Source: Bacteroidia bacterium (GTDB taxonomy: Bacteria > Bacteroidota > Bacteroidia > Flavobacteriales > Flavobacteriaceae). Taken from it: DNA of 64,000 nt. Shown one piece after another: positions 1-64,000 of the stretch; the first letter of the stretch is position 1, and each line of letters begins with the position of its first letter. Location of the stretch: positions 124,001-188,000 of the forward strand of contig JAUIAY010000001.1 in assembly GCA_030425285.1 (NCBI GenBank). Reading direction: 5' to 3'. A program made the position numbers and the translations under genes. The notes under the pieces were generated by a model. The model was not told where the DNA came from and made no database searches. It saw only the letters and a program-made list of their open reading frames with translations.

Positions 1-861
1 TAAAATAAAATACGGCATGCTTGTCATCATCATGGCATGAAGTGTCAATGCTTCACTTTCCATTAAAGCAATAAAGGCTTTTAGATCTCCAGACGCCAGT
101 ATTGATTTTATTTTTGCCATATTTTCATGGGCTTGATTAAAGCGGTTTTGAGCAAAAGGATGACCATGCATTAAATTATGGCCAACGGTACTACTTACCT
201 GCTTTTCTCCTTTATCTACTAGCAAAATGGTGTCTTGGTATTGCTTAAAATTATCATGAACTGTATAAGGATATTTCACACCATATAAATCTGTACTACC
301 AACAATACTTTCGGTTTTTCCCCAAACAATTAAATCGCCTTCAATACTTCTGCATGCTGAACCAGAACCTAAACGTGCTAAAAACGATGCTTTTTTGTTG
401 AAGTATTCTTTTGTCACCTCGAGCGCAGTCGAGAGGTCTTTTTCAACGCTCATTAAACACAAAGCCAAAGCACTCATTCCTGATGCAGAAGATGCAATTC
501 CAGAACTATGCGGAAAGGTGTTTTGGGTTTCAATTTTAAAATGAAATTGCCTTAAAAATGGTAGATAAGCTTCAACACGCTCAAAGAATGTCTCGATTTT
601 GGGTTTGAAATCGTCTTTTTTATAATCATCTAAAAATACCTCAAATGAATAATCTGTATTATTTTCTTTAGGCGTATAGGATAAGGTTGTTATGGTCTTA
701 CAATTATTCAATGTAAAACTAATGGAGGGATTCTCTGGTATCTGATCCTTCTTTTTTCCCCAATATTTTACTAGTGCAATGTTACTTGGCGATTCCCAAG
801 AAACTTTTCCTGTTTGCTTTGTTATAGTATACGGTTTTGAAATAAAATCGTGTTCGGTCAT
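1..861 (-). CDS. mvaD: diphosphomevalonate decarboxylase (3' end cut by window)
   Basis: GHMP-superfamily enzyme that decarboxylates mevalonate 5-diphosphate to isopentenyl diphosphate with ATP, the last step of the mevalonate route to isoprenoids; cytoplasmic. Reading the minus strand from the ATG at 859-861 gives 287 codons without a stop, so the C-terminus lies beyond base 1. Recognisable pieces are an N-terminal SNIALVKYWGK segment, the Gly/Ser-rich ATP loop HSSGIASSASGMSALAL and the ARLGSGSACRSIEG segment typical of this family. It lies 7 nt downstream of the DUF1697 gene and is the last visible gene of a four-gene operon. Odd point: a 27-nt palindromic repeat-like element (412-438) is read in frame between the ATP loop and ARLGSGSACRS, coding about nine residues (DLSTALEVT). 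Family call is firm. Confidence 0.93.
   Translation of the reverse strand, partial: MTEHDFISKPYTITKQTGKVSWESPSNIALVKYWGKKKDQIPENPSISFTLNNCKTITTLSYTPKENNTDYSFEVFLDDYKKDDFKPKIETFFERVEAYLPFLRQFHFKIETQNTFPHSSGIASSASGMSALALCLMSVEKDLSTALEVTKEYFNKKASFLARLGSGSACRSIEGDLIVWGKTESIVGSTDLYGVKYPYTVHDNFKQYQDTILLVDKGEKQVSSTVGHNLMHGHPFAQNRFNQAHENMAKIKSILASGDLKAFIALMESEALTLHAMMMTSMPYFIL
412..438 (-). repeat. 27-nt palindromic repeat-like element inside mvaD
   Basis: On the minus strand the element starts GACCTCTCGA, has CTCGA/TCGAG arms around a 6-nt loop and ends GGTGACA. It has the same length, dyad design and TGACA end as the element at 24031-24057. From memory, such short palindromes ending in TGACA are scattered between genes of many Flavobacteriaceae; copy number in this genome cannot be tested from one window. 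Here it is in frame within a coding sequence. Confidence 0.5.
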
Positions 862-868
862 GGTTCAG

Positions 869-1402
869 TTAATCTTCGGACAAAGATAACAACTTTATCA
901 TGGTATTGTAATTTCTAGCTGTTGCGAATGTTTGAAATTTTCGTTCAAAAAAATTGACATTAAATTTTGCCTTACCTAACCCTTTATCGTGAAAATAGTA
1001 GATGCAATCATTAATTATGTAATATTCCTCACCTTCATACACTTTTTGAGAAGCTTCACGAATTGCTTCAGCGTTTGGCTCATCATGTAACATCATAAAA
1101 TAGCTGGCTTTCTTTTTTTCTTCTGTGAAAGGTGAGTTGTCAAAAATGTGTTGTAATTCTTTTCTGGTTTTCGCTAAAACGGATACTTCAAATCCAAAAT
1201 GAGATTGTATGGCTTTTGAAACATGTGTTTCAAGGGGCAACTTATTACTTTCTGTGGTTTGCAATATCACATTGCCACTTTGAATATAGGTTTGTAAATT
1301 TTTAAAACCTTCTTTTTCAAGTAAGGCTCTCAAATCGGCCATTGGCACTTTTTTGTGACCGCCTACATTAATGCCTTTTAATAGAACGATATAGGTTATC
1401 AT
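869..1402 (-). CDS. DUF1697 family protein
   Basis: A 177-residue soluble protein with the DUF1697 hallmarks near the N-terminus: YIVLLKGINVGGHKKVPMA followed by the YIQSGNVIL strand. No signal peptide or membrane segment. The family is widespread in bacteria, is of normal length here and has no established biochemical function. Its start overlaps the stop of the upstream flavoprotein gene by 4 nt (ATGA type), and mvaD follows 7 nt downstream, so it is translationally coupled within the operon. Nothing in the context gives a specific role. Confidence 0.9.
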   Translation of the reverse strand: MITYIVLLKGINVGGHKKVPMADLRALLEKEGFKNLQTYIQSGNVILQTTESNKLPLETHVSKAIQSHFGFEVSVLAKTRKELQHIFDNSPFTEEKKKASYFMMLHDEPNAEAIREASQKVYEGEEYYIINDCIYYFHDKGLGKAKFNVNFFERKFQTFATARNYNTMIKLLSLSED

Positions 1403-2613
1403 GATGATATTGCTTTAGATGCAATGTACGCTCCAGTCCACGCATTTTGAAAATTGAATCCGCCTGTAACTGCATCAATATTCAAAACTTCACCTGCAAA
1501 ATACAAATTGGGGAACAGTTTACTTTCAAAAGTTTTAAAATTAACTTCCTTTAAATCAACACCACCAGCGGTCACAAATTCATCTTTAAAGGTACTTTTA
1601 CCATCTACTCTAAAAATTGCTTGAGTTAGTTGATCAGCTAAACTTTCCAATTGCTGTTTATTAATATCGGCCCAACGCTCATCTTGACCAATGTTTGAGG
1701 CCAGTACCAACTGCTGCCACAAACGTTTAGGCAAACTAAATTGAGTTGATTTATAAACGGTTTTCTTGGCTAGATTCTGTTTAAAATTCTTTAGTTTCTC
1801 TAAAGATTCTTCTAAAGTTAGTTTGATGAAATTAACTTCAATTTCAAATTTATAATTCATTTCAGCGAGTTCCAGTGCTCCAAATGCGGAAAGTTTCAAT
1901 ATGGCTGGCGCACTCATTCCCCAATGGGTTATAAGCAGTGGCCCAGAGGAATCTAAACTTGTGTTTAAAACCTTTACATCTACATCAGCAACTACAACGC
2001 CAGGAATATTTTTAATACGTTCATCTTTAATGTTGAATGTAAAAAGTGAAGGGACAGGCTTGCAAATAGTATGACCTAAATTCTCTAACTGTTTCCAAAA
2101 CTTAACGCTACTACCTGTTGCTATTAAGAGTTTATTACATTCGAAGTTTTCATCCTTGGTTTCCAGTTTAAACCCCAAACTATCTGTTGGAATTATTTTG
2201 GAAACATTTTCACGATACAAAATATCAACCTGATGATTTTTGGCTTCCTTTAAAAAACAATCTATTATAGTTTGTGAAGAGTCAGTAATAGGGAACATAC
2301 GTCCATCTTCTTCAATTTTAAGCTCCACACCACGTTTATCAAACCATTCAATAGTATCGCCTGTCATAAACTGATGAAAGGGACCCAATAACTCTTTTTC
2401 CCCTCTTGGATAATTCAATACTAACTCCTGTGGTATAAATTCGGCATGTGTGACATTACAACGACCTCCTCCAGAAATCTTTACCTTTTGTAAGCCTTCC
2501 TTATTCTTTTCAAGAATGCAAATCTTCAAATTTGAATTTTGTTCTGCGATATTAATAGCGGCAAAAAAACCTGCGGCACCTCCACCGATTATAATAATGT
2601 CATATTGCCTCAT
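1399..2613 (-). CDS. BaiN/HI0933-type NAD(P)/FAD-dependent flavoprotein
   Basis: A 404-residue flavoprotein. The N-terminal Rossmann motif IIIGGGAAGFFAAI binds the FAD ADP moiety, followed by the family-specific KVKISGGGRCNVTH segment around residue 45. Near the C-terminus are TAGGVDLKEV and LYFAGEVLNIDAVTGGFN, the second FAD-contact region of the HI0933/BaiN (YhiN) family. No signal peptide, so cytoplasmic. Substrate is unknown; members have been called oxidoreductases on the basis of the fold. It overlaps the upstream GDPD gene by 4 nt and the downstream DUF1697 gene by 4 nt, so it is in the middle of a tight operon. Confidence 0.92.
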   Translation of the reverse strand: MRQYDIIIIGGGAAGFFAAINIAEQNSNLKICILEKNKEGLQKVKISGGGRCNVTHAEFIPQELVLNYPRGEKELLGPFHQFMTGDTIEWFDKRGVELKIEEDGRMFPITDSSQTIIDCFLKEAKNHQVDILYRENVSKIIPTDSLGFKLETKDENFECNKLLIATGSSVKFWKQLENLGHTICKPVPSLFTFNIKDERIKNIPGVVVADVDVKVLNTSLDSSGPLLITHWGMSAPAILKLSAFGALELAEMNYKFEIEVNFIKLTLEESLEKLKNFKQNLAKKTVYKSTQFSLPKRLWQQLVLASNIGQDERWADINKQQLESLADQLTQAIFRVDGKSTFKDEFVTAGGVDLKEVNFKTFESKLFPNLYFAGEVLNIDAVTGGFNFQNAWTGAYIASKAISS

Positions 2614-3308
2614 AATCTATCAGGGAAATCACTTATTATACCATTAACTTGATACGCTTTCATCCGTGAAATAGTTTCGATGTCATTGACAGTCCAAACA
2701 TTCACCTGATATCCGTTTTCTTGAGCTATAGTAATATTCTCGCGAGTCACCAAAGCAACATTAGGATGAATGATTTTAGCGTTAATGGTTTGGGCAAATT
2801 CAATAGCTTCCATAACACTGGCCTTTGTCAATACAGCGAGTTTAATTTTTTTATTTAAACCATAAACCGTTTCTAACTCATGATGCTGAAAACTCGATAC
2901 AATAAAATCATCATAATTCCAGCTATTTTCAGCAATATAATACTGAATAACTTTAACCGATTGCTTTGCCGTATCCTTTCCTTTTAACTCAATGTTGATA
3001 AAACATCTTTTATCAATCGCATCTAATACCTCTTCTAGAGTTGGTATTTCATAGCTACTATGAACCTTGAGTTTTTTTAATTCAGATAAGCTGTATTTAT
3101 TAACTTCACCTGAACCATCTGTCATGCGGTCTAAAGTGAAATCGTGAAACACTACCAATTCACCAGAACGACAAAGATGTACATCTATTTCAATTCCATC
3201 AACACCAAAGTCCAATGCTTTCTTTATGGAGGCTATGGTATTTTCTGCAACATGACCCATTGCGCCGCGATGTCCTATTTTTAGAATTTTTGAATTCAAT
3301 AGATTCAA
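2610..3308 (-). CDS. glycerophosphodiester phosphodiesterase
   Basis: A 232-residue GDPD-family TIM-barrel enzyme that splits glycerophosphodiesters from phospholipid turnover into glycerol 3-phosphate and an alcohol. Catalytic motifs are visible: IGHRGAMGHVAENT at residues 12-25 (His and Arg of the HRG motif), then GVDGIEIDVH (metal-binding Glu/Asp) and VVFHDFTLDR (second catalytic His). Late in the barrel, NVWTVND is the conserved strand-8 motif. No signal peptide, so probably cytoplasmic. First gene of the minus-strand operon with the flavoprotein, DUF1697 and mvaD; the 50-bp gap to the divergent gene must hold both promoters. Confidence 0.92.
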   Translation of the reverse strand: MNLLNSKILKIGHRGAMGHVAENTIASIKKALDFGVDGIEIDVHLCRSGELVVFHDFTLDRMTDGSGEVNKYSLSELKKLKVHSSYEIPTLEEVLDAIDKRCFINIELKGKDTAKQSVKVIQYYIAENSWNYDDFIVSSFQHHELETVYGLNKKIKLAVLTKASVMEAIEFAQTINAKIIHPNVALVTRENITIAQENGYQVNVWTVNDIETISRMKAYQVNGIISDFPDRL

Positions 3309-3358
3309 ATTATTGAGAGTGTTTAATAGTTTGTAAATTTATACTAAAAATTACAGAG

Positions 3359-4165
3359 TTGAATTTAAATTTCAAAGCAAGCCTCTTTGTACTTGTACTT
3401 CTTTCCCTTTCTTGTGATAGCGGAAAACTCAAAATCATTGCTGATTTACCAACAAGCCTACCCGAAATTAGTGCTGTTGAGAAACTTCCAAATTCCGATG
3501 TGCTTTGGGTAATTCAAGACGCTGGAAACAACAATCATCTTTACGGTTTAAATACTAAAGGAAAAATTATTAAAGACATTGAAATCACGAATGCCAAAAA
3601 TATAGATTGGGAGGATTTAACTCGAGATAGTCTTGGCAATATTTACATTGGTGATTTTGGTAATAACGATGAAAAACGAAAGCGGTTTGAAATATATAAG
3701 GTGAAGCCAACAGAAGCGACAGAAGCAATAGCTGAAATTATTTCGTTTGAATTACCTAAAAAGCAAAAGCCCAAAGATTTTGAAGCTTTTGTTCTGCATA
3801 ATGGGTACTTCTATATTTTTAGTAAAGAAACCAAAAAATTTATCACAATTAAAGTTCCAAACAAACTTGGAGAACATAAAGCAGAAATTACAGAGGAGTT
3901 TAATTTAGATGATAAAAACAATCGTATAACTTCGGCCACAATCAGTTCAAACGGGTCACGTTTATATTTATTAAACCATAACAAAGTTTGGGAAGTTACC
4001 AACTTTAATTGGGATGCTATTTTTGAAGGCACCATAAAGCCCTATAAGTTTGACCACGATTCACAAAAAGAAGGTGTTTGCATAAAAAACTCAAACACTC
4101 TTTATATCACTGATGAATTCAAAAAAAATGAAGGTGGTAACTTATATGAATTCCAAATACACTAG
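3359..4165 (+). CDS. predicted lipoprotein, beta-propeller-like, unknown function
   Basis: 268 residues. The most upstream codon that gives a good signal peptide is TTG at 3359: a hydrophobic run then LSLSC with Cys19, a signal peptidase II lipobox, so the protein is anchored in a membrane facing the periplasm or outside. The mature part contains repeated short strands with patterns such as VLWVIQDAGNNNHLYGL, NIYIGDFGNN and TLYITDEF, which suggests a beta-propeller like those of SdiA-regulated/esterase-like-phytase proteins, but I recognise no catalytic motif. It faces the GDPD operon divergently and ends 2 nt from the convergent thioesterase stop, leaving no room for a separate terminator. 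Confidence 0.7.
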   Translation: MNLNFKASLFVLVLLSLSCDSGKLKIIADLPTSLPEISAVEKLPNSDVLWVIQDAGNNNHLYGLNTKGKIIKDIEITNAKNIDWEDLTRDSLGNIYIGDFGNNDEKRKRFEIYKVKPTEATEAIAEIISFELPKKQKPKDFEAFVLHNGYFYIFSKETKKFITIKVPNKLGEHKAEITEEFNLDDKNNRITSATISSNGSRLYLLNHNKVWEVTNFNWDAIFEGTIKPYKFDHDSQKEGVCIKNSNTLYITDEFKKNEGGNLYEFQIH

Positions 4166-4167
4166 CA

Positions 4168-5034
4168 CTATTTAATTATAGGGCGCATTAAACCTTCTTG
4201 AGCTACAGATGCTACTAACTTACCATCTCTTGTAAAGATATTTCCTTTTGCAAAACCTCTAGCATTGGATGTGTTGGGTGACTCTATGGAATAAAGCATC
4301 CAGTCGTCAAAATCAAAATCCCTAAAATACCACATAGAGTGATCCAAACTAGCTGTTTGAGTATTTCCCCAATGCGCTTTGCTGGCATGACGATTCATGG
4401 CTGCAGCCAAAATATTATAATCAGAAACATAGGTCAGTATTTGCTGCTTGGTTCCTAAATCAAGATTTGAAGCATTGCCCTTTAACTTAAACCAAACATT
4501 GGTTGAGGGTGGTAAATCTTCTTTATTGAAAGGGTTTACAACCTCAACAGGTTTAAATTCAATAGGTCTTTCAATCTCGATAAAACCTTTTGTTTTCTTT
4601 GGGATAAGATCACCAAACTGTTCCAACATATCGGTCCAACTTAATAACTCTTCAGGTTGTTTCACATCCGATTTTATATCAATTTGATGGTTGTACCCTT
4701 CTTCATCTTTATGAAAGGAGGCAGACATAATAAAAATAACCTGTCCCTTTTGACTAGCAGTTACCCGTCTGACTGAAAAACTGCCACCATCACGCATAAT
4801 ACTTACGTTGTATTCTATTGGAAATTCTAAATGTCCCGCTTCCAAAAAGTAAGCATGCATGGAATGAAGTACCCGGTTGTTATTTATAGATCTATTTGCC
4901 GCATTAAGCGCTTGAGCCAATACTTGACCTCCAAAAACATTGGGACTACCTACTGTCTTACTAATGCCGTTAAATTGGTTTTCATTTACTTGCTCTAATT
5001 GAAGCACTTTTAATAAATCATCAACTGAATTCAT
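4168..5034 (-). CDS. tesB: acyl-CoA thioesterase II
   Basis: A 288-residue TesB-type double hot-dog protein that hydrolyses acyl-CoA to fatty acid and CoA in the cytoplasm. Visible features are the N-terminal hot-dog with VFGGQVLAQAL, SMHAYFLEAG and the strand VRRVTASQKGQVIF, and in the second hot-dog SLDHSMWYF, which carries the Asp of the Asp-Thr-Gln active-site triad of the E. coli enzyme, followed by RGFAKGNIFTRDGKLVASVAQEGLMR ending the family signature. Length is normal. It lies 9 nt after the large phosphoesterase gene on the same strand and is probably co-transcribed, though a functional link is not evident. Confidence 0.92.
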   Translation of the reverse strand: MNSVDDLLKVLQLEQVNENQFNGISKTVGSPNVFGGQVLAQALNAANRSINNNRVLHSMHAYFLEAGHLEFPIEYNVSIMRDGGSFSVRRVTASQKGQVIFIMSASFHKDEEGYNHQIDIKSDVKQPEELLSWTDMLEQFGDLIPKKTKGFIEIERPIEFKPVEVVNPFNKEDLPPSTNVWFKLKGNASNLDLGTKQQILTYVSDYNILAAAMNRHASKAHWGNTQTASLDHSMWYFRDFDFDDWMLYSIESPNTSNARGFAKGNIFTRDGKLVASVAQEGLMRPIIK

Positions 5035-5043
5035 GTTTTTATT

Positions 5044-8000
5044 TTAAAATTTTAATCCAAATGCCAGTGCAAAACGCGCACTGTCATCACTATTAAAAAC
5101 AGAAATATTGGCCGTAAACAATTCGGCAGCTATTACTAAAATACCTCCACCATAAGAGTTGTGCCATACACTAGAGCTGTCATTAGATAACCAAACCCTA
5201 CCATAATCAAAGCCTCCATAAATGCCTAGGTTTATGGGCAGCAAACCTGTTTTTAATTTTCTAAATGTATATCTTAAATCGGTTAATTGATAATAAGCGT
5301 GTTTACCTGTAAATCGCTGGTTTCTATACCCTCTCAATCCATCGCTTGCACCAATTGAAGCACCTTGATAAAATTCATAATTGTTCCCGAAAGTTATATG
5401 TCCTTTCAATTTTGTAGCAAAAACCAACTTACCGTTAGGCGTTATTTTATTATCAAAACTTAAGCTTGGGATGAAATACCCAAAATCCGCGGAAGTATCA
5501 ACATTAGTTCTATATCCTATCTTAAAATCCGATTGAAAACCATTGGACGGATATGCTTCATTATCTCTATTTTTAAAATGATAACTCAATTCTGCTCCAA
5601 AGAAATTATTCCTGTTTTCAATTATATTGGCATTGTAATAGTTATTAATGAATCTGTCTTGGGTTTCTTCAACTTCAATAGATTCATAGCTTACTTCTAG
5701 CTTTACTTCACTTCCTAATTCACCTTTCTTTATTAATGATGGCGCCACTCTGAATGCACTTAATTTTACTCGGTTGAAATCCATATTTTCACCTGAACCA
5801 TCAACATTTGGGTTTGATGTCTCATTACCAAAACCGAAGAAATTTATACTGTAATTAGGACTCGTAAGACCTGCTTTTAAACCAAAGTTCAATCTACCAA
5901 TCACATTTGAAAACTCACCAGAATACAACACATCAAAACCACTGGTTGCAAAATAGTAAGAAGCCGTTAACTTATGCTGGGATGAAAACGGATTTCTTTC
6001 AAACCCATAAGCTGTATAGGTATTTGAAAAACCAAGTTTAACACCATCGTCTGGGTTAAACCCGATTAAAGGCAAAAATTGATTGGCGTTGTTTTTAAGC
6101 TTTTTATAATTATAAACATTGGTTTCATAGTCGTCAATCAATTTTAGGCCACCTTTTTTGGTTTTAAATGTATTGGGTTTAGACTTGAAATCATAGGCTT
6201 TAACCTTTTTGCCATTTTCAATATCATAAACATCATTGTTTTGACCTCCAATTAATCGGATTTTAATGAGATTCGAGCCATCTCCAACCACGTGTAAAAC
6301 ATCATCATCATCCAAAGCGTAAATCCAAATTTCTTTTGTGATGTCTTTGTTATATACTCTATCGTGGAACACATCTGCCTTTTCGCCTCCCTTAATCCTG
6401 TAAGCCGTTACCCTAGTTTTACCCATTGATTGCCGTTCAATTTCAAACCAATCATCCTTATTGGTCCCCTTAATCACCGCATATTTATTGATATAAGAGT
6501 AGTATTCATCAGAAATTTTTTGAAGGTTCTTCAATCTACCTTTTAATTTTTCTTTAATCAAGTTAATAACCTCGTCATGTAATTCTTTAGGAACGTGTGC
6601 GAAAGCTTCTTCAATAACTTCGTCCGTAATGTTAGCGGTAATTATTTCCACCTGTTTATCCCAAACTACTTTTTCAGAATTATTTATTAGAGCCATATCC
6701 AAAGGATACGGCGAAATACTGAACCATTTTGGGCTACTTAATTCAACTTCATATCCTTTAAATTTTCTTGCAGCTGGTATCAAGGTAGATCCTATCCCCA
6801 TTAAAAACCCATCGTTCATATTAGAAAAAACCTGATCACGATCTCTTGGCATTGGCACATAAACCGTTTTTCCATTACGTTCAGTTTCTGCCCATCGCCA
6901 TTGATCCTGATGCCTATCCCAATCACCAATTAACATATCAAACAATCTTGCTCTAACGTAAGCTTCTTCATCTATTACAATATCTTCATCCGATTGAATT
7001 TCCAAAAGCATATCTGCTGTACTAATCAACTCATCAGAAAATCCGAAACTTGCTTTGTCACCATGATCATCACCAGTATGCTCTTCTATCATATACAGTT
7101 CATCCCCAAAAAAATCATTGTAAGGCTCAATAGCTTTTTGATGAGGTACATAATATAATTTTGGATTGGTATGCAAAAGACCTATAGCATCTGATAGCGT
7201 TCCTGTTATAAAAGGTGCATAAGGATATGAACCCGTAAATACATGAAATAATAAGGTTTCGGCAGCGGTATCATCAAATTGCCCCTCAACGTATTGATCC
7301 TTAAATGCGGATGCTTGAATAAAATTAACCGCGTTTTTACGCAAACCTCTCATAACATACTCGCGGCCTAATGAATCCTTTAATCGTAACGAGTTAGATT
7401 GGGTTCCTCCGCCTCTTCGCACAGGAGTCAATCCACCAAAAAGCGTGTCCAATTTCACTGTTGGAACCTCAATGGGTGTACTGTAATGTTTAGCATATCT
7501 TTCGCCCCATAAAAAATTGTAAAAAGCACTTTTTTCAACTTCTTCTTGTGTGTAAATTGATGCTTTTACTTTTTGGGGCACACTTTCTTCATAGTTTTTG
7601 TTTTGTTCAATTTGCTTTGCATGAACTTGCTTTGAGAAGGCAGTCACATCTGAATTTACAGTTAAAAATTCAACGTGAGAAGAACCATCTTTATAAACGT
7701 CCAATCGTGCATAACCATATTCGGCATAAGAAAAAATACCACTTCCAACATTTCTTGTTTCCGTTTTCTTGGATCCTGAACCACTAACTATTTGAACTAA
7801 ATTATCGGACGATAAATACTGCAAACTATGTTCATGACCAGAAACAAAAACAACCTTGTCATTCTCTTGTGATAAGGTTATGATTCGTTTTCTGAATTCA
7901 TTGTATCTTTTGTTTTGCAAATCTTCAGGACTCACTCCTGTACCTTTTCTTAAAATGTTTTTTAGTGTTCCTAAAAAAGGAATAGGTTTCATGTGTTCAA

Positions 8001-8715
8001 TAAAACTATACTGCCCACCGTGAGGCCCATCTGTAAACATTGGATGATGAATAGCAACAATAGTTGTTTTTCCTCTAGCTTTTTTAATCAAACTCTCGTA
8101 CTCGTCAAAAAAAGCTTCTCGAGTTTTAATATCACAGTCATCATTAATAGTTGGATGATTATCCCAATTGGTTAAATACCATTTTGAATCTACTATAATC
8201 AGCTCGATGTCATCAGTGATTGACTTATCTTCAATTGGGCAGCCATGTTCTGGTAAAAAAGTATTCTTCCCCAAAGCATCATCTACAAAATCTTCCTGGC
8301 GCTCCAAACCCTTTAACCCTTCAGAATACCAATCGTGATTACCTGGAATAAAAATAGTTTGCCCTTTAAAATCTTTGACTGCATCTATTTGAGACTGCAA
8401 ATAAAATTCAGCATCCGACCTGTTTTTATGATCTTTATCTGGCAATCCTTTAGGGTAAATATTATCACCCAGGAAAATGACCGTACTATTTTTTGGGGCT
8501 TTTTTTAAATCTTCTTTGAGCAACTGTAAGGTTGTTGCTGGAGTATTGTTGGGCGAGTAACCAGCGTCACCAATCAAATAAAAAGAATGTGCAACTTCTT
8601 GATTTGTAGAAAATCCTTCATTGTTAGTATCTACAATTTGTTTTTGGTATGTAGCGCATGAATACACTATACCTAGTAAAACCAATAGAAATAACTTATT
8701 GATTATTTTCTTCAT
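5044..8715 (-). CDS. lipoprotein with phosphoesterase, kinase-like and beta-barrel parts
   Basis: A 1223-residue protein from the ATG at 8713-8715, chosen because it puts MKKIINKLFLLVL directly before a lipobox ending at Cys20; an in-frame ATG seven codons upstream only spoils the signal. Residues about 45-340 are a calcineurin-like metallophosphoesterase: LIGDAG, FLGDN, GNHDW, AIHHPMF and SGHEHS supply the metal ligands. Residues about 440-635 resemble a kinase-like fold (REYVMRGLRK lysine strand, LLFHVFTGS helix, LFDMLIGDWDRHQDQW catalytic-loop-like, then PMPRDRDQVF). The last 330 residues alternate beta strands and contain GASDGLRGYRNQRF, the Omp85/surface-antigen barrel motif. Likely an outer-membrane protein. 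Substrates are unknown. TesB follows 9 nt downstream. Confidence 0.85.
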   Translation of the reverse strand: MKKIINKLFLLVLLGIVYSCATYQKQIVDTNNEGFSTNQEVAHSFYLIGDAGYSPNNTPATTLQLLKEDLKKAPKNSTVIFLGDNIYPKGLPDKDHKNRSDAEFYLQSQIDAVKDFKGQTIFIPGNHDWYSEGLKGLERQEDFVDDALGKNTFLPEHGCPIEDKSITDDIELIIVDSKWYLTNWDNHPTINDDCDIKTREAFFDEYESLIKKARGKTTIVAIHHPMFTDGPHGGQYSFIEHMKPIPFLGTLKNILRKGTGVSPEDLQNKRYNEFRKRIITLSQENDKVVFVSGHEHSLQYLSSDNLVQIVSGSGSKKTETRNVGSGIFSYAEYGYARLDVYKDGSSHVEFLTVNSDVTAFSKQVHAKQIEQNKNYEESVPQKVKASIYTQEEVEKSAFYNFLWGERYAKHYSTPIEVPTVKLDTLFGGLTPVRRGGGTQSNSLRLKDSLGREYVMRGLRKNAVNFIQASAFKDQYVEGQFDDTAAETLLFHVFTGSYPYAPFITGTLSDAIGLLHTNPKLYYVPHQKAIEPYNDFFGDELYMIEEHTGDDHGDKASFGFSDELISTADMLLEIQSDEDIVIDEEAYVRARLFDMLIGDWDRHQDQWRWAETERNGKTVYVPMPRDRDQVFSNMNDGFLMGIGSTLIPAARKFKGYEVELSSPKWFSISPYPLDMALINNSEKVVWDKQVEIITANITDEVIEEAFAHVPKELHDEVINLIKEKLKGRLKNLQKISDEYYSYINKYAVIKGTNKDDWFEIERQSMGKTRVTAYRIKGGEKADVFHDRVYNKDITKEIWIYALDDDDVLHVVGDGSNLIKIRLIGGQNNDVYDIENGKKVKAYDFKSKPNTFKTKKGGLKLIDDYETNVYNYKKLKNNANQFLPLIGFNPDDGVKLGFSNTYTAYGFERNPFSSQHKLTASYYFATSGFDVLYSGEFSNVIGRLNFGLKAGLTSPNYSINFFGFGNETSNPNVDGSGENMDFNRVKLSAFRVAPSLIKKGELGSEVKLEVSYESIEVEETQDRFINNYYNANIIENRNNFFGAELSYHFKNRDNEAYPSNGFQSDFKIGYRTNVDTSADFGYFIPSLSFDNKITPNGKLVFATKLKGHITFGNNYEFYQGASIGASDGLRGYRNQRFTGKHAYYQLTDLRYTFRKLKTGLLPINLGIYGGFDYGRVWLSNDSSSVWHNSYGGGILVIAAELFTANISVFNSDDSARFALAFGLKF

Positions 8716-8767
8716 TGAGTTGAATTGGTTTAGCAAAGATACATATTATAGTGTTTTTTTAGACATA

Positions 8768-10330
8768 TCACGAACTACATGACAACATAGAGCAACCTAC
8801 TTTATGTCTAGCCCATTCAGGGCGTTTTGCAAACCATTTCTCATTTGCTGGTTGCTCATCATAAGGTTTTTGAAGTAGTTTAAACAATTCGTCGATTAAA
8901 CCATAATTACCTTTATCAGCTTCTTCAATAGCTAATTGTGCCATATAATTTCGAAGCACATATTTAGGATTGACCAAATTCATTTTCACTTTTCTTTCAC
9001 CATCCGTAAGACTTTCTTTTTTAAGTCTGCTTTTATATGCATTAATCCAATTATTCCAAGTTTGTCTGACTGAATCAGATATTTCATTAGGCTTATAAAA
9101 TGCTTTTTCAACAACCTGCAAACTGTTATCGGAATCATCCTTTTGTACATTGGCAAGATTTCTAAAAAAGATGGTCATATCTGTTTCTGAAATCTGTAAA
9201 ACATCTTCCAAGTCTTGAATCAATTTTATATCATTTTCCAATTGTAACTCCAAACCAAGTTTTGATCGCATCATTTCCAAAGATTTTACTTCAAAATTGG
9301 TTTTATAAGCATTCAAAATAGCTTCTAAAGGTTCAGCTTCTTCAATTAAAGGATACAATGCGTTTGCCAATTGGTATAAATTCCATAATCCAATGTTTGG
9401 TTGATTGCCATAACGATAGCGATTATGTTGACTATCTGTTGTATTGGGTGTCCAACCAAAATCGAAACCTTCCAACCATCCATAAGGCCCATAATCAATT
9501 GTAAGCCCCAGTATTGACATATTATCAGTATTCATTACACCGTGTACAAATCCAACACGCTGCCAATGGACAATCATATCTAAAGTGCGCGAGGATACTT
9601 CCTCAAAAAAATTGATATAAGTATCCTTTGAAGGCTTACCTAAATGTTGAAAATGCTGTTTAATAGTGAAATCAAGGAGTGTCTTTAAAGTTTCTAAATC
9701 TTGTCTTGCTGCAAAAATTTCATAATTACCAAATCTCAAAAACGAAGGTGCTACACGACATACAATAGCTCCTTTTTCATAAGCCGGATTACCATTGTAC
9801 ATAACATCACGTAAAACCTGATCGCCTGTTAATGCCAAAGAAAGCGCTCTAGTTGTAGGCACTCCCAAATGATACATAGCTTCACTACACAAGTATTCCC
9901 TGATTGATGAACGCAACACGGCCAAACCATCTGCTGAACGCGAATATGGTGTTTCTCCTGCACCTTTTAGTTGCAATTCCCATGATTGATTATTATGCTG
10001 AATGTCTCCTAAATTAATAGCTCTTCCATCTCCCAACTGTCCTGCCCATTGTCCAAACTGATGTCCACCATAGCACATAGCATAAGGTTTTGAATCTTTA
10101 GGGGTTTTGTTTCCAGTAAACACTTTTAAGAAATCATCTGTTTCAGAATCGGCTTTACTTAAACCCAATTCCTGAAGTACTTCAGGTGAAACATGAAGCA
10201 AATGAGGACTTGAAGTTTGCTTCGGATTCACATAAGAAAAACAAGCATTTAAAACCTGTCTTCTTGCGTTTTCAGAATTAGAATCAGCGGGAAGATTATC
10301 AGTAAATGTGTGCTTAAGTTTCAGGTTCAT
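8768..10330 (-). CDS. selO: SelO family protein adenylyltransferase (YdiU)
   Basis: 520-residue pseudokinase-fold enzyme that transfers AMP from ATP to protein Ser/Thr/Tyr. Seen: GGHQFGQWAGQLGDGRA near residue 88, the ATP-binding ELQLKGAGETPYSR (Lys122), then NTDN with Asp269/Asn270 and IDYGPYG with Asp279; the 10-residue spacing matches the catalytic base and metal-binding Asp of Pseudomonas SelO. The C-terminus ends GCSMLSCSS: the Cys third from the end takes the place of the selenocysteine of animal SelO and can pair with another Cys. The start codon overlaps the msrA stop region by one base, so it is translated with msrA and msrB. Cytoplasmic. No UGA-encoded Sec is involved. Confidence 0.95.
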   Translation of the reverse strand: MNLKLKHTFTDNLPADSNSENARRQVLNACFSYVNPKQTSSPHLLHVSPEVLQELGLSKADSETDDFLKVFTGNKTPKDSKPYAMCYGGHQFGQWAGQLGDGRAINLGDIQHNNQSWELQLKGAGETPYSRSADGLAVLRSSIREYLCSEAMYHLGVPTTRALSLALTGDQVLRDVMYNGNPAYEKGAIVCRVAPSFLRFGNYEIFAARQDLETLKTLLDFTIKQHFQHLGKPSKDTYINFFEEVSSRTLDMIVHWQRVGFVHGVMNTDNMSILGLTIDYGPYGWLEGFDFGWTPNTTDSQHNRYRYGNQPNIGLWNLYQLANALYPLIEEAEPLEAILNAYKTNFEVKSLEMMRSKLGLELQLENDIKLIQDLEDVLQISETDMTIFFRNLANVQKDDSDNSLQVVEKAFYKPNEISDSVRQTWNNWINAYKSRLKKESLTDGERKVKMNLVNPKYVLRNYMAQLAIEEADKGNYGLIDELFKLLQKPYDEQPANEKWFAKRPEWARHKVGCSMLSCSS

Positions 10331-10875
10331 TATTTTAGTTTATTGGCATGCATCTGTTTCAACTTGGCCAATTTTGGATTTATTACAAAGGTACAATATC
10401 CATAGTCAGGATTATTCTTATAAAAATCCTGATGTTCTTGTTCGGCTTCATAAAAAGCTTCAAATAGACTTATTTCAGTTACAATGGGATTGTTATAATA
10501 TTCCTGAAGTGCTTCAATAACATTTTCAGCTACTTGCTTTTGCTCTTCACTATGATAAAAAATCGCCGAACGGTATTGTGTTCCAACATCAGCTCCTTGA
10601 CGATTTAAAGTTGTGGGATCATGAGTGGTCATAAAAATCATCAGAATATCTTTATAGGATATAACACTTGGATTGAAAGTCACTTGAATTACTTCGGCAT
10701 GACCAGTTAGTCCTGAACAAATTTCACGATAAGTAGGGTGACCAGGAACATTACCTCCCGAATATCCTGAAACGACTTTTTCAACACCTTTAACTTCTTG
10801 AAAAACGGCTTCTGTACACCAAAAACATCCACCTCCAAATGTCGCTACTTGAACCGTATTAGTTTCCATTGGCAA
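10330..10875 (-). CDS. msrA: peptide-methionine (S)-S-oxide reductase
   Basis: 181-residue MsrA that reduces the S-epimer of methionine sulfoxide in proteins using thioredoxin. The catalytic motif GGGCFWC places the nucleophilic Cys at residue 17, followed by the conserved EVKGVEKVVSGYSGG and the GHAEVIQVTF and YRSAIFYH segments of the active site. No signal peptide, so cytoplasmic. Reading frame overlaps the end of msrB by 17 nt and touches selO by 1 nt, so the three genes form one transcription unit. Confidence 0.96.
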   Translation of the reverse strand: MPMETNTVQVATFGGGCFWCTEAVFQEVKGVEKVVSGYSGGNVPGHPTYREICSGLTGHAEVIQVTFNPSVISYKDILMIFMTTHDPTTLNRQGADVGTQYRSAIFYHSEEQKQVAENVIEALQEYYNNPIVTEISLFEAFYEAEQEHQDFYKNNPDYGYCTFVINPKLAKLKQMHANKLK

Positions 10876-11320
10876 CCTCCTTGTCTAAAACCATAGATTC
10901 AGAATTGATGCAGTAACGCAATCCGCTAGGTTCAGGTCCATCGGGAAACACATGCCCTAAATGCGCATCACAAGTGTTACACATAACCTCAACACGAATC
11001 ATCCCAAAGGATGAATCTTTCTCATACTTAATGGCATTCACTTTAATGGGTTGCGTGAAGCTTGGCCAGCCTGTTCCTGAACTAAATTTTATTGTAGAAT
11101 CAAACAAAGGTGTATTGCAACATACACAATTGTATTTACCTGCTTCGTGTGAATGACAATAGGCACCAGTCCCAGCCATTTCGGTACCTTTTTTTCTAGT
11201 GATCCTATATTGTTCATCGGTTAAAATGGCTCGCCATTCAGCTTCGGTCTTTTCAACTCGCTCATCTGGAATGGGATTCCCATTTACCGAAAAATTAATA
11301 ACATCTTTCCATGTTAACAT
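10859..11320 (-). CDS. msrB: peptide-methionine (R)-S-oxide reductase
   Basis: 153-residue MsrB that reduces the R-epimer of methionine sulfoxide. Four zinc cysteines are present as the CVCC group near residues 65-68 and CNTC at 114-117; the catalytic Cys is Cys137 in GLRYCINS. SSGTGWPSF and HLGHVFPDGP are the usual substrate-pocket segments. No export signal. First gene of the msrB-msrA-selO operon; an AGGAG sequence lies about 7 nt upstream of the ATG, which is unusual in this phylum where Shine-Dalgarno sites are weak. Promoter must lie in the 175-bp divergent gap upstream. Confidence 0.96.
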   Translation of the reverse strand: MLTWKDVINFSVNGNPIPDERVEKTEAEWRAILTDEQYRITRKKGTEMAGTGAYCHSHEAGKYNCVCCNTPLFDSTIKFSSGTGWPSFTQPIKVNAIKYEKDSSFGMIRVEVMCNTCDAHLGHVFPDGPEPSGLRYCINSESMVLDKEVANGN

Positions 11321-11449
11321 AAAAATATCTCCTCTTTTTAATTCGATTAAAAATACTACTTATTCATGACTAATTATGTCGTAATTGGTCTAAATACCTA
11401 ACTTCATCAATGAATTCCTTGAACAAATCAGTAAATTACAATTATATTG

Positions 11450-11457
11450 TATCTTTG
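11450..11457 (+). promoter_or_regulatory. -7 box candidate for the T9SS repeat protein gene
   Basis: TATCTTTG matches the Bacteroidota -7 consensus TAnnTTTG exactly and lies 38 nt before the ATG at 11496. No TTG occurs at the usual 17-23 nt upstream (nearest is 28 nt away), so only half of the promoter is supported. The rest of the 11321-11495 gap is AT-rich without other features. Confidence 0.4.
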
Positions 11458-11495
11458 ATTTAAGCTGAATTAATTAATAGTCAGATAAACTCGCT

Positions 11496-14400
11496 ATGAA
11501 AAACAACAAGATCAGATTACATTGGTTTTGGGTTTTCGTGTTGCTATTGAGCGCGAAAAATGGCTACACACAGCTTTCTGATTTTAATTTAGAGGTTTCA
11601 GCAACACCTGAAACTTGTATTGGAAACGGTGCTTTAAACATGTCTGTATCCAACACAGAGCCTGGTGCTACAATTCTTTATCAACTATTTTTACTACCAG
11701 ATTTAGACAATCCCATTTCTGAAACTTCGGCAAATTCATTTATAAATTTACTATCTGGTGACTATCGCGTAGTTGCCATTCAAATTTTAAATGGTGAGGA
11801 AAGTTCAGAATTTGTAGATATAACTGTTGAGGATTTAACAACAGAATTAGATTTTGAAATATCTCATGAAAGTGTTGCGAATTGTGATTTAACTTCAACC
11901 ATAATCGTTAATGTACTAGATGGCAATGCCGTATCTTATGAAATTATTTCGGGACCAATCACTGTGCCACCTCAAGATTCCAACGAATTTAACAATGTCC
12001 CTCAAGGCACTTATATTATAAGGGTTTTTGATGACTGCGGTAATGCGGTTTCAAAATCGTACACAATGTTTTTATCGGCTAATGACATTCAGGTATACCC
12101 AACTCAAACCCCTGAAATGATGGATTCCTGTGATTCAGTGACAATAACCAATTTTATTGGTTCTCCCTCTGGCGCACCACTATCCTTCCCTCTAGTAGTT
12201 ACCTATACCATAACACCTCCAAACGGAGCTCCTGTAGAAACAATAGTTGTAAATGTACCCAGTGAATCGGTTGAGGGATTTGATATTAGTCAAAGTATTC
12301 CTTTATATGGGAATGACATTTTTGATATTACTATTTCAGTTACCGATGCTTGTAATAATACATTTGAAACCAGTAATACCATAGACCCAAATCCTTTTGT
12401 TGAAATTGTAGCAACACCTGCAAATTGTGGGCAAACTTTTTCGGTAACCGTTCGTAATATTAATCCGCCTTTTACACTTAACTTCGTAGAATCTCCAACT
12501 GACTTTAATCCTTTGGATTTTAATAGTGACTATCCTGGTCCATATACTAGTTCTTCTATAACATTTGGCTCGATTCTATCTGAAGTCCCAACAGGAAATT
12601 ATACAGTTAGTATTACTGATTCATGTGGTAGAACTGGTGAAGCCTCGTTAGAAATCATTGAACCTATCATCGAACCAATTGTCGATGCTGGCAACAATGG
12701 CTGCGAATCAAACTTTGGATATGCCAACATCACCATTGCAGACAGAATCATTGAGTATGCTGAAATAATAGCCGCACCTAGCAGCTATCCTAATAGTTTA
12801 CCTGACGAAGTAACTACTTCTACAAATGATGGTATTCTAAATCTTATCGATTTACCAGTTGGAACTTATACTATCTTTTTAATTGATGACTGTGGCGATG
12901 AACACACCTTTGATTTTATTGTGCCTGAATTTGTATTTATGAATTTAAGGCTTTTTTCATCCAAAAATTGTTTAACAGAAACAGGCTCATTACGAATTGA
13001 TAGTGACAATGGCGATATCACTTCAGTAGTCATTACATCTGCTCCTGCTGAATATGAAAATAGCTTACCTGATGATGTGAGTGAAAACATTACAAGTCAA
13101 GGATTCTATTTCCAAAACTATTTACCTATTGGAAATTATGTCATAAATCTAACCGATACTTGCGGCTTCAACTATACTGAAAATATTAATATTTTTAACT
13201 ACAACCCTACTCCTTTTGCTTATAGTGTAGATCGACATTGCGGCTCGTTTGATTTAACCGTTAGTGATTTTGATGAATCTGTAGCTGACATCACCTATTG
13301 GTTTCAAAAATTTAATCCAGGTTCCAATTCCTGGGGACATCCATTTACAGGTTCGCCCTATACAGAAGGTGACATTCCAAACTCCACCAATTCTGTTGAA
13401 ATGCAAAATATGGAAACCATGCTCAATATTTTTGAAACGGGAGAGTTTCGTGTTATAAAAGTTTTCCATGCGTATCATAGTAATGCTAGTGAATATTGTT
13501 TGGATATTATGACTCCTTTTGAAGTTACATCTCAACTTGTAATTTCTGGTATTTACAATTTAAATTGTGATGGTGGTACTGGGCCTTCAGATATTATTTT
13601 GGATGTAATTGGCGTTGAACCCTATAACTTCAGTATTACCTCTCCTTTCTTTTTGGACAATGGTGACAATAATGTTTTTACTGGACTACCCTTTGGAACT
13701 TATGAAGTTAGAGTTGAAGATTCTTGTGGTAGTATAGAAACGGCTACCGTTAATTTAGAGAACTTACTACCTTTGGTTCGCGTGAATACGCCTGACAGCA
13801 TGTTATCTTGCCGAGATGATGGTATAGAAACAGATGCTTTTAATCTTACTAATCAAAACAGTCAAATTTTAGGCAATCAAGACCCAAATGACTATACTGT
13901 TACCTACCATTTAAGCCAACAGGATGCTAATACTGGCGATAATCCATTACCTGAATCTTACACAAATATCTCTAACCCGCAAACAATTTATGTAAGAGTC
14001 GTTCATAATAGTCTAAATGTGTGCTTTGGCTCAACATCATTTCAGATATTTATTGGAACATCTCCTGAATTGCCTGATGACGAAACCGTTTTTATATGTA
14101 CAAATGACATGCTTGTACTATCTACCGCTCCTGGCTATACGCAATATGAATGGTCAACGGGTGAAACCACACCCACAATCGTGGTTAGCGAAACAGGCAC
14201 TTACACCGTAACTGTTAGTAATGAATATGATAATTTAACTTGTACATCAACACAAACGTTTACGGTAATTTCTTCAGACGTAGCCGTAATAGATGATGTA
14301 GAAATAGAAGATTGGACTTACTATGATAATAGTATTACCGTTTCTGCTAGCGGTATTGGTAATTACGTTTATTCTATTGATGGTGTAACCTATCAAAACA

Positions 14401-14750
14401 ACAATACATTTTTAAATTTAGAGCCAGGGGAATACACGGTTTATGTAATGGATTTAAATGGTTGTGGAATTGTTACCGAGACTATTTTCATTTTAAACTA
14501 TCCCAAATTTTTCACTCCAAACAATGATGGCGAAAATGATGTTTGGCATATACAATATGCTGATTTCGAGCCAGGCATCCTTATAAATATTTTTGACAGA
14601 TACGGTAAGTTCATTATAAATTTAGATTACAATGATCCAGGGTGGGATGGTACACTCAATGGATTTCCTATGCCAACAAACGACTATTGGTTTACCGTTA
14701 CAAGGGCAAGTGGCATAATACACAAAGGACATTTCACGTTAAAACGTTGA
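11496..14750 (+). CDS. T9SS type B-sorted protein with repeated Cys-containing beta domains
   Basis: 1084 residues. A signal peptide ends near residue 25 (VFVLLLSAKNGYTQ). The body consists of about eight beta-rich modules of roughly 90-120 residues, most ending in a D-x-CG type motif preceded by P-x-G-x-Y: FDDCGN, TDACNN, TDSCGR, IDDCGD, TDTCGF, EDSCGS. The last 85 residues, beginning FFTPNNDGENDVWHI and containing IFDRYGKFI and GWDGT, are the gliding-motility-associated/type B C-terminal sorting domain recognised by the type 9 secretion system. So it is exported to the cell surface or medium, likely as an adhesin-like or matrix protein. No enzymatic motif. Monocistronic; 104 nt separate it from the next gene. 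Confidence 0.85.
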   Translation: MKNNKIRLHWFWVFVLLLSAKNGYTQLSDFNLEVSATPETCIGNGALNMSVSNTEPGATILYQLFLLPDLDNPISETSANSFINLLSGDYRVVAIQILNGEESSEFVDITVEDLTTELDFEISHESVANCDLTSTIIVNVLDGNAVSYEIISGPITVPPQDSNEFNNVPQGTYIIRVFDDCGNAVSKSYTMFLSANDIQVYPTQTPEMMDSCDSVTITNFIGSPSGAPLSFPLVVTYTITPPNGAPVETIVVNVPSESVEGFDISQSIPLYGNDIFDITISVTDACNNTFETSNTIDPNPFVEIVATPANCGQTFSVTVRNINPPFTLNFVESPTDFNPLDFNSDYPGPYTSSSITFGSILSEVPTGNYTVSITDSCGRTGEASLEIIEPIIEPIVDAGNNGCESNFGYANITIADRIIEYAEIIAAPSSYPNSLPDEVTTSTNDGILNLIDLPVGTYTIFLIDDCGDEHTFDFIVPEFVFMNLRLFSSKNCLTETGSLRIDSDNGDITSVVITSAPAEYENSLPDDVSENITSQGFYFQNYLPIGNYVINLTDTCGFNYTENINIFNYNPTPFAYSVDRHCGSFDLTVSDFDESVADITYWFQKFNPGSNSWGHPFTGSPYTEGDIPNSTNSVEMQNMETMLNIFETGEFRVIKVFHAYHSNASEYCLDIMTPFEVTSQLVISGIYNLNCDGGTGPSDIILDVIGVEPYNFSITSPFFLDNGDNNVFTGLPFGTYEVRVEDSCGSIETATVNLENLLPLVRVNTPDSMLSCRDDGIETDAFNLTNQNSQILGNQDPNDYTVTYHLSQQDANTGDNPLPESYTNISNPQTIYVRVVHNSLNVCFGSTSFQIFIGTSPELPDDETVFICTNDMLVLSTAPGYTQYEWSTGETTPTIVVSETGTYTVTVSNEYDNLTCTSTQTFTVISSDVAVIDDVEIEDWTYYDNSITVSASGIGNYVYSIDGVTYQNNNTFLNLEPGEYTVYVMDLNGCGIVTETIFILNYPKFFTPNNDGENDVWHIQYADFEPGILINIFDRYGKFIINLDYNDPGWDGTLNGFPMPTNDYWFTVTRASGIIHKGHFTLKR

Positions 14751-14854
14751 TAATCCTGAAAGTTTTAACCCTTTGTTCGACTTACTCGAAAATAGAATTT
14801 ATTTTTAATCAAATTCCTAATATTTTGTAATTTGGAACTTTAAAAAACACCTTT

Positions 14855-16048
14855 ATGACCCACAATATAATAGAGAAAACAGAAGCTTTCGTTTTTGATT
14901 TGTTTAAAAATCAATTAGATCCAACTTTTCTCTATCATAATCTAACACATACAAAGCGTGTATTGAAAAGTCTAAACGAACTTATAGAACATTCAAATTT
15001 GAATGATACTGAAATTGAAGTACTGCGTTTGACAGCGTTGCTACATGACACTGGGTATACAAAAGGGCATAACAATCATGAAGAAGAAAGCGTAAAAATT
15101 GCTACAGATTTTTTAAAGAATGAAGGTGTTTCAGAAAACATAATTTCTCAAGTTTCCGAATGCATCTTGGCCACTAAATTTGAAGACGAGCCAAAAAACA
15201 ACTTAAGTAAGATTATTCGAGATGCAGATGCATCGCATTTTGGCAAAGACTATTTTGACGAAGCCAGTGAGTTTTTAAGAAAAGAACTGGAGTTGATGGG
15301 AATTAAATCGTACTCCCAAAGAGAGTGGCTATCTGAAAATATTGAAGTTTTAACAAAAAAGCATCAATTCTATACGGATTATGCCCTAAAAAACTGGCAA
15401 CCGGTTAAAGAGCGAAATTTGGCTTCGCTGATGAAGCGGAACAAAAAATTAAAAACGAAAGCCAACAGGGAAAAGTTAAAAGCCAAATACAAAGCTGCCT
15501 ATAAAAAAGAAGATCCAGACAGAGGTATACAAACCTTCTATCGGGTGGCATTAAGAAATCATATTAAGTTAAGCGACATTGCCGATACTAAGGCCAATAT
15601 TTTATTATCAGTAAACGCTATTATTATTTCTTTGGTTCTTTCTAATTTAATCAGCAAACTCGATAACCCATCCAATGCTTACTTGATAACACCTACCGTT
15701 ATTTTTGTTTGCTTTAGCGTGGCATCTATGGTGCTGTCCATTTTAGCCACCAGACCCAATATTACCAGTGGTGAGTTTACTAAAGAAGATGTTGCACAAA
15801 AAAAGGTAAATCTGACATTTTTTGGAAACTTCCATAAAATGAAATTGGATGAATTTGAATGGGCTATAGGTGAACTGCTAAAGGATAAAAATTACGTTTA
15901 TAATTCATTGACCAAGGATCTTTACTTTTTGGGTAAAGTTTTAGATAGGAAATACAGAATATTAAGAACTACCTATACCGTATTTATGATCGGAATAATC
16001 ATTTCTGTAATCGCCTATGGTATTTCATTTCACTTGGCAGAAATCTAG
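14855..16048 (+). CDS. HD-domain protein with Pycsar-effector-type membrane domain
   Basis: 397 residues. Residues about 15-135 are an HD phosphohydrolase domain: YHNLTH (His28, His32), ALLHDTG (His64-Asp65), a further His75 and IRDAD near 123 provide metal ligands. Residues about 225-395 match the Pycsar effector transmembrane domain family (DUF5706): IKLSDIADTKANILLSVNAI starts the first helix (about 246-265), a second spans 276-297 and a third 371-392. A basic linker rich in Lys (190-220) joins them. The gene overlaps the stop of the convergent GAF protein by 4 nt. No pyrimidine cyclase gene is visible nearby, so a full Pycsar system is not shown; a housekeeping second-messenger or nucleotide-clearing membrane role is equally possible. 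Confidence 0.8.
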   Translation: MTHNIIEKTEAFVFDLFKNQLDPTFLYHNLTHTKRVLKSLNELIEHSNLNDTEIEVLRLTALLHDTGYTKGHNNHEEESVKIATDFLKNEGVSENIISQVSECILATKFEDEPKNNLSKIIRDADASHFGKDYFDEASEFLRKELELMGIKSYSQREWLSENIEVLTKKHQFYTDYALKNWQPVKERNLASLMKRNKKLKTKANREKLKAKYKAAYKKEDPDRGIQTFYRVALRNHIKLSDIADTKANILLSVNAIIISLVLSNLISKLDNPSNAYLITPTVIFVCFSVASMVLSILATRPNITSGEFTKEDVAQKKVNLTFFGNFHKMKLDEFEWAIGELLKDKNYVYNSLTKDLYFLGKVLDRKYRILRTTYTVFMIGIIISVIAYGISFHLAEI

Positions 16049-18420
16049 GATTGAATTTCTTTCATCAAATCTTCGTAAGTATAGAAGCTCTTATCTTTTT
16101 TGTTTTTATGGTACAAAACGCTAACCCTTATGGCTTTTAAACCAGTTACAGCTTGCAAATCTTGCAATTCAACTATTTCAACATCTGTGTCCAACATATG
16201 TTTGGACTGCAAAAACTGAATATATCTTAAGTATTCTATTTCATCCTGTTTTTGCGAATAGACAATAGTTAGTTTTCCTTTTTGCGTTACCCGTTCTTTA
16301 GTGCCTTTTATGTAGGCCTTATCTACACGTTTCTTCACAATCTCATACCTAGCATTGTATGTACCATCAACATCAAATTGTTTTTCGTCCATTCTAAAAC
16401 TAATCGACAACGGTTGATTAAATACCAAAATCATGGAAGCTACATCCAATGAAATTGGAAACTTGGAACGCATTTGATAATAGGCATTCTCCATTTCGCA
16501 CATAACCTGCAACTGCCATAATCTTAAATTATACAGGTATATCAGATTAAAACTATTCTCTTTGGTAATAGATTCACCGATGTACATGTTATGCTCTACA
16601 CCATCTGTTTTATAACGTTCAAAATAATGCGGATACATGCTTTGAGCATCCTTCTGTTTGTAATCCAATAAAGCAGCCATTTTTTTGTTTATGGTTGCAA
16701 TGGTAAGGTCGTAGTCCTTTCGGTGTTTATAAATCTCGTTGATAGTTGGATCTATAAATTCGTAATACTTATCGACTACAGGTTTTAACGGATCAAAAGT
16801 CTGAAGATGTTCTAATAGCGGCTCGATATCTTGTTTGAAAAAAGCTGATATTTTTTGTTCACTATCCACTTGAAAATTAGAATCCAAATCTTTTTCATAC
16901 GTTTCAATTTGATAAACAAACTGCTCATATATAGGAAGGTTATCCAATTCCAAAGCTTGATTCATAATGTTTTTAACGAGATTCAATTGAAGTTTTAAAT
17001 CTTGTTTGGTAGCGTGGTTTCTAGCATCAGAAGAACCTTGAATATCAATTTGACCGTATAAAGGATAAATATTATCAAAAGCTATTTTTCTGAAAATAGC
17101 CTCCTGACCATTCATCTCGTTTTTAATGTAGTTTTTAGCCTCGGCTTCAAATCGCCAGAGAACACTATCATGAATAGATGTACATTCCTTTTGAATAATA
17201 GCCTTTATCAAATTGTCCTCTTCATCTTTTGAGCGTTCAACAGTTGCCACAATATACGGCATAACATCAATCAATTTGTTAGCATTGATACTGTTTAAAA
17301 CTTTGGGTTTATCAGACACCAATTCTAAAATCCCCAATAGTCCATTTTTATTAGCTATAGGCGCAAAAATGGCACTCTTAATGTTTTGCTCATGAAGTGT
17401 TTTTATATGGGGTACCTTACCTTTAGATTTTTTATACAATTCATCAACATCTGAAATTGAAAAATACTGTTTATCTTTAAGTAACTTGTCATAGGACCAT
17501 TTACACAAAGCATCATCACAACAAACACTTTCTCTTTTATTCAAAAGATAACTGGTCATTCCAGCACCATAAACCCTCTCAAACTTATCTTCACGAGCAT
17601 TATAAACCGAAAATCCTACTTTGAGGTCTTTAATGCCCAAAAGTGATCTAAAAATTTCATGAAAATTGGTCATGAAATTTTCGTCTTTGCGCTTATCCTG
17701 ACCAATTAATGTGGACTTGATATTTGAAATAGACTGATCGTCCGTTACATCGAAAATATTTGAAATCACAAAACCCTTGAAAGTGTAGCTTCCTGGTGGA
17801 AATTTTTCTTTCCACAAATCAATATTCTCAAAATTGTCCAACAGTTCGTAATAGTCATCATCCGTTATAATTGGTGCATTTTCCCCTCTAATACTTTCAA
17901 TGAAATCTGCATTATACAATATTTTATAAAACCTTAAAACACCATTCTCATCTGGAATTTCATAATAAAGTGGACGTTTAAAATTTAGCGAATAGCCATA
18001 GTTGAAATTCAAAATAGCTGCACAAGCAAAAATATAGAGGTCATCCTCTGGCATATTTTTCATTTTCAAGTTAAAATCTTGTCCAGCTGTTTTAATAATA
18101 TTTTTAAATCGTTCAGAAGAATTAAAAACCACATCATGAAACGGAATAGACGCTGTTTTAATTTCATTGAGAGATAGTAACGGACTGAAAGCATCCTTTA
18201 AGATAAATTCAATTTCAGATTCATATTTTTTTAGTAGAGAGATATCAGAAAAGCCATTACGAAGTATTGGATTTTTTTCCACCAAATTCAAAACATGCTT
18301 GGCTTGGGAAGCGAATAAACTATTCTCGTTTTTAGAGAGGTCATCATACTGTTTTAAATACCTATCAAAACTGATAAGGAACTTAAAAGGGGCTTCGATG
18401 TTATCGTTAATATCACTCAT
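16045..18420 (-). CDS. GAF-domain protein of unknown function
   Basis: 791 residues, no signal peptide or membrane helix. A central segment (about 240-395) reads as a GAF domain: YNAREDKFERVYGAG, a Cys-rich ESVCCDDALCKW stretch, then SAIFAPIANKNGLLGILELVS, the typical last strands. N- and C-terminal parts (about 1-235 and 400-791) are mostly helical and I do not recognise them; the C-terminal part has a strand-rich region with FDVDGTYNARYEIVKKRVDKA. Convergent with, and overlapping by 4 nt, the HD-Pycsar-type gene. The cluster CCDDALC could bind a metal or be redox active, but this is speculation. Its promoter side carries a TAnnTTTG box (18440-18447, minus strand). Confidence 0.7.
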   Translation of the reverse strand: MSDINDNIEAPFKFLISFDRYLKQYDDLSKNENSLFASQAKHVLNLVEKNPILRNGFSDISLLKKYESEIEFILKDAFSPLLSLNEIKTASIPFHDVVFNSSERFKNIIKTAGQDFNLKMKNMPEDDLYIFACAAILNFNYGYSLNFKRPLYYEIPDENGVLRFYKILYNADFIESIRGENAPIITDDDYYELLDNFENIDLWKEKFPPGSYTFKGFVISNIFDVTDDQSISNIKSTLIGQDKRKDENFMTNFHEIFRSLLGIKDLKVGFSVYNAREDKFERVYGAGMTSYLLNKRESVCCDDALCKWSYDKLLKDKQYFSISDVDELYKKSKGKVPHIKTLHEQNIKSAIFAPIANKNGLLGILELVSDKPKVLNSINANKLIDVMPYIVATVERSKDEEDNLIKAIIQKECTSIHDSVLWRFEAEAKNYIKNEMNGQEAIFRKIAFDNIYPLYGQIDIQGSSDARNHATKQDLKLQLNLVKNIMNQALELDNLPIYEQFVYQIETYEKDLDSNFQVDSEQKISAFFKQDIEPLLEHLQTFDPLKPVVDKYYEFIDPTINEIYKHRKDYDLTIATINKKMAALLDYKQKDAQSMYPHYFERYKTDGVEHNMYIGESITKENSFNLIYLYNLRLWQLQVMCEMENAYYQMRSKFPISLDVASMILVFNQPLSISFRMDEKQFDVDGTYNARYEIVKKRVDKAYIKGTKERVTQKGKLTIVYSQKQDEIEYLRYIQFLQSKHMLDTDVEIVELQDLQAVTGLKAIRVSVLYHKNKKDKSFYTYEDLMKEIQS

Positions 18421-18611
18421 GATGTTGCTATTATGAATACAAATTTACAAATTAATGTGTTTGTCGTAATTCTAATCTATTTCTGACACTTCCTTAAAAT
18501 AGTATTTTCATTGATAGTTGATTAAATTGTTCATAATATTTTAACCTTTTTATTAAATATTTATCATTCAATGCTATTTTTAATTTCATATTAACTAATA
18601 AAACAACTGAT

Positions 18612-19031
18612 ATGTTTTCAAAAACTAATTTAATAGCTTATTTATCTGCTGCCCTATGGGCATATTTTGGTGGTTATTTACTTTGGGGAATTTTAGGAGA
18701 CCCTTTACTCAAAGATCATTTAGGAACTGCAACTGGTGTCATGAAAGATATGCCAGATATGTTCCATTTAATTTTAGGATGTGTCATTCTTGCTGTATGT
18801 TTTACTATAATTTATTCTAAATGGGCCAGAGGACACCACAGTGTATCTGAAGGTATGCAATTTGGGGTTTTAATGGGCATTTTAGCTGGCTTTGGGTCTG
18901 GTTTAATAGATTACTCAACTTCAAATATCATCGCTTTTTCAGGATATATCATTAATGCTTTTATATATCTTGTTTATTACATTGTAATGGGATGTATAGT
19001 GAGTATGGTCTATAAAAAGTTTTCAAAATAA
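18612..19031 (+). CDS. small integral membrane protein, unknown function
   Basis: 139 residues with four predicted membrane helices, at about 7-28, 51-70, 85-104 and 110-133; the protein is almost wholly hydrophobic with short loops. The segment GDPLLKDHLGTATGVMKDMPD between helices 1 and 2 is the only sizeable hydrophilic loop. It resembles DUF1761-like small membrane proteins in layout but I cannot assign it with certainty. Monocistronic, with a strong terminator immediately after the stop. The 191-bp gap before it is AT-rich with no other gene. Confidence 0.65.
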   Translation: MFSKTNLIAYLSAALWAYFGGYLLWGILGDPLLKDHLGTATGVMKDMPDMFHLILGCVILAVCFTIIYSKWARGHHSVSEGMQFGVLMGILAGFGSGLIDYSTSNIIAFSGYIINAFIYLVYYIVMGCIVSMVYKKFSK

Positions 19032-19032
19032 C

Positions 19033-19070
19033 AAAAAAAAGGCCTCAACGCTTGTTGAGGCCTTTTTTTT
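19033..19070. terminator. bidirectional intrinsic terminator
   Basis: GGCCTCAA and TTGAGGCC form an 8-bp stem with a 6-nt loop, flanked by eight A and eight T residues, so it can end transcription of the plus-strand membrane protein gene and of the minus-strand glucan operon, whose last stop is at 19087. Confidence 0.93.
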
Positions 19071-19086
19071 TAATGCGTTATCTATT

Positions 19087-20526
19087 CTACTGTTTTACCA
19101 AAATCTTGTATCCCCAAGCATCAAGTTTTAATGTATTGTCTATATCTATTTTTTCAGCAGTCATGTAGTCTGTAAATGTTCCCTGTAACGAGGTTGAAAC
19201 ATCTTGTACTTGATCTGAAAAGTTCCCGATGTAAACCACTTCGCTTTCATTTTTGCTTCTCTTAAAAGCTAAAACATTTTCGTTACCCGTTTGTATTCTT
19301 CCATAATCCGCTGGTTTTTTTCCTCCATGTAATGCTGAATTAGTGTTTTTAAGCGCTCCTAATTTTTCTAAAGCTGGCCAAACTTTCCCTTTGGTTTTTG
19401 GGATTAAGTCCTTTTCAAAGAATTTTAAACGATGACTTAAATCGTATTCTTGCCCAGAGTAAATCAATGGCATACCTGGAATCATATAACTTAAAGCCAG
19501 GACAGATTCTGAAGCCTCTCCATATCGATCGGTAACAATACCATTCCATGAGTTTTCATCATGATTGGTTACAAAATTCATGATTATATCATCTTTCTCG
19601 TATGCCTTGTCAATATAATTCATCAAACTATCAAATTCCGCAACAGGCTTGTGACCTTTTGTAATGTCTTTCATCAAGTGGTGGAACTTCCAGCCATATT
19701 CCATTTCAAATAAGTCTGAACCTTTCATAAACTTTGGTTCATCATTTTCACCAAGCATAAATACATTACGCTCTGCTCTTAATTCTGCAATAGCACGTTG
19801 CCAAAAATCTACAGGAGTTGGCTCGATATGATCACATCTAAAACCATCTACTTTTTCTTCTTTTACCCAATACATCATATCCTCTATCATTTTATTTTGC
19901 ATATCCATATTGGTGTAATCCAATTGAGCAACATCGCCCCAGCCTTTTGACGTACCATCTGGATTTAAAGGATCTGTGATTTCACCTTTATTATTTTTTA
20001 CATAGTACTCTGGATGATCTTTTATCCAAACGTGGTCCCAACCCGTGTGATTAGGCACCCAATCTAAAATTACATAAATACCATTATCATGTGCGGTTTT
20101 AACAAGTTCCCTAAAATCCTCAATGGTTCCAAACTCTGGATTTACTTTGGTGTAATCACTTACGGCGTAATAGCTTCCAAGCATTTTGGCACGTTCCGCT
20201 TCATCTTCAATTTTATAGGCAAAATCGCCACCTGTCGCTTTTCGCTTGGTTTCAGAAATAGGGTTAATAGGCATTAACCAAATGACCTTTACTCCTAACT
20301 CTCTTAACTGTGGTATATCTTTAGTAAATTCATCAAAAGTTCCTGCTTCAGAATATTGACGAATATTAGCTTCGTAAATAACTGCTGATTCTAAAATATC
20401 ATCGTTTATTGGTTGAATTTCAGATGGTGTTTCAACTGTAACTTCTTCTTCTATTTGGGTTTCTTTTTCTTTTTTACAAGAAACCAAACTTAAAATCGCT
20501 ATTAAGAAAATCGCTGTCTTTTTCAT
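19087..20526 (-). CDS. GH13 alpha-amylase family lipoprotein
   Basis: 479 residues. Signal peptide with lipobox ending at Cys17 (ILSLVSC), so a lipoprotein; the residues after Cys are KKEKE, not the acidic surface-export type. The catalytic barrel starts at about residue 48 (VIYEANIRQYSEAGTF). Family motifs: DWVPNHTG; VDGFRCDHIE with nucleophile Asp232; FMLGEND with acid/base Glu260; VTNHDENS with Asp323 as the transition-state stabiliser. It probably cleaves alpha-1,4 links in maltodextrins in the periplasm. Last gene of the minus-strand glucan operon, 2 nt after the esterase-GH31 gene. Confidence 0.92.
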   Translation of the reverse strand: MKKTAIFLIAILSLVSCKKEKETQIEEEVTVETPSEIQPINDDILESAVIYEANIRQYSEAGTFDEFTKDIPQLRELGVKVIWLMPINPISETKRKATGGDFAYKIEDEAERAKMLGSYYAVSDYTKVNPEFGTIEDFRELVKTAHDNGIYVILDWVPNHTGWDHVWIKDHPEYYVKNNKGEITDPLNPDGTSKGWGDVAQLDYTNMDMQNKMIEDMMYWVKEEKVDGFRCDHIEPTPVDFWQRAIAELRAERNVFMLGENDEPKFMKGSDLFEMEYGWKFHHLMKDITKGHKPVAEFDSLMNYIDKAYEKDDIIMNFVTNHDENSWNGIVTDRYGEASESVLALSYMIPGMPLIYSGQEYDLSHRLKFFEKDLIPKTKGKVWPALEKLGALKNTNSALHGGKKPADYGRIQTGNENVLAFKRSKNESEVVYIGNFSDQVQDVSTSLQGTFTDYMTAEKIDIDNTLKLDAWGYKILVKQ

Positions 20527-20528
20527 AG

Positions 20529-23500
20529 TTAGTTTTTAAAATTAATTTTTACTTCTGTCGCTTTTGCTGTGTTCCAACTTACTGGAACAGTTAATTGGTT
20601 ATTACTTTTATTAAAATCGTAATGGCCTTTTTTACCATTTATTTTTATGTTTTTAAGTTCACGTTCTATATTGTGAACAATAAGATTAATTTCTTTTGTA
20701 TTTGTTGAATAATTAGCTCCTGTTTCGGCTTCAAATTCTATTTCCAAACAGTTGTTTTCTATTTCAGTTTCAAACTCCAACAACTCATACATCCCTTTTT
20801 CAAAAGCATTGATGGTCAAACCATCATCGTTATACATTTGGTATTCACTCTCTTCTACATCTTCGTCAAAATAATAGTGAAGTTCCAACACCGAACCATC
20901 GTAAGTTGTGGTAGACTGTATAGGTTTTACCATAGGAATAAAACTGCCACCACGTACAAAAGTCGGGATTTTATCTGCTTCTAAATTATAAGTTGTTGTG
21001 GTGCCAGCCTTGTATTTCTTGTCCGAATAGAAATCGAACCAATTGTTAGTCTTTGGAAAATAAACGGTCTGCTTTTCTGCTTTAGAATACAGTACTGGAG
21101 ACACCAAAAAATCATTTCCCCAAAGATACGATGTCGCATCTTGATAAAGTATATCTTTACTACAATCTTCAAAAAACATGGGACGCATTAGAGGCGTTCC
21201 CGTTTGGCTGTTTTCAAACATCAGGTTGTAGTTATATGGCAATAGCTTATAGCGCAACTCTATGGCCTGTTTTGCTAAAGCCTTGGCTTTATCGCTTCTA
21301 AAAACAGGTTCACTCGCCACTTCTTCTTGAGCGTGAGGCCTGTAAATTGGCTGAAAAACACCATATTGCAACCAACGTACATATAGCTCGTCGTCAAGGT
21401 TTGCTCCTGCAAAACCACCCAAATCACTATGCATATACGCCAAACCTTGCATGCCCATTTGCAATGCAATTTCTGGTTGACTTTGCAGTCCGCCCCAAGT
21501 TCTGTTTACATCGCCAGACCAAGGCACCATTCCGTAGTGTTGCGAACCAGAATAACCTGCGCGCATTAAAATAAATGGTCGCTGGTTGGGTTTGGCTTCC
21601 AAACAGGCTTCGTAAACCAATTTAGCCCAATCGTGACCATAAATATTATGTACCTCATCAGCAGTTCCCGTAGCATGTTGCACCCAAGATGGGTGTACTT
21701 CAGGTTCGCCTAAATCGCCCCAAAAACCATTGACGCCCATTTTGGAAATATCTTTATAAATATTCTTAAACCATCTTTTACCGCCATTATTATAAATATC
21801 GATAATGCCAGTATTTCCAAAATAAAAATCGTAAGTAGCTGGCTTTCCAATGGAATCCTTGGCTAAAATATTCTGTTGTACGGCTTCGTCCCAACGCTTG
21901 GATGAGGTTAAAATGAAAGGCTCTGTAATTAAGATAGTTTCCACATTTTTGTCGTGCAGATCCTTTATCATTTGTTTTGGATTTGGGAAGGAATCTCTAT
22001 GAAACTCGAGATTGCCCATAGTGCCTTGAATGTCTTTACCAAACCAATACAAATCTAGAATAATGGCATCTACAGGGATGTTTTCTTGTCTGAATTCATC
22101 AATGGTTTCTTCAACTTCTTGCTGTGAATGATACCCAAATCGGCTAGAGAAATTTCCCAAAGCCCAACGTGGTAACATAGGTTGTTTTCCTGTTAAATCG
22201 GTGTAATTATCTATGATATCATACCATGAATCTCCTGCAATTACTTGATAGGTTTTTCTACCAGAAATGGTTTCGTAGATTAGTATATTATCTTGGTTAC
22301 TATCTAAATCCAAATAACCAATTGGTGCATTGTCAAAATGTAACATGTATTGGTTGGAAGAGATTACAATCGGCATGGTGTAATTCATCAATTCACTTTC
22401 GGTTTCGTAACCATAATGTGCCTTATTATAGAGTTGCAGTCTATTTCCACGTCTATTCATTCCTAAAGCTCTCGCACCACCACCATAAAGTATTTCATCA
22501 TCGGTTAATTCAAAGTCAAGGTTTTCAAAATCATCCGTTTTGTAATAGCCATTTTTTTCTTCGGTGAGTTTTTTGCCTTTGTACCAATATGAAATATTAA
22601 AAGGTTTCTTATTAACTTTTACTGTAAAATCTTCTGTTTTAAAAATGACTTGATTGTCATCTTCAGAAAAACCTACAACCTCAACTGTATTGTTTAAAAC
22701 AACTGCATGAGAATTAGGATTGTGTTTTTCACCACTAGGAAGAAAAGTAGTTTCTACAATTTTTGGTGAGTAAAATTTAGTGATATATTTTCCGTCTGAA
22801 ACCAAAATTTGCAACTCATTATTTTTAGTAATTGTAGCACTTAAGAATTCTCTTTCTTTAAGTCTATCGGAAAACAGCCACGAAATGGTTTCTTCAAAAT
22901 TTTCGCGCCAAAGAGTTTCGTTATGCTTCCCTTCTGGAACAACTTTAGATTTAATGTTTTCTGATGGGAAGCCCTTTTCTGTTAAAACTGAAACCATATG
23001 GTTCATATCTTTAACCGTTTGGCTTATCTCATCGAAACGCACATTTTCGCCTTCTTTGCCACCAGCTAAAAAGTACATTTTGGTGTCTTGAAGATTTGCA
23101 TTCTCTTGTGAAAAGTCATTTACTTGTGGTGCAAACCAAAATGCTGGCGAATACACACCTACTTTACCAAAGGTTTCAGGATATTTTAATGCTGCATAAT
23201 GGGAAATCAAACCTCCCATGGAACTTCCGATAATTGCTGTATTTTCTTTCTCTTTTAAGGTGTTGTAATTACTATCTATGTACGGTTTTAACATATTAAC
23301 TAAAAAATCTAGATAGGCGTCGCCTTCGCCACCACCATATTTCTCGTTTTTCCAAGGCGAGTATTCATCTAAACGTTTATCTCCACCATTATCAACACCA
23401 ACTACTATCAATTTTAATTGTTTTTCTTTGAAGAGTTTGTTTAGTGTTTCATCAACTTCCCACTCGTTGGAAAAGGAGGACGTTTTTTTATCAAACAAAT

Positions 23501-24020
23501 TTTCGCCATCGTGCATATACACTACTGGATAAGACTCGTTTGATGTGTGATAATCAGGTGGTAAATACACCCAAACACGTCGTGTTCTGTTTAGTTGTGG
23601 TATCTCGAAACCTTCAGATAAAACGGTTACATTTTTAGCTGCTGTTGATGGGTCTTCAGTTTTAAAATTGTTAGTCCAACCTGCTATTTTAACTTTAACG
23701 GTATCATTGGGAACTTCAAAATTGTGCGTGCGATTTTCTATAGCTATTCCCTTGTTATCAGACTCTACAGAATCCCATGAACCTTGAGTGAATTTGAATA
23801 AAATAAGATTATCTGCCTTTGGAAGTGTAATAGAATACACACCTTCGTTTTCCTGAAGTTTATAAGCTTCATTACCACCTGACCAGCCTTCAAAGCTTCC
23901 AGAAATATAGATCCCTTTTTCAGCATCATGGATTTCCGGTAACTCCTCTATCACAAAAGTGACTTGTGCATTTACTACTTGAAATAGAAAGAAAAATAGT
24001 ATGTATAGAATTTGTTTCAT
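20529..24020 (-). CDS. secreted esterase-GH31 alpha-glucosidase fusion
   Basis: 1163 residues from the ATG at 24018-24020, which begins a clean signal peptide (MKQILYILFFFLFQVVNAQ); an ATG eight codons upstream lies inside a 27-nt repeat and is unlikely. Residues about 20-112 form a starch-binding-like beta domain (GIYISGSFEGWSGG). About 130-385 is an esterase-D-like alpha/beta hydrolase: MHDGENLFD, nucleophile Ser267 in GSSMGG, His366 in GKHNE. About 400-1163 is GH31 with a C-terminal beta domain: WALGNFSSRFGY, nucleophile Asp769 in GFWGDLGE, acid/base Asp837 in WSGDVNRTW. GH31 cuts terminal alpha-glucose; the esterase may remove acyl groups. It sits between two GH13 genes in the glucan operon. 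No T9SS tail, so periplasmic. Confidence 0.92.
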   Translation of the reverse strand: MKQILYILFFFLFQVVNAQVTFVIEELPEIHDAEKGIYISGSFEGWSGGNEAYKLQENEGVYSITLPKADNLILFKFTQGSWDSVESDNKGIAIENRTHNFEVPNDTVKVKIAGWTNNFKTEDPSTAAKNVTVLSEGFEIPQLNRTRRVWVYLPPDYHTSNESYPVVYMHDGENLFDKKTSSFSNEWEVDETLNKLFKEKQLKLIVVGVDNGGDKRLDEYSPWKNEKYGGGEGDAYLDFLVNMLKPYIDSNYNTLKEKENTAIIGSSMGGLISHYAALKYPETFGKVGVYSPAFWFAPQVNDFSQENANLQDTKMYFLAGGKEGENVRFDEISQTVKDMNHMVSVLTEKGFPSENIKSKVVPEGKHNETLWRENFEETISWLFSDRLKEREFLSATITKNNELQILVSDGKYITKFYSPKIVETTFLPSGEKHNPNSHAVVLNNTVEVVGFSEDDNQVIFKTEDFTVKVNKKPFNISYWYKGKKLTEEKNGYYKTDDFENLDFELTDDEILYGGGARALGMNRRGNRLQLYNKAHYGYETESELMNYTMPIVISSNQYMLHFDNAPIGYLDLDSNQDNILIYETISGRKTYQVIAGDSWYDIIDNYTDLTGKQPMLPRWALGNFSSRFGYHSQQEVEETIDEFRQENIPVDAIILDLYWFGKDIQGTMGNLEFHRDSFPNPKQMIKDLHDKNVETILITEPFILTSSKRWDEAVQQNILAKDSIGKPATYDFYFGNTGIIDIYNNGGKRWFKNIYKDISKMGVNGFWGDLGEPEVHPSWVQHATGTADEVHNIYGHDWAKLVYEACLEAKPNQRPFILMRAGYSGSQHYGMVPWSGDVNRTWGGLQSQPEIALQMGMQGLAYMHSDLGGFAGANLDDELYVRWLQYGVFQPIYRPHAQEEVASEPVFRSDKAKALAKQAIELRYKLLPYNYNLMFENSQTGTPLMRPMFFEDCSKDILYQDATSYLWGNDFLVSPVLYSKAEKQTVYFPKTNNWFDFYSDKKYKAGTTTTYNLEADKIPTFVRGGSFIPMVKPIQSTTTYDGSVLELHYYFDEDVEESEYQMYNDDGLTINAFEKGMYELLEFETEIENNCLEIEFEAETGANYSTNTKEINLIVHNIERELKNIKINGKKGHYDFNKSNNQLTVPVSWNTAKATEVKINFKN

Positions 24021-24030
24021 GCTTTTATTA

Positions 24031-24057
24031 AGATTCCGAAACAAGTTCGGAATGACA
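24031..24057 (+). repeat. 27-nt palindromic repeat-like element in the glucan operon
   Basis: Starts AGATTCCGAA, has a TTCCGAA/TTCGGAA inverted repeat around a 5-nt loop and ends AATGACA. Same length, layout and TGACA end as the element in mvaD (412-438). It fills most of the gap between the GH13 gene at 24066 and the esterase-GH31 start at 24020, so the hairpin would be in the polycistronic message. Confidence 0.6.
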
Positions 24058-24065
24058 AGTTGTTT

Positions 24066-25976
24066 TTATTTAGTGGTTAGTAGTGTTACACCTTTTTTGT
24101 TTAATATTATTGCATCTTTCCAAAGGACTTCTTCATCTGTTTCAATATTCTTTAATGTTTTGCCATCAAGTCCAATTTCAGCATATTGATTTAGGTCTAT
24201 TGTAATGGGCTCTTCATTTTTATTTAAAATTAGAACAACCGTTTCTCCTTCAATTACTCTGAATAAAAAGTACGTCCCCATAAATGGTGCAAAATGAATT
24301 GTTTTCCCTTCATGGATAGCCTTACTGTTTTTTCTGTAGTTAAGTAATGTTCCTAAAAAAGATTGCATCTCTTTTTGGTCTTCGGTTAATCCTTCGCCTG
24401 TAAATCCGTTAACAGAATCACCTTCCCAACCTCCAGGAAAATCGGTTCTAATAAGTCCATGATCACCTGGTTTTTCAATATCACTTATCAACACTTCAGT
24501 TCCATAATACACCTGTAAAGTTCTCGGCATACATGCCATATATGCCAAAGCCATTTGCGTTTTGGTAAGGTCTTCTCCCAATTGTGTATAAATACGGCTC
24601 ATATCGTGATTGTCAGGAAACACCAAAATATCTTCTGGTCTGGTATAGGAAAAATCGTTTGCCAAACCATCATAGATTTGCACCAAACCAGTTCCCCAAG
24701 ATTCGTTTTCATTCAATGCCTGAACAATGGTTTGCTGCATTGGGAAATCCATAGTCGATTTTAAATTTGAGTCGTAACCGTCCTTATTTTGATGACCATC
24801 TTGCCAATAAGCAACCAACAACGGATTAGTACTCCACTCTTCACCTACGATATTAAAGTTAGGATACTCATTCATAATAGCTCCTGCCCAATTGCTCATA
24901 AAAGTCTTATCAGGATATGGATACGTGTCTTGACGAATGCCTCCCAACTGCAGGGTTTCTATCCACCAAATGTTATTTTGAATAATGTAGTTTGCCATAA
25001 AAGGATTGCGTTGGTTTAAATCTGGCATGGTTCTTACAAACCAACCTTCGCTCATTTCGGCCTTATCTTTTTCTGAAGCATACAAATCTTGATTAACCGT
25101 ACGACGGTGATTGGAATTTTTAAGTGCTTGATCTGCTTCCAAAACCTCTTGCTGATTTACCCAATCTTTAAAAGGTAAGTCTGCCATCCACCAATGATTG
25201 CTACCACAGTGATTAGCCACCATATCCATAATGAGTTTCATGCCTTTATCTCGCATATTTTGAGATAAGGTTTGGTAATCTTCCAAACTTCCAAAACGAG
25301 GATCTACCTGGTAGAAATCGGTCATTGCGTAGCCATGATATGACGCTCTTGGCATATCGTTTATAAGCATTGGTGTTGGCCAAATGGCTGTAAAACCCAA
25401 ATCTTCAATATAATCCAAATGCTTGATAATACCTTGAATGTCACCTCCATGACGTCCATAATCATCCTTACGGTTTATGGTAGTTTCACGTAAATTTTCA
25501 TCTATATCATTGGACGTATCGCCATTGGCAAATCGGTCTGGTGTAATCAAATAAATGGCATCGCTACTATTAAACCCTATAAAGTCTTCAGCAGGTTTCA
25601 CTCTGGATTTCAGCTCATAAGTATGTGTCTTTTCATTGCCGTTTTTACCTTTGAATACGATATCAAACTTTCCGGGTTTTGTAGTACTATCAATATCTAA
25701 ATCCACAAATAAGTAATTTGGGCTATCGGCTTGATGCACTTTGTTTACGGTAACACCAGGATAAGAAATCTTTGGTATGGTGCTACCAATATTATCATGA
25801 TGAACCAAAAGTTGTAACTGGGTGTTTTTAAAACCAACCCACCAGTTTGGTGGTTCAACACGATTTAATGATTCATTGGAAACTTCTTGAATTATATTCT
25901 CAACGGAACTGTCATTGTTTTTTTCTCCACAAGAAATTGCAATGAAAAAGAGTGCTATTAATATTATTTTCTTCAT
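24066..25976 (-). CDS. susA: GH13 cyclomaltodextrinase/neopullulanase-type lipoprotein
   Basis: 636 residues. Lipobox ending at Cys16 (FFIAISC). Residues about 38-125 form the N-terminal beta domain of cyclomaltodextrinase-like enzymes (VEPPNWWVGFKNTQLQLLVH). The barrel follows: YLITPDRFANGD, MDMVANHCG, nucleophile Asp350 in GGIRQDTY, acid/base Glu379 in FNIVGEEWS and FPDNHDMSR. The C-terminal 90 residues are a beta domain. By family it hydrolyses cyclodextrins, pullulan and maltodextrins in the periplasm, as SusA does in the Bacteroides starch system; the gene symbol is by analogy. Central gene of the minus-strand operon, 29 nt downstream of the next GH13 gene. Confidence 0.9.
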   Translation of the reverse strand: MKKIILIALFFIAISCGEKNNDSSVENIIQEVSNESLNRVEPPNWWVGFKNTQLQLLVHHDNIGSTIPKISYPGVTVNKVHQADSPNYLFVDLDIDSTTKPGKFDIVFKGKNGNEKTHTYELKSRVKPAEDFIGFNSSDAIYLITPDRFANGDTSNDIDENLRETTINRKDDYGRHGGDIQGIIKHLDYIEDLGFTAIWPTPMLINDMPRASYHGYAMTDFYQVDPRFGSLEDYQTLSQNMRDKGMKLIMDMVANHCGSNHWWMADLPFKDWVNQQEVLEADQALKNSNHRRTVNQDLYASEKDKAEMSEGWFVRTMPDLNQRNPFMANYIIQNNIWWIETLQLGGIRQDTYPYPDKTFMSNWAGAIMNEYPNFNIVGEEWSTNPLLVAYWQDGHQNKDGYDSNLKSTMDFPMQQTIVQALNENESWGTGLVQIYDGLANDFSYTRPEDILVFPDNHDMSRIYTQLGEDLTKTQMALAYMACMPRTLQVYYGTEVLISDIEKPGDHGLIRTDFPGGWEGDSVNGFTGEGLTEDQKEMQSFLGTLLNYRKNSKAIHEGKTIHFAPFMGTYFLFRVIEGETVVLILNKNEEPITIDLNQYAEIGLDGKTLKNIETDEEVLWKDAIILNKKGVTLLTTK

Positions 25977-26005
25977 GCTGCTTTAAGTCTTTGGTTGCCA
26001 ACTAG

Positions 26006-27859
26006 CTATTGGCATTTTTTTAAAATCAATCCCCATTTAGCTTCAACTTCAATTGGATTGTTAATTTCAATGGTTTTAGAATTTAATAGATCTTCCAAAC
26101 AATCTTCATTTAAATCGGGAATAGTTATTGTTTGTGATTTGTTAGCGTTATTAATAACTACAATAATTTTTTCGCCTTGAAATTCCCTTTCAAATATCAA
26201 AACATCATTTACGTTATCTGCCAACAAAGTTTTGTAAGATCCAAGTTGCAATGCTGGATTTTCATTCCGTATATGTATTAATGTTTTGTAATGTGCATAT
26301 AAATCATTGTTTATGGCGACTTTATCAGGTTCATGTTTGGTTATTCCGTCTGCATGATAGACTTCATCTTCATAAATAACATCATCCCAAAGCATGGGTT
26401 TTCTGCAATCGGGATCGTTTGCTCCCCACATACCAACTTCATCACCATAATAAACCATTGGTGCACCAACATAGGTCATTTGCATAATCACAAAGAGCTT
26501 CTGTAATGTTATATCCTCTTTTTGCGGTTTTCGAGGAGAATATTCTCCGTTGTTAATTGCTTGCGAAACACCAAAATAGGTTCCCCAATTTCTAAAGTTT
26601 TCTATACCTCTATTTACGATATGTGAACCTATTCTATTGGAATCATGACTGCCAAAAAGATTTTGGGACACATAAGCCACACCTTCAGGATATAAATCTC
26701 TTAACTCTTTGAGTTTACTATCATACTCGCTTGCAGAAATTCTTGACGAATCGGGATTGAAAAAAAACTCAGCTGATGCAAATGCAAAATTATAGTTCAT
26801 CTCTCCATCAAACTCATCGCCTTGCATATAGGGTTTTACTTTTTCAGCTTTATCTACAATTTCAGCTGTTAAATAGGCTTCTGGATTAATTGATTTTACG
26901 TGAGCTCTCCAATGTTTCCAAAATGGATGACCAATGCAATAGGCAACATCCAATCGCCAACCATCGATACCATTATTAATACCTCTGTTGTTTGGATTCA
27001 TCCATCGGTTTGTAGCATTGAAAATATACTCCTTTGGACCTTTTACAATTCCGGTACTATCCTCTTTTAGTTCTGGAAGCGACTTTACTCCAAACCAACC
27101 TTGATAATCAAATTTCACGCCTGTTTCAGGATTATCCCAAGATTTTATGATGAACCAATCTTTGTAAGGGGAACTTTCTTGATTTTTAAGAACATCCTGA
27201 AAGGCAAAACTGTTATAACCCAAATGGTTGAAGACTCCATCAAAAATAATTTTCATATTTCTTTTGTGTGCTTCTTCAATTAATTGCAAAGCCAATTTAT
27301 CAGCACTAGTCCAAATCCAAGTTGATGGATTTAGAGGATCTTCAGTGGTAATTAACTGTCTATCACCTTCTGGATCTGGCCCAAAATTTGGATCGATATG
27401 ATGATAACTTTCACCATCATACTTGTGCAATGAGGGTGATTGAAAAATAGGGTTTAAGTAAATTGCTGTGATTCCAAGCTCTTGCAGATAATCCAACTTA
27501 TCAATGACACCTTGTAAATCTCCACCATACCTTCTGCGCAAAAGATGTTTCCACATTTCGGGTTCGCCATTGGTTTTTTCATATTCCTGTAGCTCATACC
27601 AATCGCTTACCCAAGGATGAATTTCCCATGATTTGGGCTCTTCTTCCGGATCAGCTCCTTTTATATCATTAACCGATGGATTATTAGTAGTATCACCATC
27701 TCTAAACCGTTCTGGAAATACTTGATACCAAACTACCGTTTTAGCCCATTGAGGTACAAATTCAGTATTCTCTAAAGGCAAGGGTTTTTCTACTTGCCCA
27801 CAATTAAGCAAACTGCATATTGATAAAAAAAGTACTAATGGCTTAATTGCCCTAATCAT
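26006..27859 (-). CDS. GH13 alpha-amylase family lipoprotein
   Basis: 617 residues. Signal peptide with lipobox ending at Cys20 (ICSLLNC). No N-terminal beta domain: the barrel begins at about residue 40 (VVWYQVFPERFRDGD). Motifs: IIFDGVFNHLG; nucleophile Asp304 in IDGWRLDVA; acid/base Glu333 in AYLTAEI; SHDSNRIGSH with the third carboxylate. MWGANDPDCRKPMLW is the segment typical of neopullulanase/maltogenic-type enzymes. Likely a periplasmic maltodextrin hydrolase complementing the cyclomaltodextrinase-type enzyme 29 nt downstream. It follows the GH65 gene by 2 nt. Confidence 0.92.
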   Translation of the reverse strand: MIRAIKPLVLFLSICSLLNCGQVEKPLPLENTEFVPQWAKTVVWYQVFPERFRDGDTTNNPSVNDIKGADPEEEPKSWEIHPWVSDWYELQEYEKTNGEPEMWKHLLRRRYGGDLQGVIDKLDYLQELGITAIYLNPIFQSPSLHKYDGESYHHIDPNFGPDPEGDRQLITTEDPLNPSTWIWTSADKLALQLIEEAHKRNMKIIFDGVFNHLGYNSFAFQDVLKNQESSPYKDWFIIKSWDNPETGVKFDYQGWFGVKSLPELKEDSTGIVKGPKEYIFNATNRWMNPNNRGINNGIDGWRLDVAYCIGHPFWKHWRAHVKSINPEAYLTAEIVDKAEKVKPYMQGDEFDGEMNYNFAFASAEFFFNPDSSRISASEYDSKLKELRDLYPEGVAYVSQNLFGSHDSNRIGSHIVNRGIENFRNWGTYFGVSQAINNGEYSPRKPQKEDITLQKLFVIMQMTYVGAPMVYYGDEVGMWGANDPDCRKPMLWDDVIYEDEVYHADGITKHEPDKVAINNDLYAHYKTLIHIRNENPALQLGSYKTLLADNVNDVLIFEREFQGEKIIVVINNANKSQTITIPDLNEDCLEDLLNSKTIEINNPIEVEAKWGLILKKCQ

Positions 27860-27861
27860 GA

Positions 27862-30168
27862 TTATACGGTTACTAAATTATTTGGAGATATTGTAATTAA
27901 CTCATTGTTTACAAAAACTTGTAGCTCGCTATTTCCTTCAATTTCAAAACTGGTATCGTTTTGTGTGACATTTACCTTCAGTATTTGATTTCTAAAGTTG
28001 ATTTTAAAGGAATAGCCTTCCCATTGATTTGGTATTTTTGGTTCAAATGATAATTTACCATCCTTAATACGCATGCCTCCAAAACCTTCAACAATACTCA
28101 TCCATGTACCTGCCATTGAAGTTATATGCAGACCTTCATGTACTTCTTTATTGTAATCATCTAAATCCAATCGTGAAGTTCTTAAATAAAACGTATAGGC
28201 TTGTTCCATTCTACCCAATTTGGCAGCTTGAATACTGTGTACACAAGGCGACAAAGAACTTTCATGAACGGTATATGGCTCATAAAAATCAAAATGCCGT
28301 TCTAGTTCTTCGGTAGAAAAATGGTCTTCAAAAAAGTAAAATCCTTGTAAGGTATCGGCTTGCTTTATGTATGGCGATCTTAAAATTCGGTCCCAAGACC
28401 AAAATTGATTTATAGGCCGTTGACTTGGGTCTAGTTTATCAACTTTTATTAATTCTTTATCTAAAAACCCGTCTTGTTGTAAGTATACATTATGCTCTTC
28501 AGAATATGGGAAATACATCTCATCAGCAACTAATTTCCATTGTGTTATTTCAGCTTTTGACAACTTAACTTTGTTCATTACTCTGGTAAAGTCTGTGTCG
28601 TATTCAGCCTCAACTTTATTAATACTTTCAATGGCATAATCGATACACCATTTAGCAATATAATTTGTGTACCAGTTGTTGTTTACATTGTTTTCGTACT
28701 CATTTGGACCTGTAACACCCAATATTACATACTTGTTCTTGTTTGTCGAAAAAGTTGCGCGCTGATGCCAAAAACGGGCAATTCCTATTAAGACTTCCAA
28801 GCCTTTTTCTGGAATATAACTGTAATCTCCTGTAAAACGGTAATAATTGAAAATTGCAAACGCAATAGCACCATTACGATGAATTTCTTCAAAGGTAATT
28901 TCCCATTCGTTATGACATTCTTCGCCATTCATAGTAACCATAGGATATAAAGCAGCACCGTTTTTGAAGCCTAACTTTTCAGCATTTTCAATGGCTTTGT
29001 CCAAATGATGGTATCGATATTCCAATAAGTTTCTAGCCACCTGCTGATCTTTGGTTGCCATGTAGAATGGAATACAATAGGCTTCGGTATCCCAATAAGT
29101 ACTTCCACCATACTTTTCACCCGTGAAACCTTTAGGGCCAATGTTGAGTCTGGCATCCTTTCCCAAATAGGTTTGGTTTAACTGTAAAATATTAAAACGG
29201 ATACCTTGCTGAGCTTTTACATCGCCTGATATGGTAATATCTGCCATATCCCAAATGTGTGACCAAGCTTGTTTCTGGGTATCCAATAACTTATCAAAAC
29301 CTAAATTGATTACTTTTTCTAAAACATCTTTTGCAGCTAAAATCAATGAATCTTTATCATAGTTTCTATCTACAGTGTACCCACCAAATTTATGGATGCT
29401 AAAGGTTTGGTTTTGATTTATTGAAGCCGTATAAGTAAACGCTATCTTATTTGCGGTTTGTTCTATTGTAGGTTCTATATCACCCTCAAGATTATTCACA
29501 AAACATCGCGATTGCATAAAGGTGCAGGTATGAAAATTGGTTTTCATGGTATGCGCCTCTATAAATGCCTGGTGTGTGGTATGAGTAAGCTTTGTTGTGT
29601 TCCAAAATTGATCGTCCCAATTGGTGTCTTCATTTGTAATGCCAGAATCCACATAAGGTGTAAAGCTTATTTCAGCATCGATGTTTAGTGGTGTTACCGC
29701 ATAATTTATGGCACCAACCTCATCAAGCTCTAAGCTTAAAAATCTAATGGACTCTACTTTTAACTTTACATTATTTGGTAATGTAGCTACAAAACTTCTA
29801 GATAACCAACCTTCTTTCATATTAAGCTCTCGTCGGAAGCTCTCAACTTTCTTACACGTGTTTAGATCCAAAACCTCGCCATTTACGCTAACATTAATAC
29901 CAATCCAGTTTGGCGCATTCAATACTTTGGCAAAATACTCTGGGTATCCATTCTTCCACCAACCTACTCGGGTTTTGTCTGGGTAATATACACCAGCAAT
30001 ATAACTTCCTTGAAAGCTATCACCTGAATATGTTTCTTCAAAATTGGCTCGTTGTCCCATAGCACCGTTTCCAATACTGAATAAACTCTCGGAAGACTTA
30101 ACACGACTAGCATCAAAGCCTTCTTCTATAATGGACCAATTATCTGGTTTTATATAATCTTGATTCAT
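27862..30168 (-). CDS. GH65 glycoside phosphorylase, probably maltose phosphorylase
   Basis: 768 residues without signal peptide, so cytoplasmic. GH65 layout: an N-terminal beta-sandwich (1-300), a helical linker and an (alpha/alpha)6 barrel. Family signature GGSTYWDTEAYCIPF at about 354-368, then NGEECHNEWEITFEEIHRN (414-432), whose Glu residues include the general acid, and HESSLSPCVHS, the phosphate-binding loop. The enzyme splits maltose with phosphate into glucose and beta-glucose 1-phosphate. That substrate is inferred from context: its start overlaps the end of beta-phosphoglucomutase by 4 nt and it is followed by GH13 genes. Kojibiose or trehalose phosphorylase cannot be excluded from sequence alone. 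Confidence 0.92.
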   Translation of the reverse strand: MNQDYIKPDNWSIIEEGFDASRVKSSESLFSIGNGAMGQRANFEETYSGDSFQGSYIAGVYYPDKTRVGWWKNGYPEYFAKVLNAPNWIGINVSVNGEVLDLNTCKKVESFRRELNMKEGWLSRSFVATLPNNVKLKVESIRFLSLELDEVGAINYAVTPLNIDAEISFTPYVDSGITNEDTNWDDQFWNTTKLTHTTHQAFIEAHTMKTNFHTCTFMQSRCFVNNLEGDIEPTIEQTANKIAFTYTASINQNQTFSIHKFGGYTVDRNYDKDSLILAAKDVLEKVINLGFDKLLDTQKQAWSHIWDMADITISGDVKAQQGIRFNILQLNQTYLGKDARLNIGPKGFTGEKYGGSTYWDTEAYCIPFYMATKDQQVARNLLEYRYHHLDKAIENAEKLGFKNGAALYPMVTMNGEECHNEWEITFEEIHRNGAIAFAIFNYYRFTGDYSYIPEKGLEVLIGIARFWHQRATFSTNKNKYVILGVTGPNEYENNVNNNWYTNYIAKWCIDYAIESINKVEAEYDTDFTRVMNKVKLSKAEITQWKLVADEMYFPYSEEHNVYLQQDGFLDKELIKVDKLDPSQRPINQFWSWDRILRSPYIKQADTLQGFYFFEDHFSTEELERHFDFYEPYTVHESSLSPCVHSIQAAKLGRMEQAYTFYLRTSRLDLDDYNKEVHEGLHITSMAGTWMSIVEGFGGMRIKDGKLSFEPKIPNQWEGYSFKINFRNQILKVNVTQNDTSFEIEGNSELQVFVNNELITISPNNLVTV

Positions 30169-30824
30169 TTTTCAATTAATTCTTTAATAAAATCTGTTGA
30201 GATTTCTGTGAAATCCTTAAACACATAATTGGCTTCGTGAAGCACATTTTTATCTCCTATGCCAATAGAAACCATATCAGCTCTGTTGGCTGCTTGAATA
30301 CCAGCAACAGAGTCTTCAAAAACCACACAATTTTCAGGTTCTTGATTTAATAATCTTGCACCAATGATAAATACTTCCGGATCGGGTTTTGCTTTACTGA
30401 CATCATTACCATCCACAATAGCCTGAAAGCTTGAAATAAGGTTTACCTTCTCTAGTATTTTTCTGGCGTTTTTACTTGCCGAGCCCAAAGCAATGCTTTG
30501 GTTCTTTTCTTTTAAATAGTTTAATATTTTAGGAACATCTGGTAGAATTTCACCTTCGCCCATTTTATTGATATACTCCAAATAGTCATTATTCTTTTTT
30601 GACATAAGAGACATAAATTCGTCTTCAGAAACGGTTTTATTTCCCCAAGCCAAAATTTTCTCTAGTGACCTCACACGACTGACACCTTTAAGTTGTTCGT
30701 TCTGTTCTTCATTAAAATCAATATCTATACTATTGGCCAGTTCTTTCCAAGCCAAGAAATGGTATTTTGCTGTGTCGACAATAACACCATCCAAATCAAA
30801 TATGAATCCTTTTTTTGACATCAT
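30165..30824 (-). CDS. pgmB: beta-phosphoglucomutase
   Basis: 219-residue HAD-superfamily enzyme that converts beta-glucose 1-phosphate to glucose 6-phosphate. FDLDGVIVDTA holds the nucleophilic Asp and the acid/base Asp; LKGVSRVRSL is the substrate-specificity segment of beta-PGM; GSASKNA is HAD motif II with its Ser; KAKPDPEVF gives motif III Lys; VFEDSVAGIQAA gives motif IV acid residues. Immediately upstream of the GH65 gene (4-nt overlap) and immediately after the transporter gene (adjacent), a pairing that is diagnostic for phosphorolytic disaccharide use. Confidence 0.95.
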   Translation of the reverse strand: MMSKKGFIFDLDGVIVDTAKYHFLAWKELANSIDIDFNEEQNEQLKGVSRVRSLEKILAWGNKTVSEDEFMSLMSKKNNDYLEYINKMGEGEILPDVPKILNYLKEKNQSIALGSASKNARKILEKVNLISSFQAIVDGNDVSKAKPDPEVFIIGARLLNQEPENCVVFEDSVAGIQAANRADMVSIGIGDKNVLHEANYVFKDFTEISTDFIKELIEK

Positions 30825-32201
30825 TTATAATTCTTCTGCTTGATAGGTTATGGCATTTTTGTTTGTAATCAACAAATTGCAAAGCCCAGCAATTATTAAA
30901 CTAATACCAGCAACAGTCATGGCATTTATAGCTTCTTCCCCAAACAAACTAGACACATAATTGATTCCTCCTAGAGCTGCTATAATTTGAGGAATAACAA
31001 TAAACATGTTGAAAATTCCCATAATAACACCCATTTTTTTAGGATCTACTGCGCTAGATAGCATAGCATAAGGCATAGACAATATACTTCCCCAGGCAAA
31101 GCCAATAAGAATAAAGCAATACTTCAAATTTTCAGGAGAGGTATAGTTCATCATTAAAAAGCCCAAACCTCCCAACATTAATGAAAACATATGAACTAGT
31201 TTTCTATTAATTCTTCTTTTTGAAGTATAAAAAGTCAACAATAGTGCGAATGCCATTGAGGACAAACCATAAACACCCATAGCCGAACCTACTGCATTTG
31301 AAGATTCTTGGAAAGCTGTATTAGCCACGTTGAAAGCTTCAACTTGACTAGGCAAAGTCATATCATACGATGCCTCTAGAGGAGCGGGTGTTTTAAAAAC
31401 ATGTTCTGTTAAAGCTGGATTTGCTAAACTCCACATGGTAAAAAAAGCAAACCATGAAAAAAACTGGATTAAACCCAATTTCTTCATAGTCAAAGGCATA
31501 CTGCCAATATTATTTAAAATATCAGGTATGAATTGATTTTTTTTAGCTTTCTCACGTTCGAATTCCTCCATATCTTCTGGCGGATATTCAGAAGTTGTAA
31601 AAATGGTGTAAAGAATGCTGGCTAAAAACACAAATGCGCCAATAGCGAAAGCTACTTTTACAGACATGGGTACAACACCTGATTCTGCTGAATTGCTGAC
31701 TCCTAATTGCGAAACCATCCATGGTAGATTACTTGCCACCCAAGTTCCAATTCCAATAATAAGCGTTTGGACAACAAATCCATAAGATCGTTGGGAGTTG
31801 GGTAATTTGTCTGCAACAAGTGCCCTAAAAGGTTCCATTGAAATATTAATGGAGGCATCCAATATCCATAAAAATCCAGCCGCCACCCACAATACTGGAG
31901 AGTGAGGAACAAGGAATAAGGCTAGTGAGCTTAAAATGGCACCAATAAGAAAATAAGGTCTGCGGCGACCTAATTTGGGATGCCAAGTTCTATCGCTTAA
32001 ATACCCAATAATGGGCTGAACCAATAATCCTGTTAAAGGTGCAGCAATCCATAATAATGGTATAGCGTCTTTTTCGGCTCCTAATGTTTGGAAAATTCGA
32101 GACATAAAGCCTCCTTGCAAGGCAAATCCAAATTGAATTCCTAGGAAACCAAAACTCATATTCCAGATTTCCCAAAAACCAAGCGTGCGCTTTTTCATCA
32201 T
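30825..32201 (-). CDS. MFS/GPH-type sugar transporter, probably maltose importer
   Basis: 458 residues with about twelve hydrophobic helices. The N-terminus GFWEIWNMSFGFLGIQFGFAL and LSDRTWHPKLGRRRPYFLIGA in the first cytoplasmic loop are the signature of the SLC45/GPH sugar-cation symporter group found in glucan loci of Flavobacteriia. It would carry maltose or short maltodextrins across the inner membrane to the cytoplasmic GH65 enzyme. First structural gene of the minus-strand operon, 127 bp downstream of the LacI gene; that gap contains a 12-bp inverted repeat. Confidence 0.9.
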   Translation of the reverse strand: MMKKRTLGFWEIWNMSFGFLGIQFGFALQGGFMSRIFQTLGAEKDAIPLLWIAAPLTGLLVQPIIGYLSDRTWHPKLGRRRPYFLIGAILSSLALFLVPHSPVLWVAAGFLWILDASINISMEPFRALVADKLPNSQRSYGFVVQTLIIGIGTWVASNLPWMVSQLGVSNSAESGVVPMSVKVAFAIGAFVFLASILYTIFTTSEYPPEDMEEFEREKAKKNQFIPDILNNIGSMPLTMKKLGLIQFFSWFAFFTMWSLANPALTEHVFKTPAPLEASYDMTLPSQVEAFNVANTAFQESSNAVGSAMGVYGLSSMAFALLLTFYTSKRRINRKLVHMFSLMLGGLGFLMMNYTSPENLKYCFILIGFAWGSILSMPYAMLSSAVDPKKMGVIMGIFNMFIVIPQIIAALGGINYVSSLFGEEAINAMTVAGISLIIAGLCNLLITNKNAITYQAEEL

Positions 32202-32242
32202 AGTATAATTAAATTAATACTATTTTGACAAGCATTCTACTT

Positions 32243-32282
32243 ATCAAAACTTATGGTGAGAAGTGAAAATATAAGTTTTGAT
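32243..32282. promoter_or_regulatory. 12-bp inverted repeat between lacI-type gene and transporter gene
   Basis: ATCAAAACTTAT and ATAAGTTTTGAT are perfect inverted repeats separated by 16 nt. No T-run follows on the minus strand, so a simple intrinsic terminator is unlikely. It may be an operator pair or an RNA hairpin controlling read-through from the regulator into the operon. Confidence 0.4.
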
Positions 32283-32328
32283 TCGGGTGTAAATATAGAT
32301 AAAGTTTTTAAATATCTGCTGTTAAAAT

Positions 32329-33369
32329 TCACTTTGTGGATTCCCGCTCAATCAATTCGGTCTCAATTACCATCGTTTGAAAGTGTTCTTCCTCACCTTC
32401 GTGTTCCAACTTATAAATGAGCAATTCTGCTGCTTTCTCGCCTATTTCTTGACCGTGTTGGCTTACGGTAGTTAGACTTGGTGTTGCATGTTTGGAGAGT
32501 ACACCATCCGTGAATCCAATAACCTGAATATCATTGGGAATATGCTTGCCAAATTTGCGAGCGACCTTCATAGCAGTAATGGCATACAATTCATTTACGG
32601 CAAAAATTCCATCAAGCTTTTTATTTTGTTTAAACAGTTGCTCAATCTCATCTTCTAACACGTCCAAATAATCTTCGGATACCAGTTTATCATCTACTTT
32701 TAGAATCAAACTAGCTTTAGGCTGTATCTTATGTTCTTCAAGGGCTTCTAGATAACCCTGGGTTCGCAATCTACCAACGCTCACGTAGTCCTTGGTGGTA
32801 ATGATAGCTATCTGTTTACAGCCATTTCCAACCAATTTTGCTACTGCCTTTTTCGCACCCTTAACATCATCCACAATAACCTTATCACAATGAATTTCAT
32901 TAACAATACGATCAAACATCACGATTGGCATTCCTTGGCTTATGGTCTCATTGAAATGATGGTAATCCTGTTGCAAAAGTGTTTCTTTTGAAATGGACAA
33001 TATAAAACCGTCAATACTTCCATTGGCCAACATTTCCATATTAATAACCTCTTTATCAAAGGATTCATTTGACAGTCCTACAATGACATTATAACCATGT
33101 TTGTTGGCCACCAACTCTATTCCCCTTATAACTTTTGAGAAAAAGTGATGCACTATTTCAGGTATAATTATGCCAATGGTTTTAGTCTTTCTATTCTTTA
33201 AACTTAGAGCAATGTTATTAGGACGATAATTGTATAATTTAGCAAAAGCCTTTACTTTTTCACGCGTATCTTCACTTATTTCCTTACTGTCTCGGAGTGC
33301 TTTTGAAACCGTAGAAATAGACACGTCCAATTCGCGTGCAATTTGCTTTAATGTGACCTTTCTCTTCAT
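32329..33369 (-). CDS. LacI family transcriptional regulator
   Basis: 346 residues. N-terminal helix-turn-helix VTLKQIARELDVSISTVSKALRDS (4-27) and hinge region, then a periplasmic-binding-protein-like sensor domain (TIGIIIPEIVHHFFSKVIRGIE to the end) that should bind a sugar effector. Situated between the SusC-to-amylase operon and the transporter-to-GH operon, so it is the obvious local regulator of both. A perfect palindrome typical for LacI-type sites lies 92 bp upstream of its start (33461-33474). Effector, probably maltose or a maltodextrin, is inferred. Confidence 0.94.
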   Translation of the reverse strand: MKRKVTLKQIARELDVSISTVSKALRDSKEISEDTREKVKAFAKLYNYRPNNIALSLKNRKTKTIGIIIPEIVHHFFSKVIRGIELVANKHGYNVIVGLSNESFDKEVINMEMLANGSIDGFILSISKETLLQQDYHHFNETISQGMPIVMFDRIVNEIHCDKVIVDDVKGAKKAVAKLVGNGCKQIAIITTKDYVSVGRLRTQGYLEALEEHKIQPKASLILKVDDKLVSEDYLDVLEDEIEQLFKQNKKLDGIFAVNELYAITAMKVARKFGKHIPNDIQVIGFTDGVLSKHATPSLTTVSQHGQEIGEKAAELLIYKLEHEGEEEHFQTMVIETELIERESTK

Positions 33370-33386
33370 TTGCTGAATTTATGTAG

Positions 33387-33414
33387 TAAATATAGGGTAA
33401 ATTAGCATTTTCAA
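33387..33414 (-). promoter_or_regulatory. promoter candidate for the lacI-type gene
   Basis: On the minus strand TTG (33412-33414), a 17-nt spacer and TATATTTA (33387-33394) match the Bacteroidota -33 TTG and -7 TAnnTTTG elements with one mismatch in the last base. The -7 box ends 17 nt before the ATG. Confidence 0.5.
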
Positions 33415-33460
33415 TGGTTTTTCTTACTCAAATAATGAATTTCTTAAAAAGTTGTTAACA

Positions 33461-33474
33461 CGAAAACGTTTTCG
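33461..33474. promoter_or_regulatory. LacI-type operator, perfect 14-bp palindrome
   Basis: CGAAAACGTTTTCG is fully self-complementary with a central CG, the design of LacI/GalR-family operators. It is in the 214-bp gap between the divergent lacI-type and susC genes, 110 bp before susC and 92 bp before the regulator. No second identical copy was seen in the gaps before the transporter or the T9SS amylase. Confidence 0.8.
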
Positions 33475-33583
33475 GTGCGGATATCGCAATATCACGACTT
33501 TTTTTTACATAATATTTACATAGATTTAACATCGAGAAGTGGAAATATAGTGAATATAATTAAGACTAATTCAAAAGCTTTAT

Positions 33584-36500
33584 ATGAAAACAACAGTTAA
33601 TAGCATACTGTTTTTGTTATTTATTTTACCAACTTTTATGTTTGGTCAAAATATGGTAACAGGAACAGTCACTGAACAAACCTCTTCATTGCCTTTACCA
33701 GGTGTTAATGTCGTAATTAAAGGCACCTCAACTGGTACAGCAACCGATTTTGATGGCAACTATCAAATTCAAGCTAGTAATGGAGATGTAATAGTATTTT
33801 CCTATTTAGGATATGTGACTAAAGAAATAACCTATAATGGAGAATCTCGCCTTGATGCTGCTCTAGATGAAGATGCGTCTCAACTTGACGAGGTAGTTAT
33901 TATTGGATATGGTAGCGTTAAAAAAGAAGATGCTACAGGATCCGTTTCTTTGGTTACCGACGAAGACTTTAATAAAGGTAACATTGTTTCTACCGACCAG
34001 TTAATTAACGGTAAGGTTGCCGGTGTTAGAATTACGAATTCAGGTGGGCAGCCAGATTCTGCTCCTAATATCAGAATTAGAGGTGGCTCTTCTTTAAGTG
34101 GTAACAACAACCCACTTATTGTTATTGATGGAGTACCTATATCCAACATTAACCCAGCAGGTGTTAGCAACCCATTGTCATTAGTAAACCCTAATGATGT
34201 TGAGAGTTTTTCTATTTTAAAAGATGCCTCTGCCACAGCTATCTATGGAGCACGAGCATCTAACGGTGTGATTATTATAACCACTAAAAAAGGAACATCA
34301 GGTGAACCACAATTCAATTTCTCGACTGATATTTCGGTCAATAGTGCTGGTGAAGGATTGGATATGATGGACAGTGATACCTATGTAAGATTTATTCAGG
34401 AATATCATCCAGATTTAGTTGATAAATTAGGAGTTCCTGTTGGTTCTGTTCAAACTAACGAGTCAATATCACAAATAATTGATACACCAAGCGGTCCTCG
34501 TGCAATTTATGATACTGATTGGAGAGACAATGTTTTAAGAACAGCTTTTACTTCAAACACAAACTTTAGCGCAAGAGCAAACTTGTTTAATGCGCTACCT
34601 TTTAGAGGTTCCATTAGCTATACTAATGCCGAAGGTGTTGTTAAAACTGATGATTATGAGCGTGTAACAGCAGCGATCAATTTGTCTCCTAAATTTTTCG
34701 ATGACAAATTAAAAGTCACTTTAAATGCGAAGGCAACTTATGCTGATAAAAATTCTGTTGATGCTGGTGGCGCATTGGGAGGTTCATTGGTATTTGACCC
34801 AACGAAACCAGTTTATAATAATGCACCTGATAACCGATTTGGAGGCTATTATTTCAATACCAATCAAGATGGAAACCGATTAATTCTTGACGGACAATGG
34901 AATCCATTGGCTTTATTAGAGCAACGTGAGCGTCCAGAACGCGCTACACGCTTTTTAGGAAATTTGGAATTAGATTACAACTTTGATTTTTTACCAGGTT
35001 TACGAGCAGTTGTTAATTTAGGTTTAGACGCTTCAAAAGCAAAAATTAGAGAAACATTTAACGATAACGCAGCTGCAACTTATCAATTTGATATTGATGA
35101 TAATTACTTATTCAATCCAGGTGAAAACTATGCTGAAAACCAAGATATCACCAATACAACAATGGATGCCTTTTTACAGTATACTAAATTGTATGATGAT
35201 AAATTTGTAAGTAAGTTTGATCTTCAGGCTGGTTATTCTTATCAAAACTTCAAAAATGATGGTACCAAAAGAGAATATCGCTATCATGTTGACGATACGG
35301 AAACCGATGATGACAATGATTTAGTTGGACAAAGAGAATTGATCTATGATCCTGCAAACCCTAATAATCGTTACTATAACGAGTATAATTTACAGTCTTT
35401 CTTTGGAAGAGCAAATGTTGATCTCTTAAACCGCTATTTATTCACTTTTTCATTAAGAGCGGATGCTTCATCATTATTTGTACTTGATGATGTTTGGGAT
35501 TCAAATGCTTGGGGGTTTTTCCCAGCTGCAGCTTTTGCTTGGAAAGTATCCAGTGAAGAATTTATGCAGAATGTCAACTTCGTTAATGATTTCAAAATTC
35601 GTCTTGGTTGGGGTAGAACAGGACAAAATGACATTTCTCAAATTGTAGGTTATTACCCAACAACACCATTATTTACTGCTGGAGGAGCTAATAGCCAGTA
35701 TCTGCCTGGTGTAGGATTATATTCCGCATTACCTTACAACCCAGATTTAACTTGGGAAAAAACAACTACTTATAACTTAGGAGTTGATTTTAGCTTCTTC
35801 GAAAACAACTTTATTTCAGGTTCATTTGATATCTATCAGAGAAAAACTAAAGATCTTTTGGCACGTGTTAACGTTCCACCAGGGCAAGGGTTTTCAGACA
35901 CTTTCGTTAAAAACATTGGTGAAATAGAAGGTAAAGGTTTTGAATTAAATTTAATGTTAAACGCTGTTCAAACTGATGATTTATCAGTATCTTTAAATGG
36001 TAACTTAAGTTACGTATATAATGAAATCATAGATATTGGTGGTCAAGCAGACATCAATAGAGGTGGCGCTTTAAGAGGTACAGGTGCATTTTTGTTAAGT
36101 GATGTTGTTGGTCAACAAGCTCAAAGCGCATCAGTGTTTAAGCAATTATATGACAATGACGGAAGGCCTATCCCAGGTGCATTTGCTGATTTAAACGGCG
36201 ATAATATCATTAATGATGATGACAGATATCATGTTCAAATAGCTCCTAACTGGACATATGGTTTTGGTTTGGATATCTCTTATAAAAACTGGGATTTTAC
36301 TTCTGGTTTTATTGGTCAAGTTGGTGGCAATATTTACAACTACAACAAAATGAATTTTGGTTTCACAGAAGCGGTTGTTCCAGCTAATAACAATAGCATC
36401 ACAAATGCCTTGAATTTTTATAATGGTTCTGCTGACCCAGCATTTGAAAATGTGAATGGAAATATTCAATTTTCAGATTACTACCTTGAGGATGCCACAT

Positions 36501-36703
36501 TCTTGAGATGTAACAACATTGTTTTAGGTTACACTTTTGACAACATGATAAAAAATGGCAACGTAAGAATGTATGGTGCTGTAACCAATCCGTTTACAAT
36601 TACCGATTATGACGGAATGGATCCTCAAAATTTTGGAGGTATAGATCGTGATTTCTATCCAAGACCAACAACCTTTACATTAGGTGTTAATTTTGACTTT
36701 TAA
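33584..36703 (+). CDS. susC: SusC-type TonB-dependent outer-membrane glycan transporter
   Basis: 1039 residues. Signal peptide ends MFGQN (about residue 22). A carboxypeptidase-like regulatory domain follows (VTGTVTEQTSSLPLPGVNV, with DFDGNYQI and FSYLGY), then the TonB-box region LDEVVIIGYG, the plug (LINGKVAGVRI, IRIRGGSSLSG, NPLIVIDGVPI, ILKDASATAIYGARASNGVI) and a beta-barrel ending in an aromatic residue (LGVNFDF). It imports oligosaccharides captured by SusD using TonB energy. First gene of the susCDEF operon; susD starts 10 nt after its stop. Confidence 0.97.
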   Translation: MKTTVNSILFLLFILPTFMFGQNMVTGTVTEQTSSLPLPGVNVVIKGTSTGTATDFDGNYQIQASNGDVIVFSYLGYVTKEITYNGESRLDAALDEDASQLDEVVIIGYGSVKKEDATGSVSLVTDEDFNKGNIVSTDQLINGKVAGVRITNSGGQPDSAPNIRIRGGSSLSGNNNPLIVIDGVPISNINPAGVSNPLSLVNPNDVESFSILKDASATAIYGARASNGVIIITTKKGTSGEPQFNFSTDISVNSAGEGLDMMDSDTYVRFIQEYHPDLVDKLGVPVGSVQTNESISQIIDTPSGPRAIYDTDWRDNVLRTAFTSNTNFSARANLFNALPFRGSISYTNAEGVVKTDDYERVTAAINLSPKFFDDKLKVTLNAKATYADKNSVDAGGALGGSLVFDPTKPVYNNAPDNRFGGYYFNTNQDGNRLILDGQWNPLALLEQRERPERATRFLGNLELDYNFDFLPGLRAVVNLGLDASKAKIRETFNDNAAATYQFDIDDNYLFNPGENYAENQDITNTTMDAFLQYTKLYDDKFVSKFDLQAGYSYQNFKNDGTKREYRYHVDDTETDDDNDLVGQRELIYDPANPNNRYYNEYNLQSFFGRANVDLLNRYLFTFSLRADASSLFVLDDVWDSNAWGFFPAAAFAWKVSSEEFMQNVNFVNDFKIRLGWGRTGQNDISQIVGYYPTTPLFTAGGANSQYLPGVGLYSALPYNPDLTWEKTTTYNLGVDFSFFENNFISGSFDIYQRKTKDLLARVNVPPGQGFSDTFVKNIGEIEGKGFELNLMLNAVQTDDLSVSLNGNLSYVYNEIIDIGGQADINRGGALRGTGAFLLSDVVGQQAQSASVFKQLYDNDGRPIPGAFADLNGDNIINDDDRYHVQIAPNWTYGFGLDISYKNWDFTSGFIGQVGGNIYNYNKMNFGFTEAVVPANNNSITNALNFYNGSADPAFENVNGNIQFSDYYLEDATFLRCNNIVLGYTFDNMIKNGNVRMYGAVTNPFTITDYDGMDPQNFGGIDRDFYPRPTTFTLGVNFDF

Positions 36704-36713
36704 AAAATAAACT

Positions 36714-38255
36714 ATGAAAAAAATATTATTAATAACTGGAGTTTTGGTCATGACGCTGCTAACGTCCTGTACCAATGATTTAGACACTGATCCTAAAGTA
36801 GAACTATCTTTAGAGGAAATATTAGCTAATGACCCTAATGCCGTTGAAGGTATCGTATCGAGACTTTACGCTTCTTTTGCTCTTTCTGGACCCGATGGAC
36901 CAGGAAGTTCAGACATTAGTGACAATGCAGGTGAATCTCCTTTTTTAAGAGGCATTATAAACCTTCAGGATTTTACCGCAGATGGCATGAAGAACAGGTG
37001 GGGTGATGACGGTTTAGATCAATTGACAACTACTTCAAATTGGGATGCCAATAATAAGTTTTTTAGATATTTATATAATAGAGCTTATTACACCATCCCG
37101 CAGTGTAACAACCTTATTAGTATTTTGAGTACAAATGATATTCCTGATGCCGACGAAGCATTGTCTGAAGCGCGCTTCTTAAGATCATTGGCCTATTTTT
37201 ACTTAATAGATACTTTTGGAAAGGGTGTTATTGTAACTGAAGAGAACCTTAATCAAACTGAACCACTACCAGAATCCACTAGAAGAGAACTTTTCGAGTT
37301 TGTAGAAGCCGAATTATTAGAAATACAGCCAACCATGTCTACAGACAATGGCTATGGCCGAGCCAACAGATATGTTGCTGCTATGCTATTAGCAAAGCTT
37401 TACATGAATGCTGAAGTTTATATTGGTGAAAACAAATATTCAGAAGCATTAACCTATTTAAATATTGTTATAGATGAAGGTGGTTATCAATTAGCTAATA
37501 ACTTTTTAGAAAATTTTTCAGCTGACAACGATACTTCTTCTGAAATTATTTTTCCATTAATTGCAGATGCTGTAGTTAGTCAAAGTTACGGAAACACTAC
37601 TTATATTGTTAATGGCAATTTAAGTTCTGATACCATGACACTATCCGATTACGGTGCTGCAGAAGGCTGGCAAGGCCATAGAGCAACAGAAGCATGGTAT
37701 GGTTTATTTGGTGATCTAGGAACATCCAACGATGCTCGTGCAGCTTTATTTTGGACATCAGGCCACAACTATGTGATGACTGACTATAAAGAATGGACAG
37801 ATGGATATCCTTCAATTAAGTTTAGAAATACTGAATACAATTCTACCTCAACTTCTACAACAGCTTTTTCTAGTACAGATTTTCCTCTATATAGGTTGGC
37901 AGATGCTAATTTAATGTATGCAGAATGTGCTTTAAGAGGTGCGGCTGGTGCCGATATGAACAAAGCCCTGACACTAGTAAATAATGTAAGAACACGGTCT
38001 TCAGCAGCTCCAATATCAATGAATGAACTGACATTAGATTTTATCATTGATGAACGAGGTCGCGAATTAAATTTAGAGGGACATCGAAGAACCGACCTGA
38101 TTCGTTTTGGTCGTTTTACCGGTAGCAGTTATTTATGGCCTTGGAAAGGAAATGTGCAAAATGGTGCTTCAATTCCGGTACATTATAACTTGTTCCCTAT
38201 TCCAGAACAAGCATTAAGTGCTAACCCTAATCTTCAACAAAACCCAGGTTACTAA
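36714..38255 (+). CDS. susD: SusD/RagB-type surface glycan-binding lipoprotein
   Basis: 513 residues. Lipobox LLTSC with Cys19 followed by TNDLDTDP, with acidic residues consistent with surface display. The helical TPR-like scaffold shows the RagB/SusD pattern: EARFLRSLAYFYLIDTFGKG, VAAMLLAKLYMNAEVY and, near the end, LDFIIDERGRELNLEGHRRTDLIRFGRF with FPIPEQALSANPNLQQNPGY at the C-terminus. It caps SusC and binds the incoming alpha-glucan. Located 10 nt after susC and 8 nt before the SusE-like gene. Confidence 0.97.
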   Translation: MKKILLITGVLVMTLLTSCTNDLDTDPKVELSLEEILANDPNAVEGIVSRLYASFALSGPDGPGSSDISDNAGESPFLRGIINLQDFTADGMKNRWGDDGLDQLTTTSNWDANNKFFRYLYNRAYYTIPQCNNLISILSTNDIPDADEALSEARFLRSLAYFYLIDTFGKGVIVTEENLNQTEPLPESTRRELFEFVEAELLEIQPTMSTDNGYGRANRYVAAMLLAKLYMNAEVYIGENKYSEALTYLNIVIDEGGYQLANNFLENFSADNDTSSEIIFPLIADAVVSQSYGNTTYIVNGNLSSDTMTLSDYGAAEGWQGHRATEAWYGLFGDLGTSNDARAALFWTSGHNYVMTDYKEWTDGYPSIKFRNTEYNSTSTSTTAFSSTDFPLYRLADANLMYAECALRGAAGADMNKALTLVNNVRTRSSAAPISMNELTLDFIIDERGRELNLEGHRRTDLIRFGRFTGSSYLWPWKGNVQNGASIPVHYNLFPIPEQALSANPNLQQNPGY

Positions 38256-38263
38256 TCTAAAAA

Positions 38264-39352
38264 ATGAAGAAAATGAAAAATATAATCAAAATAACATATC
38301 TCTTTACTTTAGCTTTGATTTTGGGCTCTTGTTCAGATGATGATGAAAAGCTAATCCTAACAACTGATGGAGCTAGCGTTATAAATACACCCACTAATGG
38401 CCAAGAGTTTATTTTAAACCCTTTGGAAGAACAAACTAATATCGCTATTACTTTCAGTTGGGATCATTCTAGCTATGGGACACCAACTGGTATTGACTAT
38501 TCTGTTGAAATAGCAAGTAGTGGAACAGATTTTAGTGAAGCTAGAACCTTAGCAACAATAAGTGACACGTATTTTACGATGACCATTGCCGATTTTAATG
38601 CGGCAGTAAGTTCACTAGGCTTATCGCCTTTTATAGCGAGTAATGTAGATGTCAGAATTAAATCTACAGTAGGTGACCCTAGTCAACTACCTCAATATTC
38701 AAACCCAATTACTATTTCGGTAACACCTTTTACAACCGATTTACCCAAAATTGCAGTGCCCGGAAATCATCAAGACTGGGCTCCAGATGCCACTGATCCT
38801 CCAGTTCCAGTGCTCGCTGCTTCAGCGTTTGGCGAAACGGATTATGAAGGCTACGTTTGGTTAGATGGTGAGTATAAATTTTTAGCTCCAAACCAAACAG
38901 GTGAATTTGCTTGGGGAAATACCGATTGGGGAGACGACGGAAGTTTCAATGGTATGCTAGTAGCTGACGACGAAGTTAACTGTACTGCTACTACAGGTTA
39001 TTATTTAGTAAAAGCCGATACTGATGCCCTGACTTATTCAGCCGAAGCGCATAGTTGGGGGGTTATTGGTAATGCAACGCCAACAGGCTGGGACAGTGAC
39101 ACCGATATGATATACGATCCTGCAACACAAACTTTGAGAATTACATTAGATTTAGTCGCACAAGCTGCTCCTGATAATGGTTTTAAATTTAGAGTCAATG
39201 ACGATTGGACTATAAATTTAGGTGACACAGGAGCCGATGGAACTATGGAATTTAGTGGTGATAACATTGGTGTGCCAGAATCAGGTAATTATACGATAGT
39301 ATTAGACTTATCAAACCCAAGAGAATACACCTATTCCCTGACATTAAACTAA
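38264..39352 (+). CDS. SusE-like outer-membrane starch-binding lipoprotein
   Basis: 362 residues. Signal peptide with lipobox ILGSC followed by SDDDE, which fits the lipoprotein export signal for surface exposure described in this phylum. Residues about 30-165 form the SusE N-terminal domain (FSWDHSSYGTPTGIDYSVEI is the typical strand pair). The rest looks like two starch-binding beta domains: one starting IAVPGNHQDWAPDA, the other starting WGVIGNATPTGWDSDT and ending YTYSLTLN. It should hold alpha-glucan next to SusC/D. A second ATG three codons in is also possible as start. 6 nt before the SusF-like gene. Confidence 0.9.
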   Translation: MKKMKNIIKITYLFTLALILGSCSDDDEKLILTTDGASVINTPTNGQEFILNPLEEQTNIAITFSWDHSSYGTPTGIDYSVEIASSGTDFSEARTLATISDTYFTMTIADFNAAVSSLGLSPFIASNVDVRIKSTVGDPSQLPQYSNPITISVTPFTTDLPKIAVPGNHQDWAPDATDPPVPVLAASAFGETDYEGYVWLDGEYKFLAPNQTGEFAWGNTDWGDDGSFNGMLVADDEVNCTATTGYYLVKADTDALTYSAEAHSWGVIGNATPTGWDSDTDMIYDPATQTLRITLDLVAQAAPDNGFKFRVNDDWTINLGDTGADGTMEFSGDNIGVPESGNYTIVLDLSNPREYTYSLTLN

Positions 39353-39358
39353 TTAATT

Positions 39359-41206
39359 ATGAAAAATTTATTAAAATCAATATACCTTTTAGCACTACTT
39401 TTTGTAGTTGTTGGTTGCAATGACGAAAATGATTTTGGGTTTGTAACACCTGATGATACATTTACGATTGTATCGCCCAACAGTGGCGCTTCACTGTTTT
39501 TAGATAGTGAAAATGAGCAAAACGTTGCTTTGACCATTGTGTGGGAAGACAATGTCACCAACTCAAGTAATTACACAGTTGAAATGTCTTCAAACGAAGA
39601 ATTTACAGAGTCTATTAGTATTGGTTCTTCTACGAGTAACACATTCTCTTTAACTGTTGCAGATTTAAATACCATTTTATTGGGTTATGAAGTTCCTGCT
39701 TTTGAAGAAACTTCATTATACTTCCGAGTGAATTCTGGAGGTCAATTTACCGATGTTATCTCATTGGTAGTTAGTTCCTATCCAGAATCAAACCCGGTAA
39801 TAACTAGCCCGGATAACACGTTTGCAATTGTATTATCTGATGTTACAGAAGATGAAAACGCATTGACTGTTACATGGGATGATCCTGATTTTTCTGATAA
39901 TACTCCAACAATAATCAGTTATAATTTAGAAGTAGCTGCTGCAGGTACTGATTTTGCCGTAGTAGAAAACATTGGAACGACCACTAATGAAAGAATGGAT
40001 GATACCACTCATGGCGAACTGAATGATGCCGCATTAAATCTTGGTCTTGCTGTAGATGCTGAAGGCACCTTGGATATAAGAGTCCGTTCGGTTATTGAAA
40101 CAGCTAGTGGTGATTTAGAACGTATTTCAGATTTTATTACTATTACTGTTACGCCTTATGAAACTGCGCTATTACCAGTGATATATGGTGTTGGAGCAGG
40201 ATTACCCGATGCTGGTTGGGGTTGGGATTCTCCTGTAGAACTTTTACTTCAAGGATCTGTGTATTCTGGTAATATTAATTTACAAAACAATGGTGGTGCA
40301 GATAACAATTTTAGATTTTTTGCCCAAATGGATTGGGGACCAACAAGCTTCAATTATCCTTGGTATGAATCTAGAGGTTTTACCATTGACCCTAATCTTG
40401 TTAATGCCAATGATGGTGATAGTAATTTTGCTTTTGTTGGGACAACAGGGCAATATTTCATTGAAATAGACATGGAAAACAAAACCATAACTCTTGGTCC
40501 TCCAGTTGTAGGCCCTAACTGTGAGTTCGACCAACTTTGGTTAGTTGGAGCTGGTGTTCCTGATGCCGGTTGGAGCTGGGACTCTCCAGTTCAATTACCA
40601 TGTACTGGAAACGGTGTATATTCTGGCAATGTAAACCTTCAAAATAATGGTGGTGCAGATAATAATTTTAGATTCTTTACTGACGCTACATTAGAATGGG
40701 CTTCTCCAAGTTTTAATTATCCTCATTATGTAAGTGAGGGTTACACTATTGATTCTGATTTTGTAGATGCTATGGATGGTGACAATAACTTTGCATTTGT
40801 TGGAACTACTGGTGAGTATTTCTTAACCGTAGATACAATAAACCTAACTATAACTTTAGGCCCTTCACAAACTACTTGCGAGTTTGACCAACTATGGTTA
40901 GTTGGTGCTGGTGTACCTGATGCTGGTTGGGGCTGGGATACTCCTGTAGAATTCCCTTGTACTGGTGCTGGCGTGTATTCTGGTAGTGTTACATTTGCTA
41001 ATGATTCATTTAGATTTTTCACTGATAGTTCATTAGAATGGGCATCTCCAAGTTTCAACTTTCCTTACTTTGAAGGAGAAGGTTACACTATAGACGCCAA
41101 TTTTGAAAATGCCAACGATGGTGACAGTAATTTTAGATTTGTAGGAACTCCTGGAACCTATATACTGACTATGGATACTGTTAATAAAACAATAACCTTA
41201 CAATAA
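39359..41206 (+). CDS. SusF-like lipoprotein with three tandem glycan-binding modules
   Basis: 615 residues. Lipobox VVVGC (Cys20) followed by NDEND, acidic and suited for surface display. Residues about 25-265 carry two SusE/F-type N-terminal beta domains (ALTIVWEDNVTNSSNYTVEM; LTVTWDDPDFSDNTPTII). Then three closely similar modules at 274-380, 392-501 and 511-615, each with (V)GAG-PDAGW-WD-PV, YSG, FRFF, SPSFN or TSFN, YTID and NDGD-NF-FVGT segments; the conserved Trp pairs are suited to stacking on glucose rings. Last gene of the susC operon, followed by a hairpin. Related to SusE/SusF by position and domain pattern. Confidence 0.88.
   Translation: MKNLLKSIYLLALLFVVVGCNDENDFGFVTPDDTFTIVSPNSGASLFLDSENEQNVALTIVWEDNVTNSSNYTVEMSSNEEFTESISIGSSTSNTFSLTVADLNTILLGYEVPAFEETSLYFRVNSGGQFTDVISLVVSSYPESNPVITSPDNTFAIVLSDVTEDENALTVTWDDPDFSDNTPTIISYNLEVAAAGTDFAVVENIGTTTNERMDDTTHGELNDAALNLGLAVDAEGTLDIRVRSVIETASGDLERISDFITITVTPYETALLPVIYGVGAGLPDAGWGWDSPVELLLQGSVYSGNINLQNNGGADNNFRFFAQMDWGPTSFNYPWYESRGFTIDPNLVNANDGDSNFAFVGTTGQYFIEIDMENKTITLGPPVVGPNCEFDQLWLVGAGVPDAGWSWDSPVQLPCTGNGVYSGNVNLQNNGGADNNFRFFTDATLEWASPSFNYPHYVSEGYTIDSDFVDAMDGDNNFAFVGTTGEYFLTVDTINLTITLGPSQTTCEFDQLWLVGAGVPDAGWGWDTPVEFPCTGAGVYSGSVTFANDSFRFFTDSSLEWASPSFNFPYFEGEGYTIDANFENANDGDSNFRFVGTPGTYILTMDTVNKTITLQ
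40178..41203 (+). repeat. three tandem ~320-bp coding repeats
   Basis: Repeat units at about 40178-40498, 40532-40861 and 40889-41203 encode the glycan-binding modules of the SusF-like protein. Stretches such as GTTGGAGCTGGTGTTCCTGA/GTTGGTGCTGGTGTACCTGA and the FRFF and SPSFN segments are alike at nucleotide level, so duplication is fairly recent. Units 2 and 3 share a CEFDQLWLVGAGVPDAGW start; unit 1 is more divergent and unit 3 lacks about six residues (NLQNNGG region). Confidence 0.85.
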
Positions 41207-41212
41207 ATTCTT

Positions 41213-41245
41213 AAAAAGGCTATGGAAAATCCATAGCCTTTTTTT
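41213..41245 (+). terminator. intrinsic terminator or attenuator between SusF-like and amylase genes
   Basis: GGCTATGG and CCATAGCC form an 8-bp stem with a 5-nt A-rich loop, preceded by five A and followed by seven T residues. It lies 7 nt after the SusF-like stop and 13 nt before the amylase start, so it would limit transcription of the amylase gene from the susC promoter. Confidence 0.88.
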
Positions 41246-41257
41246 AATTAAAAAACT

Positions 41258-44128
41258 ATGAAACAAAAATTACTTTCTATTCCTTTTTTATTCCTCTCAA
41301 TACTTCTTTGTGCTCAAACACAAGATGATGTTGCTTTTAGTGTATCACCATCAGCATTCGAGGAAAATGAGGAAATCACAATAACCGTTTCTAATTTAGA
41401 TGCCTCCGTTTGGGGAAGCACCGATGGTGAAGATATTTATCTTTGGTCCTGGTATTTTGATACAAATGGAAACCAGGTAGGCGATTCTCCAACTAACGGT
41501 CAATGGGCAGATTCAAACGAAGTTCAAAAGTTCACCAATAACAATGATGGCACCTATACCTTTACAATGACGCCTACGTCTTTTTTTAATGATACTGGAA
41601 TTGGTCAAATAGGGATGCTTGTGAAGAGTGACGATGGCGCTCAACAATCTCAAGATGAATTGTTTTATGTTGGTATTGTTACACTTGTACTAAACAATCC
41701 AACTTCCGATACGGTTATTATAGAATCTGGAGGCAGTATTTCAATTAGTGCCTATATGATTTCTGGCGGAAGTACTGAAGTTGGTAATTTTGAAGTTTTT
41801 CTAAATGACAATTCCGTAGATACTGGAACAGGTTTTCCGAATTTTGGAACAACTATTAACAATGTCACAGAGTCAGGCACGATGCGTGTTGTTGGAACAC
41901 CTTTTAGCTCTTCGGAATCTGGAGAAGCAACGTTTGAAGTATCCATTGCATCTGTAACACTTGAAAATCTTCCAAATGGCCTTGTTGACGGCATTAATTA
42001 TAATGATTCAGATCCTACCAAAGCAACTTTGGTAGTAGATGCTCCCAATAAAGATTTTGTTTATCTGGCTGGAAGTTTCAATAATTGGGCTCCTTATAGT
42101 TCTCATTTAATGAAAAAAGACCCTTCCAGTTCAAAATTCTGGCTGGAATTGACAGGTTTAAATCCAGGTGAAGTATATACGTATCAATACTGGATTTACG
42201 ATAACTCGCCAGTTGCCAACTCGCCTAATGAAGTCAAGACAGCCGATCCTTTCTCTACATTGGTTCTATCTCCTTTTGATGATCCTTGGATTCCGGCTTC
42301 GTCATATCCAAACCTTCCTACATATCCTGCTGGTCAAGAACGTGAAGTAACTGTACTACAAACCGGTCAATTAGATTATGATTGGCAAGTAACCGATTTT
42401 CAAAAACCAAAAAAAGAAGACCTCATCATTTATGAAGTATTGATTCGTGATTTTGATGAAGACAGAAATTATCAAGACTTAATTGATAAAATCGATTACT
42501 TCAAAGACCTTAATGTCAATGCTATTCAATTAATGCCAGTAATGGAATATGAAGGGAATGAAAGTTGGGGCTATAACACGGCTTTTCACATGGCGTTGGA
42601 TAAGTTTTATGGAACAGAAGAAAAACTTAAAGAATTTGTAGATACCTGTCATCAAAACGGTATTGCTGTTATTCTAGATATTGCTTTAAACCATGCCTTT
42701 GGTAGAAACCCAATGGTTCGCATGTGGATGGACGATCCTGATGGTGATGGTTGGGGTGGACCAAGCATTGAAAATCCTTACTTTAACCAAACACCAAGAC
42801 ATAGTTACAATGTTGGTAACGATTTTAATCACCAAGAGCCTATGACACAATATTATGTGCAACGTGTTGTACAGCATTGGATTGAAGAATTCCATATTGA
42901 TGGTTTCCGATGGGATTTGACCAAAGGATTTACTCAAAACTGTACAGCAAGTGATGAAGGTTGTACCAATACATACCAAGCTGATCGCGTACAGGTTTTA
43001 AAAGAATATGCCGATTTTAGTTGGAGTTTAGACGACACCCATTATGTAATTTTTGAACATTTGGGTTCTGATACTGAAGAACAAGAATGGGCTAACTATA
43101 GAATTGGAGAAGGAAAAGGTGTTATGATGTGGGGCATTATGACCCATGATTATAACGAACTAACTATGGGTTATCCAGCCAACATTAATAGAATGGGACA
43201 CAGCTCTAGAGGTTTTACGGCTCCAAGATTAGTGGGTTATGCTGAAAGCCATGACGAAGAACGATTAATGTATAAAAACCTTCAATTTGGAAATAGTTCT
43301 GGAGGTTATGATATTAGAGACCTAAACACCGCTCTTGAAAGAATGTCAGCTCTAGGCGCTGTTACCTTAACTATTCCTGGTCCAAAAATGATTTGGCATT
43401 TTGGCGAATTGGGAATGGAGAATTCTATTTTCACCTGCAATGATGGAAGTGTCAATGAGCCAGGAGGTACCGATGGAGATTGTAAACTAGATATCAAACC
43501 GCAACCACAATGGGTTAACAACTGGACTGAAGATCCTACTAGAAGTCAAATTTATAGCGATTGGGCTAGATTAAATGAGTTAAAAATTAACAGTCCTGTT
43601 TTTGAGGGTAATTACACTATTGATTCTGGAGACTTAACACCACGAATTTATATTTGGGATGATGCTATTCCTACTAATGAATTAAAAAATGTTGTGATTT
43701 TAGCAAACTTTGATGTTACTGCTCAAAATATCACACCAGATTTTCCATACGCAGGTACTTGGTACGATTTAATGGATGATTCCGGTAGCACTTCTATCAA
43801 TGTAACCAACACTTCGGCTCCTATCAATATACCAGCTGGAGGCTTCAGAGTTTATGGAAATGCATTAGCTACATTGAGTGTTGACACTGTAGAAACCGTT
43901 AATAACATCCAATTATATCCAAATCCAGCAAAGAATAATTTTTATATCAACTCAAATGTTAAATCTGTTGAGATATTTGATACTACTGGTAAGTTAATTA
44001 AATCCTTTTATGGCAATTTTAATAAGAATCACGCATTTGACTCAACAGGCTTAAGTAAAGGATTATATTTTATAAAAGCAACGAACAACTCAGGAAGTCA
44101 TTTTACCACTAAACTTATGAAAATCTGA
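41258..44128 (+). CDS. extracellular GH13 alpha-amylase with T9SS type A tail
   Basis: 956 residues. Signal peptide ends LLCAQ (about 20). Residues 22-235 are beta domains; 250-335 is a CBM48-like domain (FVYLAGSFNNWAPYS); the GH13 barrel starts about 388 (LIIYEVLIRDFDEDR). Motifs: LDIALNHAFG; nucleophile Asp553 in HIDGFRWDLTKG; acid/base Glu600 in YVIFEHLG; AESHDEERL with Asp666. A C-terminal beta domain is followed by a type A sorting domain (NIQLYPNPAKNNFYINSN to LSKGLYFIKA). It is therefore exported through the T9SS and attached or released, acting as the first enzyme on external starch. Functions in place of SusG. Start codon sits right after a terminator-like hairpin. Confidence 0.93.
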   Translation: MKQKLLSIPFLFLSILLCAQTQDDVAFSVSPSAFEENEEITITVSNLDASVWGSTDGEDIYLWSWYFDTNGNQVGDSPTNGQWADSNEVQKFTNNNDGTYTFTMTPTSFFNDTGIGQIGMLVKSDDGAQQSQDELFYVGIVTLVLNNPTSDTVIIESGGSISISAYMISGGSTEVGNFEVFLNDNSVDTGTGFPNFGTTINNVTESGTMRVVGTPFSSSESGEATFEVSIASVTLENLPNGLVDGINYNDSDPTKATLVVDAPNKDFVYLAGSFNNWAPYSSHLMKKDPSSSKFWLELTGLNPGEVYTYQYWIYDNSPVANSPNEVKTADPFSTLVLSPFDDPWIPASSYPNLPTYPAGQEREVTVLQTGQLDYDWQVTDFQKPKKEDLIIYEVLIRDFDEDRNYQDLIDKIDYFKDLNVNAIQLMPVMEYEGNESWGYNTAFHMALDKFYGTEEKLKEFVDTCHQNGIAVILDIALNHAFGRNPMVRMWMDDPDGDGWGGPSIENPYFNQTPRHSYNVGNDFNHQEPMTQYYVQRVVQHWIEEFHIDGFRWDLTKGFTQNCTASDEGCTNTYQADRVQVLKEYADFSWSLDDTHYVIFEHLGSDTEEQEWANYRIGEGKGVMMWGIMTHDYNELTMGYPANINRMGHSSRGFTAPRLVGYAESHDEERLMYKNLQFGNSSGGYDIRDLNTALERMSALGAVTLTIPGPKMIWHFGELGMENSIFTCNDGSVNEPGGTDGDCKLDIKPQPQWVNNWTEDPTRSQIYSDWARLNELKINSPVFEGNYTIDSGDLTPRIYIWDDAIPTNELKNVVILANFDVTAQNITPDFPYAGTWYDLMDDSGSTSINVTNTSAPINIPAGGFRVYGNALATLSVDTVETVNNIQLYPNPAKNNFYINSNVKSVEIFDTTGKLIKSFYGNFNKNHAFDSTGLSKGLYFIKATNNSGSHFTTKLMKI

Positions 44129-44161
44129 GTATATAATTGATTAATAGCGATTGTCAATTAC

Positions 44162-44195
44162 AAAAAAAGCTTCTTGAAAACAAGAAGCTTTTTTT
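44162..44195. terminator. bidirectional intrinsic terminator
   Basis: AAGCTTCTTG and CAAGAAGCTT form a 10-bp stem with a 4-nt A loop, flanked by A and T runs. It follows the amylase gene by about 35 nt and also lies just beyond the 3' end of the minus-strand tRNA-Leu. Confidence 0.92.
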
Positions 44196-44198
44196 CTG

Positions 44199-44280
44199 TG
44201 CGGGCGGAGAGACTCGAACTCTCACACCTCGCGGCACTAGATCCTAAGTCTAGCGTGTCTACCAATTCCACCACGCCCGC
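44199..44280 (-). tRNA. tRNA-Leu (anticodon UAG)
   Basis: The minus strand folds as a class II tRNA: acceptor stem GCGGGCG pairs with CGCCCGC, the anticodon stem CTAGA/TCTAG encloses loop CTTAGGA with anticodon TAG, a long variable arm (GTGCCGCGAGGTG region) follows, and the T arm contains GTTCGAGTC. Length is 82 nt and CCA is not encoded. It reads CUN leucine codons. Confidence 0.96.
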
Positions 44281-44305
44281 AATATGTTTCCCAATAAATG
44301 GGATG

Positions 44306-44334
44306 CAAATATAAACAATAGTTTGAATATTCAA
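44306..44334 (-). promoter_or_regulatory. promoter of tRNA-Leu
   Basis: On the minus strand, TTG (44332-44334), an 18-nt spacer and TATATTTG (44306-44313) match the Bacteroidota -33/-7 consensus exactly. The -7 box lies 25 nt before the tRNA 5' end. The TTG lies inside direct-repeat copy A. Confidence 0.7.
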
Positions 44335-44369
44335 ATGTATCTGTTGGGAAAAAATTTATAACCTTTTGT
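44326..44369 (+). repeat. 44-bp direct repeat, copy A (left flank of the hydroxybutyrate cluster)
   Basis: Begins AATATTCAAATGTATCT and is 38/44 identical to 54318-54361 in the same orientation, with 27 of the first 28 positions matching. It lies between the tRNA-Leu and the end of the seven-gene minus-strand cluster. The plus-strand reading has no gene downstream here. Confidence 0.85.
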
Positions 44370-44431
44370 TAGTGATAAATTTGAAACAAACTTTAAAAAG
44401 TCAGCATATTTATACAAAAGAAAATTATATT

Positions 44432-44463
44432 AAAAAACCACCACTTTTATATAAAAGTGGTGG
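44432..44463 (-). terminator. intrinsic terminator of the hydroxybutyrate cluster
   Basis: A perfect 26-bp palindrome (CCACCACTTTTAT and its complement, 44438-44463) followed on the minus strand by six T. It is 36 nt beyond the stop of the 3-hydroxybutyrate dehydrogenase gene. Confidence 0.88.
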
Positions 44464-44498
44464 AACTTAAAAATTAAAAAACTAATTCTAAAAAACAC

Positions 44499-45269
44499 TT
44501 ACTGTGCTGTCCATCCACCATCAAGGACAAACTCTGATCCAGTAATGGTTGACGAAGTTTCTTTTGCCAACAATAAAGCCATATCTGCTAAAGCCTCAAC
44601 TGGCACAAAAGACTTTACTGCTTGCTTCTTTAACATGACTTTGTTTATGACCTCCTCTTCAGACATATTGTGTGACTTTGCCTGATCTGGTATTTGTTTT
44701 TCAACAAGCGGCGTACGAACATAACCTGGACAAATAGCATTACAGGTAATATTGTAAGGTGCTCCTTCTAAACCAAGTACTTTGGTCATACCTATTACCC
44801 CATGTTTTGCTGTCACGTAAGCCGTTTTATATTCTGAAGCACGTAATCCGTGAACCGATGAAATGTTTATTATCCGACCAAAATTTTGCTCTTTCATATA
44901 CTTCCAAGCGGCTTTTGAGGCATAAAATGCAGCATTCATATTAATGGCAATGATGGCTTCATATTTGTCGTTTGGAAATTCATCAATTGGCGAAACATAT
45001 TGAATTCCTGCATTGTTTACTAAAACATCCAATCGACCAAAAATGTCATAGGTTTTTTTTACTAATTCTTCTACTTGATCAGGTTGCATTAAATTCACAT
45101 TGGAAAAAGCTGTTTTAACATTGTTCTTATTTCCTACTTGCGTTGCTATTTCTAAGCCATTAGACTCAAGACCATGAAACATGATATGGTATCCATTTTG
45201 AGCAAATTGTTTTGCTATACCCAAACCAATACCACTAGTACTACCCGTTATTAATGCAACTCTATTCAT
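44499..45269 (-). CDS. 3-hydroxybutyrate dehydrogenase
   Basis: 256-residue short-chain dehydrogenase that oxidises D-3-hydroxybutyrate to acetoacetate with NAD+. Cofactor motif ITGSTSGIG at 7-15, NNAG at 85-88, catalytic Ser137/138, Tyr151 and Lys155 (YVTAKHG). The C-terminal half, NAICPGYVRTPLVEKQIPDQ and SEFVLDGGWTAQ, is characteristic of 3-hydroxybutyrate dehydrogenases rather than generic SDRs; the Gln-rich PLVEKQI segment contacts the substrate in known enzymes. Overlaps the upstream alpha/beta hydrolase by 8 nt; last gene of the cluster, ending at a strong terminator. Confidence 0.92.
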   Translation of the reverse strand: MNRVALITGSTSGIGLGIAKQFAQNGYHIMFHGLESNGLEIATQVGNKNNVKTAFSNVNLMQPDQVEELVKKTYDIFGRLDVLVNNAGIQYVSPIDEFPNDKYEAIIAINMNAAFYASKAAWKYMKEQNFGRIINISSVHGLRASEYKTAYVTAKHGVIGMTKVLGLEGAPYNITCNAICPGYVRTPLVEKQIPDQAKSHNMSEEEVINKVMLKKQAVKSFVPVEALADMALLLAKETSSTITGSEFVLDGGWTAQ

Positions 45270-46053
45270 CTTTTAAAAAGTCTAAAACAATTTTATTGAA
45301 AGCACTTGGTTGATCTAACACCAAACCATGTCTTGAGTTTTCAATCACTTTTAGTTGTGCATTTTGCATCCTTCCAGTATACTCCTCTTTAAAACTTACG
45401 GGCGAATAATCCATGTCCGATGCCACAACTAATGTTTCAGCTTCAATATCTCGAAGTTTATCTCCAAGCCCCCAATTCATCAAAGTAACGAAAGACTGAT
45501 AGTACGCATCAAAATCATTTGCAGCACAACGAATTTCAAAGTCATTTTTTAGAGATTCTTGTTGAGGCTCCGGAAACATATTATATGCTATTTCCTTTGC
45601 TAAAGCCTTCAACCCTTTGGTTTTCAAAAAAGTTGTTCTAGTATCCAATAGTTCTTCTCCAAGTTTTCCCATGGCATTAAAATCAGGTCCGCTGTTTACG
45701 ATAACCATTTTATCAACTAAATCTGGATAGGAATATGCTAACTGAAAAGCTACTGCACCTCCCATTGAAAATCCTATTGGTATCACTTTGTTTAGACCTA
45801 GTTCGCTTAAGAGCTTTATGACATCTTTAACCATAAGGTCGACACCATAGTTTAGATTTTCCTGAAAGGAATTTCCATGTCCTCGCAAATCTGGGACTAC
45901 AACTCGATACTCTTTTGAAAAGGCAGGGATTTGAAATTCCCAATCTTGTTTAGTTGATCCCAAGCCGTGTAATAACAATAGTACTCTTGTATTGTTGTTA
46001 CCGGTATCAGAATAGTCCAAAGAAATAGGTTCTCTGTTTACTTCTTTTGGCAT
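45262..46053 (-). CDS. alpha/beta hydrolase (cytoplasmic)
   Basis: 263 residues without signal peptide. Alpha/beta-hydrolase fold: oxyanion strand VLLLLHGLGSTKQDW, DLRGHGNS, nucleophile Ser96 in GFSMGGA, acid region ASDMDYSP and catalytic His in NSRHGLVLDQP. Related to enol-lactonase/esterase-type enzymes. Given its 8-nt overlap with 3-hydroxybutyrate dehydrogenase, a role in hydrolysing an imported 3-hydroxybutyrate ester or dimer is plausible but inferred. 9 nt after the TonB-dependent receptor gene. Confidence 0.88.
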   Translation of the reverse strand: MPKEVNREPISLDYSDTGNNNTRVLLLLHGLGSTKQDWEFQIPAFSKEYRVVVPDLRGHGNSFQENLNYGVDLMVKDVIKLLSELGLNKVIPIGFSMGGAVAFQLAYSYPDLVDKMVIVNSGPDFNAMGKLGEELLDTRTTFLKTKGLKALAKEIAYNMFPEPQQESLKNDFEIRCAANDFDAYYQSFVTLMNWGLGDKLRDIEAETLVVASDMDYSPVSFKEEYTGRMQNAQLKVIENSRHGLVLDQPSAFNKIVLDFLKDE

Positions 46054-46062
46054 TTTCTAAAA

Positions 46063-48534
46063 TTATTGGTTCTTTTTAAAGAAATTGAATTTATACTTTA
46101 ACTCAAAAGAAACTAACCTACTAATTACTGGTGATGCTACAAATTCTCTTATTTCAGTATCAAACAAATTGGTTACATTCACGCCCAAGGATACATTTTC
46201 ATTCAAGTTGTAGCCAAAATTCGCATCAATGGTAAATCCGCCTAAAGGACCATAATTCCACGTTCGTCCTACTCTTGCATTTTCAACTATTTCGTCAACA
46301 CCATCACCGTCTAAATCTTGAGTTTTTGCCGCAACATTTATCCCCGAAAAGAAATCATAATCTTGGATCCATCTACCAAAAACTGCACCATAAAACTTAT
46401 CAGAACTATAGTGTAATCCGACATTGAACTTATTTTCTGGAGTGTTTATTGGAAGTTCGCTTTCCAAAACTACACCGTCCAAATTTCCATCATTATCTAA
46501 ATCATCAGTATCTAAACTGCGTCCAAAATAGGAATAGTTAAAAGAAGCTCTAAAGGCATCTGAAAAGTAATAGTTTAATCCTATATCAATACCATAAGTA
46601 TCAACACTACCAAAATTACTATAGGTTAATAACGCAGGTGATTGGCTAGCTCCAGGAGACACCTCATCAATTGGCGTGTCTCCAATATGGGTTACGAAGT
46701 TTCCATTGGCAGCATCAGCTATATTTCTTAAAGGACTTATGAAATTTTCTGACATATTATAATATGCACTAGCATCTATAAAAAACTTATCTGATATTTT
46801 TCCTTTGAAACCCAATTCAAAAGAATTAATGGTTTCAACTTCCAAAGGATCTATTTTAGTTCCATCTGTTAAGGTAAATCCTTCTCCATTTCCTAAAACC
46901 AATCCTCCAAATAAATTTCCTTTTAAGTTTAATATTGAAGGTACTGCCATACCTCTACCGTAGGTCAATCTAAACGTACCTGCGTCTATAGATTTAGTGA
47001 TAGCAGCTTTTGGTAAAAGGTTTGTTCCGTATAAATCATGATTATCAGCTCTTAAACCAGCCAAGAAATTCCAACCAGAGTCTAGTTTATACTCAAACTG
47101 CCCATAAAAGCCTATTTGTCCTATTTCTATTGGTCCATCAGCATCCAATAAATAGGTTCCTTCAGAATTTGCCATATCTAATTGGTACTGACCTCCCAAC
47201 GTGAGATAAAAATTTCCCCAATTATTGTTGTATTGGGCTTCTCCATTAAATCGTTCCGAGGCATCTTTAAACAGTGCACCTCTTGGTATAGCGATACCTA
47301 ATGAAGGCACCCATTGTTCATAAAGTGCACGACTCCATGCTTCTTCTTCAGAAAAACCATTTTCAATAAAAGAGACATAGTTTTGAGTACGTTGATTAAT
47401 GGCATATGTTTCATCTGTTCTACTCCAAGTATAGTATGCGTTTGCAAAGATATTTTTAGACACAAATTTTAATTGGGCTATATCTAAAGTCCAATCTTTA
47501 ATTTGGTTTCTACCAGCATTAGTTACAGCCAAATTTGTATTATTACTATGCCCATAATACCCGATTAATTCAGATTGTTTTCCAGTTTTATAATGTACCG
47601 CTCCACCATATTTAAGTGCATCAAAATCACGATCTAGATTATGCTCTTCATACGCTGTTGTACCCACATATACAGAATCAACATACATAAATTCTTTTCC
47701 TGCTGTTCTTTCAAGATGTATTTTATATGATAATCTGTCATTAATAATTTGAGCATGTCTTAACCTACCTGTAATCACATTTTGATTTCCAACTCCAAAT
47801 GCTAAAGTAGTCCCTTCAGATGTTCTTGGATTTTTGGTAATTGTACTTACCAATCCATTATGAGCATTAGGTCCATAGAGCGTTCCATTTGGCCCCAATA
47901 AAATCTCAACGCGTTCAATATCGTCTTTAGTCACGGTCGAGAACGAACCATACGGTAAACCTGTTGCAATTAGCATGGAAACACGATCATCGGTCATTTG
48001 AAGATTTTTTGAATTGAAAGCAGAGTTAAAACCACGAATATTAATTCCCGTTCCCAATACACCACTTCTAATAAAATCCACACCTTTTTGCCTAGCAGCC
48101 ATCTCACCTATATTAAAACTAGGAAACTCTGCAATTTCCCTGGCTGTTATCACTTCTACTGTTGCAGGAACATCAGTTACCTTTTGAAGTTTTTTCCCTG
48201 CAGTTATAACAACTTCATCGAGCACGTTTTCGCCATCTTCTAGTGTGCTATTTAATTCTGTGTTTTGTCCACTCACTACAGTCACACTATTCTCAATACT
48301 TTTATAACCTACGTAACTTATACTTACAGAATGCGTTCCTGCTGGAACATTAGCTATAATATATTTACCGTCAAAGTCTGTAATAGCTCCTAATTTTAAT
48401 TCAGTAATTTGTACTGTAGCACCAGTTAATGGCGAACCATTTATATCTAAAACCGTTCCGCTTACAGTTCCAGAATCCTGCGCATAAGCTAAACCAGTAA
48501 TCATTAAAATGGCCAGAAGTAATATTTTTCTCAT
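46063..48534 (-). CDS. TonB-dependent outer-membrane receptor
   Basis: 823 residues. Signal peptide ending GLAYAQ, then a carboxypeptidase-like regulatory domain (VSGTVLDINGSPLTGATVQI, DFDGKYII), the TonB-box region LDEVVITAG, a plug (VEVITAREIAEFPSFNIGE, INIRGFNS, VEILLGPNGTLYGPNAHNGLV) and a beta-barrel ending FELKYKFNFF. It has no SusD partner, so it belongs to the non-SusC class that takes small ligands. The barrel includes Asp-rich loops (DTDDLDNDGNLDGV; DLDGDGVDEIV) that resemble calcium-binding loops. 153 bp separate it from the upstream TPR-like gene, so it may have its own promoter. Confidence 0.93.
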   Translation of the reverse strand: MRKILLLAILMITGLAYAQDSGTVSGTVLDINGSPLTGATVQITELKLGAITDFDGKYIIANVPAGTHSVSISYVGYKSIENSVTVVSGQNTELNSTLEDGENVLDEVVITAGKKLQKVTDVPATVEVITAREIAEFPSFNIGEMAARQKGVDFIRSGVLGTGINIRGFNSAFNSKNLQMTDDRVSMLIATGLPYGSFSTVTKDDIERVEILLGPNGTLYGPNAHNGLVSTITKNPRTSEGTTLAFGVGNQNVITGRLRHAQIINDRLSYKIHLERTAGKEFMYVDSVYVGTTAYEEHNLDRDFDALKYGGAVHYKTGKQSELIGYYGHSNNTNLAVTNAGRNQIKDWTLDIAQLKFVSKNIFANAYYTWSRTDETYAINQRTQNYVSFIENGFSEEEAWSRALYEQWVPSLGIAIPRGALFKDASERFNGEAQYNNNWGNFYLTLGGQYQLDMANSEGTYLLDADGPIEIGQIGFYGQFEYKLDSGWNFLAGLRADNHDLYGTNLLPKAAITKSIDAGTFRLTYGRGMAVPSILNLKGNLFGGLVLGNGEGFTLTDGTKIDPLEVETINSFELGFKGKISDKFFIDASAYYNMSENFISPLRNIADAANGNFVTHIGDTPIDEVSPGASQSPALLTYSNFGSVDTYGIDIGLNYYFSDAFRASFNYSYFGRSLDTDDLDNDGNLDGVVLESELPINTPENKFNVGLHYSSDKFYGAVFGRWIQDYDFFSGINVAAKTQDLDGDGVDEIVENARVGRTWNYGPLGGFTIDANFGYNLNENVSLGVNVTNLFDTEIREFVASPVISRLVSFELKYKFNFFKKNQ

Positions 48535-48687
48535 GATCTTATTAGATTAATTAAGTTATTGGCGCAATCTATTAGGAATAAATATGGAATTTAAAATAAA
48601 ATGTAAAGTTGTTGGATGCGACTTTTAAATATTTCGCATTAAAATAATCACAAAAATCTCTAATATCACTTATGTTATAATGAATTT

Positions 48688-50106
48688 TTATAGGTATGAC
48701 TTTAGCTTCAAAAAAGCTTCAGGTAAATTATTTGACAGCGTATCTATGACCTGAACCAAGACCGTTTTTTGGCTTTTAGTTGGCTTAAGACCTTCCATTG
48801 GTGCTTTGATATCTTCTAATAATTTTGAAGAATTTATCTGCCCTTCCATATATCTTGACAATGAAATACTCCAAGAAATATTGGGCACATAACTATGTCC
48901 AGATTTATGTTCTTTCTCCTTGGATGTGATGTCGAATTTTGAGGCGATCTTGAGTAATTCGGTGTATTTTTCTTGGGCAATCAATACAATAAAATAGGAG
49001 GTAAAGAAATGGTGCCAACGGTGCTTAAGCACTTCCTTTTTGTTCTGCTTTAAAAAGTTCGAGGCTACTTCTTCGGCCAGTTTGTTTTGTCCAACTTGGT
49101 TTAACGCTCGTATTCTGTAAGAACAAAACCCAATTTTTTGATGATAGTTATGTGATTCTTTATACAGCTGATGGTATGTATCCAAAACATTGTTGGCCTC
49201 TTTTGGTTTTTTATTTTTTAATAGTATGGCTACTAAATTGTTCACGTACATTAAGGTGTCGTTATTATACTGCCTTATTGAAAGGTAAGCATAATATTCA
49301 GCTAAGTCCAGTTCGTTTTCCTTGGAATGCATGAGTACACGGCTTGCATAATAATTAGATAACAATCGTCTTGAGTACATTTCGCCTTTACTAAAAAATA
49401 GGTCAATCTCGTCAAACAATAGTTTTAGTTTCGTGCTCTCTCCATAATTGGTGTACATAAAAGCCAAAGTAATAAACGCCATATATCGATTTTTACCATC
49501 TACATCTTCATCTTTAAAAACCTCTAACAGCCAAGGCTCCCAATATATTGTTTCGCTATCTTTCTGTGTGTATTGGCTTGTTATTTCAGTTGTTGCATTA
49601 TAAAGCTTTTGTTGAATGTTTTTTGCTTTTTCATAATCATCTGAATAGTTCTCCAAAAAATTTGCGACTATTTCATGGTCTTTGTACCGCAACCTGATGA
49701 GCAAATACGGTTTGTATTCTTGGGCCAATTCATAAACGATTTGGAAATTGTAACCTGCCTTTTTATAGTTTGCCAAAAAGTTGAGGAACGCTTTTTCTTC
49801 TGAAGAAACTATAGCATCTAAAAGGATTTTCTTATTGAGATCCAAAATCCATTTTGCCGTTTCGTCAACATCTACACTTTCCAGTTTTCTTGACACCCAA
49901 TTTTTCACATAAGAGTATTTTCGCTTGTCAATACTAGCATCAAAATGACCCTTTGCATTATTGGTTAAAGCACCATTGACCAACTGATTTAAGATTTCAG
50001 TTTTTTCGTTATCGGTAAATTGGTGTTGCGAAACTAGGTATTTGGCCTCGTTGGGAAGAATTGTTTTACTAAACTCTGTGAATTTTTTGAGTTTAACCTT
50101 CTGCAT
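48688..50106 (-). CDS. TPR-like helical protein, unknown function
   Basis: 472 residues, cytoplasmic, nearly all helical, with repeated aromatic/Leu patterns and Tyr-rich helix pairs (AEYYAYLSIRQY, ANNVLDTYHQLYKE, NKLAEEVASNFLKQ) resembling tetratricopeptide repeats over about 220-400. I see no helix-turn-helix or catalytic motif. The ATG shares its first base with the stop of the upstream alpha/beta hydrolase (50106), so translation is coupled. Position in the middle of the hydroxybutyrate-type cluster suggests a regulatory or scaffold role specific to it, but this is a guess. Confidence 0.75.
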   Translation of the reverse strand: MQKVKLKKFTEFSKTILPNEAKYLVSQHQFTDNEKTEILNQLVNGALTNNAKGHFDASIDKRKYSYVKNWVSRKLESVDVDETAKWILDLNKKILLDAIVSSEEKAFLNFLANYKKAGYNFQIVYELAQEYKPYLLIRLRYKDHEIVANFLENYSDDYEKAKNIQQKLYNATTEITSQYTQKDSETIYWEPWLLEVFKDEDVDGKNRYMAFITLAFMYTNYGESTKLKLLFDEIDLFFSKGEMYSRRLLSNYYASRVLMHSKENELDLAEYYAYLSIRQYNNDTLMYVNNLVAILLKNKKPKEANNVLDTYHQLYKESHNYHQKIGFCSYRIRALNQVGQNKLAEEVASNFLKQNKKEVLKHRWHHFFTSYFIVLIAQEKYTELLKIASKFDITSKEKEHKSGHSYVPNISWSISLSRYMEGQINSSKLLEDIKAPMEGLKPTKSQKTVLVQVIDTLSNNLPEAFLKLKSYL

Positions 50107-51047
50107 TATTCCTTTTCTATAAACTCCTTGATTAATGTATTCACTTTTTCAGGTTGTTCGAACTGTAAAAAATGGCCACTTTCATCAACAAAAACAAGTG
50201 TGCTATTTTTTATACCATCTTTGGCATTATTACCAACTTCATTGATGTCCAAATCAGGGTTGAAGTAACGATTTGGAATCAACATATCATTTTTACCATA
50301 AAGCACCAATGTGTTTTGAGAGATTTTATCTAAATCATTAACAACAGTGTCGTCCAACATCCCTGCAATGCTTTTTGATATCGCATGGCAATGCGCTTCA
50401 AAATCTGACGCTTCCTTTATGGCTATTCTATCGGTTATCATTTCGTTGACTTCTATTGGCTGATTATAAAAATTAAGTGCATAGTTGGTTTTAATCTGCT
50501 CGTTTGTCGTATTCGCAACAAAACCTGGCGTGAACATCGTCTTCATAATGTTGCCTTGGCCATCCGTAAATGTTTCTATTCCTGCTGGTGCTACCAAAAT
50601 TAGCTTTTCAATCTTATTAGGTGAATTGACCACAGTTTTTATAGCAGCCTGCCCACCCATTGAATGCCCAATAAGGGTTACATTTTTTAGTTCTAGCTCA
50701 TCTATAAACCCAGAAATGATTTCAGAAAAATAGGTTGGTGTGTAGCTGGCATCTTCAGGTTTTCCAGATTTTCCATAACCTGGCAAATCCAATGCGACAC
50801 AAGTAAAATCATTTTTTAAAACTTCCACATTTTTGGACCATGCATCCAAATTACTACTTAATCCGTGCACGAACAAAAGGGTTTCCTCTCCTTTACCTTC
50901 TTTGACGTAAGCAATTTCCACACCATCTACTGTAGTATAATGCGTTGGGAACTTATATTTAGACACTATGCTTTTCATTGTATTATCATTGGTTTGGGAG
51001 CACGCAACTATTGGCAATAAAACCAATATTAACAATATGTGTTTCAT
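50106..51047 (-). CDS. alpha/beta hydrolase lipoprotein
   Basis: 313 residues from the ATG at 51045-51047, chosen since it starts a signal peptide with lipobox (MKHILLILVLLPIVAC); an upstream ATG at 51128 would overlap the ligase gene by 71 nt and hide the signal. Alpha/beta-hydrolase motifs: LLFVHGLSSNLDAW, DLPGYGKSG, nucleophile Ser in LIGHSMGGQAA, the acid in LYGKNDMLIP and His in DESGHFLQFEQP. So it is a membrane-anchored periplasmic esterase, the counterpart of the cytoplasmic hydrolase in the cluster. It lies 10 nt after the ligase gene and touches the TPR-like gene. Confidence 0.88.
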   Translation of the reverse strand: MKHILLILVLLPIVACSQTNDNTMKSIVSKYKFPTHYTTVDGVEIAYVKEGKGEETLLFVHGLSSNLDAWSKNVEVLKNDFTCVALDLPGYGKSGKPEDASYTPTYFSEIISGFIDELELKNVTLIGHSMGGQAAIKTVVNSPNKIEKLILVAPAGIETFTDGQGNIMKTMFTPGFVANTTNEQIKTNYALNFYNQPIEVNEMITDRIAIKEASDFEAHCHAISKSIAGMLDDTVVNDLDKISQNTLVLYGKNDMLIPNRYFNPDLDINEVGNNAKDGIKNSTLVFVDESGHFLQFEQPEKVNTLIKEFIEKE

Positions 51048-51057
51048 TTCTGTAAAT

Positions 51058-52572
51058 TTATGATTGTATTTTGGATTTGTATGCTTCAAAATGAGCATTA
51101 AGTTTTTTTCTTGAAATTTTGCCAACACTGGTTAATGGTATATCATCCAAAATAATAATGTGTTTTGGTCGCTTGAAGGACACTAAATTTTTATCAACAA
51201 AATTGTTTACCTCATTTATTGATTTTCCTTTTTTCAATACTACAAATGCTACGCCACATTGCCCCCAAACTGCATCATCAACACTTAAAACCGCAGCTTT
51301 AGTAACACTTTTACACAATAATAATTTTGAAGTGATTTCCTGCGGATATACATTTTCACCACCAGAGATATACATGTCGTCTCGTCTCCCTTTAAGAAAT
51401 AAGTAGCCTTCTTTGTCCTTTAGTACCAAGTCACCAGTGTGCAACCAACCATTTTTTATTTTGTTGTTGGTTTCAGTTGAATTGTTCCAATAACCTGGTG
51501 TAACGATTTCGCCTTTTATACAGAACTCACCTACTTCATTCACTCGGGCTTTTCGCCCAGAGGATGTCACAATTTTTGTTTTTAAATAAAAGTTGGGTTT
51601 GCCAATGGATTCTGGTTTGGACATCGCAATGTTATGGTGCAAGGATGTAATGCTTGGGCCAGCTTCGGTTAATCCATAACCTGGCCTAATAGCAGTACCT
51701 TTTTTTTCTTTCCAAAGTTTTAGTAAATCGGGTGAAACCGTTTCACCTCCTGAAATAATGAAACGCAAATACTCTAAATTTACTTTCTTGAAAACTTCGG
51801 TTTTTTGCATCATCGCCAACATCGTGGGCAATGCCATAAAGAGTGTTGTTCTGTTTAATTCCAAAAGACATAAAATGCGTTCGGCATCAAATTTTTGAAC
51901 CATACCAATATGCGCACCTTTGTGTAACAAAGGGGTTACAAAAATGTTCCACCCTGAAGTGTGATATGGAGGTAATGTATTAATTGTTGAATCACGAAAC
52001 GTTATACCCAACTGCATTGAAGTATTCAGACTGTTCCAAAACATCATTTTGTTGGTATAAATTACACCTTTGGGTCTTCCTGTTGTGCCAGATGTATAAA
52101 AAATGAAGATTGGGTTTCGTTCTTTAATTTGAAATGTTCTGGGCTTAACACAAACATCATCTTGATAATAATACTTTATAAGATCTAAATGGATGGTTCT
52201 TGGCAGCGCAACTGTAAGTTCTTCCAACTTTTCCTTCTGAGTTTCGCTGTAAAGCAACAAGGCAGGATTACAATCCAAAAACAACGCTTCAAGGTCTTTT
52301 AATGATAGTCTGTAATTTAAAGGAACAATAATAATTCCACTGCGCTGGCAAGCTGAAAGTAATACGAGATAATGCAGGCTGTGTTCTGCTAGTACGGCAA
52401 TTCTATCACCTTCTTGAAGGCCTAAACTTTCAAATTTTTCAACCAATCTATTGGCATAAATATGAAGCTGGTTGTATGTGTATTTTTCTTCTGTATCAAA
52501 AGATGTTACGGCTACTTTTTCAGGTGTATAATCTGCCCATTTAGCTATCCAATCCAACGTGTCTGTGGTCAT
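51058..52572 (-). CDS. AMP-binding acyl-CoA ligase
   Basis: 504-residue adenylate-forming enzyme: P-loop-like FIFYTSGTTGRPKGV, A5 motif RPGYGLTEAGPS, A7 WLHTGDL, A8 GRRDDMYISGGENVYPQEI and the C-terminal catalytic Lys in LTSVGKISRKKL. It activates a carboxylic acid to acyl-CoA through acyl-AMP. Length is that of small/medium-chain or MenE-like ligases, shorter than typical acetoacetyl-CoA synthetases of about 650 residues. In context it could activate acetoacetate, 3-hydroxybutyrate or another released acid. Start overlaps the symporter gene by 32 nt, indicating coupling. Confidence 0.9.
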   Translation of the reverse strand: MTTDTLDWIAKWADYTPEKVAVTSFDTEEKYTYNQLHIYANRLVEKFESLGLQEGDRIAVLAEHSLHYLVLLSACQRSGIIIVPLNYRLSLKDLEALFLDCNPALLLYSETQKEKLEELTVALPRTIHLDLIKYYYQDDVCVKPRTFQIKERNPIFIFYTSGTTGRPKGVIYTNKMMFWNSLNTSMQLGITFRDSTINTLPPYHTSGWNIFVTPLLHKGAHIGMVQKFDAERILCLLELNRTTLFMALPTMLAMMQKTEVFKKVNLEYLRFIISGGETVSPDLLKLWKEKKGTAIRPGYGLTEAGPSITSLHHNIAMSKPESIGKPNFYLKTKIVTSSGRKARVNEVGEFCIKGEIVTPGYWNNSTETNNKIKNGWLHTGDLVLKDKEGYLFLKGRRDDMYISGGENVYPQEITSKLLLCKSVTKAAVLSVDDAVWGQCGVAFVVLKKGKSINEVNNFVDKNLVSFKRPKHIIILDDIPLTSVGKISRKKLNAHFEAYKSKIQS

Positions 52573-54052
52573 CTTTATTCTTATTAAAATAGTACAACAA
52601 ATACCCTACTACTACCGAACTCACAATGGCTATGGCAGCCGGAATTCCGGGATTATTTACAGGTTCTTGCATGTATGGTGTGAGCCTTCCGTAGTAAATT
52701 CCAAAATGAACTACCAGAGCTACAAAACTTGCCGAAAATACCGCTTTAAGCGGTACATTTTTTAAGAACATCCCAAAAAGCACTGGCACGAAAGCAGCGG
52801 CAAAATAGGCATAAACCCCATTTTGGGCAAAAATAGCAACACTCACATCAGGGTTTACTATCTGGTTCCAACTCAATATAAAACTTACTATTGCCAAAAT
52901 AACAATTACACCTTTATTTACCAACACTGAATGTTGAGAAACACGTTCCTTAAAAATCGGCTGTAATATATCTTGCGTAATTGTAATTGATAATGATTGA
53001 ATCAAACTTTCCAAGGTTGATAATCCAGCAGATATTAGTCCAACAACAATGAACATTCCAAGTCCAACCGAGAATTTCACCACGACATAGGTTGGAATAA
53101 TTTCATCCATTTTTAGAGCTGTCCCATCTACAGTTAAATCAGGAAAAGTTAACCTTGCATACAAGCCAACAATTACCACTAAAAAGAAAACAATCATAAA
53201 CATAATACCACTAAACAGGTATTTGTTTATTTTTTTGGAGTCTTTTAAAAGCAATGATTTTGTTATGATGTGCGGTTGACAAACAATCGCAACACCAATG
53301 ACAACCTGTGCTAAAATAATTTCAAAATAATCCCTAAACAGAAAACTGTTTTTGTTTGTGGGTTTGGTCAAGTTTCCATCAATGGCTCCTAACTTTTCAA
53401 AAAAACCAGTTATTCCATTTTCAAAAAACTCATAACCAGAACCAATCAATATCAACGCCACAAAAAACATAATTATGGCTTGAATAGTATTGGTATAGAC
53501 CATAGAATTGGCTCCTCCAAACATCATATAGCCAAATACGAATACAGTTATTCCCAAGAGAACGTAAAACGGTTCTGCATTTAATGATTTTGAAATAACC
53601 TGCGTTAATCCTACGTTGATGAGTACAATAAATGTTATGAGTAGTAATGCTAAAATCGCCATAAAAAAAGCATAGGATTTACTTTTATACCGTTGTCCCA
53701 TCCATTGGGCCATAGTTGTCGCCTTTACACTATGACCATATTTAGCAAAACCTTTGGTAAGCACAATTAAGGACACAAAGGCAGCTATTGGCAAAACAAT
53801 ACCAAAGGATAATACGCCTGTAACTCCATAAAGCGCAATAAAACCTGGGTTAATTATAAATGTAGCAGCACTGGTCATAGAAGCCGCTAGAGAAAGTCCA
53901 ACGACCCAAGACGGAAACTTTATATTGCCAACAGCAAAATCTGAAATGTTCTTCGCTTTTAACGCGCCTCTAATTACAAAAAACAAGATTACGGCAGCAT
54001 AAACCACCAATAAAATTGCCATAAAAGTCACCCATTTTTCTGATGCCTGCAT
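52541..54052 (-). CDS. sodium:solute symporter family transporter
   Basis: 503 residues with about thirteen hydrophobic helices and the SSS-family pattern: first helix VYAAVILFFVI, then DFAVGNIKFPSWVVGLSLAASMTSAATFI, which holds the LeuT-fold sodium-site segment, and FMILV-type helices such as GLGMFIVVGLISAGLSTLESLIQSLS (the second sodium site). Probably imports a monocarboxylate such as 3-hydroxybutyrate or acetoacetate over the inner membrane. First gene of the minus-strand cluster. The upstream gap contains a 25-bp dyad and a TAnnTTTG box. Confidence 0.92.
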   Translation of the reverse strand: MQASEKWVTFMAILLVVYAAVILFFVIRGALKAKNISDFAVGNIKFPSWVVGLSLAASMTSAATFIINPGFIALYGVTGVLSFGIVLPIAAFVSLIVLTKGFAKYGHSVKATTMAQWMGQRYKSKSYAFFMAILALLLITFIVLINVGLTQVISKSLNAEPFYVLLGITVFVFGYMMFGGANSMVYTNTIQAIIMFFVALILIGSGYEFFENGITGFFEKLGAIDGNLTKPTNKNSFLFRDYFEIILAQVVIGVAIVCQPHIITKSLLLKDSKKINKYLFSGIMFMIVFFLVVIVGLYARLTFPDLTVDGTALKMDEIIPTYVVVKFSVGLGMFIVVGLISAGLSTLESLIQSLSITITQDILQPIFKERVSQHSVLVNKGVIVILAIVSFILSWNQIVNPDVSVAIFAQNGVYAYFAAAFVPVLFGMFLKNVPLKAVFSASFVALVVHFGIYYGRLTPYMQEPVNNPGIPAAIAIVSSVVVGYLLYYFNKNKDDHRHVGLDS

Positions 54053-54158
54053 TGTTTAAGTCTTATATAAAACAAATAAACTTTTTAAAATTTCAATATA
54101 AGCAAAGAATGCAAAAATAACACATGTGACTTTTAGCTTTAAAAAAGTATTATACAAT

Positions 54159-54183
54159 TATTTAATTGATATTCAATTAAATA
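54159..54183. promoter_or_regulatory. 25-bp dyad, operator candidate of the hydroxybutyrate cluster
   Basis: TATTTAATTGA and TCAATTAAATA are perfect 11-bp inverted repeats separated by TAT. It lies 107 bp upstream of the symporter start and is flanked on both sides by a GTGACTTTTA direct repeat. No regulator gene with a recognisable DNA-binding domain is present in the cluster. Confidence 0.5.
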
Positions 54184-54317
54184 GCAACCAGTGACTTTTA
54201 TATGAGTTTTCATAATAAAAATCCAATATGAAAAATTGAACACTGAAACCAAACTTGTTTGATATACTAGCTTCAAAGCATCATTGATAACTAGGTAAAG
54301 AAACCTAAAATGAATAA

Positions 54318-54361
54318 AATATTCAAATGTATCTATTGGGAAAAAGTTCTTACTCTTTTGT
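54318..54361 (+). repeat. 44-bp direct repeat, copy B (right flank of the hydroxybutyrate cluster)
   Basis: 38/44 identical to copy A (44326-44369), same orientation; mismatches at positions 18, 29, 32, 33, 36 and 37. It contains the TTG of the dipeptidase promoter and reaches the first base of the -7 box. Confidence 0.85.
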
Positions 54362-54368
54362 ACTTTTG
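54336..54368 (+). promoter_or_regulatory. promoter of the M20 dipeptidase gene
   Basis: TTG (54336-54338), 22-nt spacer and TACTTTTG (54361-54368) match the Bacteroidota -33/-7 consensus. The -7 box lies 21 nt before the ATG at 54390, which also argues against the in-frame ATG at 54327 as start. Confidence 0.7.
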
Positions 54369-54389
54369 AAAAAATTGAAAAAACTTACC

Positions 54390-55778
54390 ATGAATAATAT
54401 AAAAGATTACGTTTCTGCAAACAAAGACCGTTTTTTAAACGAACTTATTGAACTACTTAAAATACCTTCTGTAAGTGCCGATTCAGCTTTTAAACAAGAC
54501 GTTTTAAAAACTGCTGATGCTGTTAAAGAAAGTCTTGAAAAAGCAGGCTGTGATACAGTAGAAATTTGCGAAACAGATGGGTATCCTATTGTTTATGGCG
54601 AAAAAATAATAGATGAAAAACTTCCAACCGTTTTGGTTTATGGCCATTATGACGTGCAACCAGCGGATCCAATCGAACTTTGGGATTCACCACCATACGA
54701 ACCCATAATTAAAAAAACAAAATTACATCCCGAAGGAGCTATTTTTGCTCGTGGCGCATGTGATGATAAAGGGCAAATGTATATGCACGTTAAAGCTTTG
54801 GAGTTTATGACATCAACCAATCAATTGCCGTGCAATGTTAAATTTATGATAGAAGGCGAAGAGGAAGTTGGCAGTGTTAACCTATCAACTTTTGTAAAGA
54901 ACAATCATGAAAAACTAAAGAATGATGTGATTCTGATTTCAGACACAGGCATGATTGCTAAAGATGTGCCAAGTATTACAACCGGTTTACGCGGTTTAAG
55001 CTATGTAGAGGTTGAAGTTACTGGTCCAAATCGTGATCTGCATTCTGGGTTATATGGTGGCGCTGTTGCTAATCCTATAAATGTTTTGACCAAGATGATT
55101 GCTTCGCTACATGATGAAAACAATCATATTACCATTCCTGGTTTTTATGATAAGGTAGAGGAATTATCAACCGAAGAACGTGCTGAAATGGCCAAAGCGC
55201 CGTTTTCTCTAGAAGATTATCAAAAGGCACTCGATATTGATGCGGTATATGGCGAGAAAGGCTATACAACCAACGAACGTAATTCAATAAGACCTACATT
55301 GGATGTTAACGGAATTTGGGGAGGCTATATTAGAGAAGGTGCTAAAACAGTTATTGCCAGTAAAGCTTATGCCAAAATATCTATGCGATTAGTACCTCAT
55401 CAAGATTGGGAAGAAATCACTCAACTATTTAAAACCCATTTTGAAAGTATTGCTCCAAAGGGTGTTACAGTTAAAGTAAAACCACATCATGGTGGACAAG
55501 GTTATGTAACACCAATTGATAGTATTGGTTATCAAGCCGCTAGTAAAGCTTATGAGGAGTCCTTTGGGAAAAAGCCTATTCCGCAACGTAGTGGTGGTAG
55601 CATTCCAATTGTTGCACTTTTCGAGCAAGAGTTAAAAAGTAAAACCATTTTAATGGGGTTTGGATTAGATAGTGATGCCATTCATTCGCCTAACGAACAC
55701 TATGGCATTTGGAATTACTTTAAAGGCATAGAAACTATTCCATTGTTTTACAAGTATTTTACTGAATTAAGCAATTAA
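54390..55778 (+). CDS. M20 family metallo-dipeptidase
   Basis: 462 residues from the ATG at 54390 (MNNIKDYVSANKDRF); an earlier ATG lies upstream of the promoter box. M20 motifs for two zinc ions: VYGHYDVQPADP (His, Asp), GACDDKGQ (bridging Asp), MIEGEEEVGS (catalytic Glu and ligand Glu), ISDTGM (Asp) and DSDAIHSPNEHYG (His). A lid domain is inserted at about residues 195-350, starting at the GPNRDLHSGLYGG segment. Cytoplasmic; hydrolyses dipeptides or related short peptides. Faces away from the hydroxybutyrate cluster; its promoter contains repeat copy B. Confidence 0.94.
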   Translation: MNNIKDYVSANKDRFLNELIELLKIPSVSADSAFKQDVLKTADAVKESLEKAGCDTVEICETDGYPIVYGEKIIDEKLPTVLVYGHYDVQPADPIELWDSPPYEPIIKKTKLHPEGAIFARGACDDKGQMYMHVKALEFMTSTNQLPCNVKFMIEGEEEVGSVNLSTFVKNNHEKLKNDVILISDTGMIAKDVPSITTGLRGLSYVEVEVTGPNRDLHSGLYGGAVANPINVLTKMIASLHDENNHITIPGFYDKVEELSTEERAEMAKAPFSLEDYQKALDIDAVYGEKGYTTNERNSIRPTLDVNGIWGGYIREGAKTVIASKAYAKISMRLVPHQDWEEITQLFKTHFESIAPKGVTVKVKPHHGGQGYVTPIDSIGYQAASKAYEESFGKKPIPQRSGGSIPIVALFEQELKSKTILMGFGLDSDAIHSPNEHYGIWNYFKGIETIPLFYKYFTELSN

Positions 55779-55786
55779 ATTTTATG

Positions 55787-55820
55787 GAATGCGTTATTCA
55801 AATAACTGACTAACGCATTC
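55787..55820. terminator. 10-bp stem hairpin before the DoxX-like gene
   Basis: GAATGCGTTA and TAACGCATTC pair perfectly around a 14-nt loop. It lies 9 nt after the dipeptidase stop and ends 5 nt before the next ATG. There is no T-run on the plus strand, so it may be an attenuator or translational hairpin instead of a classic terminator. Confidence 0.5.
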
Positions 55821-55825
55821 TAAAA

Positions 55826-57076
55826 ATGATTTTAACTCGCGAACATCGAGAAAACTGGAGCGGTTTTTCCAAAGTTTTCTTCCGATTTGTTTTTTGCTAT
55901 TTCATTCTATATATATTTTTCTCCTTTAGTGGTAGTCTTTTACAAACGCCACTGAAATGGATTGGCAGCACCATATTGGGTATCGACTACGAGTATGATA
56001 TTAGTGGTTATGGCAGTGGTGACCATACATTTTCGTATGTCAAACTATTTTCAGGGTTATTAATTTCCTTGATTTTCACTTTAATATGGAGTATCCTAGA
56101 CAGAAAAAGACCAGCCTACAATGCTCTACTATATTGGCTTTTAGTCATAATACGCTTGTATCTCATTTATTTCATGTTGGTTTATGGCTTTATTAAAGTT
56201 TTTAAATCGCAATTTCCCTACCCTTCTTTAAGTAGAATGTTACAACCTTTAGGAGAATTTTCACCGATGGGCTTGGCATGGACCTATATGGGGTATTCAA
56301 ATGGGTTTAACATTTTTACAGGAGGTTTAGAAGTTATAGCAGGCTTGTTATTGATTCCTAAACGCACGCAAACACTAGGCGCATTAATGGTTGCTGGCGT
56401 TATGACACATGTTGCCGCCATGAACCTTATGTTTGATATTCCTGTAAAACTCTTTTCAGTTCATTTAGTATTTATGGCTTTGTTTATTTTCAGTTTAGAC
56501 AGCAAACGCTTTTTTAATGTATTCCTATTTAATAAGCCAACCGACACTAACAACTATTTTAGACCAAATAAGGAACCTTTATACAACAAAATAACCTTTT
56601 GGATGAAAATAGTATTATTGGCTTTAGTATTATTAATGATAATCCCAAGAGGAATTTCAAGCACCAAAAGATGGGGTGATAAAAGAACTAAACCTCATTT
56701 ATACGGTATTTGGGAAACCGCATACTTCATTAAAAACAATGACACTTTACCTCCTTTAGTTACAGATTTTGATAGATGGCGTTATTTGATTATTGATTAT
56801 AAAGATCGAGCTACTGTCAAAACTATGACAGACGATATTAGAGCCTATAATTTTATAATTGATTCTACGAAACAAAAAATAAGTGTCTTTAAAAGAGATT
56901 CTGATACTTTAAACAACAATTTTAATTATAAATATCCAAACAAACATTTCCTTGAATTGGAAGGCATTATTGAGGATGACACACTTCATATTATTTTTAA
57001 TAAAGTAGACCACGAACAATTTTTATTGAACAGTCGTGGGTTTAATTGGATTAACGAAAGACCCTTCAACAGATAA
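55826..57076 (+). CDS. DoxX-like integral membrane protein
   Basis: 416 residues. About seven membrane helices (20-40, 70-90, 103-125, 155-175, 183-200, 204-222, 251-270) followed by a hydrophilic C-terminal domain of about 140 residues that starts around GISSTKRWGDKRT and ends YNWINERP-like strands. The helix pair with EVIAGLLLIPKRTQTLGALMVAGVMTHVAAMNL resembles the DoxX fold. Function unknown; DoxX relatives are linked to redox or electron transfer. It begins just after a hairpin behind the dipeptidase gene, so the two may be co-transcribed. Confidence 0.75.
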   Translation: MILTREHRENWSGFSKVFFRFVFCYFILYIFFSFSGSLLQTPLKWIGSTILGIDYEYDISGYGSGDHTFSYVKLFSGLLISLIFTLIWSILDRKRPAYNALLYWLLVIIRLYLIYFMLVYGFIKVFKSQFPYPSLSRMLQPLGEFSPMGLAWTYMGYSNGFNIFTGGLEVIAGLLLIPKRTQTLGALMVAGVMTHVAAMNLMFDIPVKLFSVHLVFMALFIFSLDSKRFFNVFLFNKPTDTNNYFRPNKEPLYNKITFWMKIVLLALVLLMIIPRGISSTKRWGDKRTKPHLYGIWETAYFIKNNDTLPPLVTDFDRWRYLIIDYKDRATVKTMTDDIRAYNFIIDSTKQKISVFKRDSDTLNNNFNYKYPNKHFLELEGIIEDDTLHIIFNKVDHEQFLLNSRGFNWINERPFNR

Positions 57077-57086
57077 ATTTCAACCT

Positions 57087-57146
57087 CTACATTTGTAGAA
57101 TACAATTTTTTATTCTATGTTTGTAGAACATATTCTAAATTTGTAG
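57087..57146 (+). promoter_or_regulatory. three BlaI-type operator repeats overlapping -7 boxes
   Basis: CTACATTTGTAG (57087-57098), CTATGTTTGTAG (57115-57126) and CTAAATTTGTAG (57135-57146), each followed by AA. The first is a perfect CTACA/TGTAG dyad, matching the TACAnnTGTA core of BlaI/MecI operators; the others are degenerate in the left arm. Each also contains TAnnTTTG, the -7 consensus. The last ends 4 nt before the blaI-type ATG. Confidence 0.75.
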
Positions 57147-57150
57147 AAAA

Positions 57151-57516
57151 ATGCAATTATCAAAATCAGAAGAAGAGTTAATGAACCACCTGTGGAAACT
57201 GGAAAAAGCATTTATGAAAGACTTATTGGATGCTTATCCGGAACCAAAACCAGCTCCTACAACAGTTGCCACACTTTTAAAGCGCATGACTGACAAAGGG
57301 TTTGTTGCTTACACAACCTTTGGGAAATCTCGTGAATACTATCCATTGGTTAAAAAGAAAACCTATTTCTCAAAACATGTCAATGGACTGATCAAAGACT
57401 TTTTCAATGATAGTGCTTCGCAATTTGCATCGTTTTTCACCAAAGAAACCAATTTGTCTAAAACCGAACTGGAAGAGTTAAAAAAACTGATTGACAACGA
57501 AATTAAAAACAGATAA
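57151..57516 (+). CDS. BlaI/MecI/CopY family repressor
   Basis: 121 residues. Winged helix at about 1-80: SKSEEELMNHLWKLEKAFMKDLLDAYPEPKPAPTTVATLLKRM with the recognition helix TTVATLLKRMTDKGFV, wing KSREYYPLV, and a C-terminal helical dimerisation part with the proteolysis site region (NDSASQFASFFTKE). It is expected to repress its own operon through the three TACA-TGTA-like sites directly upstream and to be released upon cleavage by the M56 peptidase encoded 2 nt downstream. Confidence 0.94.
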   Translation: MQLSKSEEELMNHLWKLEKAFMKDLLDAYPEPKPAPTTVATLLKRMTDKGFVAYTTFGKSREYYPLVKKKTYFSKHVNGLIKDFFNDSASQFASFFTKETNLSKTELEELKKLIDNEIKNR

Positions 57517-57518
57517 CC

Positions 57519-60065
57519 ATGATACTATACATTCTAAAATTCAGTGCCTGTCTGGCTGTTTTTATGCTGTTCTACAAATTGTTTTTGGAGAAGGAGAGCT
57601 TCCATCAATTCAAACGTGGTTATTTGTTGGGAACTTTAATTGTATCGGCTATTATTCCGCTGATAACATTTACAACTTACGTTGAAGTGGCTCCAATAGA
57701 AATGCCTGTTTACAATTCTGAAATAGCAACACCACCTTATGTTCCTGAACACCTGTTTGAAGAACCTGCAAACTATTGGCCAACGATTTTGTGGAGTATT
57801 TATGGTATTGGCGTCTTGGTTTTTACGATTCGTTTCGGAATGAACTTAAGTAACATTCTTAAACGTATTAAACACAACCCAAAATTTAAAAACCGTTCAG
57901 TTATTCATGTGTTATTAAGTGATTTAGTACATCCGCACACCTTTTTAAACTATATCTTTTTCAACAAAACCAAATACGAAGCGCATGAAATCCCTGAAGA
58001 AGTCATACTTCACGAGGAAACCCACGCTAGGGAAAAGCATGCTTTAGATATCTTGTTTATTGAGGTGTTTCAAATCATCTTTTGGTTTAATCCGCTACTC
58101 TATTTCATTAAAAAAGACATTAAGCTTAATCATGAATTTTTAGCCGACAAAGCTGTTATAAAGAATGGCTTTGAGCTAAAAAATTATCAAAATACTTTAT
58201 TGGTATTCTCATCAAATGCTAACGAACCACAATTGGCAAATGCCATTAATTATTCATCTATCAAAAAACGTTTTACAGTTATGAAAACACACACATCAAA
58301 ACACATTATTTGGGTTAGGAGTTTAGTGCTACTACCCTTACTCGGTCTATTAATTTATAGCTTCAGTAATGAAAAAGAAGTAATAAAAGAATCCAACAAC
58401 TTAAATACTTTCACCATTACTATTGAAAAAGAAAATGGTGAAGTAAAATTAGAGTGTTTAGAAGGTTGCGCATGGAAAGAGCTTACATTCAAAGACACTC
58501 AAAACAATTCAAATATTATAGATTTCTATGGTGTAAGTTCAGAAAAAGGTGATACCGATAGTGGGTTTGCTTTTATTGTTGAATCCAAAAACAATGGCGT
58601 TAACTTAAAAAGCTTAAAAGGAACTGCTTGGACTGATTTAAGCTTTACACTGCCATCAGATAGAAAGCAAATAATTGATAGAAATGGAATGGTTACTTTG
58701 AAAACACAAAACAATTCTTATTCATTATCAAAGACAGATGAAAAACAAACCGAAATCCCCAAACTGGAATTAGAACAAAATCCTCTTAAACTAATTCTTA
58801 ATGGCAAGAAAACTTCATTAAACACCTTAAAAAATGATTTCAGTAAAGTTACCAACGGCCAAAAATCAGATTTATTTATTGATTCAAAGGGCGAGGATAT
58901 TAAAATAGAATTATTACAAAAAATAACTAAAGAAATTGAAGGTATTCTTGGAAAAGCAACATTATCGGATGGGGTTGTTCATGATTCAAGTAAAACCGAA
59001 TTAATAAAAAATGATAACGGTTCAATCTCGTTTAAGTCTCTACAAAAAGGCGCTTCCAAAGAACAAATTGCTGAATACAACAAACTGGCTAAATATTATA
59101 ATTCACAAAAAGGCGAAAATTATACATTAAAACTTTCTGACATGCAACGTATTTATTATTTATACGAACTAATGACAGAAGAACAACAAAAATCAGCAGA
59201 GCCATTTCCAAAATTCCCGCCTCCTCCACCGCCTGTAGATGCATCAGAAGCTATTACATTAAGTAAAATTAATACTTACAAATACACTAATGAAAATGGA
59301 AAAACTATAAAGGTAAAATACGATGTTACGGAAAGCGATTCGAAAAATCCTCCAAATAAAAAAGAAGTAGATGCCTATAATACTTGGGCTAAAAAAATCC
59401 ATAGTAAAAGCAAAACTATATCAGACAAAGCAACCCTACTGCCAATTGTTGACGAGCAAAACTTAATAAAATTCACAAAGATCTATAATAGGATGACTCC
59501 ACAACAGAAAAAAGAATCTGTGAAATTTCCTTTTCCTGGTCTTAATAATAAAGAAAGTAATCACAATTCTTTAATACCACCGCCACCTCCTCCTGTTCCT
59601 GCAAATGCTACAAAAGAGCAAAAAGAAAAGTATCAAAAAATAAGTGAGGAATACTATAAAAAGTATAAAGTTGAAAATGGAAAGGTAAGTGAGCGAGAGC
59701 CTTTACCACCTGCACCACCAAAACCAATGTCTGTAGCGCAACCACCAAAAGCTCAACAACAATACTATGATTCTCTTGCCACGTTTAAGTATAAGGGAAA
59801 ACTCACTAAAAGTAGCCCAAGAGATAATCAAGAAATTGTTGAACTACCGCCACCACCGCCACCACCAAAATCGCCACTTGATCATGTTGTTGGTATGGCA
59901 AAAAAAGGTGCTACGTTTTATTATGAGGGTAAAAAAATAAGTTCTGATAAAGCCATTGAAATATTAAAAGCCAACAAGAGCATGAATATTTCAACCAAAA
60001 ATTCGGACTCTAAAAATCCAAAAGTCTATTTATCAAAAGAACCCATAACCATCAAAGAGAAATAG
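57519..60065 (+). CDS. BlaR1-type M56 membrane metallopeptidase with proline-rich extracytoplasmic repeats
   Basis: 848 residues. Membrane helices at about 1-20, 36-56, 90-108, 178-197 and 273-292. The zinc protease motif HEETH is at 165-169 with third ligand in NHEFLAD (about Glu206), facing the cytoplasm. The part after helix 5 (about 295-848) is not a penicillin-binding domain: it contains two ENGEVKLECLEG/NNGVNLKSLKG-type repeats, three YNKLAKYY-like helices, two MTEEQQK/MTPQQKK segments and four polyproline runs (FPPPPPPVD, PPPPPPVPA, PLPPAPPKP, ELPPPPPPPKSP). It probably senses an envelope signal and cleaves the BlaI-type repressor. Signal unknown; antibiotic resistance is not indicated. 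Confidence 0.88.
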   Translation: MILYILKFSACLAVFMLFYKLFLEKESFHQFKRGYLLGTLIVSAIIPLITFTTYVEVAPIEMPVYNSEIATPPYVPEHLFEEPANYWPTILWSIYGIGVLVFTIRFGMNLSNILKRIKHNPKFKNRSVIHVLLSDLVHPHTFLNYIFFNKTKYEAHEIPEEVILHEETHAREKHALDILFIEVFQIIFWFNPLLYFIKKDIKLNHEFLADKAVIKNGFELKNYQNTLLVFSSNANEPQLANAINYSSIKKRFTVMKTHTSKHIIWVRSLVLLPLLGLLIYSFSNEKEVIKESNNLNTFTITIEKENGEVKLECLEGCAWKELTFKDTQNNSNIIDFYGVSSEKGDTDSGFAFIVESKNNGVNLKSLKGTAWTDLSFTLPSDRKQIIDRNGMVTLKTQNNSYSLSKTDEKQTEIPKLELEQNPLKLILNGKKTSLNTLKNDFSKVTNGQKSDLFIDSKGEDIKIELLQKITKEIEGILGKATLSDGVVHDSSKTELIKNDNGSISFKSLQKGASKEQIAEYNKLAKYYNSQKGENYTLKLSDMQRIYYLYELMTEEQQKSAEPFPKFPPPPPPVDASEAITLSKINTYKYTNENGKTIKVKYDVTESDSKNPPNKKEVDAYNTWAKKIHSKSKTISDKATLLPIVDEQNLIKFTKIYNRMTPQQKKESVKFPFPGLNNKESNHNSLIPPPPPPVPANATKEQKEKYQKISEEYYKKYKVENGKVSEREPLPPAPPKPMSVAQPPKAQQQYYDSLATFKYKGKLTKSSPRDNQEIVELPPPPPPPKSPLDHVVGMAKKGATFYYEGKKISSDKAIEILKANKSMNISTKNSDSKNPKVYLSKEPITIKEK

Positions 60066-60087
60066 TTGATAAAAACCGTAAAATGTT

Positions 60088-60114
60088 AAAGCCTCGAAAT
60101 ATCGAGGCTTTTTT
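60088..60114 (+). terminator. intrinsic terminator of the BlaI-M56 operon
   Basis: AAAGCCTCG and CGAGGCTTT form a 9-bp stem with a 6-nt loop (AAATAT region) followed by T residues, 23 nt after the M56 gene stop. Confidence 0.9.
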
Positions 60115-60196
60115 GTAACATTTCAACACTTTTTACGTTCTAATAGTCAATCAACCTGGCCTTTGTATAGTTTAAAGGTCAAAAATATCATCAATC

Positions 60197-61297
60197 ATGT
60201 TAAAACAATTTTTTATCATTTGTTCGGGTTCTGACACCGATATTCTGGACAACTGTTCCATTGGCGAACAAAACAAATATGCAGGCATTGGCGCTACAGT
60301 TTTCTTTACAGCTGTTATGGCTTTTATAGCTGCCAGTTATGCACTTTACACCGTTTTTGACAATCTTTTAGCCGCTATCTTTTTTGGATTTGTTTGGGGT
60401 TTGCTCATTTTTAATCTCGATCGGTTTATTGTATCAACTATCAAAAAACGAAACAACGTTTTAGATGAACTTATTCAAGCATCTCCACGTATAATTTTAG
60501 CCATTATTATTGCCGTAGTGATTTCAAAACCTTTAGAACTCAAGATTTTTGAAAAGGAAATCAATCAGGTGTTACTTACCGAAAAAAACCAAATGACGTT
60601 GGATAACAAAACCGAATTGGCAAAACAATTCGATCCTGGAGTAGCTGCTTTAGAAAGCGATATTCAGTCCTTGCAACAACAAATTGACACCAAAGAAACG
60701 GAAGTCAATGCTCTTTATGACACTTACATTTCTGAAGCTGAAGGCACTGCCGGAACAAAGCTTTTAGGAAAAGGCCCTGTTTATAAAGAGAAACGTGAAA
60801 AGCATGATGCAGCTTTAGCTGAACTCAACCAGCTTAAAGAAGAGAATAAATCTAAAATTCAGGAAGCCGAATCACAAATCGCCCAATTAAAAACCGATTA
60901 TAATTCTCAAGTTTCCAATACACAACCTATTATTGATGGTTTTGATGGTTTAATGGCACGTGTTAATGCATTGGGGAAATTACCTTGGCTACCATCATTT
61001 TTTATTTTCCTGTTGTTTCTAGCTATTGAAACCTCTCCTATTTTTGCAAAATTGTTGTCTCCAAAAGGTGAATACGACTACAAATTGGAAGATGCCGAAA
61101 CTGCCGTAAAAACTTGGGTTGAGCAAAAGGTTAATGAGCGTGGCATTCTACTTAAAACCGATATGGCTATCAATAACAAAATCTATAATGATATTGCCGA
61201 AGAAGATGAGTTATACACCTACAAGCGAAAAAAAGCCCGCGAACTTATGCAGCTACAGGCCGATGCCTTTTTTAAACATCAAAAGAATGCACTTTGA
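60197..61297 (+). CDS. DUF4407 family membrane protein
   Basis: 366 residues. N-terminal FIICSGSDTDILDNCSIGEQNKYAGIGATVFFTA, then two membrane helices (about 30-50 and 57-78), the motif FNLDRFIVSTIKK typical for DUF4407, a third helix near 95-110, a long coiled-coil (about 145-240, with LESDIQSLQQQIDTKETEV and LNQLKEENKSKIQEAESQI) and a fourth helix at 258-278, followed by a charged cytoplasmic tail. Function unknown; layout suggests a scaffold or mechanosensing-like inner-membrane protein. Stands alone, downstream of a terminator. Confidence 0.88.
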   Translation: MLKQFFIICSGSDTDILDNCSIGEQNKYAGIGATVFFTAVMAFIAASYALYTVFDNLLAAIFFGFVWGLLIFNLDRFIVSTIKKRNNVLDELIQASPRIILAIIIAVVISKPLELKIFEKEINQVLLTEKNQMTLDNKTELAKQFDPGVAALESDIQSLQQQIDTKETEVNALYDTYISEAEGTAGTKLLGKGPVYKEKREKHDAALAELNQLKEENKSKIQEAESQIAQLKTDYNSQVSNTQPIIDGFDGLMARVNALGKLPWLPSFFIFLLFLAIETSPIFAKLLSPKGEYDYKLEDAETAVKTWVEQKVNERGILLKTDMAINNKIYNDIAEEDELYTYKRKKARELMQLQADAFFKHQKNAL

Positions 61298-61341
61298 TAA
61301 TTAGTTAGTATTTTTAGGAAAACAATTCAACTCGTTTTCTT

Positions 61342-61764
61342 ATGAAATCACTATTAGTCATTTTATCAATATGCTTTTCAACTTTTGCTTTTTCACAATC
61401 TGCTGATGAAACAGCCATTAGAAAAGTCATGCAGGAGCAACAAGATGCCTGGAACAACTATGACATTGAAGGCTTTATGGAAGGTTATTGGAAGTCAGAT
61501 TCCTTACAATTCTACAGTCGCGGTTACATAACCAAAGGTTGGAAACAAACTTTGGACAACTATAAGAAAAATTATACCTCTAGTGAGCAAACAGGGCAAT
61601 TAACCTTTAAGCTTAACTCCATAGCACCCATAGAAGATGGCTCGTATTATATTATGGGGCAATACTTCCTAAAACGCACTGTTGGCGATGCAAATGGTGA
61701 GTTCATCATTATCTTTAAAAAGATAGATGGCGAATGGAAAATTATAGCAGATATGTCTACTTAA
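61342..61764 (+). CDS. DUF4440/NTF2-like exported protein
   Basis: 140 residues. Signal peptide MKSLLVILSICFSTFAFSQ, then an NTF2-like alpha+beta domain: helix DETAIRKVMQEQQDAWNNYDIEGFMEGYW and strands ending GEFIIIFKKIDGEWKIIADMS, the DUF4440 pattern. Exported to the periplasm. Related proteins bind small ligands or are catalytic, but no active-site residues can be assigned. 45 nt after the DUF4407 gene; its stop directly abuts the convergent STAS gene stop. Confidence 0.85.
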   Translation: MKSLLVILSICFSTFAFSQSADETAIRKVMQEQQDAWNNYDIEGFMEGYWKSDSLQFYSRGYITKGWKQTLDNYKKNYTSSEQTGQLTFKLNSIAPIEDGSYYIMGQYFLKRTVGDANGEFIIIFKKIDGEWKIIADMST

Positions 61765-62049
61765 TTAAGCTGCATCATTCGTTTTAAAATGATCGTATAA
61801 ATCTTTACATCCAAAGCCAATAATTGATAATCGTTTTTGTTTTGAAATAGATTCATTGTGCAGTTTAGCCAAAGCCATCACACCATATTTATCGATACCT
61901 TCCAAATCTTCAATACTGATGGTTATAGATTGTAGGCGTTCGAAAACATGTTCAAATTCTTTTTGGAATAAATCAATTGATGATTTATTAAGATTTCCCC
62001 TAAGGTTAAAAAAATTGTTGTAATGTGTAATTTTTAAATTCATAAACAC
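61765..62049 (-). CDS. STAS-domain protein
   Basis: 94 residues. Strand-helix layout of SpoIIAA-like STAS proteins: ITHYNNFFNLRGNLNKSSIDLFQKEFEHVF, SITISIEDLEGIDKYGVMALAKLHNESISKQKRLSIIGFG. The position normally occupied by the phosphorylated Ser in DSSG is DKYGVM, with no Ser, so regulation by phosphorylation at this site seems lost. A partner kinase is not visible in the window. Convergent with the DUF4440 gene. A second Met at residue 3 is an alternative start. The 173-bp gap upstream shows no clear element. Confidence 0.75.
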   Translation of the reverse strand: MFMNLKITHYNNFFNLRGNLNKSSIDLFQKEFEHVFERLQSITISIEDLEGIDKYGVMALAKLHNESISKQKRLSIIGFGCKDLYDHFKTNDAA

Positions 62050-62222
62050 ATGGTTTAAAAGTTAATCAATAAAAAATGTGCTAATAATCAGTGAGGGAAT
62101 TGGTATAAATATACCGTTGAAAATGAAATTATTACTATCTTTTCGATATACAGTAAAAGTATTGGATAACAGAAAAAAGTGTGTTTAAATAATCGATAAA
62201 AAACACAGCAGCTAGTTAATTG

Positions 62223-63470
62223 TCAAAATTTTCTGTCTGGATGAAGAGGTTCCAAATTAAGGGAAGCTTTTTGCCCAGAAATTATTTCTGAAACCAAAGT
62301 TCCTGTGGCAGTTGCCATACTCCAACCCATCATGGCATGACCTGTAGCTACGGTTAGATTTTTACATTTTGAAGATTTTCCTATGTATGGTAATCCATCG
62401 GGAGAAACAGGGCGTAAACCTGAAGCAGCGTTGTCCTTTTCTTCATCAGAAATATGGATGTCAGGCAAATGATTACTAACGGCTTTAGCTATGGCTTCAA
62501 CACGTACAGGATTGATATTGTTATTTATTCCAGCTATCTCCATGGTTCCTGCAAATCGTGTAAAGCCATTCATAGGTGTAACGGCTACTTTAGCTTCGGC
62601 TAATATGGCTGGATGCAAAACACCTGTTTCTTTAAATGTGTTTATGCGGTAGCCCTTTCCTGCTTGCAGTAACAGATTTAAACCCAGTTTCTTGCTCAAG
62701 ATAGGGCTCCATGAACCAGCTGCTAAAACATACTCGTCTGCTTTCAGTCTTTGCTTATCAGTTATCACTGATATAATTTTATCATTCGTAACCTCTAAAT
62801 CTTGTACGCTTTCATTTTGTAAAACAGTTACACCATTTTTCAATAGCCAAGACTTCATATCACTCATAAACTCATGAGGTGTAGAGTGTGAGTCACATTT
62901 GTAATAGGTGGCTCCTAAAGCATTTATTTTTGTATTAGGTTCTAATGTTTTCAATTCAGACAAACTAATCTCACGTACATCCAAACCTTCCGATTTAGCT
63001 AATTCAGCAGTTTTCACCTCTTCTTCGAGCATCTTTTGGGTTTGACATAGCATAAGCAATCCTTTTTTTTCTAAATGGAAACTGAAATGATTGTCTTCTT
63101 TGATATCGTCATAAAGTTCTTGGGACAACAAGGTTAGTCCTTTTATTGCAGGAATTGCTTTTTTAACATGTTTTGGATTGCAAGACCTATTGAAAGCTCT
63201 AGCCCATTGTAAAAACTCTTTATCTAATCTCGGTTTAATATAAAGCGGACTAGAAGGATTGAACATCCACTTGATTCCTTTCTTCATGACACCAGGTGCC
63301 GAAAGCGGAATGATATGACTAGGTGATAAGTATCCTGCATTAACATAAGATGCTCCTGAATCCATACTGGATTGATCAATTACAGTAACATGGTGGCCTG
63401 ATTTTTTTAAGTAGTACGCTGAACATAACCCTATAACACCGCCTCCAATTATAATGACTTTCTTTCCCAT
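62223..63470 (-). CDS. FAD-dependent D-amino acid dehydrogenase, probably D-hydroxyproline dehydrogenase
   Basis: 415 residues. DadA-type FAD-binding N-terminus VIIIGGGVIGLCSAYYLKKSG (5-25) with acidic VIDQ at the end of strand 2; SGASYVNAGYLSPSHI follows, contacting the flavin; the C-terminal ASGLRPVSPDGLPYIGKSS and ATGHAMMGWSMATATGTLVSEIISG are family-specific. Oxidises a D-amino acid to the imine/2-oxo acid and passes electrons to the respiratory chain. The neighbour 1 nt upstream is a 4-hydroxyproline epimerase, so cis-4-hydroxy-D-proline is the likely substrate. No signal peptide. Confidence 0.9.
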   Translation of the reverse strand: MGKKVIIIGGGVIGLCSAYYLKKSGHHVTVIDQSSMDSGASYVNAGYLSPSHIIPLSAPGVMKKGIKWMFNPSSPLYIKPRLDKEFLQWARAFNRSCNPKHVKKAIPAIKGLTLLSQELYDDIKEDNHFSFHLEKKGLLMLCQTQKMLEEEVKTAELAKSEGLDVREISLSELKTLEPNTKINALGATYYKCDSHSTPHEFMSDMKSWLLKNGVTVLQNESVQDLEVTNDKIISVITDKQRLKADEYVLAAGSWSPILSKKLGLNLLLQAGKGYRINTFKETGVLHPAILAEAKVAVTPMNGFTRFAGTMEIAGINNNINPVRVEAIAKAVSNHLPDIHISDEEKDNAASGLRPVSPDGLPYIGKSSKCKNLTVATGHAMMGWSMATATGTLVSEIISGQKASLNLEPLHPDRKF

Positions 63471-63471
63471 A

Positions 63472-64000
63472 TTAAATGACTTGAAATCCTAAAGCATAAG
63501 GATCATCTTCTGTATCAATGGTTATGGTATTACGACCAAAAACTTTAGCCCAACCTTTTATACTCGGAATGATAGCTTTCTTCTTACCAATTTGAGTTTC
63601 AACTTCCACTCTACCAATGAATTTACTTCCGATAAAGCTCTCGTGTATGAAATCTTCACCAATTTTTAACTTTTCTTTTGCGTATAGTTGTGCCATTCGC
63701 GCTGAAGTACCTGTGCCACAAGGGCTTCTATCTATAGCTTTATCACCATAAAAAACGGCATTTCTTCCCGAAGATTTTGAATCTATTGGTGTTCCTGTCC
63801 ATAGTAAATGTGAAACATCTCGTATGGTTTCATCTTCGGGATGCACAAACTGATTTGGATATTTTTTATTAATTCGATCCCTTAAAATTTGAGAGTACTG
63901 TATGATTTTTGAAGCTGAAAAATCTTGAATCCCAGAAAAGTTTTTTTGCGGATCTACAATAGCATAAAAATTACCACCATAAGCCACATCAAATTTAAGC
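63472..64000 (-). CDS. 4-hydroxyproline 2-epimerase (5' end beyond window)
   Basis: The frame stays open to base 64000, reading LKFDVAYGGNFYAIVDP before the first internal Met, so the ATG at 63987 is not the start; 176 residues of about 333 are present. The C-terminal half of the proline racemase family is seen, with the second catalytic Cys in DRSPCGTGTSARMA; Cys here, in place of Thr, indicates an epimerase rather than a trans-3-hydroxyproline dehydratase. FIGRVEVETQIGKKKAIIPSIKGWA is the typical end. It converts trans-4-hydroxy-L-proline into cis-4-hydroxy-D-proline, the substrate for the dehydrogenase that follows 1 nt later. Confidence 0.92.
   Translation of the reverse strand, partial: LKFDVAYGGNFYAIVDPQKNFSGIQDFSASKIIQYSQILRDRINKKYPNQFVHPEDETIRDVSHLLWTGTPIDSKSSGRNAVFYGDKAIDRSPCGTGTSARMAQLYAKEKLKIGEDFIHESFIGSKFIGRVEVETQIGKKKAIIPSIKGWAKVFGRNTITIDTEDDPYALGFQVI

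What the first reader, a model, noticed from the sequence alone, without database searches (positions are those of the whole stretch)
44326..54361. Seven-gene cluster bracketed by a 44-bp direct repeat between tRNA-Leu and a dipeptidase gene
Copies at 44326-44369 and 54318-54361 match at 38/44 positions (27 of the first 28). Everything between them is one minus-strand gene set plus its terminator and control region. Copy A carries the -33 element of tRNA-Leu; copy B carries the -33 element of the dipeptidase. The simplest model is an ancestral intergenic region with divergent promoters for tRNA-Leu and dipeptidase, into which a ~10-kb catabolic cassette was inserted with duplication of the site, so that both housekeeping genes kept a promoter. 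No transposase or integrase is present, so the mechanism would be recombination or a mobilised cassette.
Basis: partly seen in the sequence, partly recalled or inferred. Interest (0 to 1): 0.75.

Follow-up and report, generated by a model that had tools for sequence, protein, structure and literature searches.

The report
Imported gene cluster with duplicated site
A ten-kilobase set of seven genes, probably for feeding on 3-hydroxybutyrate compounds, was inserted between two housekeeping genes of a flavobacterium, and the small control region at the insertion point was duplicated so that both neighbours kept a start signal.

Summary
In detail: 38/44 matches, 27 of the first 28, two copies in the genome. 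All four other species held of the genus lack the cluster and have tRNA-Leu(UAG) and the dipeptidase head to head, 102-116 bp apart, with one copy of the sequence. The divergent pair is conserved in the family: 70 of 72 fetched loci, 64 within 300 bp. A and B share states absent from three or all four congeners; at all six A/B differences A is the odd one. So one ancestral gap was duplicated and A then decayed on its dipeptidase side. The nearest clusters (80% amino-acid identity; Mangrovimonas spongiae and a sister species) lie beside the same tRNA-Leu but on its other side; 13 further carriers have none in the 20-kb cluster locus. Cluster and dipeptidase trees disagree. I conclude: recent horizontal gain into one gap, 44-68 bp of target duplicated, no integrase or transposase seen. 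The joining mechanism is inferred; recombination of incoming DNA is my best guess. A new member of a known kind.

The parts
44198..44280 (-). tRNA-Leu (anticodon TAG)
   Evidence: ARAGORN; same gene upstream of and divergent from the dipeptidase in 70 of 72 family loci
44306..44335 (-). Putative tRNA-Leu promoter: -7-like TATATTTG (44306-44313) and -33-like TTTG (44332-44335, inside copy A)
   Evidence: Read from the sequence; unchanged in G001-G004; Bacteroidetes promoter consensus recalled, not tested
44326..44369 (.). Copy A of the duplicated intergenic sequence; similarity continues to about 44393; its dipeptidase-promoter side is decayed
44394..44498 (-). 3' end of the imported segment, with the cluster's terminator-like hairpin (about 44434-44466)
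   Evidence: Sequence, (I11); similarity to the Mangrovimonas spongiae locus reaches 44432
44499..45269 (-). 3-hydroxybutyrate dehydrogenase (SDR)
   Evidence: TIGR01963 at 345.6 bits (cut-off 307.05); PDB 3-hydroxybutyrate dehydrogenases are the best sequence matches
45262..46053 (-). alpha/beta hydrolase 2, no signal peptide apparent by eye
   Evidence: PF00561; PHB depolymerase (two chains) is the only PDB molecule under E 1e-20
46063..48534 (-). TonB-dependent outer-membrane receptor with CarboxypepD_reg domain
   Evidence: PF00593, PF13715, PF07715
48688..50106 (-). 472-aa all-helical repeat protein, no Pfam or NCBIfam family
   Evidence: model mean pLDDT 86.7; no PDB match at E 0.001 or better, weak ones to TPR/PPR solenoids
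50106..51047 (-). alpha/beta hydrolase 1, lipoprotein-like N terminus if read from the ATG at 51047 (the longest ORF starts at 51128)
   Evidence: PF00561; N terminus read, position
51058..52572 (-). AMP-forming acyl-CoA ligase
   Evidence: PF00501, PF13193
52541..54052 (-). Sodium:solute symporter (SSF)
   Evidence: PF00474
54053..54317 (-). Cluster control region with AAAAGTCAC sites at 54126-54134 and 54191-54199; junction with recipient DNA lies between 54200 and 54318
   Evidence: aligned to the M. spongiae locus up to 54135
54318..54361 (.). Copy B of the duplicated intergenic sequence; keeps the states of the congeners
54361..54368 (+). Putative dipeptidase -7 box TACTTTTG
   Evidence: Sequence; same in G001-G004; promoter consensus recalled, not tested
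54390..55778 (+). M20 dipeptidase
   Evidence: NF006053 at 554.1 bits (cut-off 441)

Best explanation
In the recent ancestry of this species, after it split from the four congeners held, about 9.8 kb of foreign DNA was inserted into the roughly 115-bp gap between divergent tRNA-Leu(UAG) and dipeptidase genes. The DNA carried seven genes with their own control region and terminator. The donor was a flavobacterium related to Mangrovimonas spongiae, where the same cluster lies directly behind the same tRNA-Leu. At least 44 and up to 68 bp of the gap ended up on both sides. Copy B went on serving the dipeptidase and stayed conserved; copy A went on serving the tRNA, and its unused dipeptidase-promoter half decayed. 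Shown: empty site, single ancestral copy, duplication in this lineage, which copy changed, closest relatives and their position. Inferred: that incoming DNA was joined by RecA-type or illegitimate recombination, perhaps guided by the identical core of the tRNA gene, across two sister copies of the gap, which would leave the overlap duplicated. Also inferred: which copy drives which gene, and that the cluster takes up and oxidises 3-hydroxybutyrate esters or oligomers.
For: Cluster in 1 of 5 genomes of the genus. Empty sites with one copy in the other 4. At site 19 of the repeat A and B share a state absent from all four congeners, at sites 21 and 38 one absent from three; at all six A/B differences A is the odd one and B keeps the state of at least 3 of 4 congeners. 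The species is nested in the genus in the rpoB tree (with G003, 98/93) and in the dipeptidase tree (with G002, 92/77), so retention would need at least two losses. The cluster groups with that of G032 and G258 (SH-aLRT 100, quick method without bootstrap; 79.7-79.9% over seven proteins against 55-69% for the 13 other carriers), while the midpoint-rooted dipeptidase tree puts those two on the other side of a 97/92 split (82% identity). In G032 and G258 the cluster starts 208 bp behind the same tRNA-Leu; in the 13 other carriers mapped no tRNA-Leu lies in the 20-kb cluster locus. The tRNA genes of the two groups share 48 identical bases in a row. No integrase or transposase family among the hits of 39 window ORFs. 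None of 64 short gaps of relatives holds a tandem copy: best 21 of 30, against 28 of 30 for A and B.
Against: The tRNA-anchored version predicts a second tRNA-Leu or its remnant beside copy B; none is found (local score 10, shuffle p 0.40). G+C does not mark the cluster as foreign (35.3% against 35.2%). The cluster's divergence from M. spongiae (75% of bases identical) is about that of the dipeptidase (77%), so the donor is not M. spongiae itself, and inheritance from a common ancestor is not excluded on distance alone. Cluster identity is not out of line with rpoB identity either (4.6 points above a line with residual s.d. 7.0). The rpoB backbone is unresolved. In one other carrier, G102, the cluster (59% ligase identity) lies on the same contig, about 19 kb from the dipeptidase, which could hint at an old address in this neighbourhood. 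Six other insertions in the same gap show no repeat, so duplication is not the rule there.
Confidence: 0.72

Rival explanations
1. Ancestral cluster with repeated losses: the cluster sat at this locus in a common ancestor of this genus and the M. spongiae group, and the four congeners lost it by recombination between the flanking repeats, which restores a clean gap.
For: Same tRNA-Leu locus in both groups; cluster and dipeptidase about equally diverged between the groups (75% and 77% of bases); G102 has a more distant cluster about 19 kb from its dipeptidase; deletion between direct repeats would leave exactly the sites seen.
Against: Needs at least two losses in the genus, plus losses in G400 and in other genera; A and B share site 19 with no congener, so the duplication looks younger than the splits; gene order differs (cluster behind the tRNA there, in front of it here).
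Confidence: 0.15
2. Remnant of a site-specific element: the 44-bp copies are attL and attR of an integrative element whose integrase was lost, leaving only the cargo.
For: Direct repeats of 44 bp flank it, next to a tRNA gene; the empty site holds one copy.
Against: Copy A starts 46 bp beyond the 5' end of the tRNA, not in the gene; no integrase or mobility family among the hits of 39 window ORFs; the segment aligned to the M. spongiae locus (44432-54135) fills nearly all of the interval; no other copy of the site in the genome; the helical protein has no match on plasmids and the ligase only matches under 60% identity.
Confidence: 0.1
3. The gap was first duplicated in tandem by slippage or unequal exchange, and the cluster was inserted between the copies later.
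For: Gives the same final anatomy; nothing in the data orders the two steps.
Against: Needs two events in one lineage; none of the 64 short gaps examined in relatives holds a tandem copy (best 21 of 30 bases).
Confidence: 0.08

Closest known systems
Homology-facilitated illegitimate recombination (PMC3240628; abstract and outline seen)
   Same: Foreign DNA without its own integrase joined to the chromosome, one end by homology and the other illegitimately.
   Different: Described in experiments; here neither end has been shown to be homologous, and the expected extra tRNA copy is missing.
Duplications formed by transformation across sister chromosomes (Streptococcus pneumoniae merodiploids; PMC3784515; abstract and outline seen)
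   Same: Exchange between sister copies leaves a duplicated stretch.
   Different: Those are about 100 to 900 kb and use chromosomal repeats; here 44-68 bp.
tRNA-linked genomic islands and ICEs (recalled)
   Same: Species-specific cargo beside a tRNA gene, flanked by direct repeats, empty site in relatives.
   Different: No integrase; repeat outside the tRNA gene on its 5' side; no mobility genes.
Seven-gene cluster of Mangrovimonas spongiae (L028 = G032) and G258 (L052)
   Same: Same seven genes and order, shared control motif in most of their promoters; 80% identity; beside the same tRNA-Leu.
   Different: There it lies behind the 3' end of the tRNA and the dipeptidase gap is intact.

Membership tests
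Horizontally acquired gene cluster | Absent from close relatives, which have an intact empty site | tested here: met
   1 of 5 genomes of the genus has it; four empty sites
Horizontally acquired gene cluster | Gene tree conflicts with host tree | tested here: met
   Cluster tree against dipeptidase tree; rpoB backbone unresolved, so the host tree rests on one gene here
Horizontally acquired gene cluster | Deviating base composition | tested here: not met
   35.3% against 35.2% G+C; a usual sign, not a required one, among low-GC relatives
Integrase-type genomic island or ICE | Integrase or other mobility gene inside | tested here: not met
   Seven cluster proteins; 39 window ORFs in all
Integrase-type genomic island or ICE | Attachment repeat within the tRNA gene, usually its 3' end | tested here: not met
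   Copy A starts 46 bp beyond the 5' end of the tRNA
Integrase-type genomic island or ICE | Direct repeats at both ends, one copy in the empty site | tested here: met
Transposon | Transposase | tested here: not met
   No transposase family among the hits
Transposon | Terminal inverted repeats | tested here: inconclusive
   None of the 25 inverted-repeat pairs shown of 82 joins the two ends; the other 57 were not seen
Insertion by homologous or illegitimate recombination | Homology or microhomology at the joints, donor DNA known | tested here: inconclusive
   48 identical bases in the tRNA genes but no tRNA remnant; true donor not in the data
3-hydroxybutyrate utilisation cluster | 3-hydroxybutyrate dehydrogenase | tested here: met
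   TIGR01963 and NF009093 above cut-off, NF009931 below it; PDB neighbours
3-hydroxybutyrate utilisation cluster | Recognised PHB depolymerase or oligomer hydrolase | tested here: inconclusive
   Both hydrolases are below the cut-offs of the PHA depolymerase models; one has a PHB depolymerase as its only PDB molecule under E 1e-20, the other has none
3-hydroxybutyrate utilisation cluster | Growth on the substrate depends on the genes | not testable with these tools
   Needs an experiment
SusC/SusD polysaccharide utilisation locus | SusD partner and glycoside hydrolases | tested here: not met
   No SusD or glycoside hydrolase among the seven proteins

The most novel reading that the evidence does not exclude
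The tRNA-Leu(UAG)-dipeptidase pair of Flavobacteriaceae is a recurrent landing place on both sides of the tRNA. Metabolic cassettes without integrases pass between genera there by recombination anchored in the tRNA core, and in this species the event left a 44-68 bp target duplication as its trace.
Probability: 0.15. Interest if true: 0.5.

Novelty: new member of a known kind. Interest (0 to 1): 0.36.

Why it matters
It is a clean natural example of how a whole catabolic pathway can enter a genome without a visible mobile element and without breaking its neighbours: the duplicated control region leaves each neighbour a promoter. It comes with empty sites, one copy that decays and one that does not, and a related cluster at the same tRNA in another genus. 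That makes the joining mechanism testable in a laboratory flavobacterium. It also names a seven-gene candidate pathway with a conserved control motif for 3-hydroxybutyrate compounds in flavobacteria.

Tried and rejected
Chance repeat: rejected. Dispersed promoter element or repeat family: rejected, two copies only. Copies A and B coming from two different recipient lineages: rejected, because they share site 19 with each other only, and sites 21 and 38 with G003 only. Donor intergenic region as source of one copy: rejected by reading, because the gap of G032 and G258 does not resemble A or B; no score was computed. Plasmid carriage: the helical protein has no match among 72,556 plasmids and the ligase only matches under 60% identity. 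tRNA remnant in the 182 bp next to copy B: not found. Regression of cluster identity on rpoB identity: uninformative. Which congener is nearest differs along the window and between rpoB and dipeptidase, so I claim only that the species is nested. Tandem copies in relatives: none in 64 gaps. Literature: no listed title describes the cluster in flavobacteria (15 of 23 listed, none found) or a matching island (1, 3 and 2 papers). Only listings with the starts of abstracts were seen, and for PMC3784515 and PMC3240628 the full abstract and outline; one search listed 15 of 49 papers. The fold of the 472-aa protein gave only generic helical-repeat matches, none at E 0.001 or better. Of the 17 named loci, 15 went into the cluster tree beside the genome rows, L028 entered as G032, and L030 was left out. 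G532 and G719 were not mapped. On rereading, the start of hydrolase 1 was moved to 51047; the queries began three codons later, which does not change their results.
Full report
OBSERVATION. With one gap the similarity runs to about 44393/54386 (81%, E 5.4e-11 over the whole genome); the next place in the genome has E 0.05 over 25 bases. The two intergenic regions score 39 where 1000 shuffles give at most 31. Between the copies lie seven minus-strand genes with control region and terminator.

EMPTY SITE. The assembly set holds four other species of the genus. None has the cluster: 1 of 5 genomes matches the acyl-CoA ligase at E 1e-100, and that one is this genome. In all four, tRNA-Leu(UAG) and the dipeptidase stand head to head, 102-116 bp apart, with one copy of the repeat sequence. 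I then asked how widespread the pair is. The dipeptidase was located in 65 other family members (119 genomes searched, E 1e-200) and in 13 further ones, 78 in all. I fetched 72 of these; left out were G007, G012 and G052 (contig edge or partial gene) and G397, G139 and G269. In 70 of 72 the tRNA lies upstream and divergent, in 64 of the 70 within 300 bp. The two misses are a contig end (G015) and one genome with no such tRNA in 12 kb (G027). Six loci have 687-4549 bp in the gap. These hold unrelated genes, and none shows a repeat above the maximum of its shuffles. None of the 64 short gaps holds a tandem copy (best 21 of 30 bases, against 28 of 30 for A and B). So the compact divergent pair is ancestral and the 10-kb gap here is derived.

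THE TWO COPIES ARE ONE ANCESTRAL GAP, DUPLICATED. Over 44 sites copy B differs from the congeners at 3-7 positions and copy A at 9-12. At all six sites where A and B differ, A has the odd state and B that of at least three of four congeners; five of the six lie in the last 16 bases, on the dipeptidase side. A and B share T at site 19 with no congener, and sites 21 and 38 with G003 only. So both come from a single gap of this lineage, and A has since changed on its dipeptidase side. The putative dipeptidase -7 box TACTTTTG (54361-54368) is intact beside B and in all congeners and gone in A. The putative tRNA promoter (TTTG 44332-44335 and TATATTTG 44306-44313 on the minus strand) is intact at A, while B keeps the -33 part without the -7 part. 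The promoter consensus is recalled, not tested.

WHERE THE CLUSTER COMES FROM. In 397 family genomes the ligase is found in 15 at E 1e-150, this one included; in 395 genomes of the order in 4, of which two were already known. Fifteen other carriers were mapped, the 14 others and G399, and all hold the same seven genes in the same order. The closest are G032 (Mangrovimonas spongiae, L028, by contig coordinates) and G258, of one genus: 79.7 and 79.9% over the seven proteins, against 55-69% for the other 13. The cluster tree joins this genome with these two (SH-aLRT 100, quick method). The dipeptidase tree, rooted at its midpoint, separates them (97/92). The rpoB tree does not resolve it, and cluster identity is not out of line with rpoB identity. 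In G032 and G258 the cluster starts 208 bp behind the 3' end of the same tRNA-Leu, with the tRNA-dipeptidase gap intact. A fourth member of that genus set, G400, has no cluster and a SelO gene behind its tRNA. In the 13 other carriers no tRNA-Leu lies in the 20-kb cluster locus, though in G102 the cluster is about 19 kb from the dipeptidase on the same contig. An independent landing within 10 kb of one given tRNA in a 3.1-Mb genome has a chance near 0.6% (my arithmetic), so the shared address is probably not an accident.

LIMITS OF THE IMPORT. Similarity to the M. spongiae locus runs from 44432 to 54135. The control region carries a motif, AAAGTCAYAC, found with at most one mismatch upstream of the symporter in 13 of 16 carriers (shuffled mean 0.36, maximum 3) and upstream of the TonB receptor in 14 of 16 (mean 0.27, maximum 3), this genome included in both; often twice, about 66 or 79 bp apart. 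Several carriers are close relatives, so the rows are not independent. In the window it occurs at 54126-54134 and, with more mismatches, at 54191-54199, so cluster DNA probably reaches at least 54199. Between that and copy B are 118 bp of unknown origin.

HOW IT WORKS, INFERRED. No integrase or transposase family appears among the Pfam hits of the 39 ORFs scanned, and the repeat is not in the tRNA gene. I therefore prefer recombination of incoming DNA. If its two ends joined two sister copies of the gap at points 44-68 bp apart, the overlap would be doubled. Anchoring in the tRNA core is attractive, since 48 bases in a row are identical between the two groups, and it would explain the shared address on opposite sides. 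It predicts an extra tRNA or its trace next to copy B, and none is seen. I keep that step as a guess.

FUNCTION. The dehydrogenase passes the curated cut-off for 3-hydroxybutyrate dehydrogenase and its nearest solved structures bear that name. With a sodium symporter, an acyl-CoA ligase, two alpha/beta hydrolases (one lipoprotein-like) and a TonB receptor, uptake and oxidation of 3-hydroxybutyrate esters or oligomers is the likeliest role. Neither hydrolase reaches a PHA-depolymerase cut-off. The 472-aa protein is a conserved all-helical repeat protein without a family.

VERDICT. The kind is known; the clean anatomy and the shared tRNA address are the interesting part.

Noticed in passing
window 54126-54134 and 54191-54199; upstream of the SSF and TonB-receptor genes in L028, L052, L072-L084: Conserved motif AAAGTCAYAC upstream of both halves of the cluster (13 of 16 and 14 of 16 carriers), often paired about 66 bp apart before the symporter and about 79 bp apart before the receptor: probably the operator of the cluster; no regulator gene is recognised inside.
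   Followed up: partly
window 48688-50106: 472-aa protein present in all 15 other carriers mapped (46-80% identity in alignment A1), no Pfam or NCBIfam family, confident all-helical repeat model with only generic TPR/PPR matches in PDB.
   Followed up: partly
L172, L151, L149, L138, L091, L142: Six other species have 0.7-4.5 kb of unrelated genes in the same tRNA-Leu-dipeptidase gap (one set looks by eye like an IS3-type pair), their main ORFs on the strand of the tRNA, and no flanking repeat.
   Followed up: partly
window 869-44128 and L053 5619-10032: In G400 relatives of the window's SelO, HI0933-like and DUF1697 genes (68, 77 and 51% identity) follow the tRNA-Leu within 4.5 kb; in the window these genes lie 34-43 kb away, with a starch-type Sus and glycoside-hydrolase locus (19087-44128) in between. 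The 3' side of this tRNA also seems to take up gene sets.
   Followed up: partly
window 27862-64000: The nearest congener changes along the window: G003 shares the extra bases in front of tRNA-Leu and is closest at 43912-44356, G001 is closest in DNA in the dipeptidase and to its right at 59855-64000, which hints at recombination within the genus.
   Followed up: partly
L067 and L081 (G102, one contig): A more distant copy of the cluster lies about 19 kb from the dipeptidase in G102; chance or an older address, not decided.
   Followed up: no
window 14855-16048: HD-domain protein with a Pycsar effector transmembrane domain (PF18967), possibly a defence or signalling protein.
   Followed up: no
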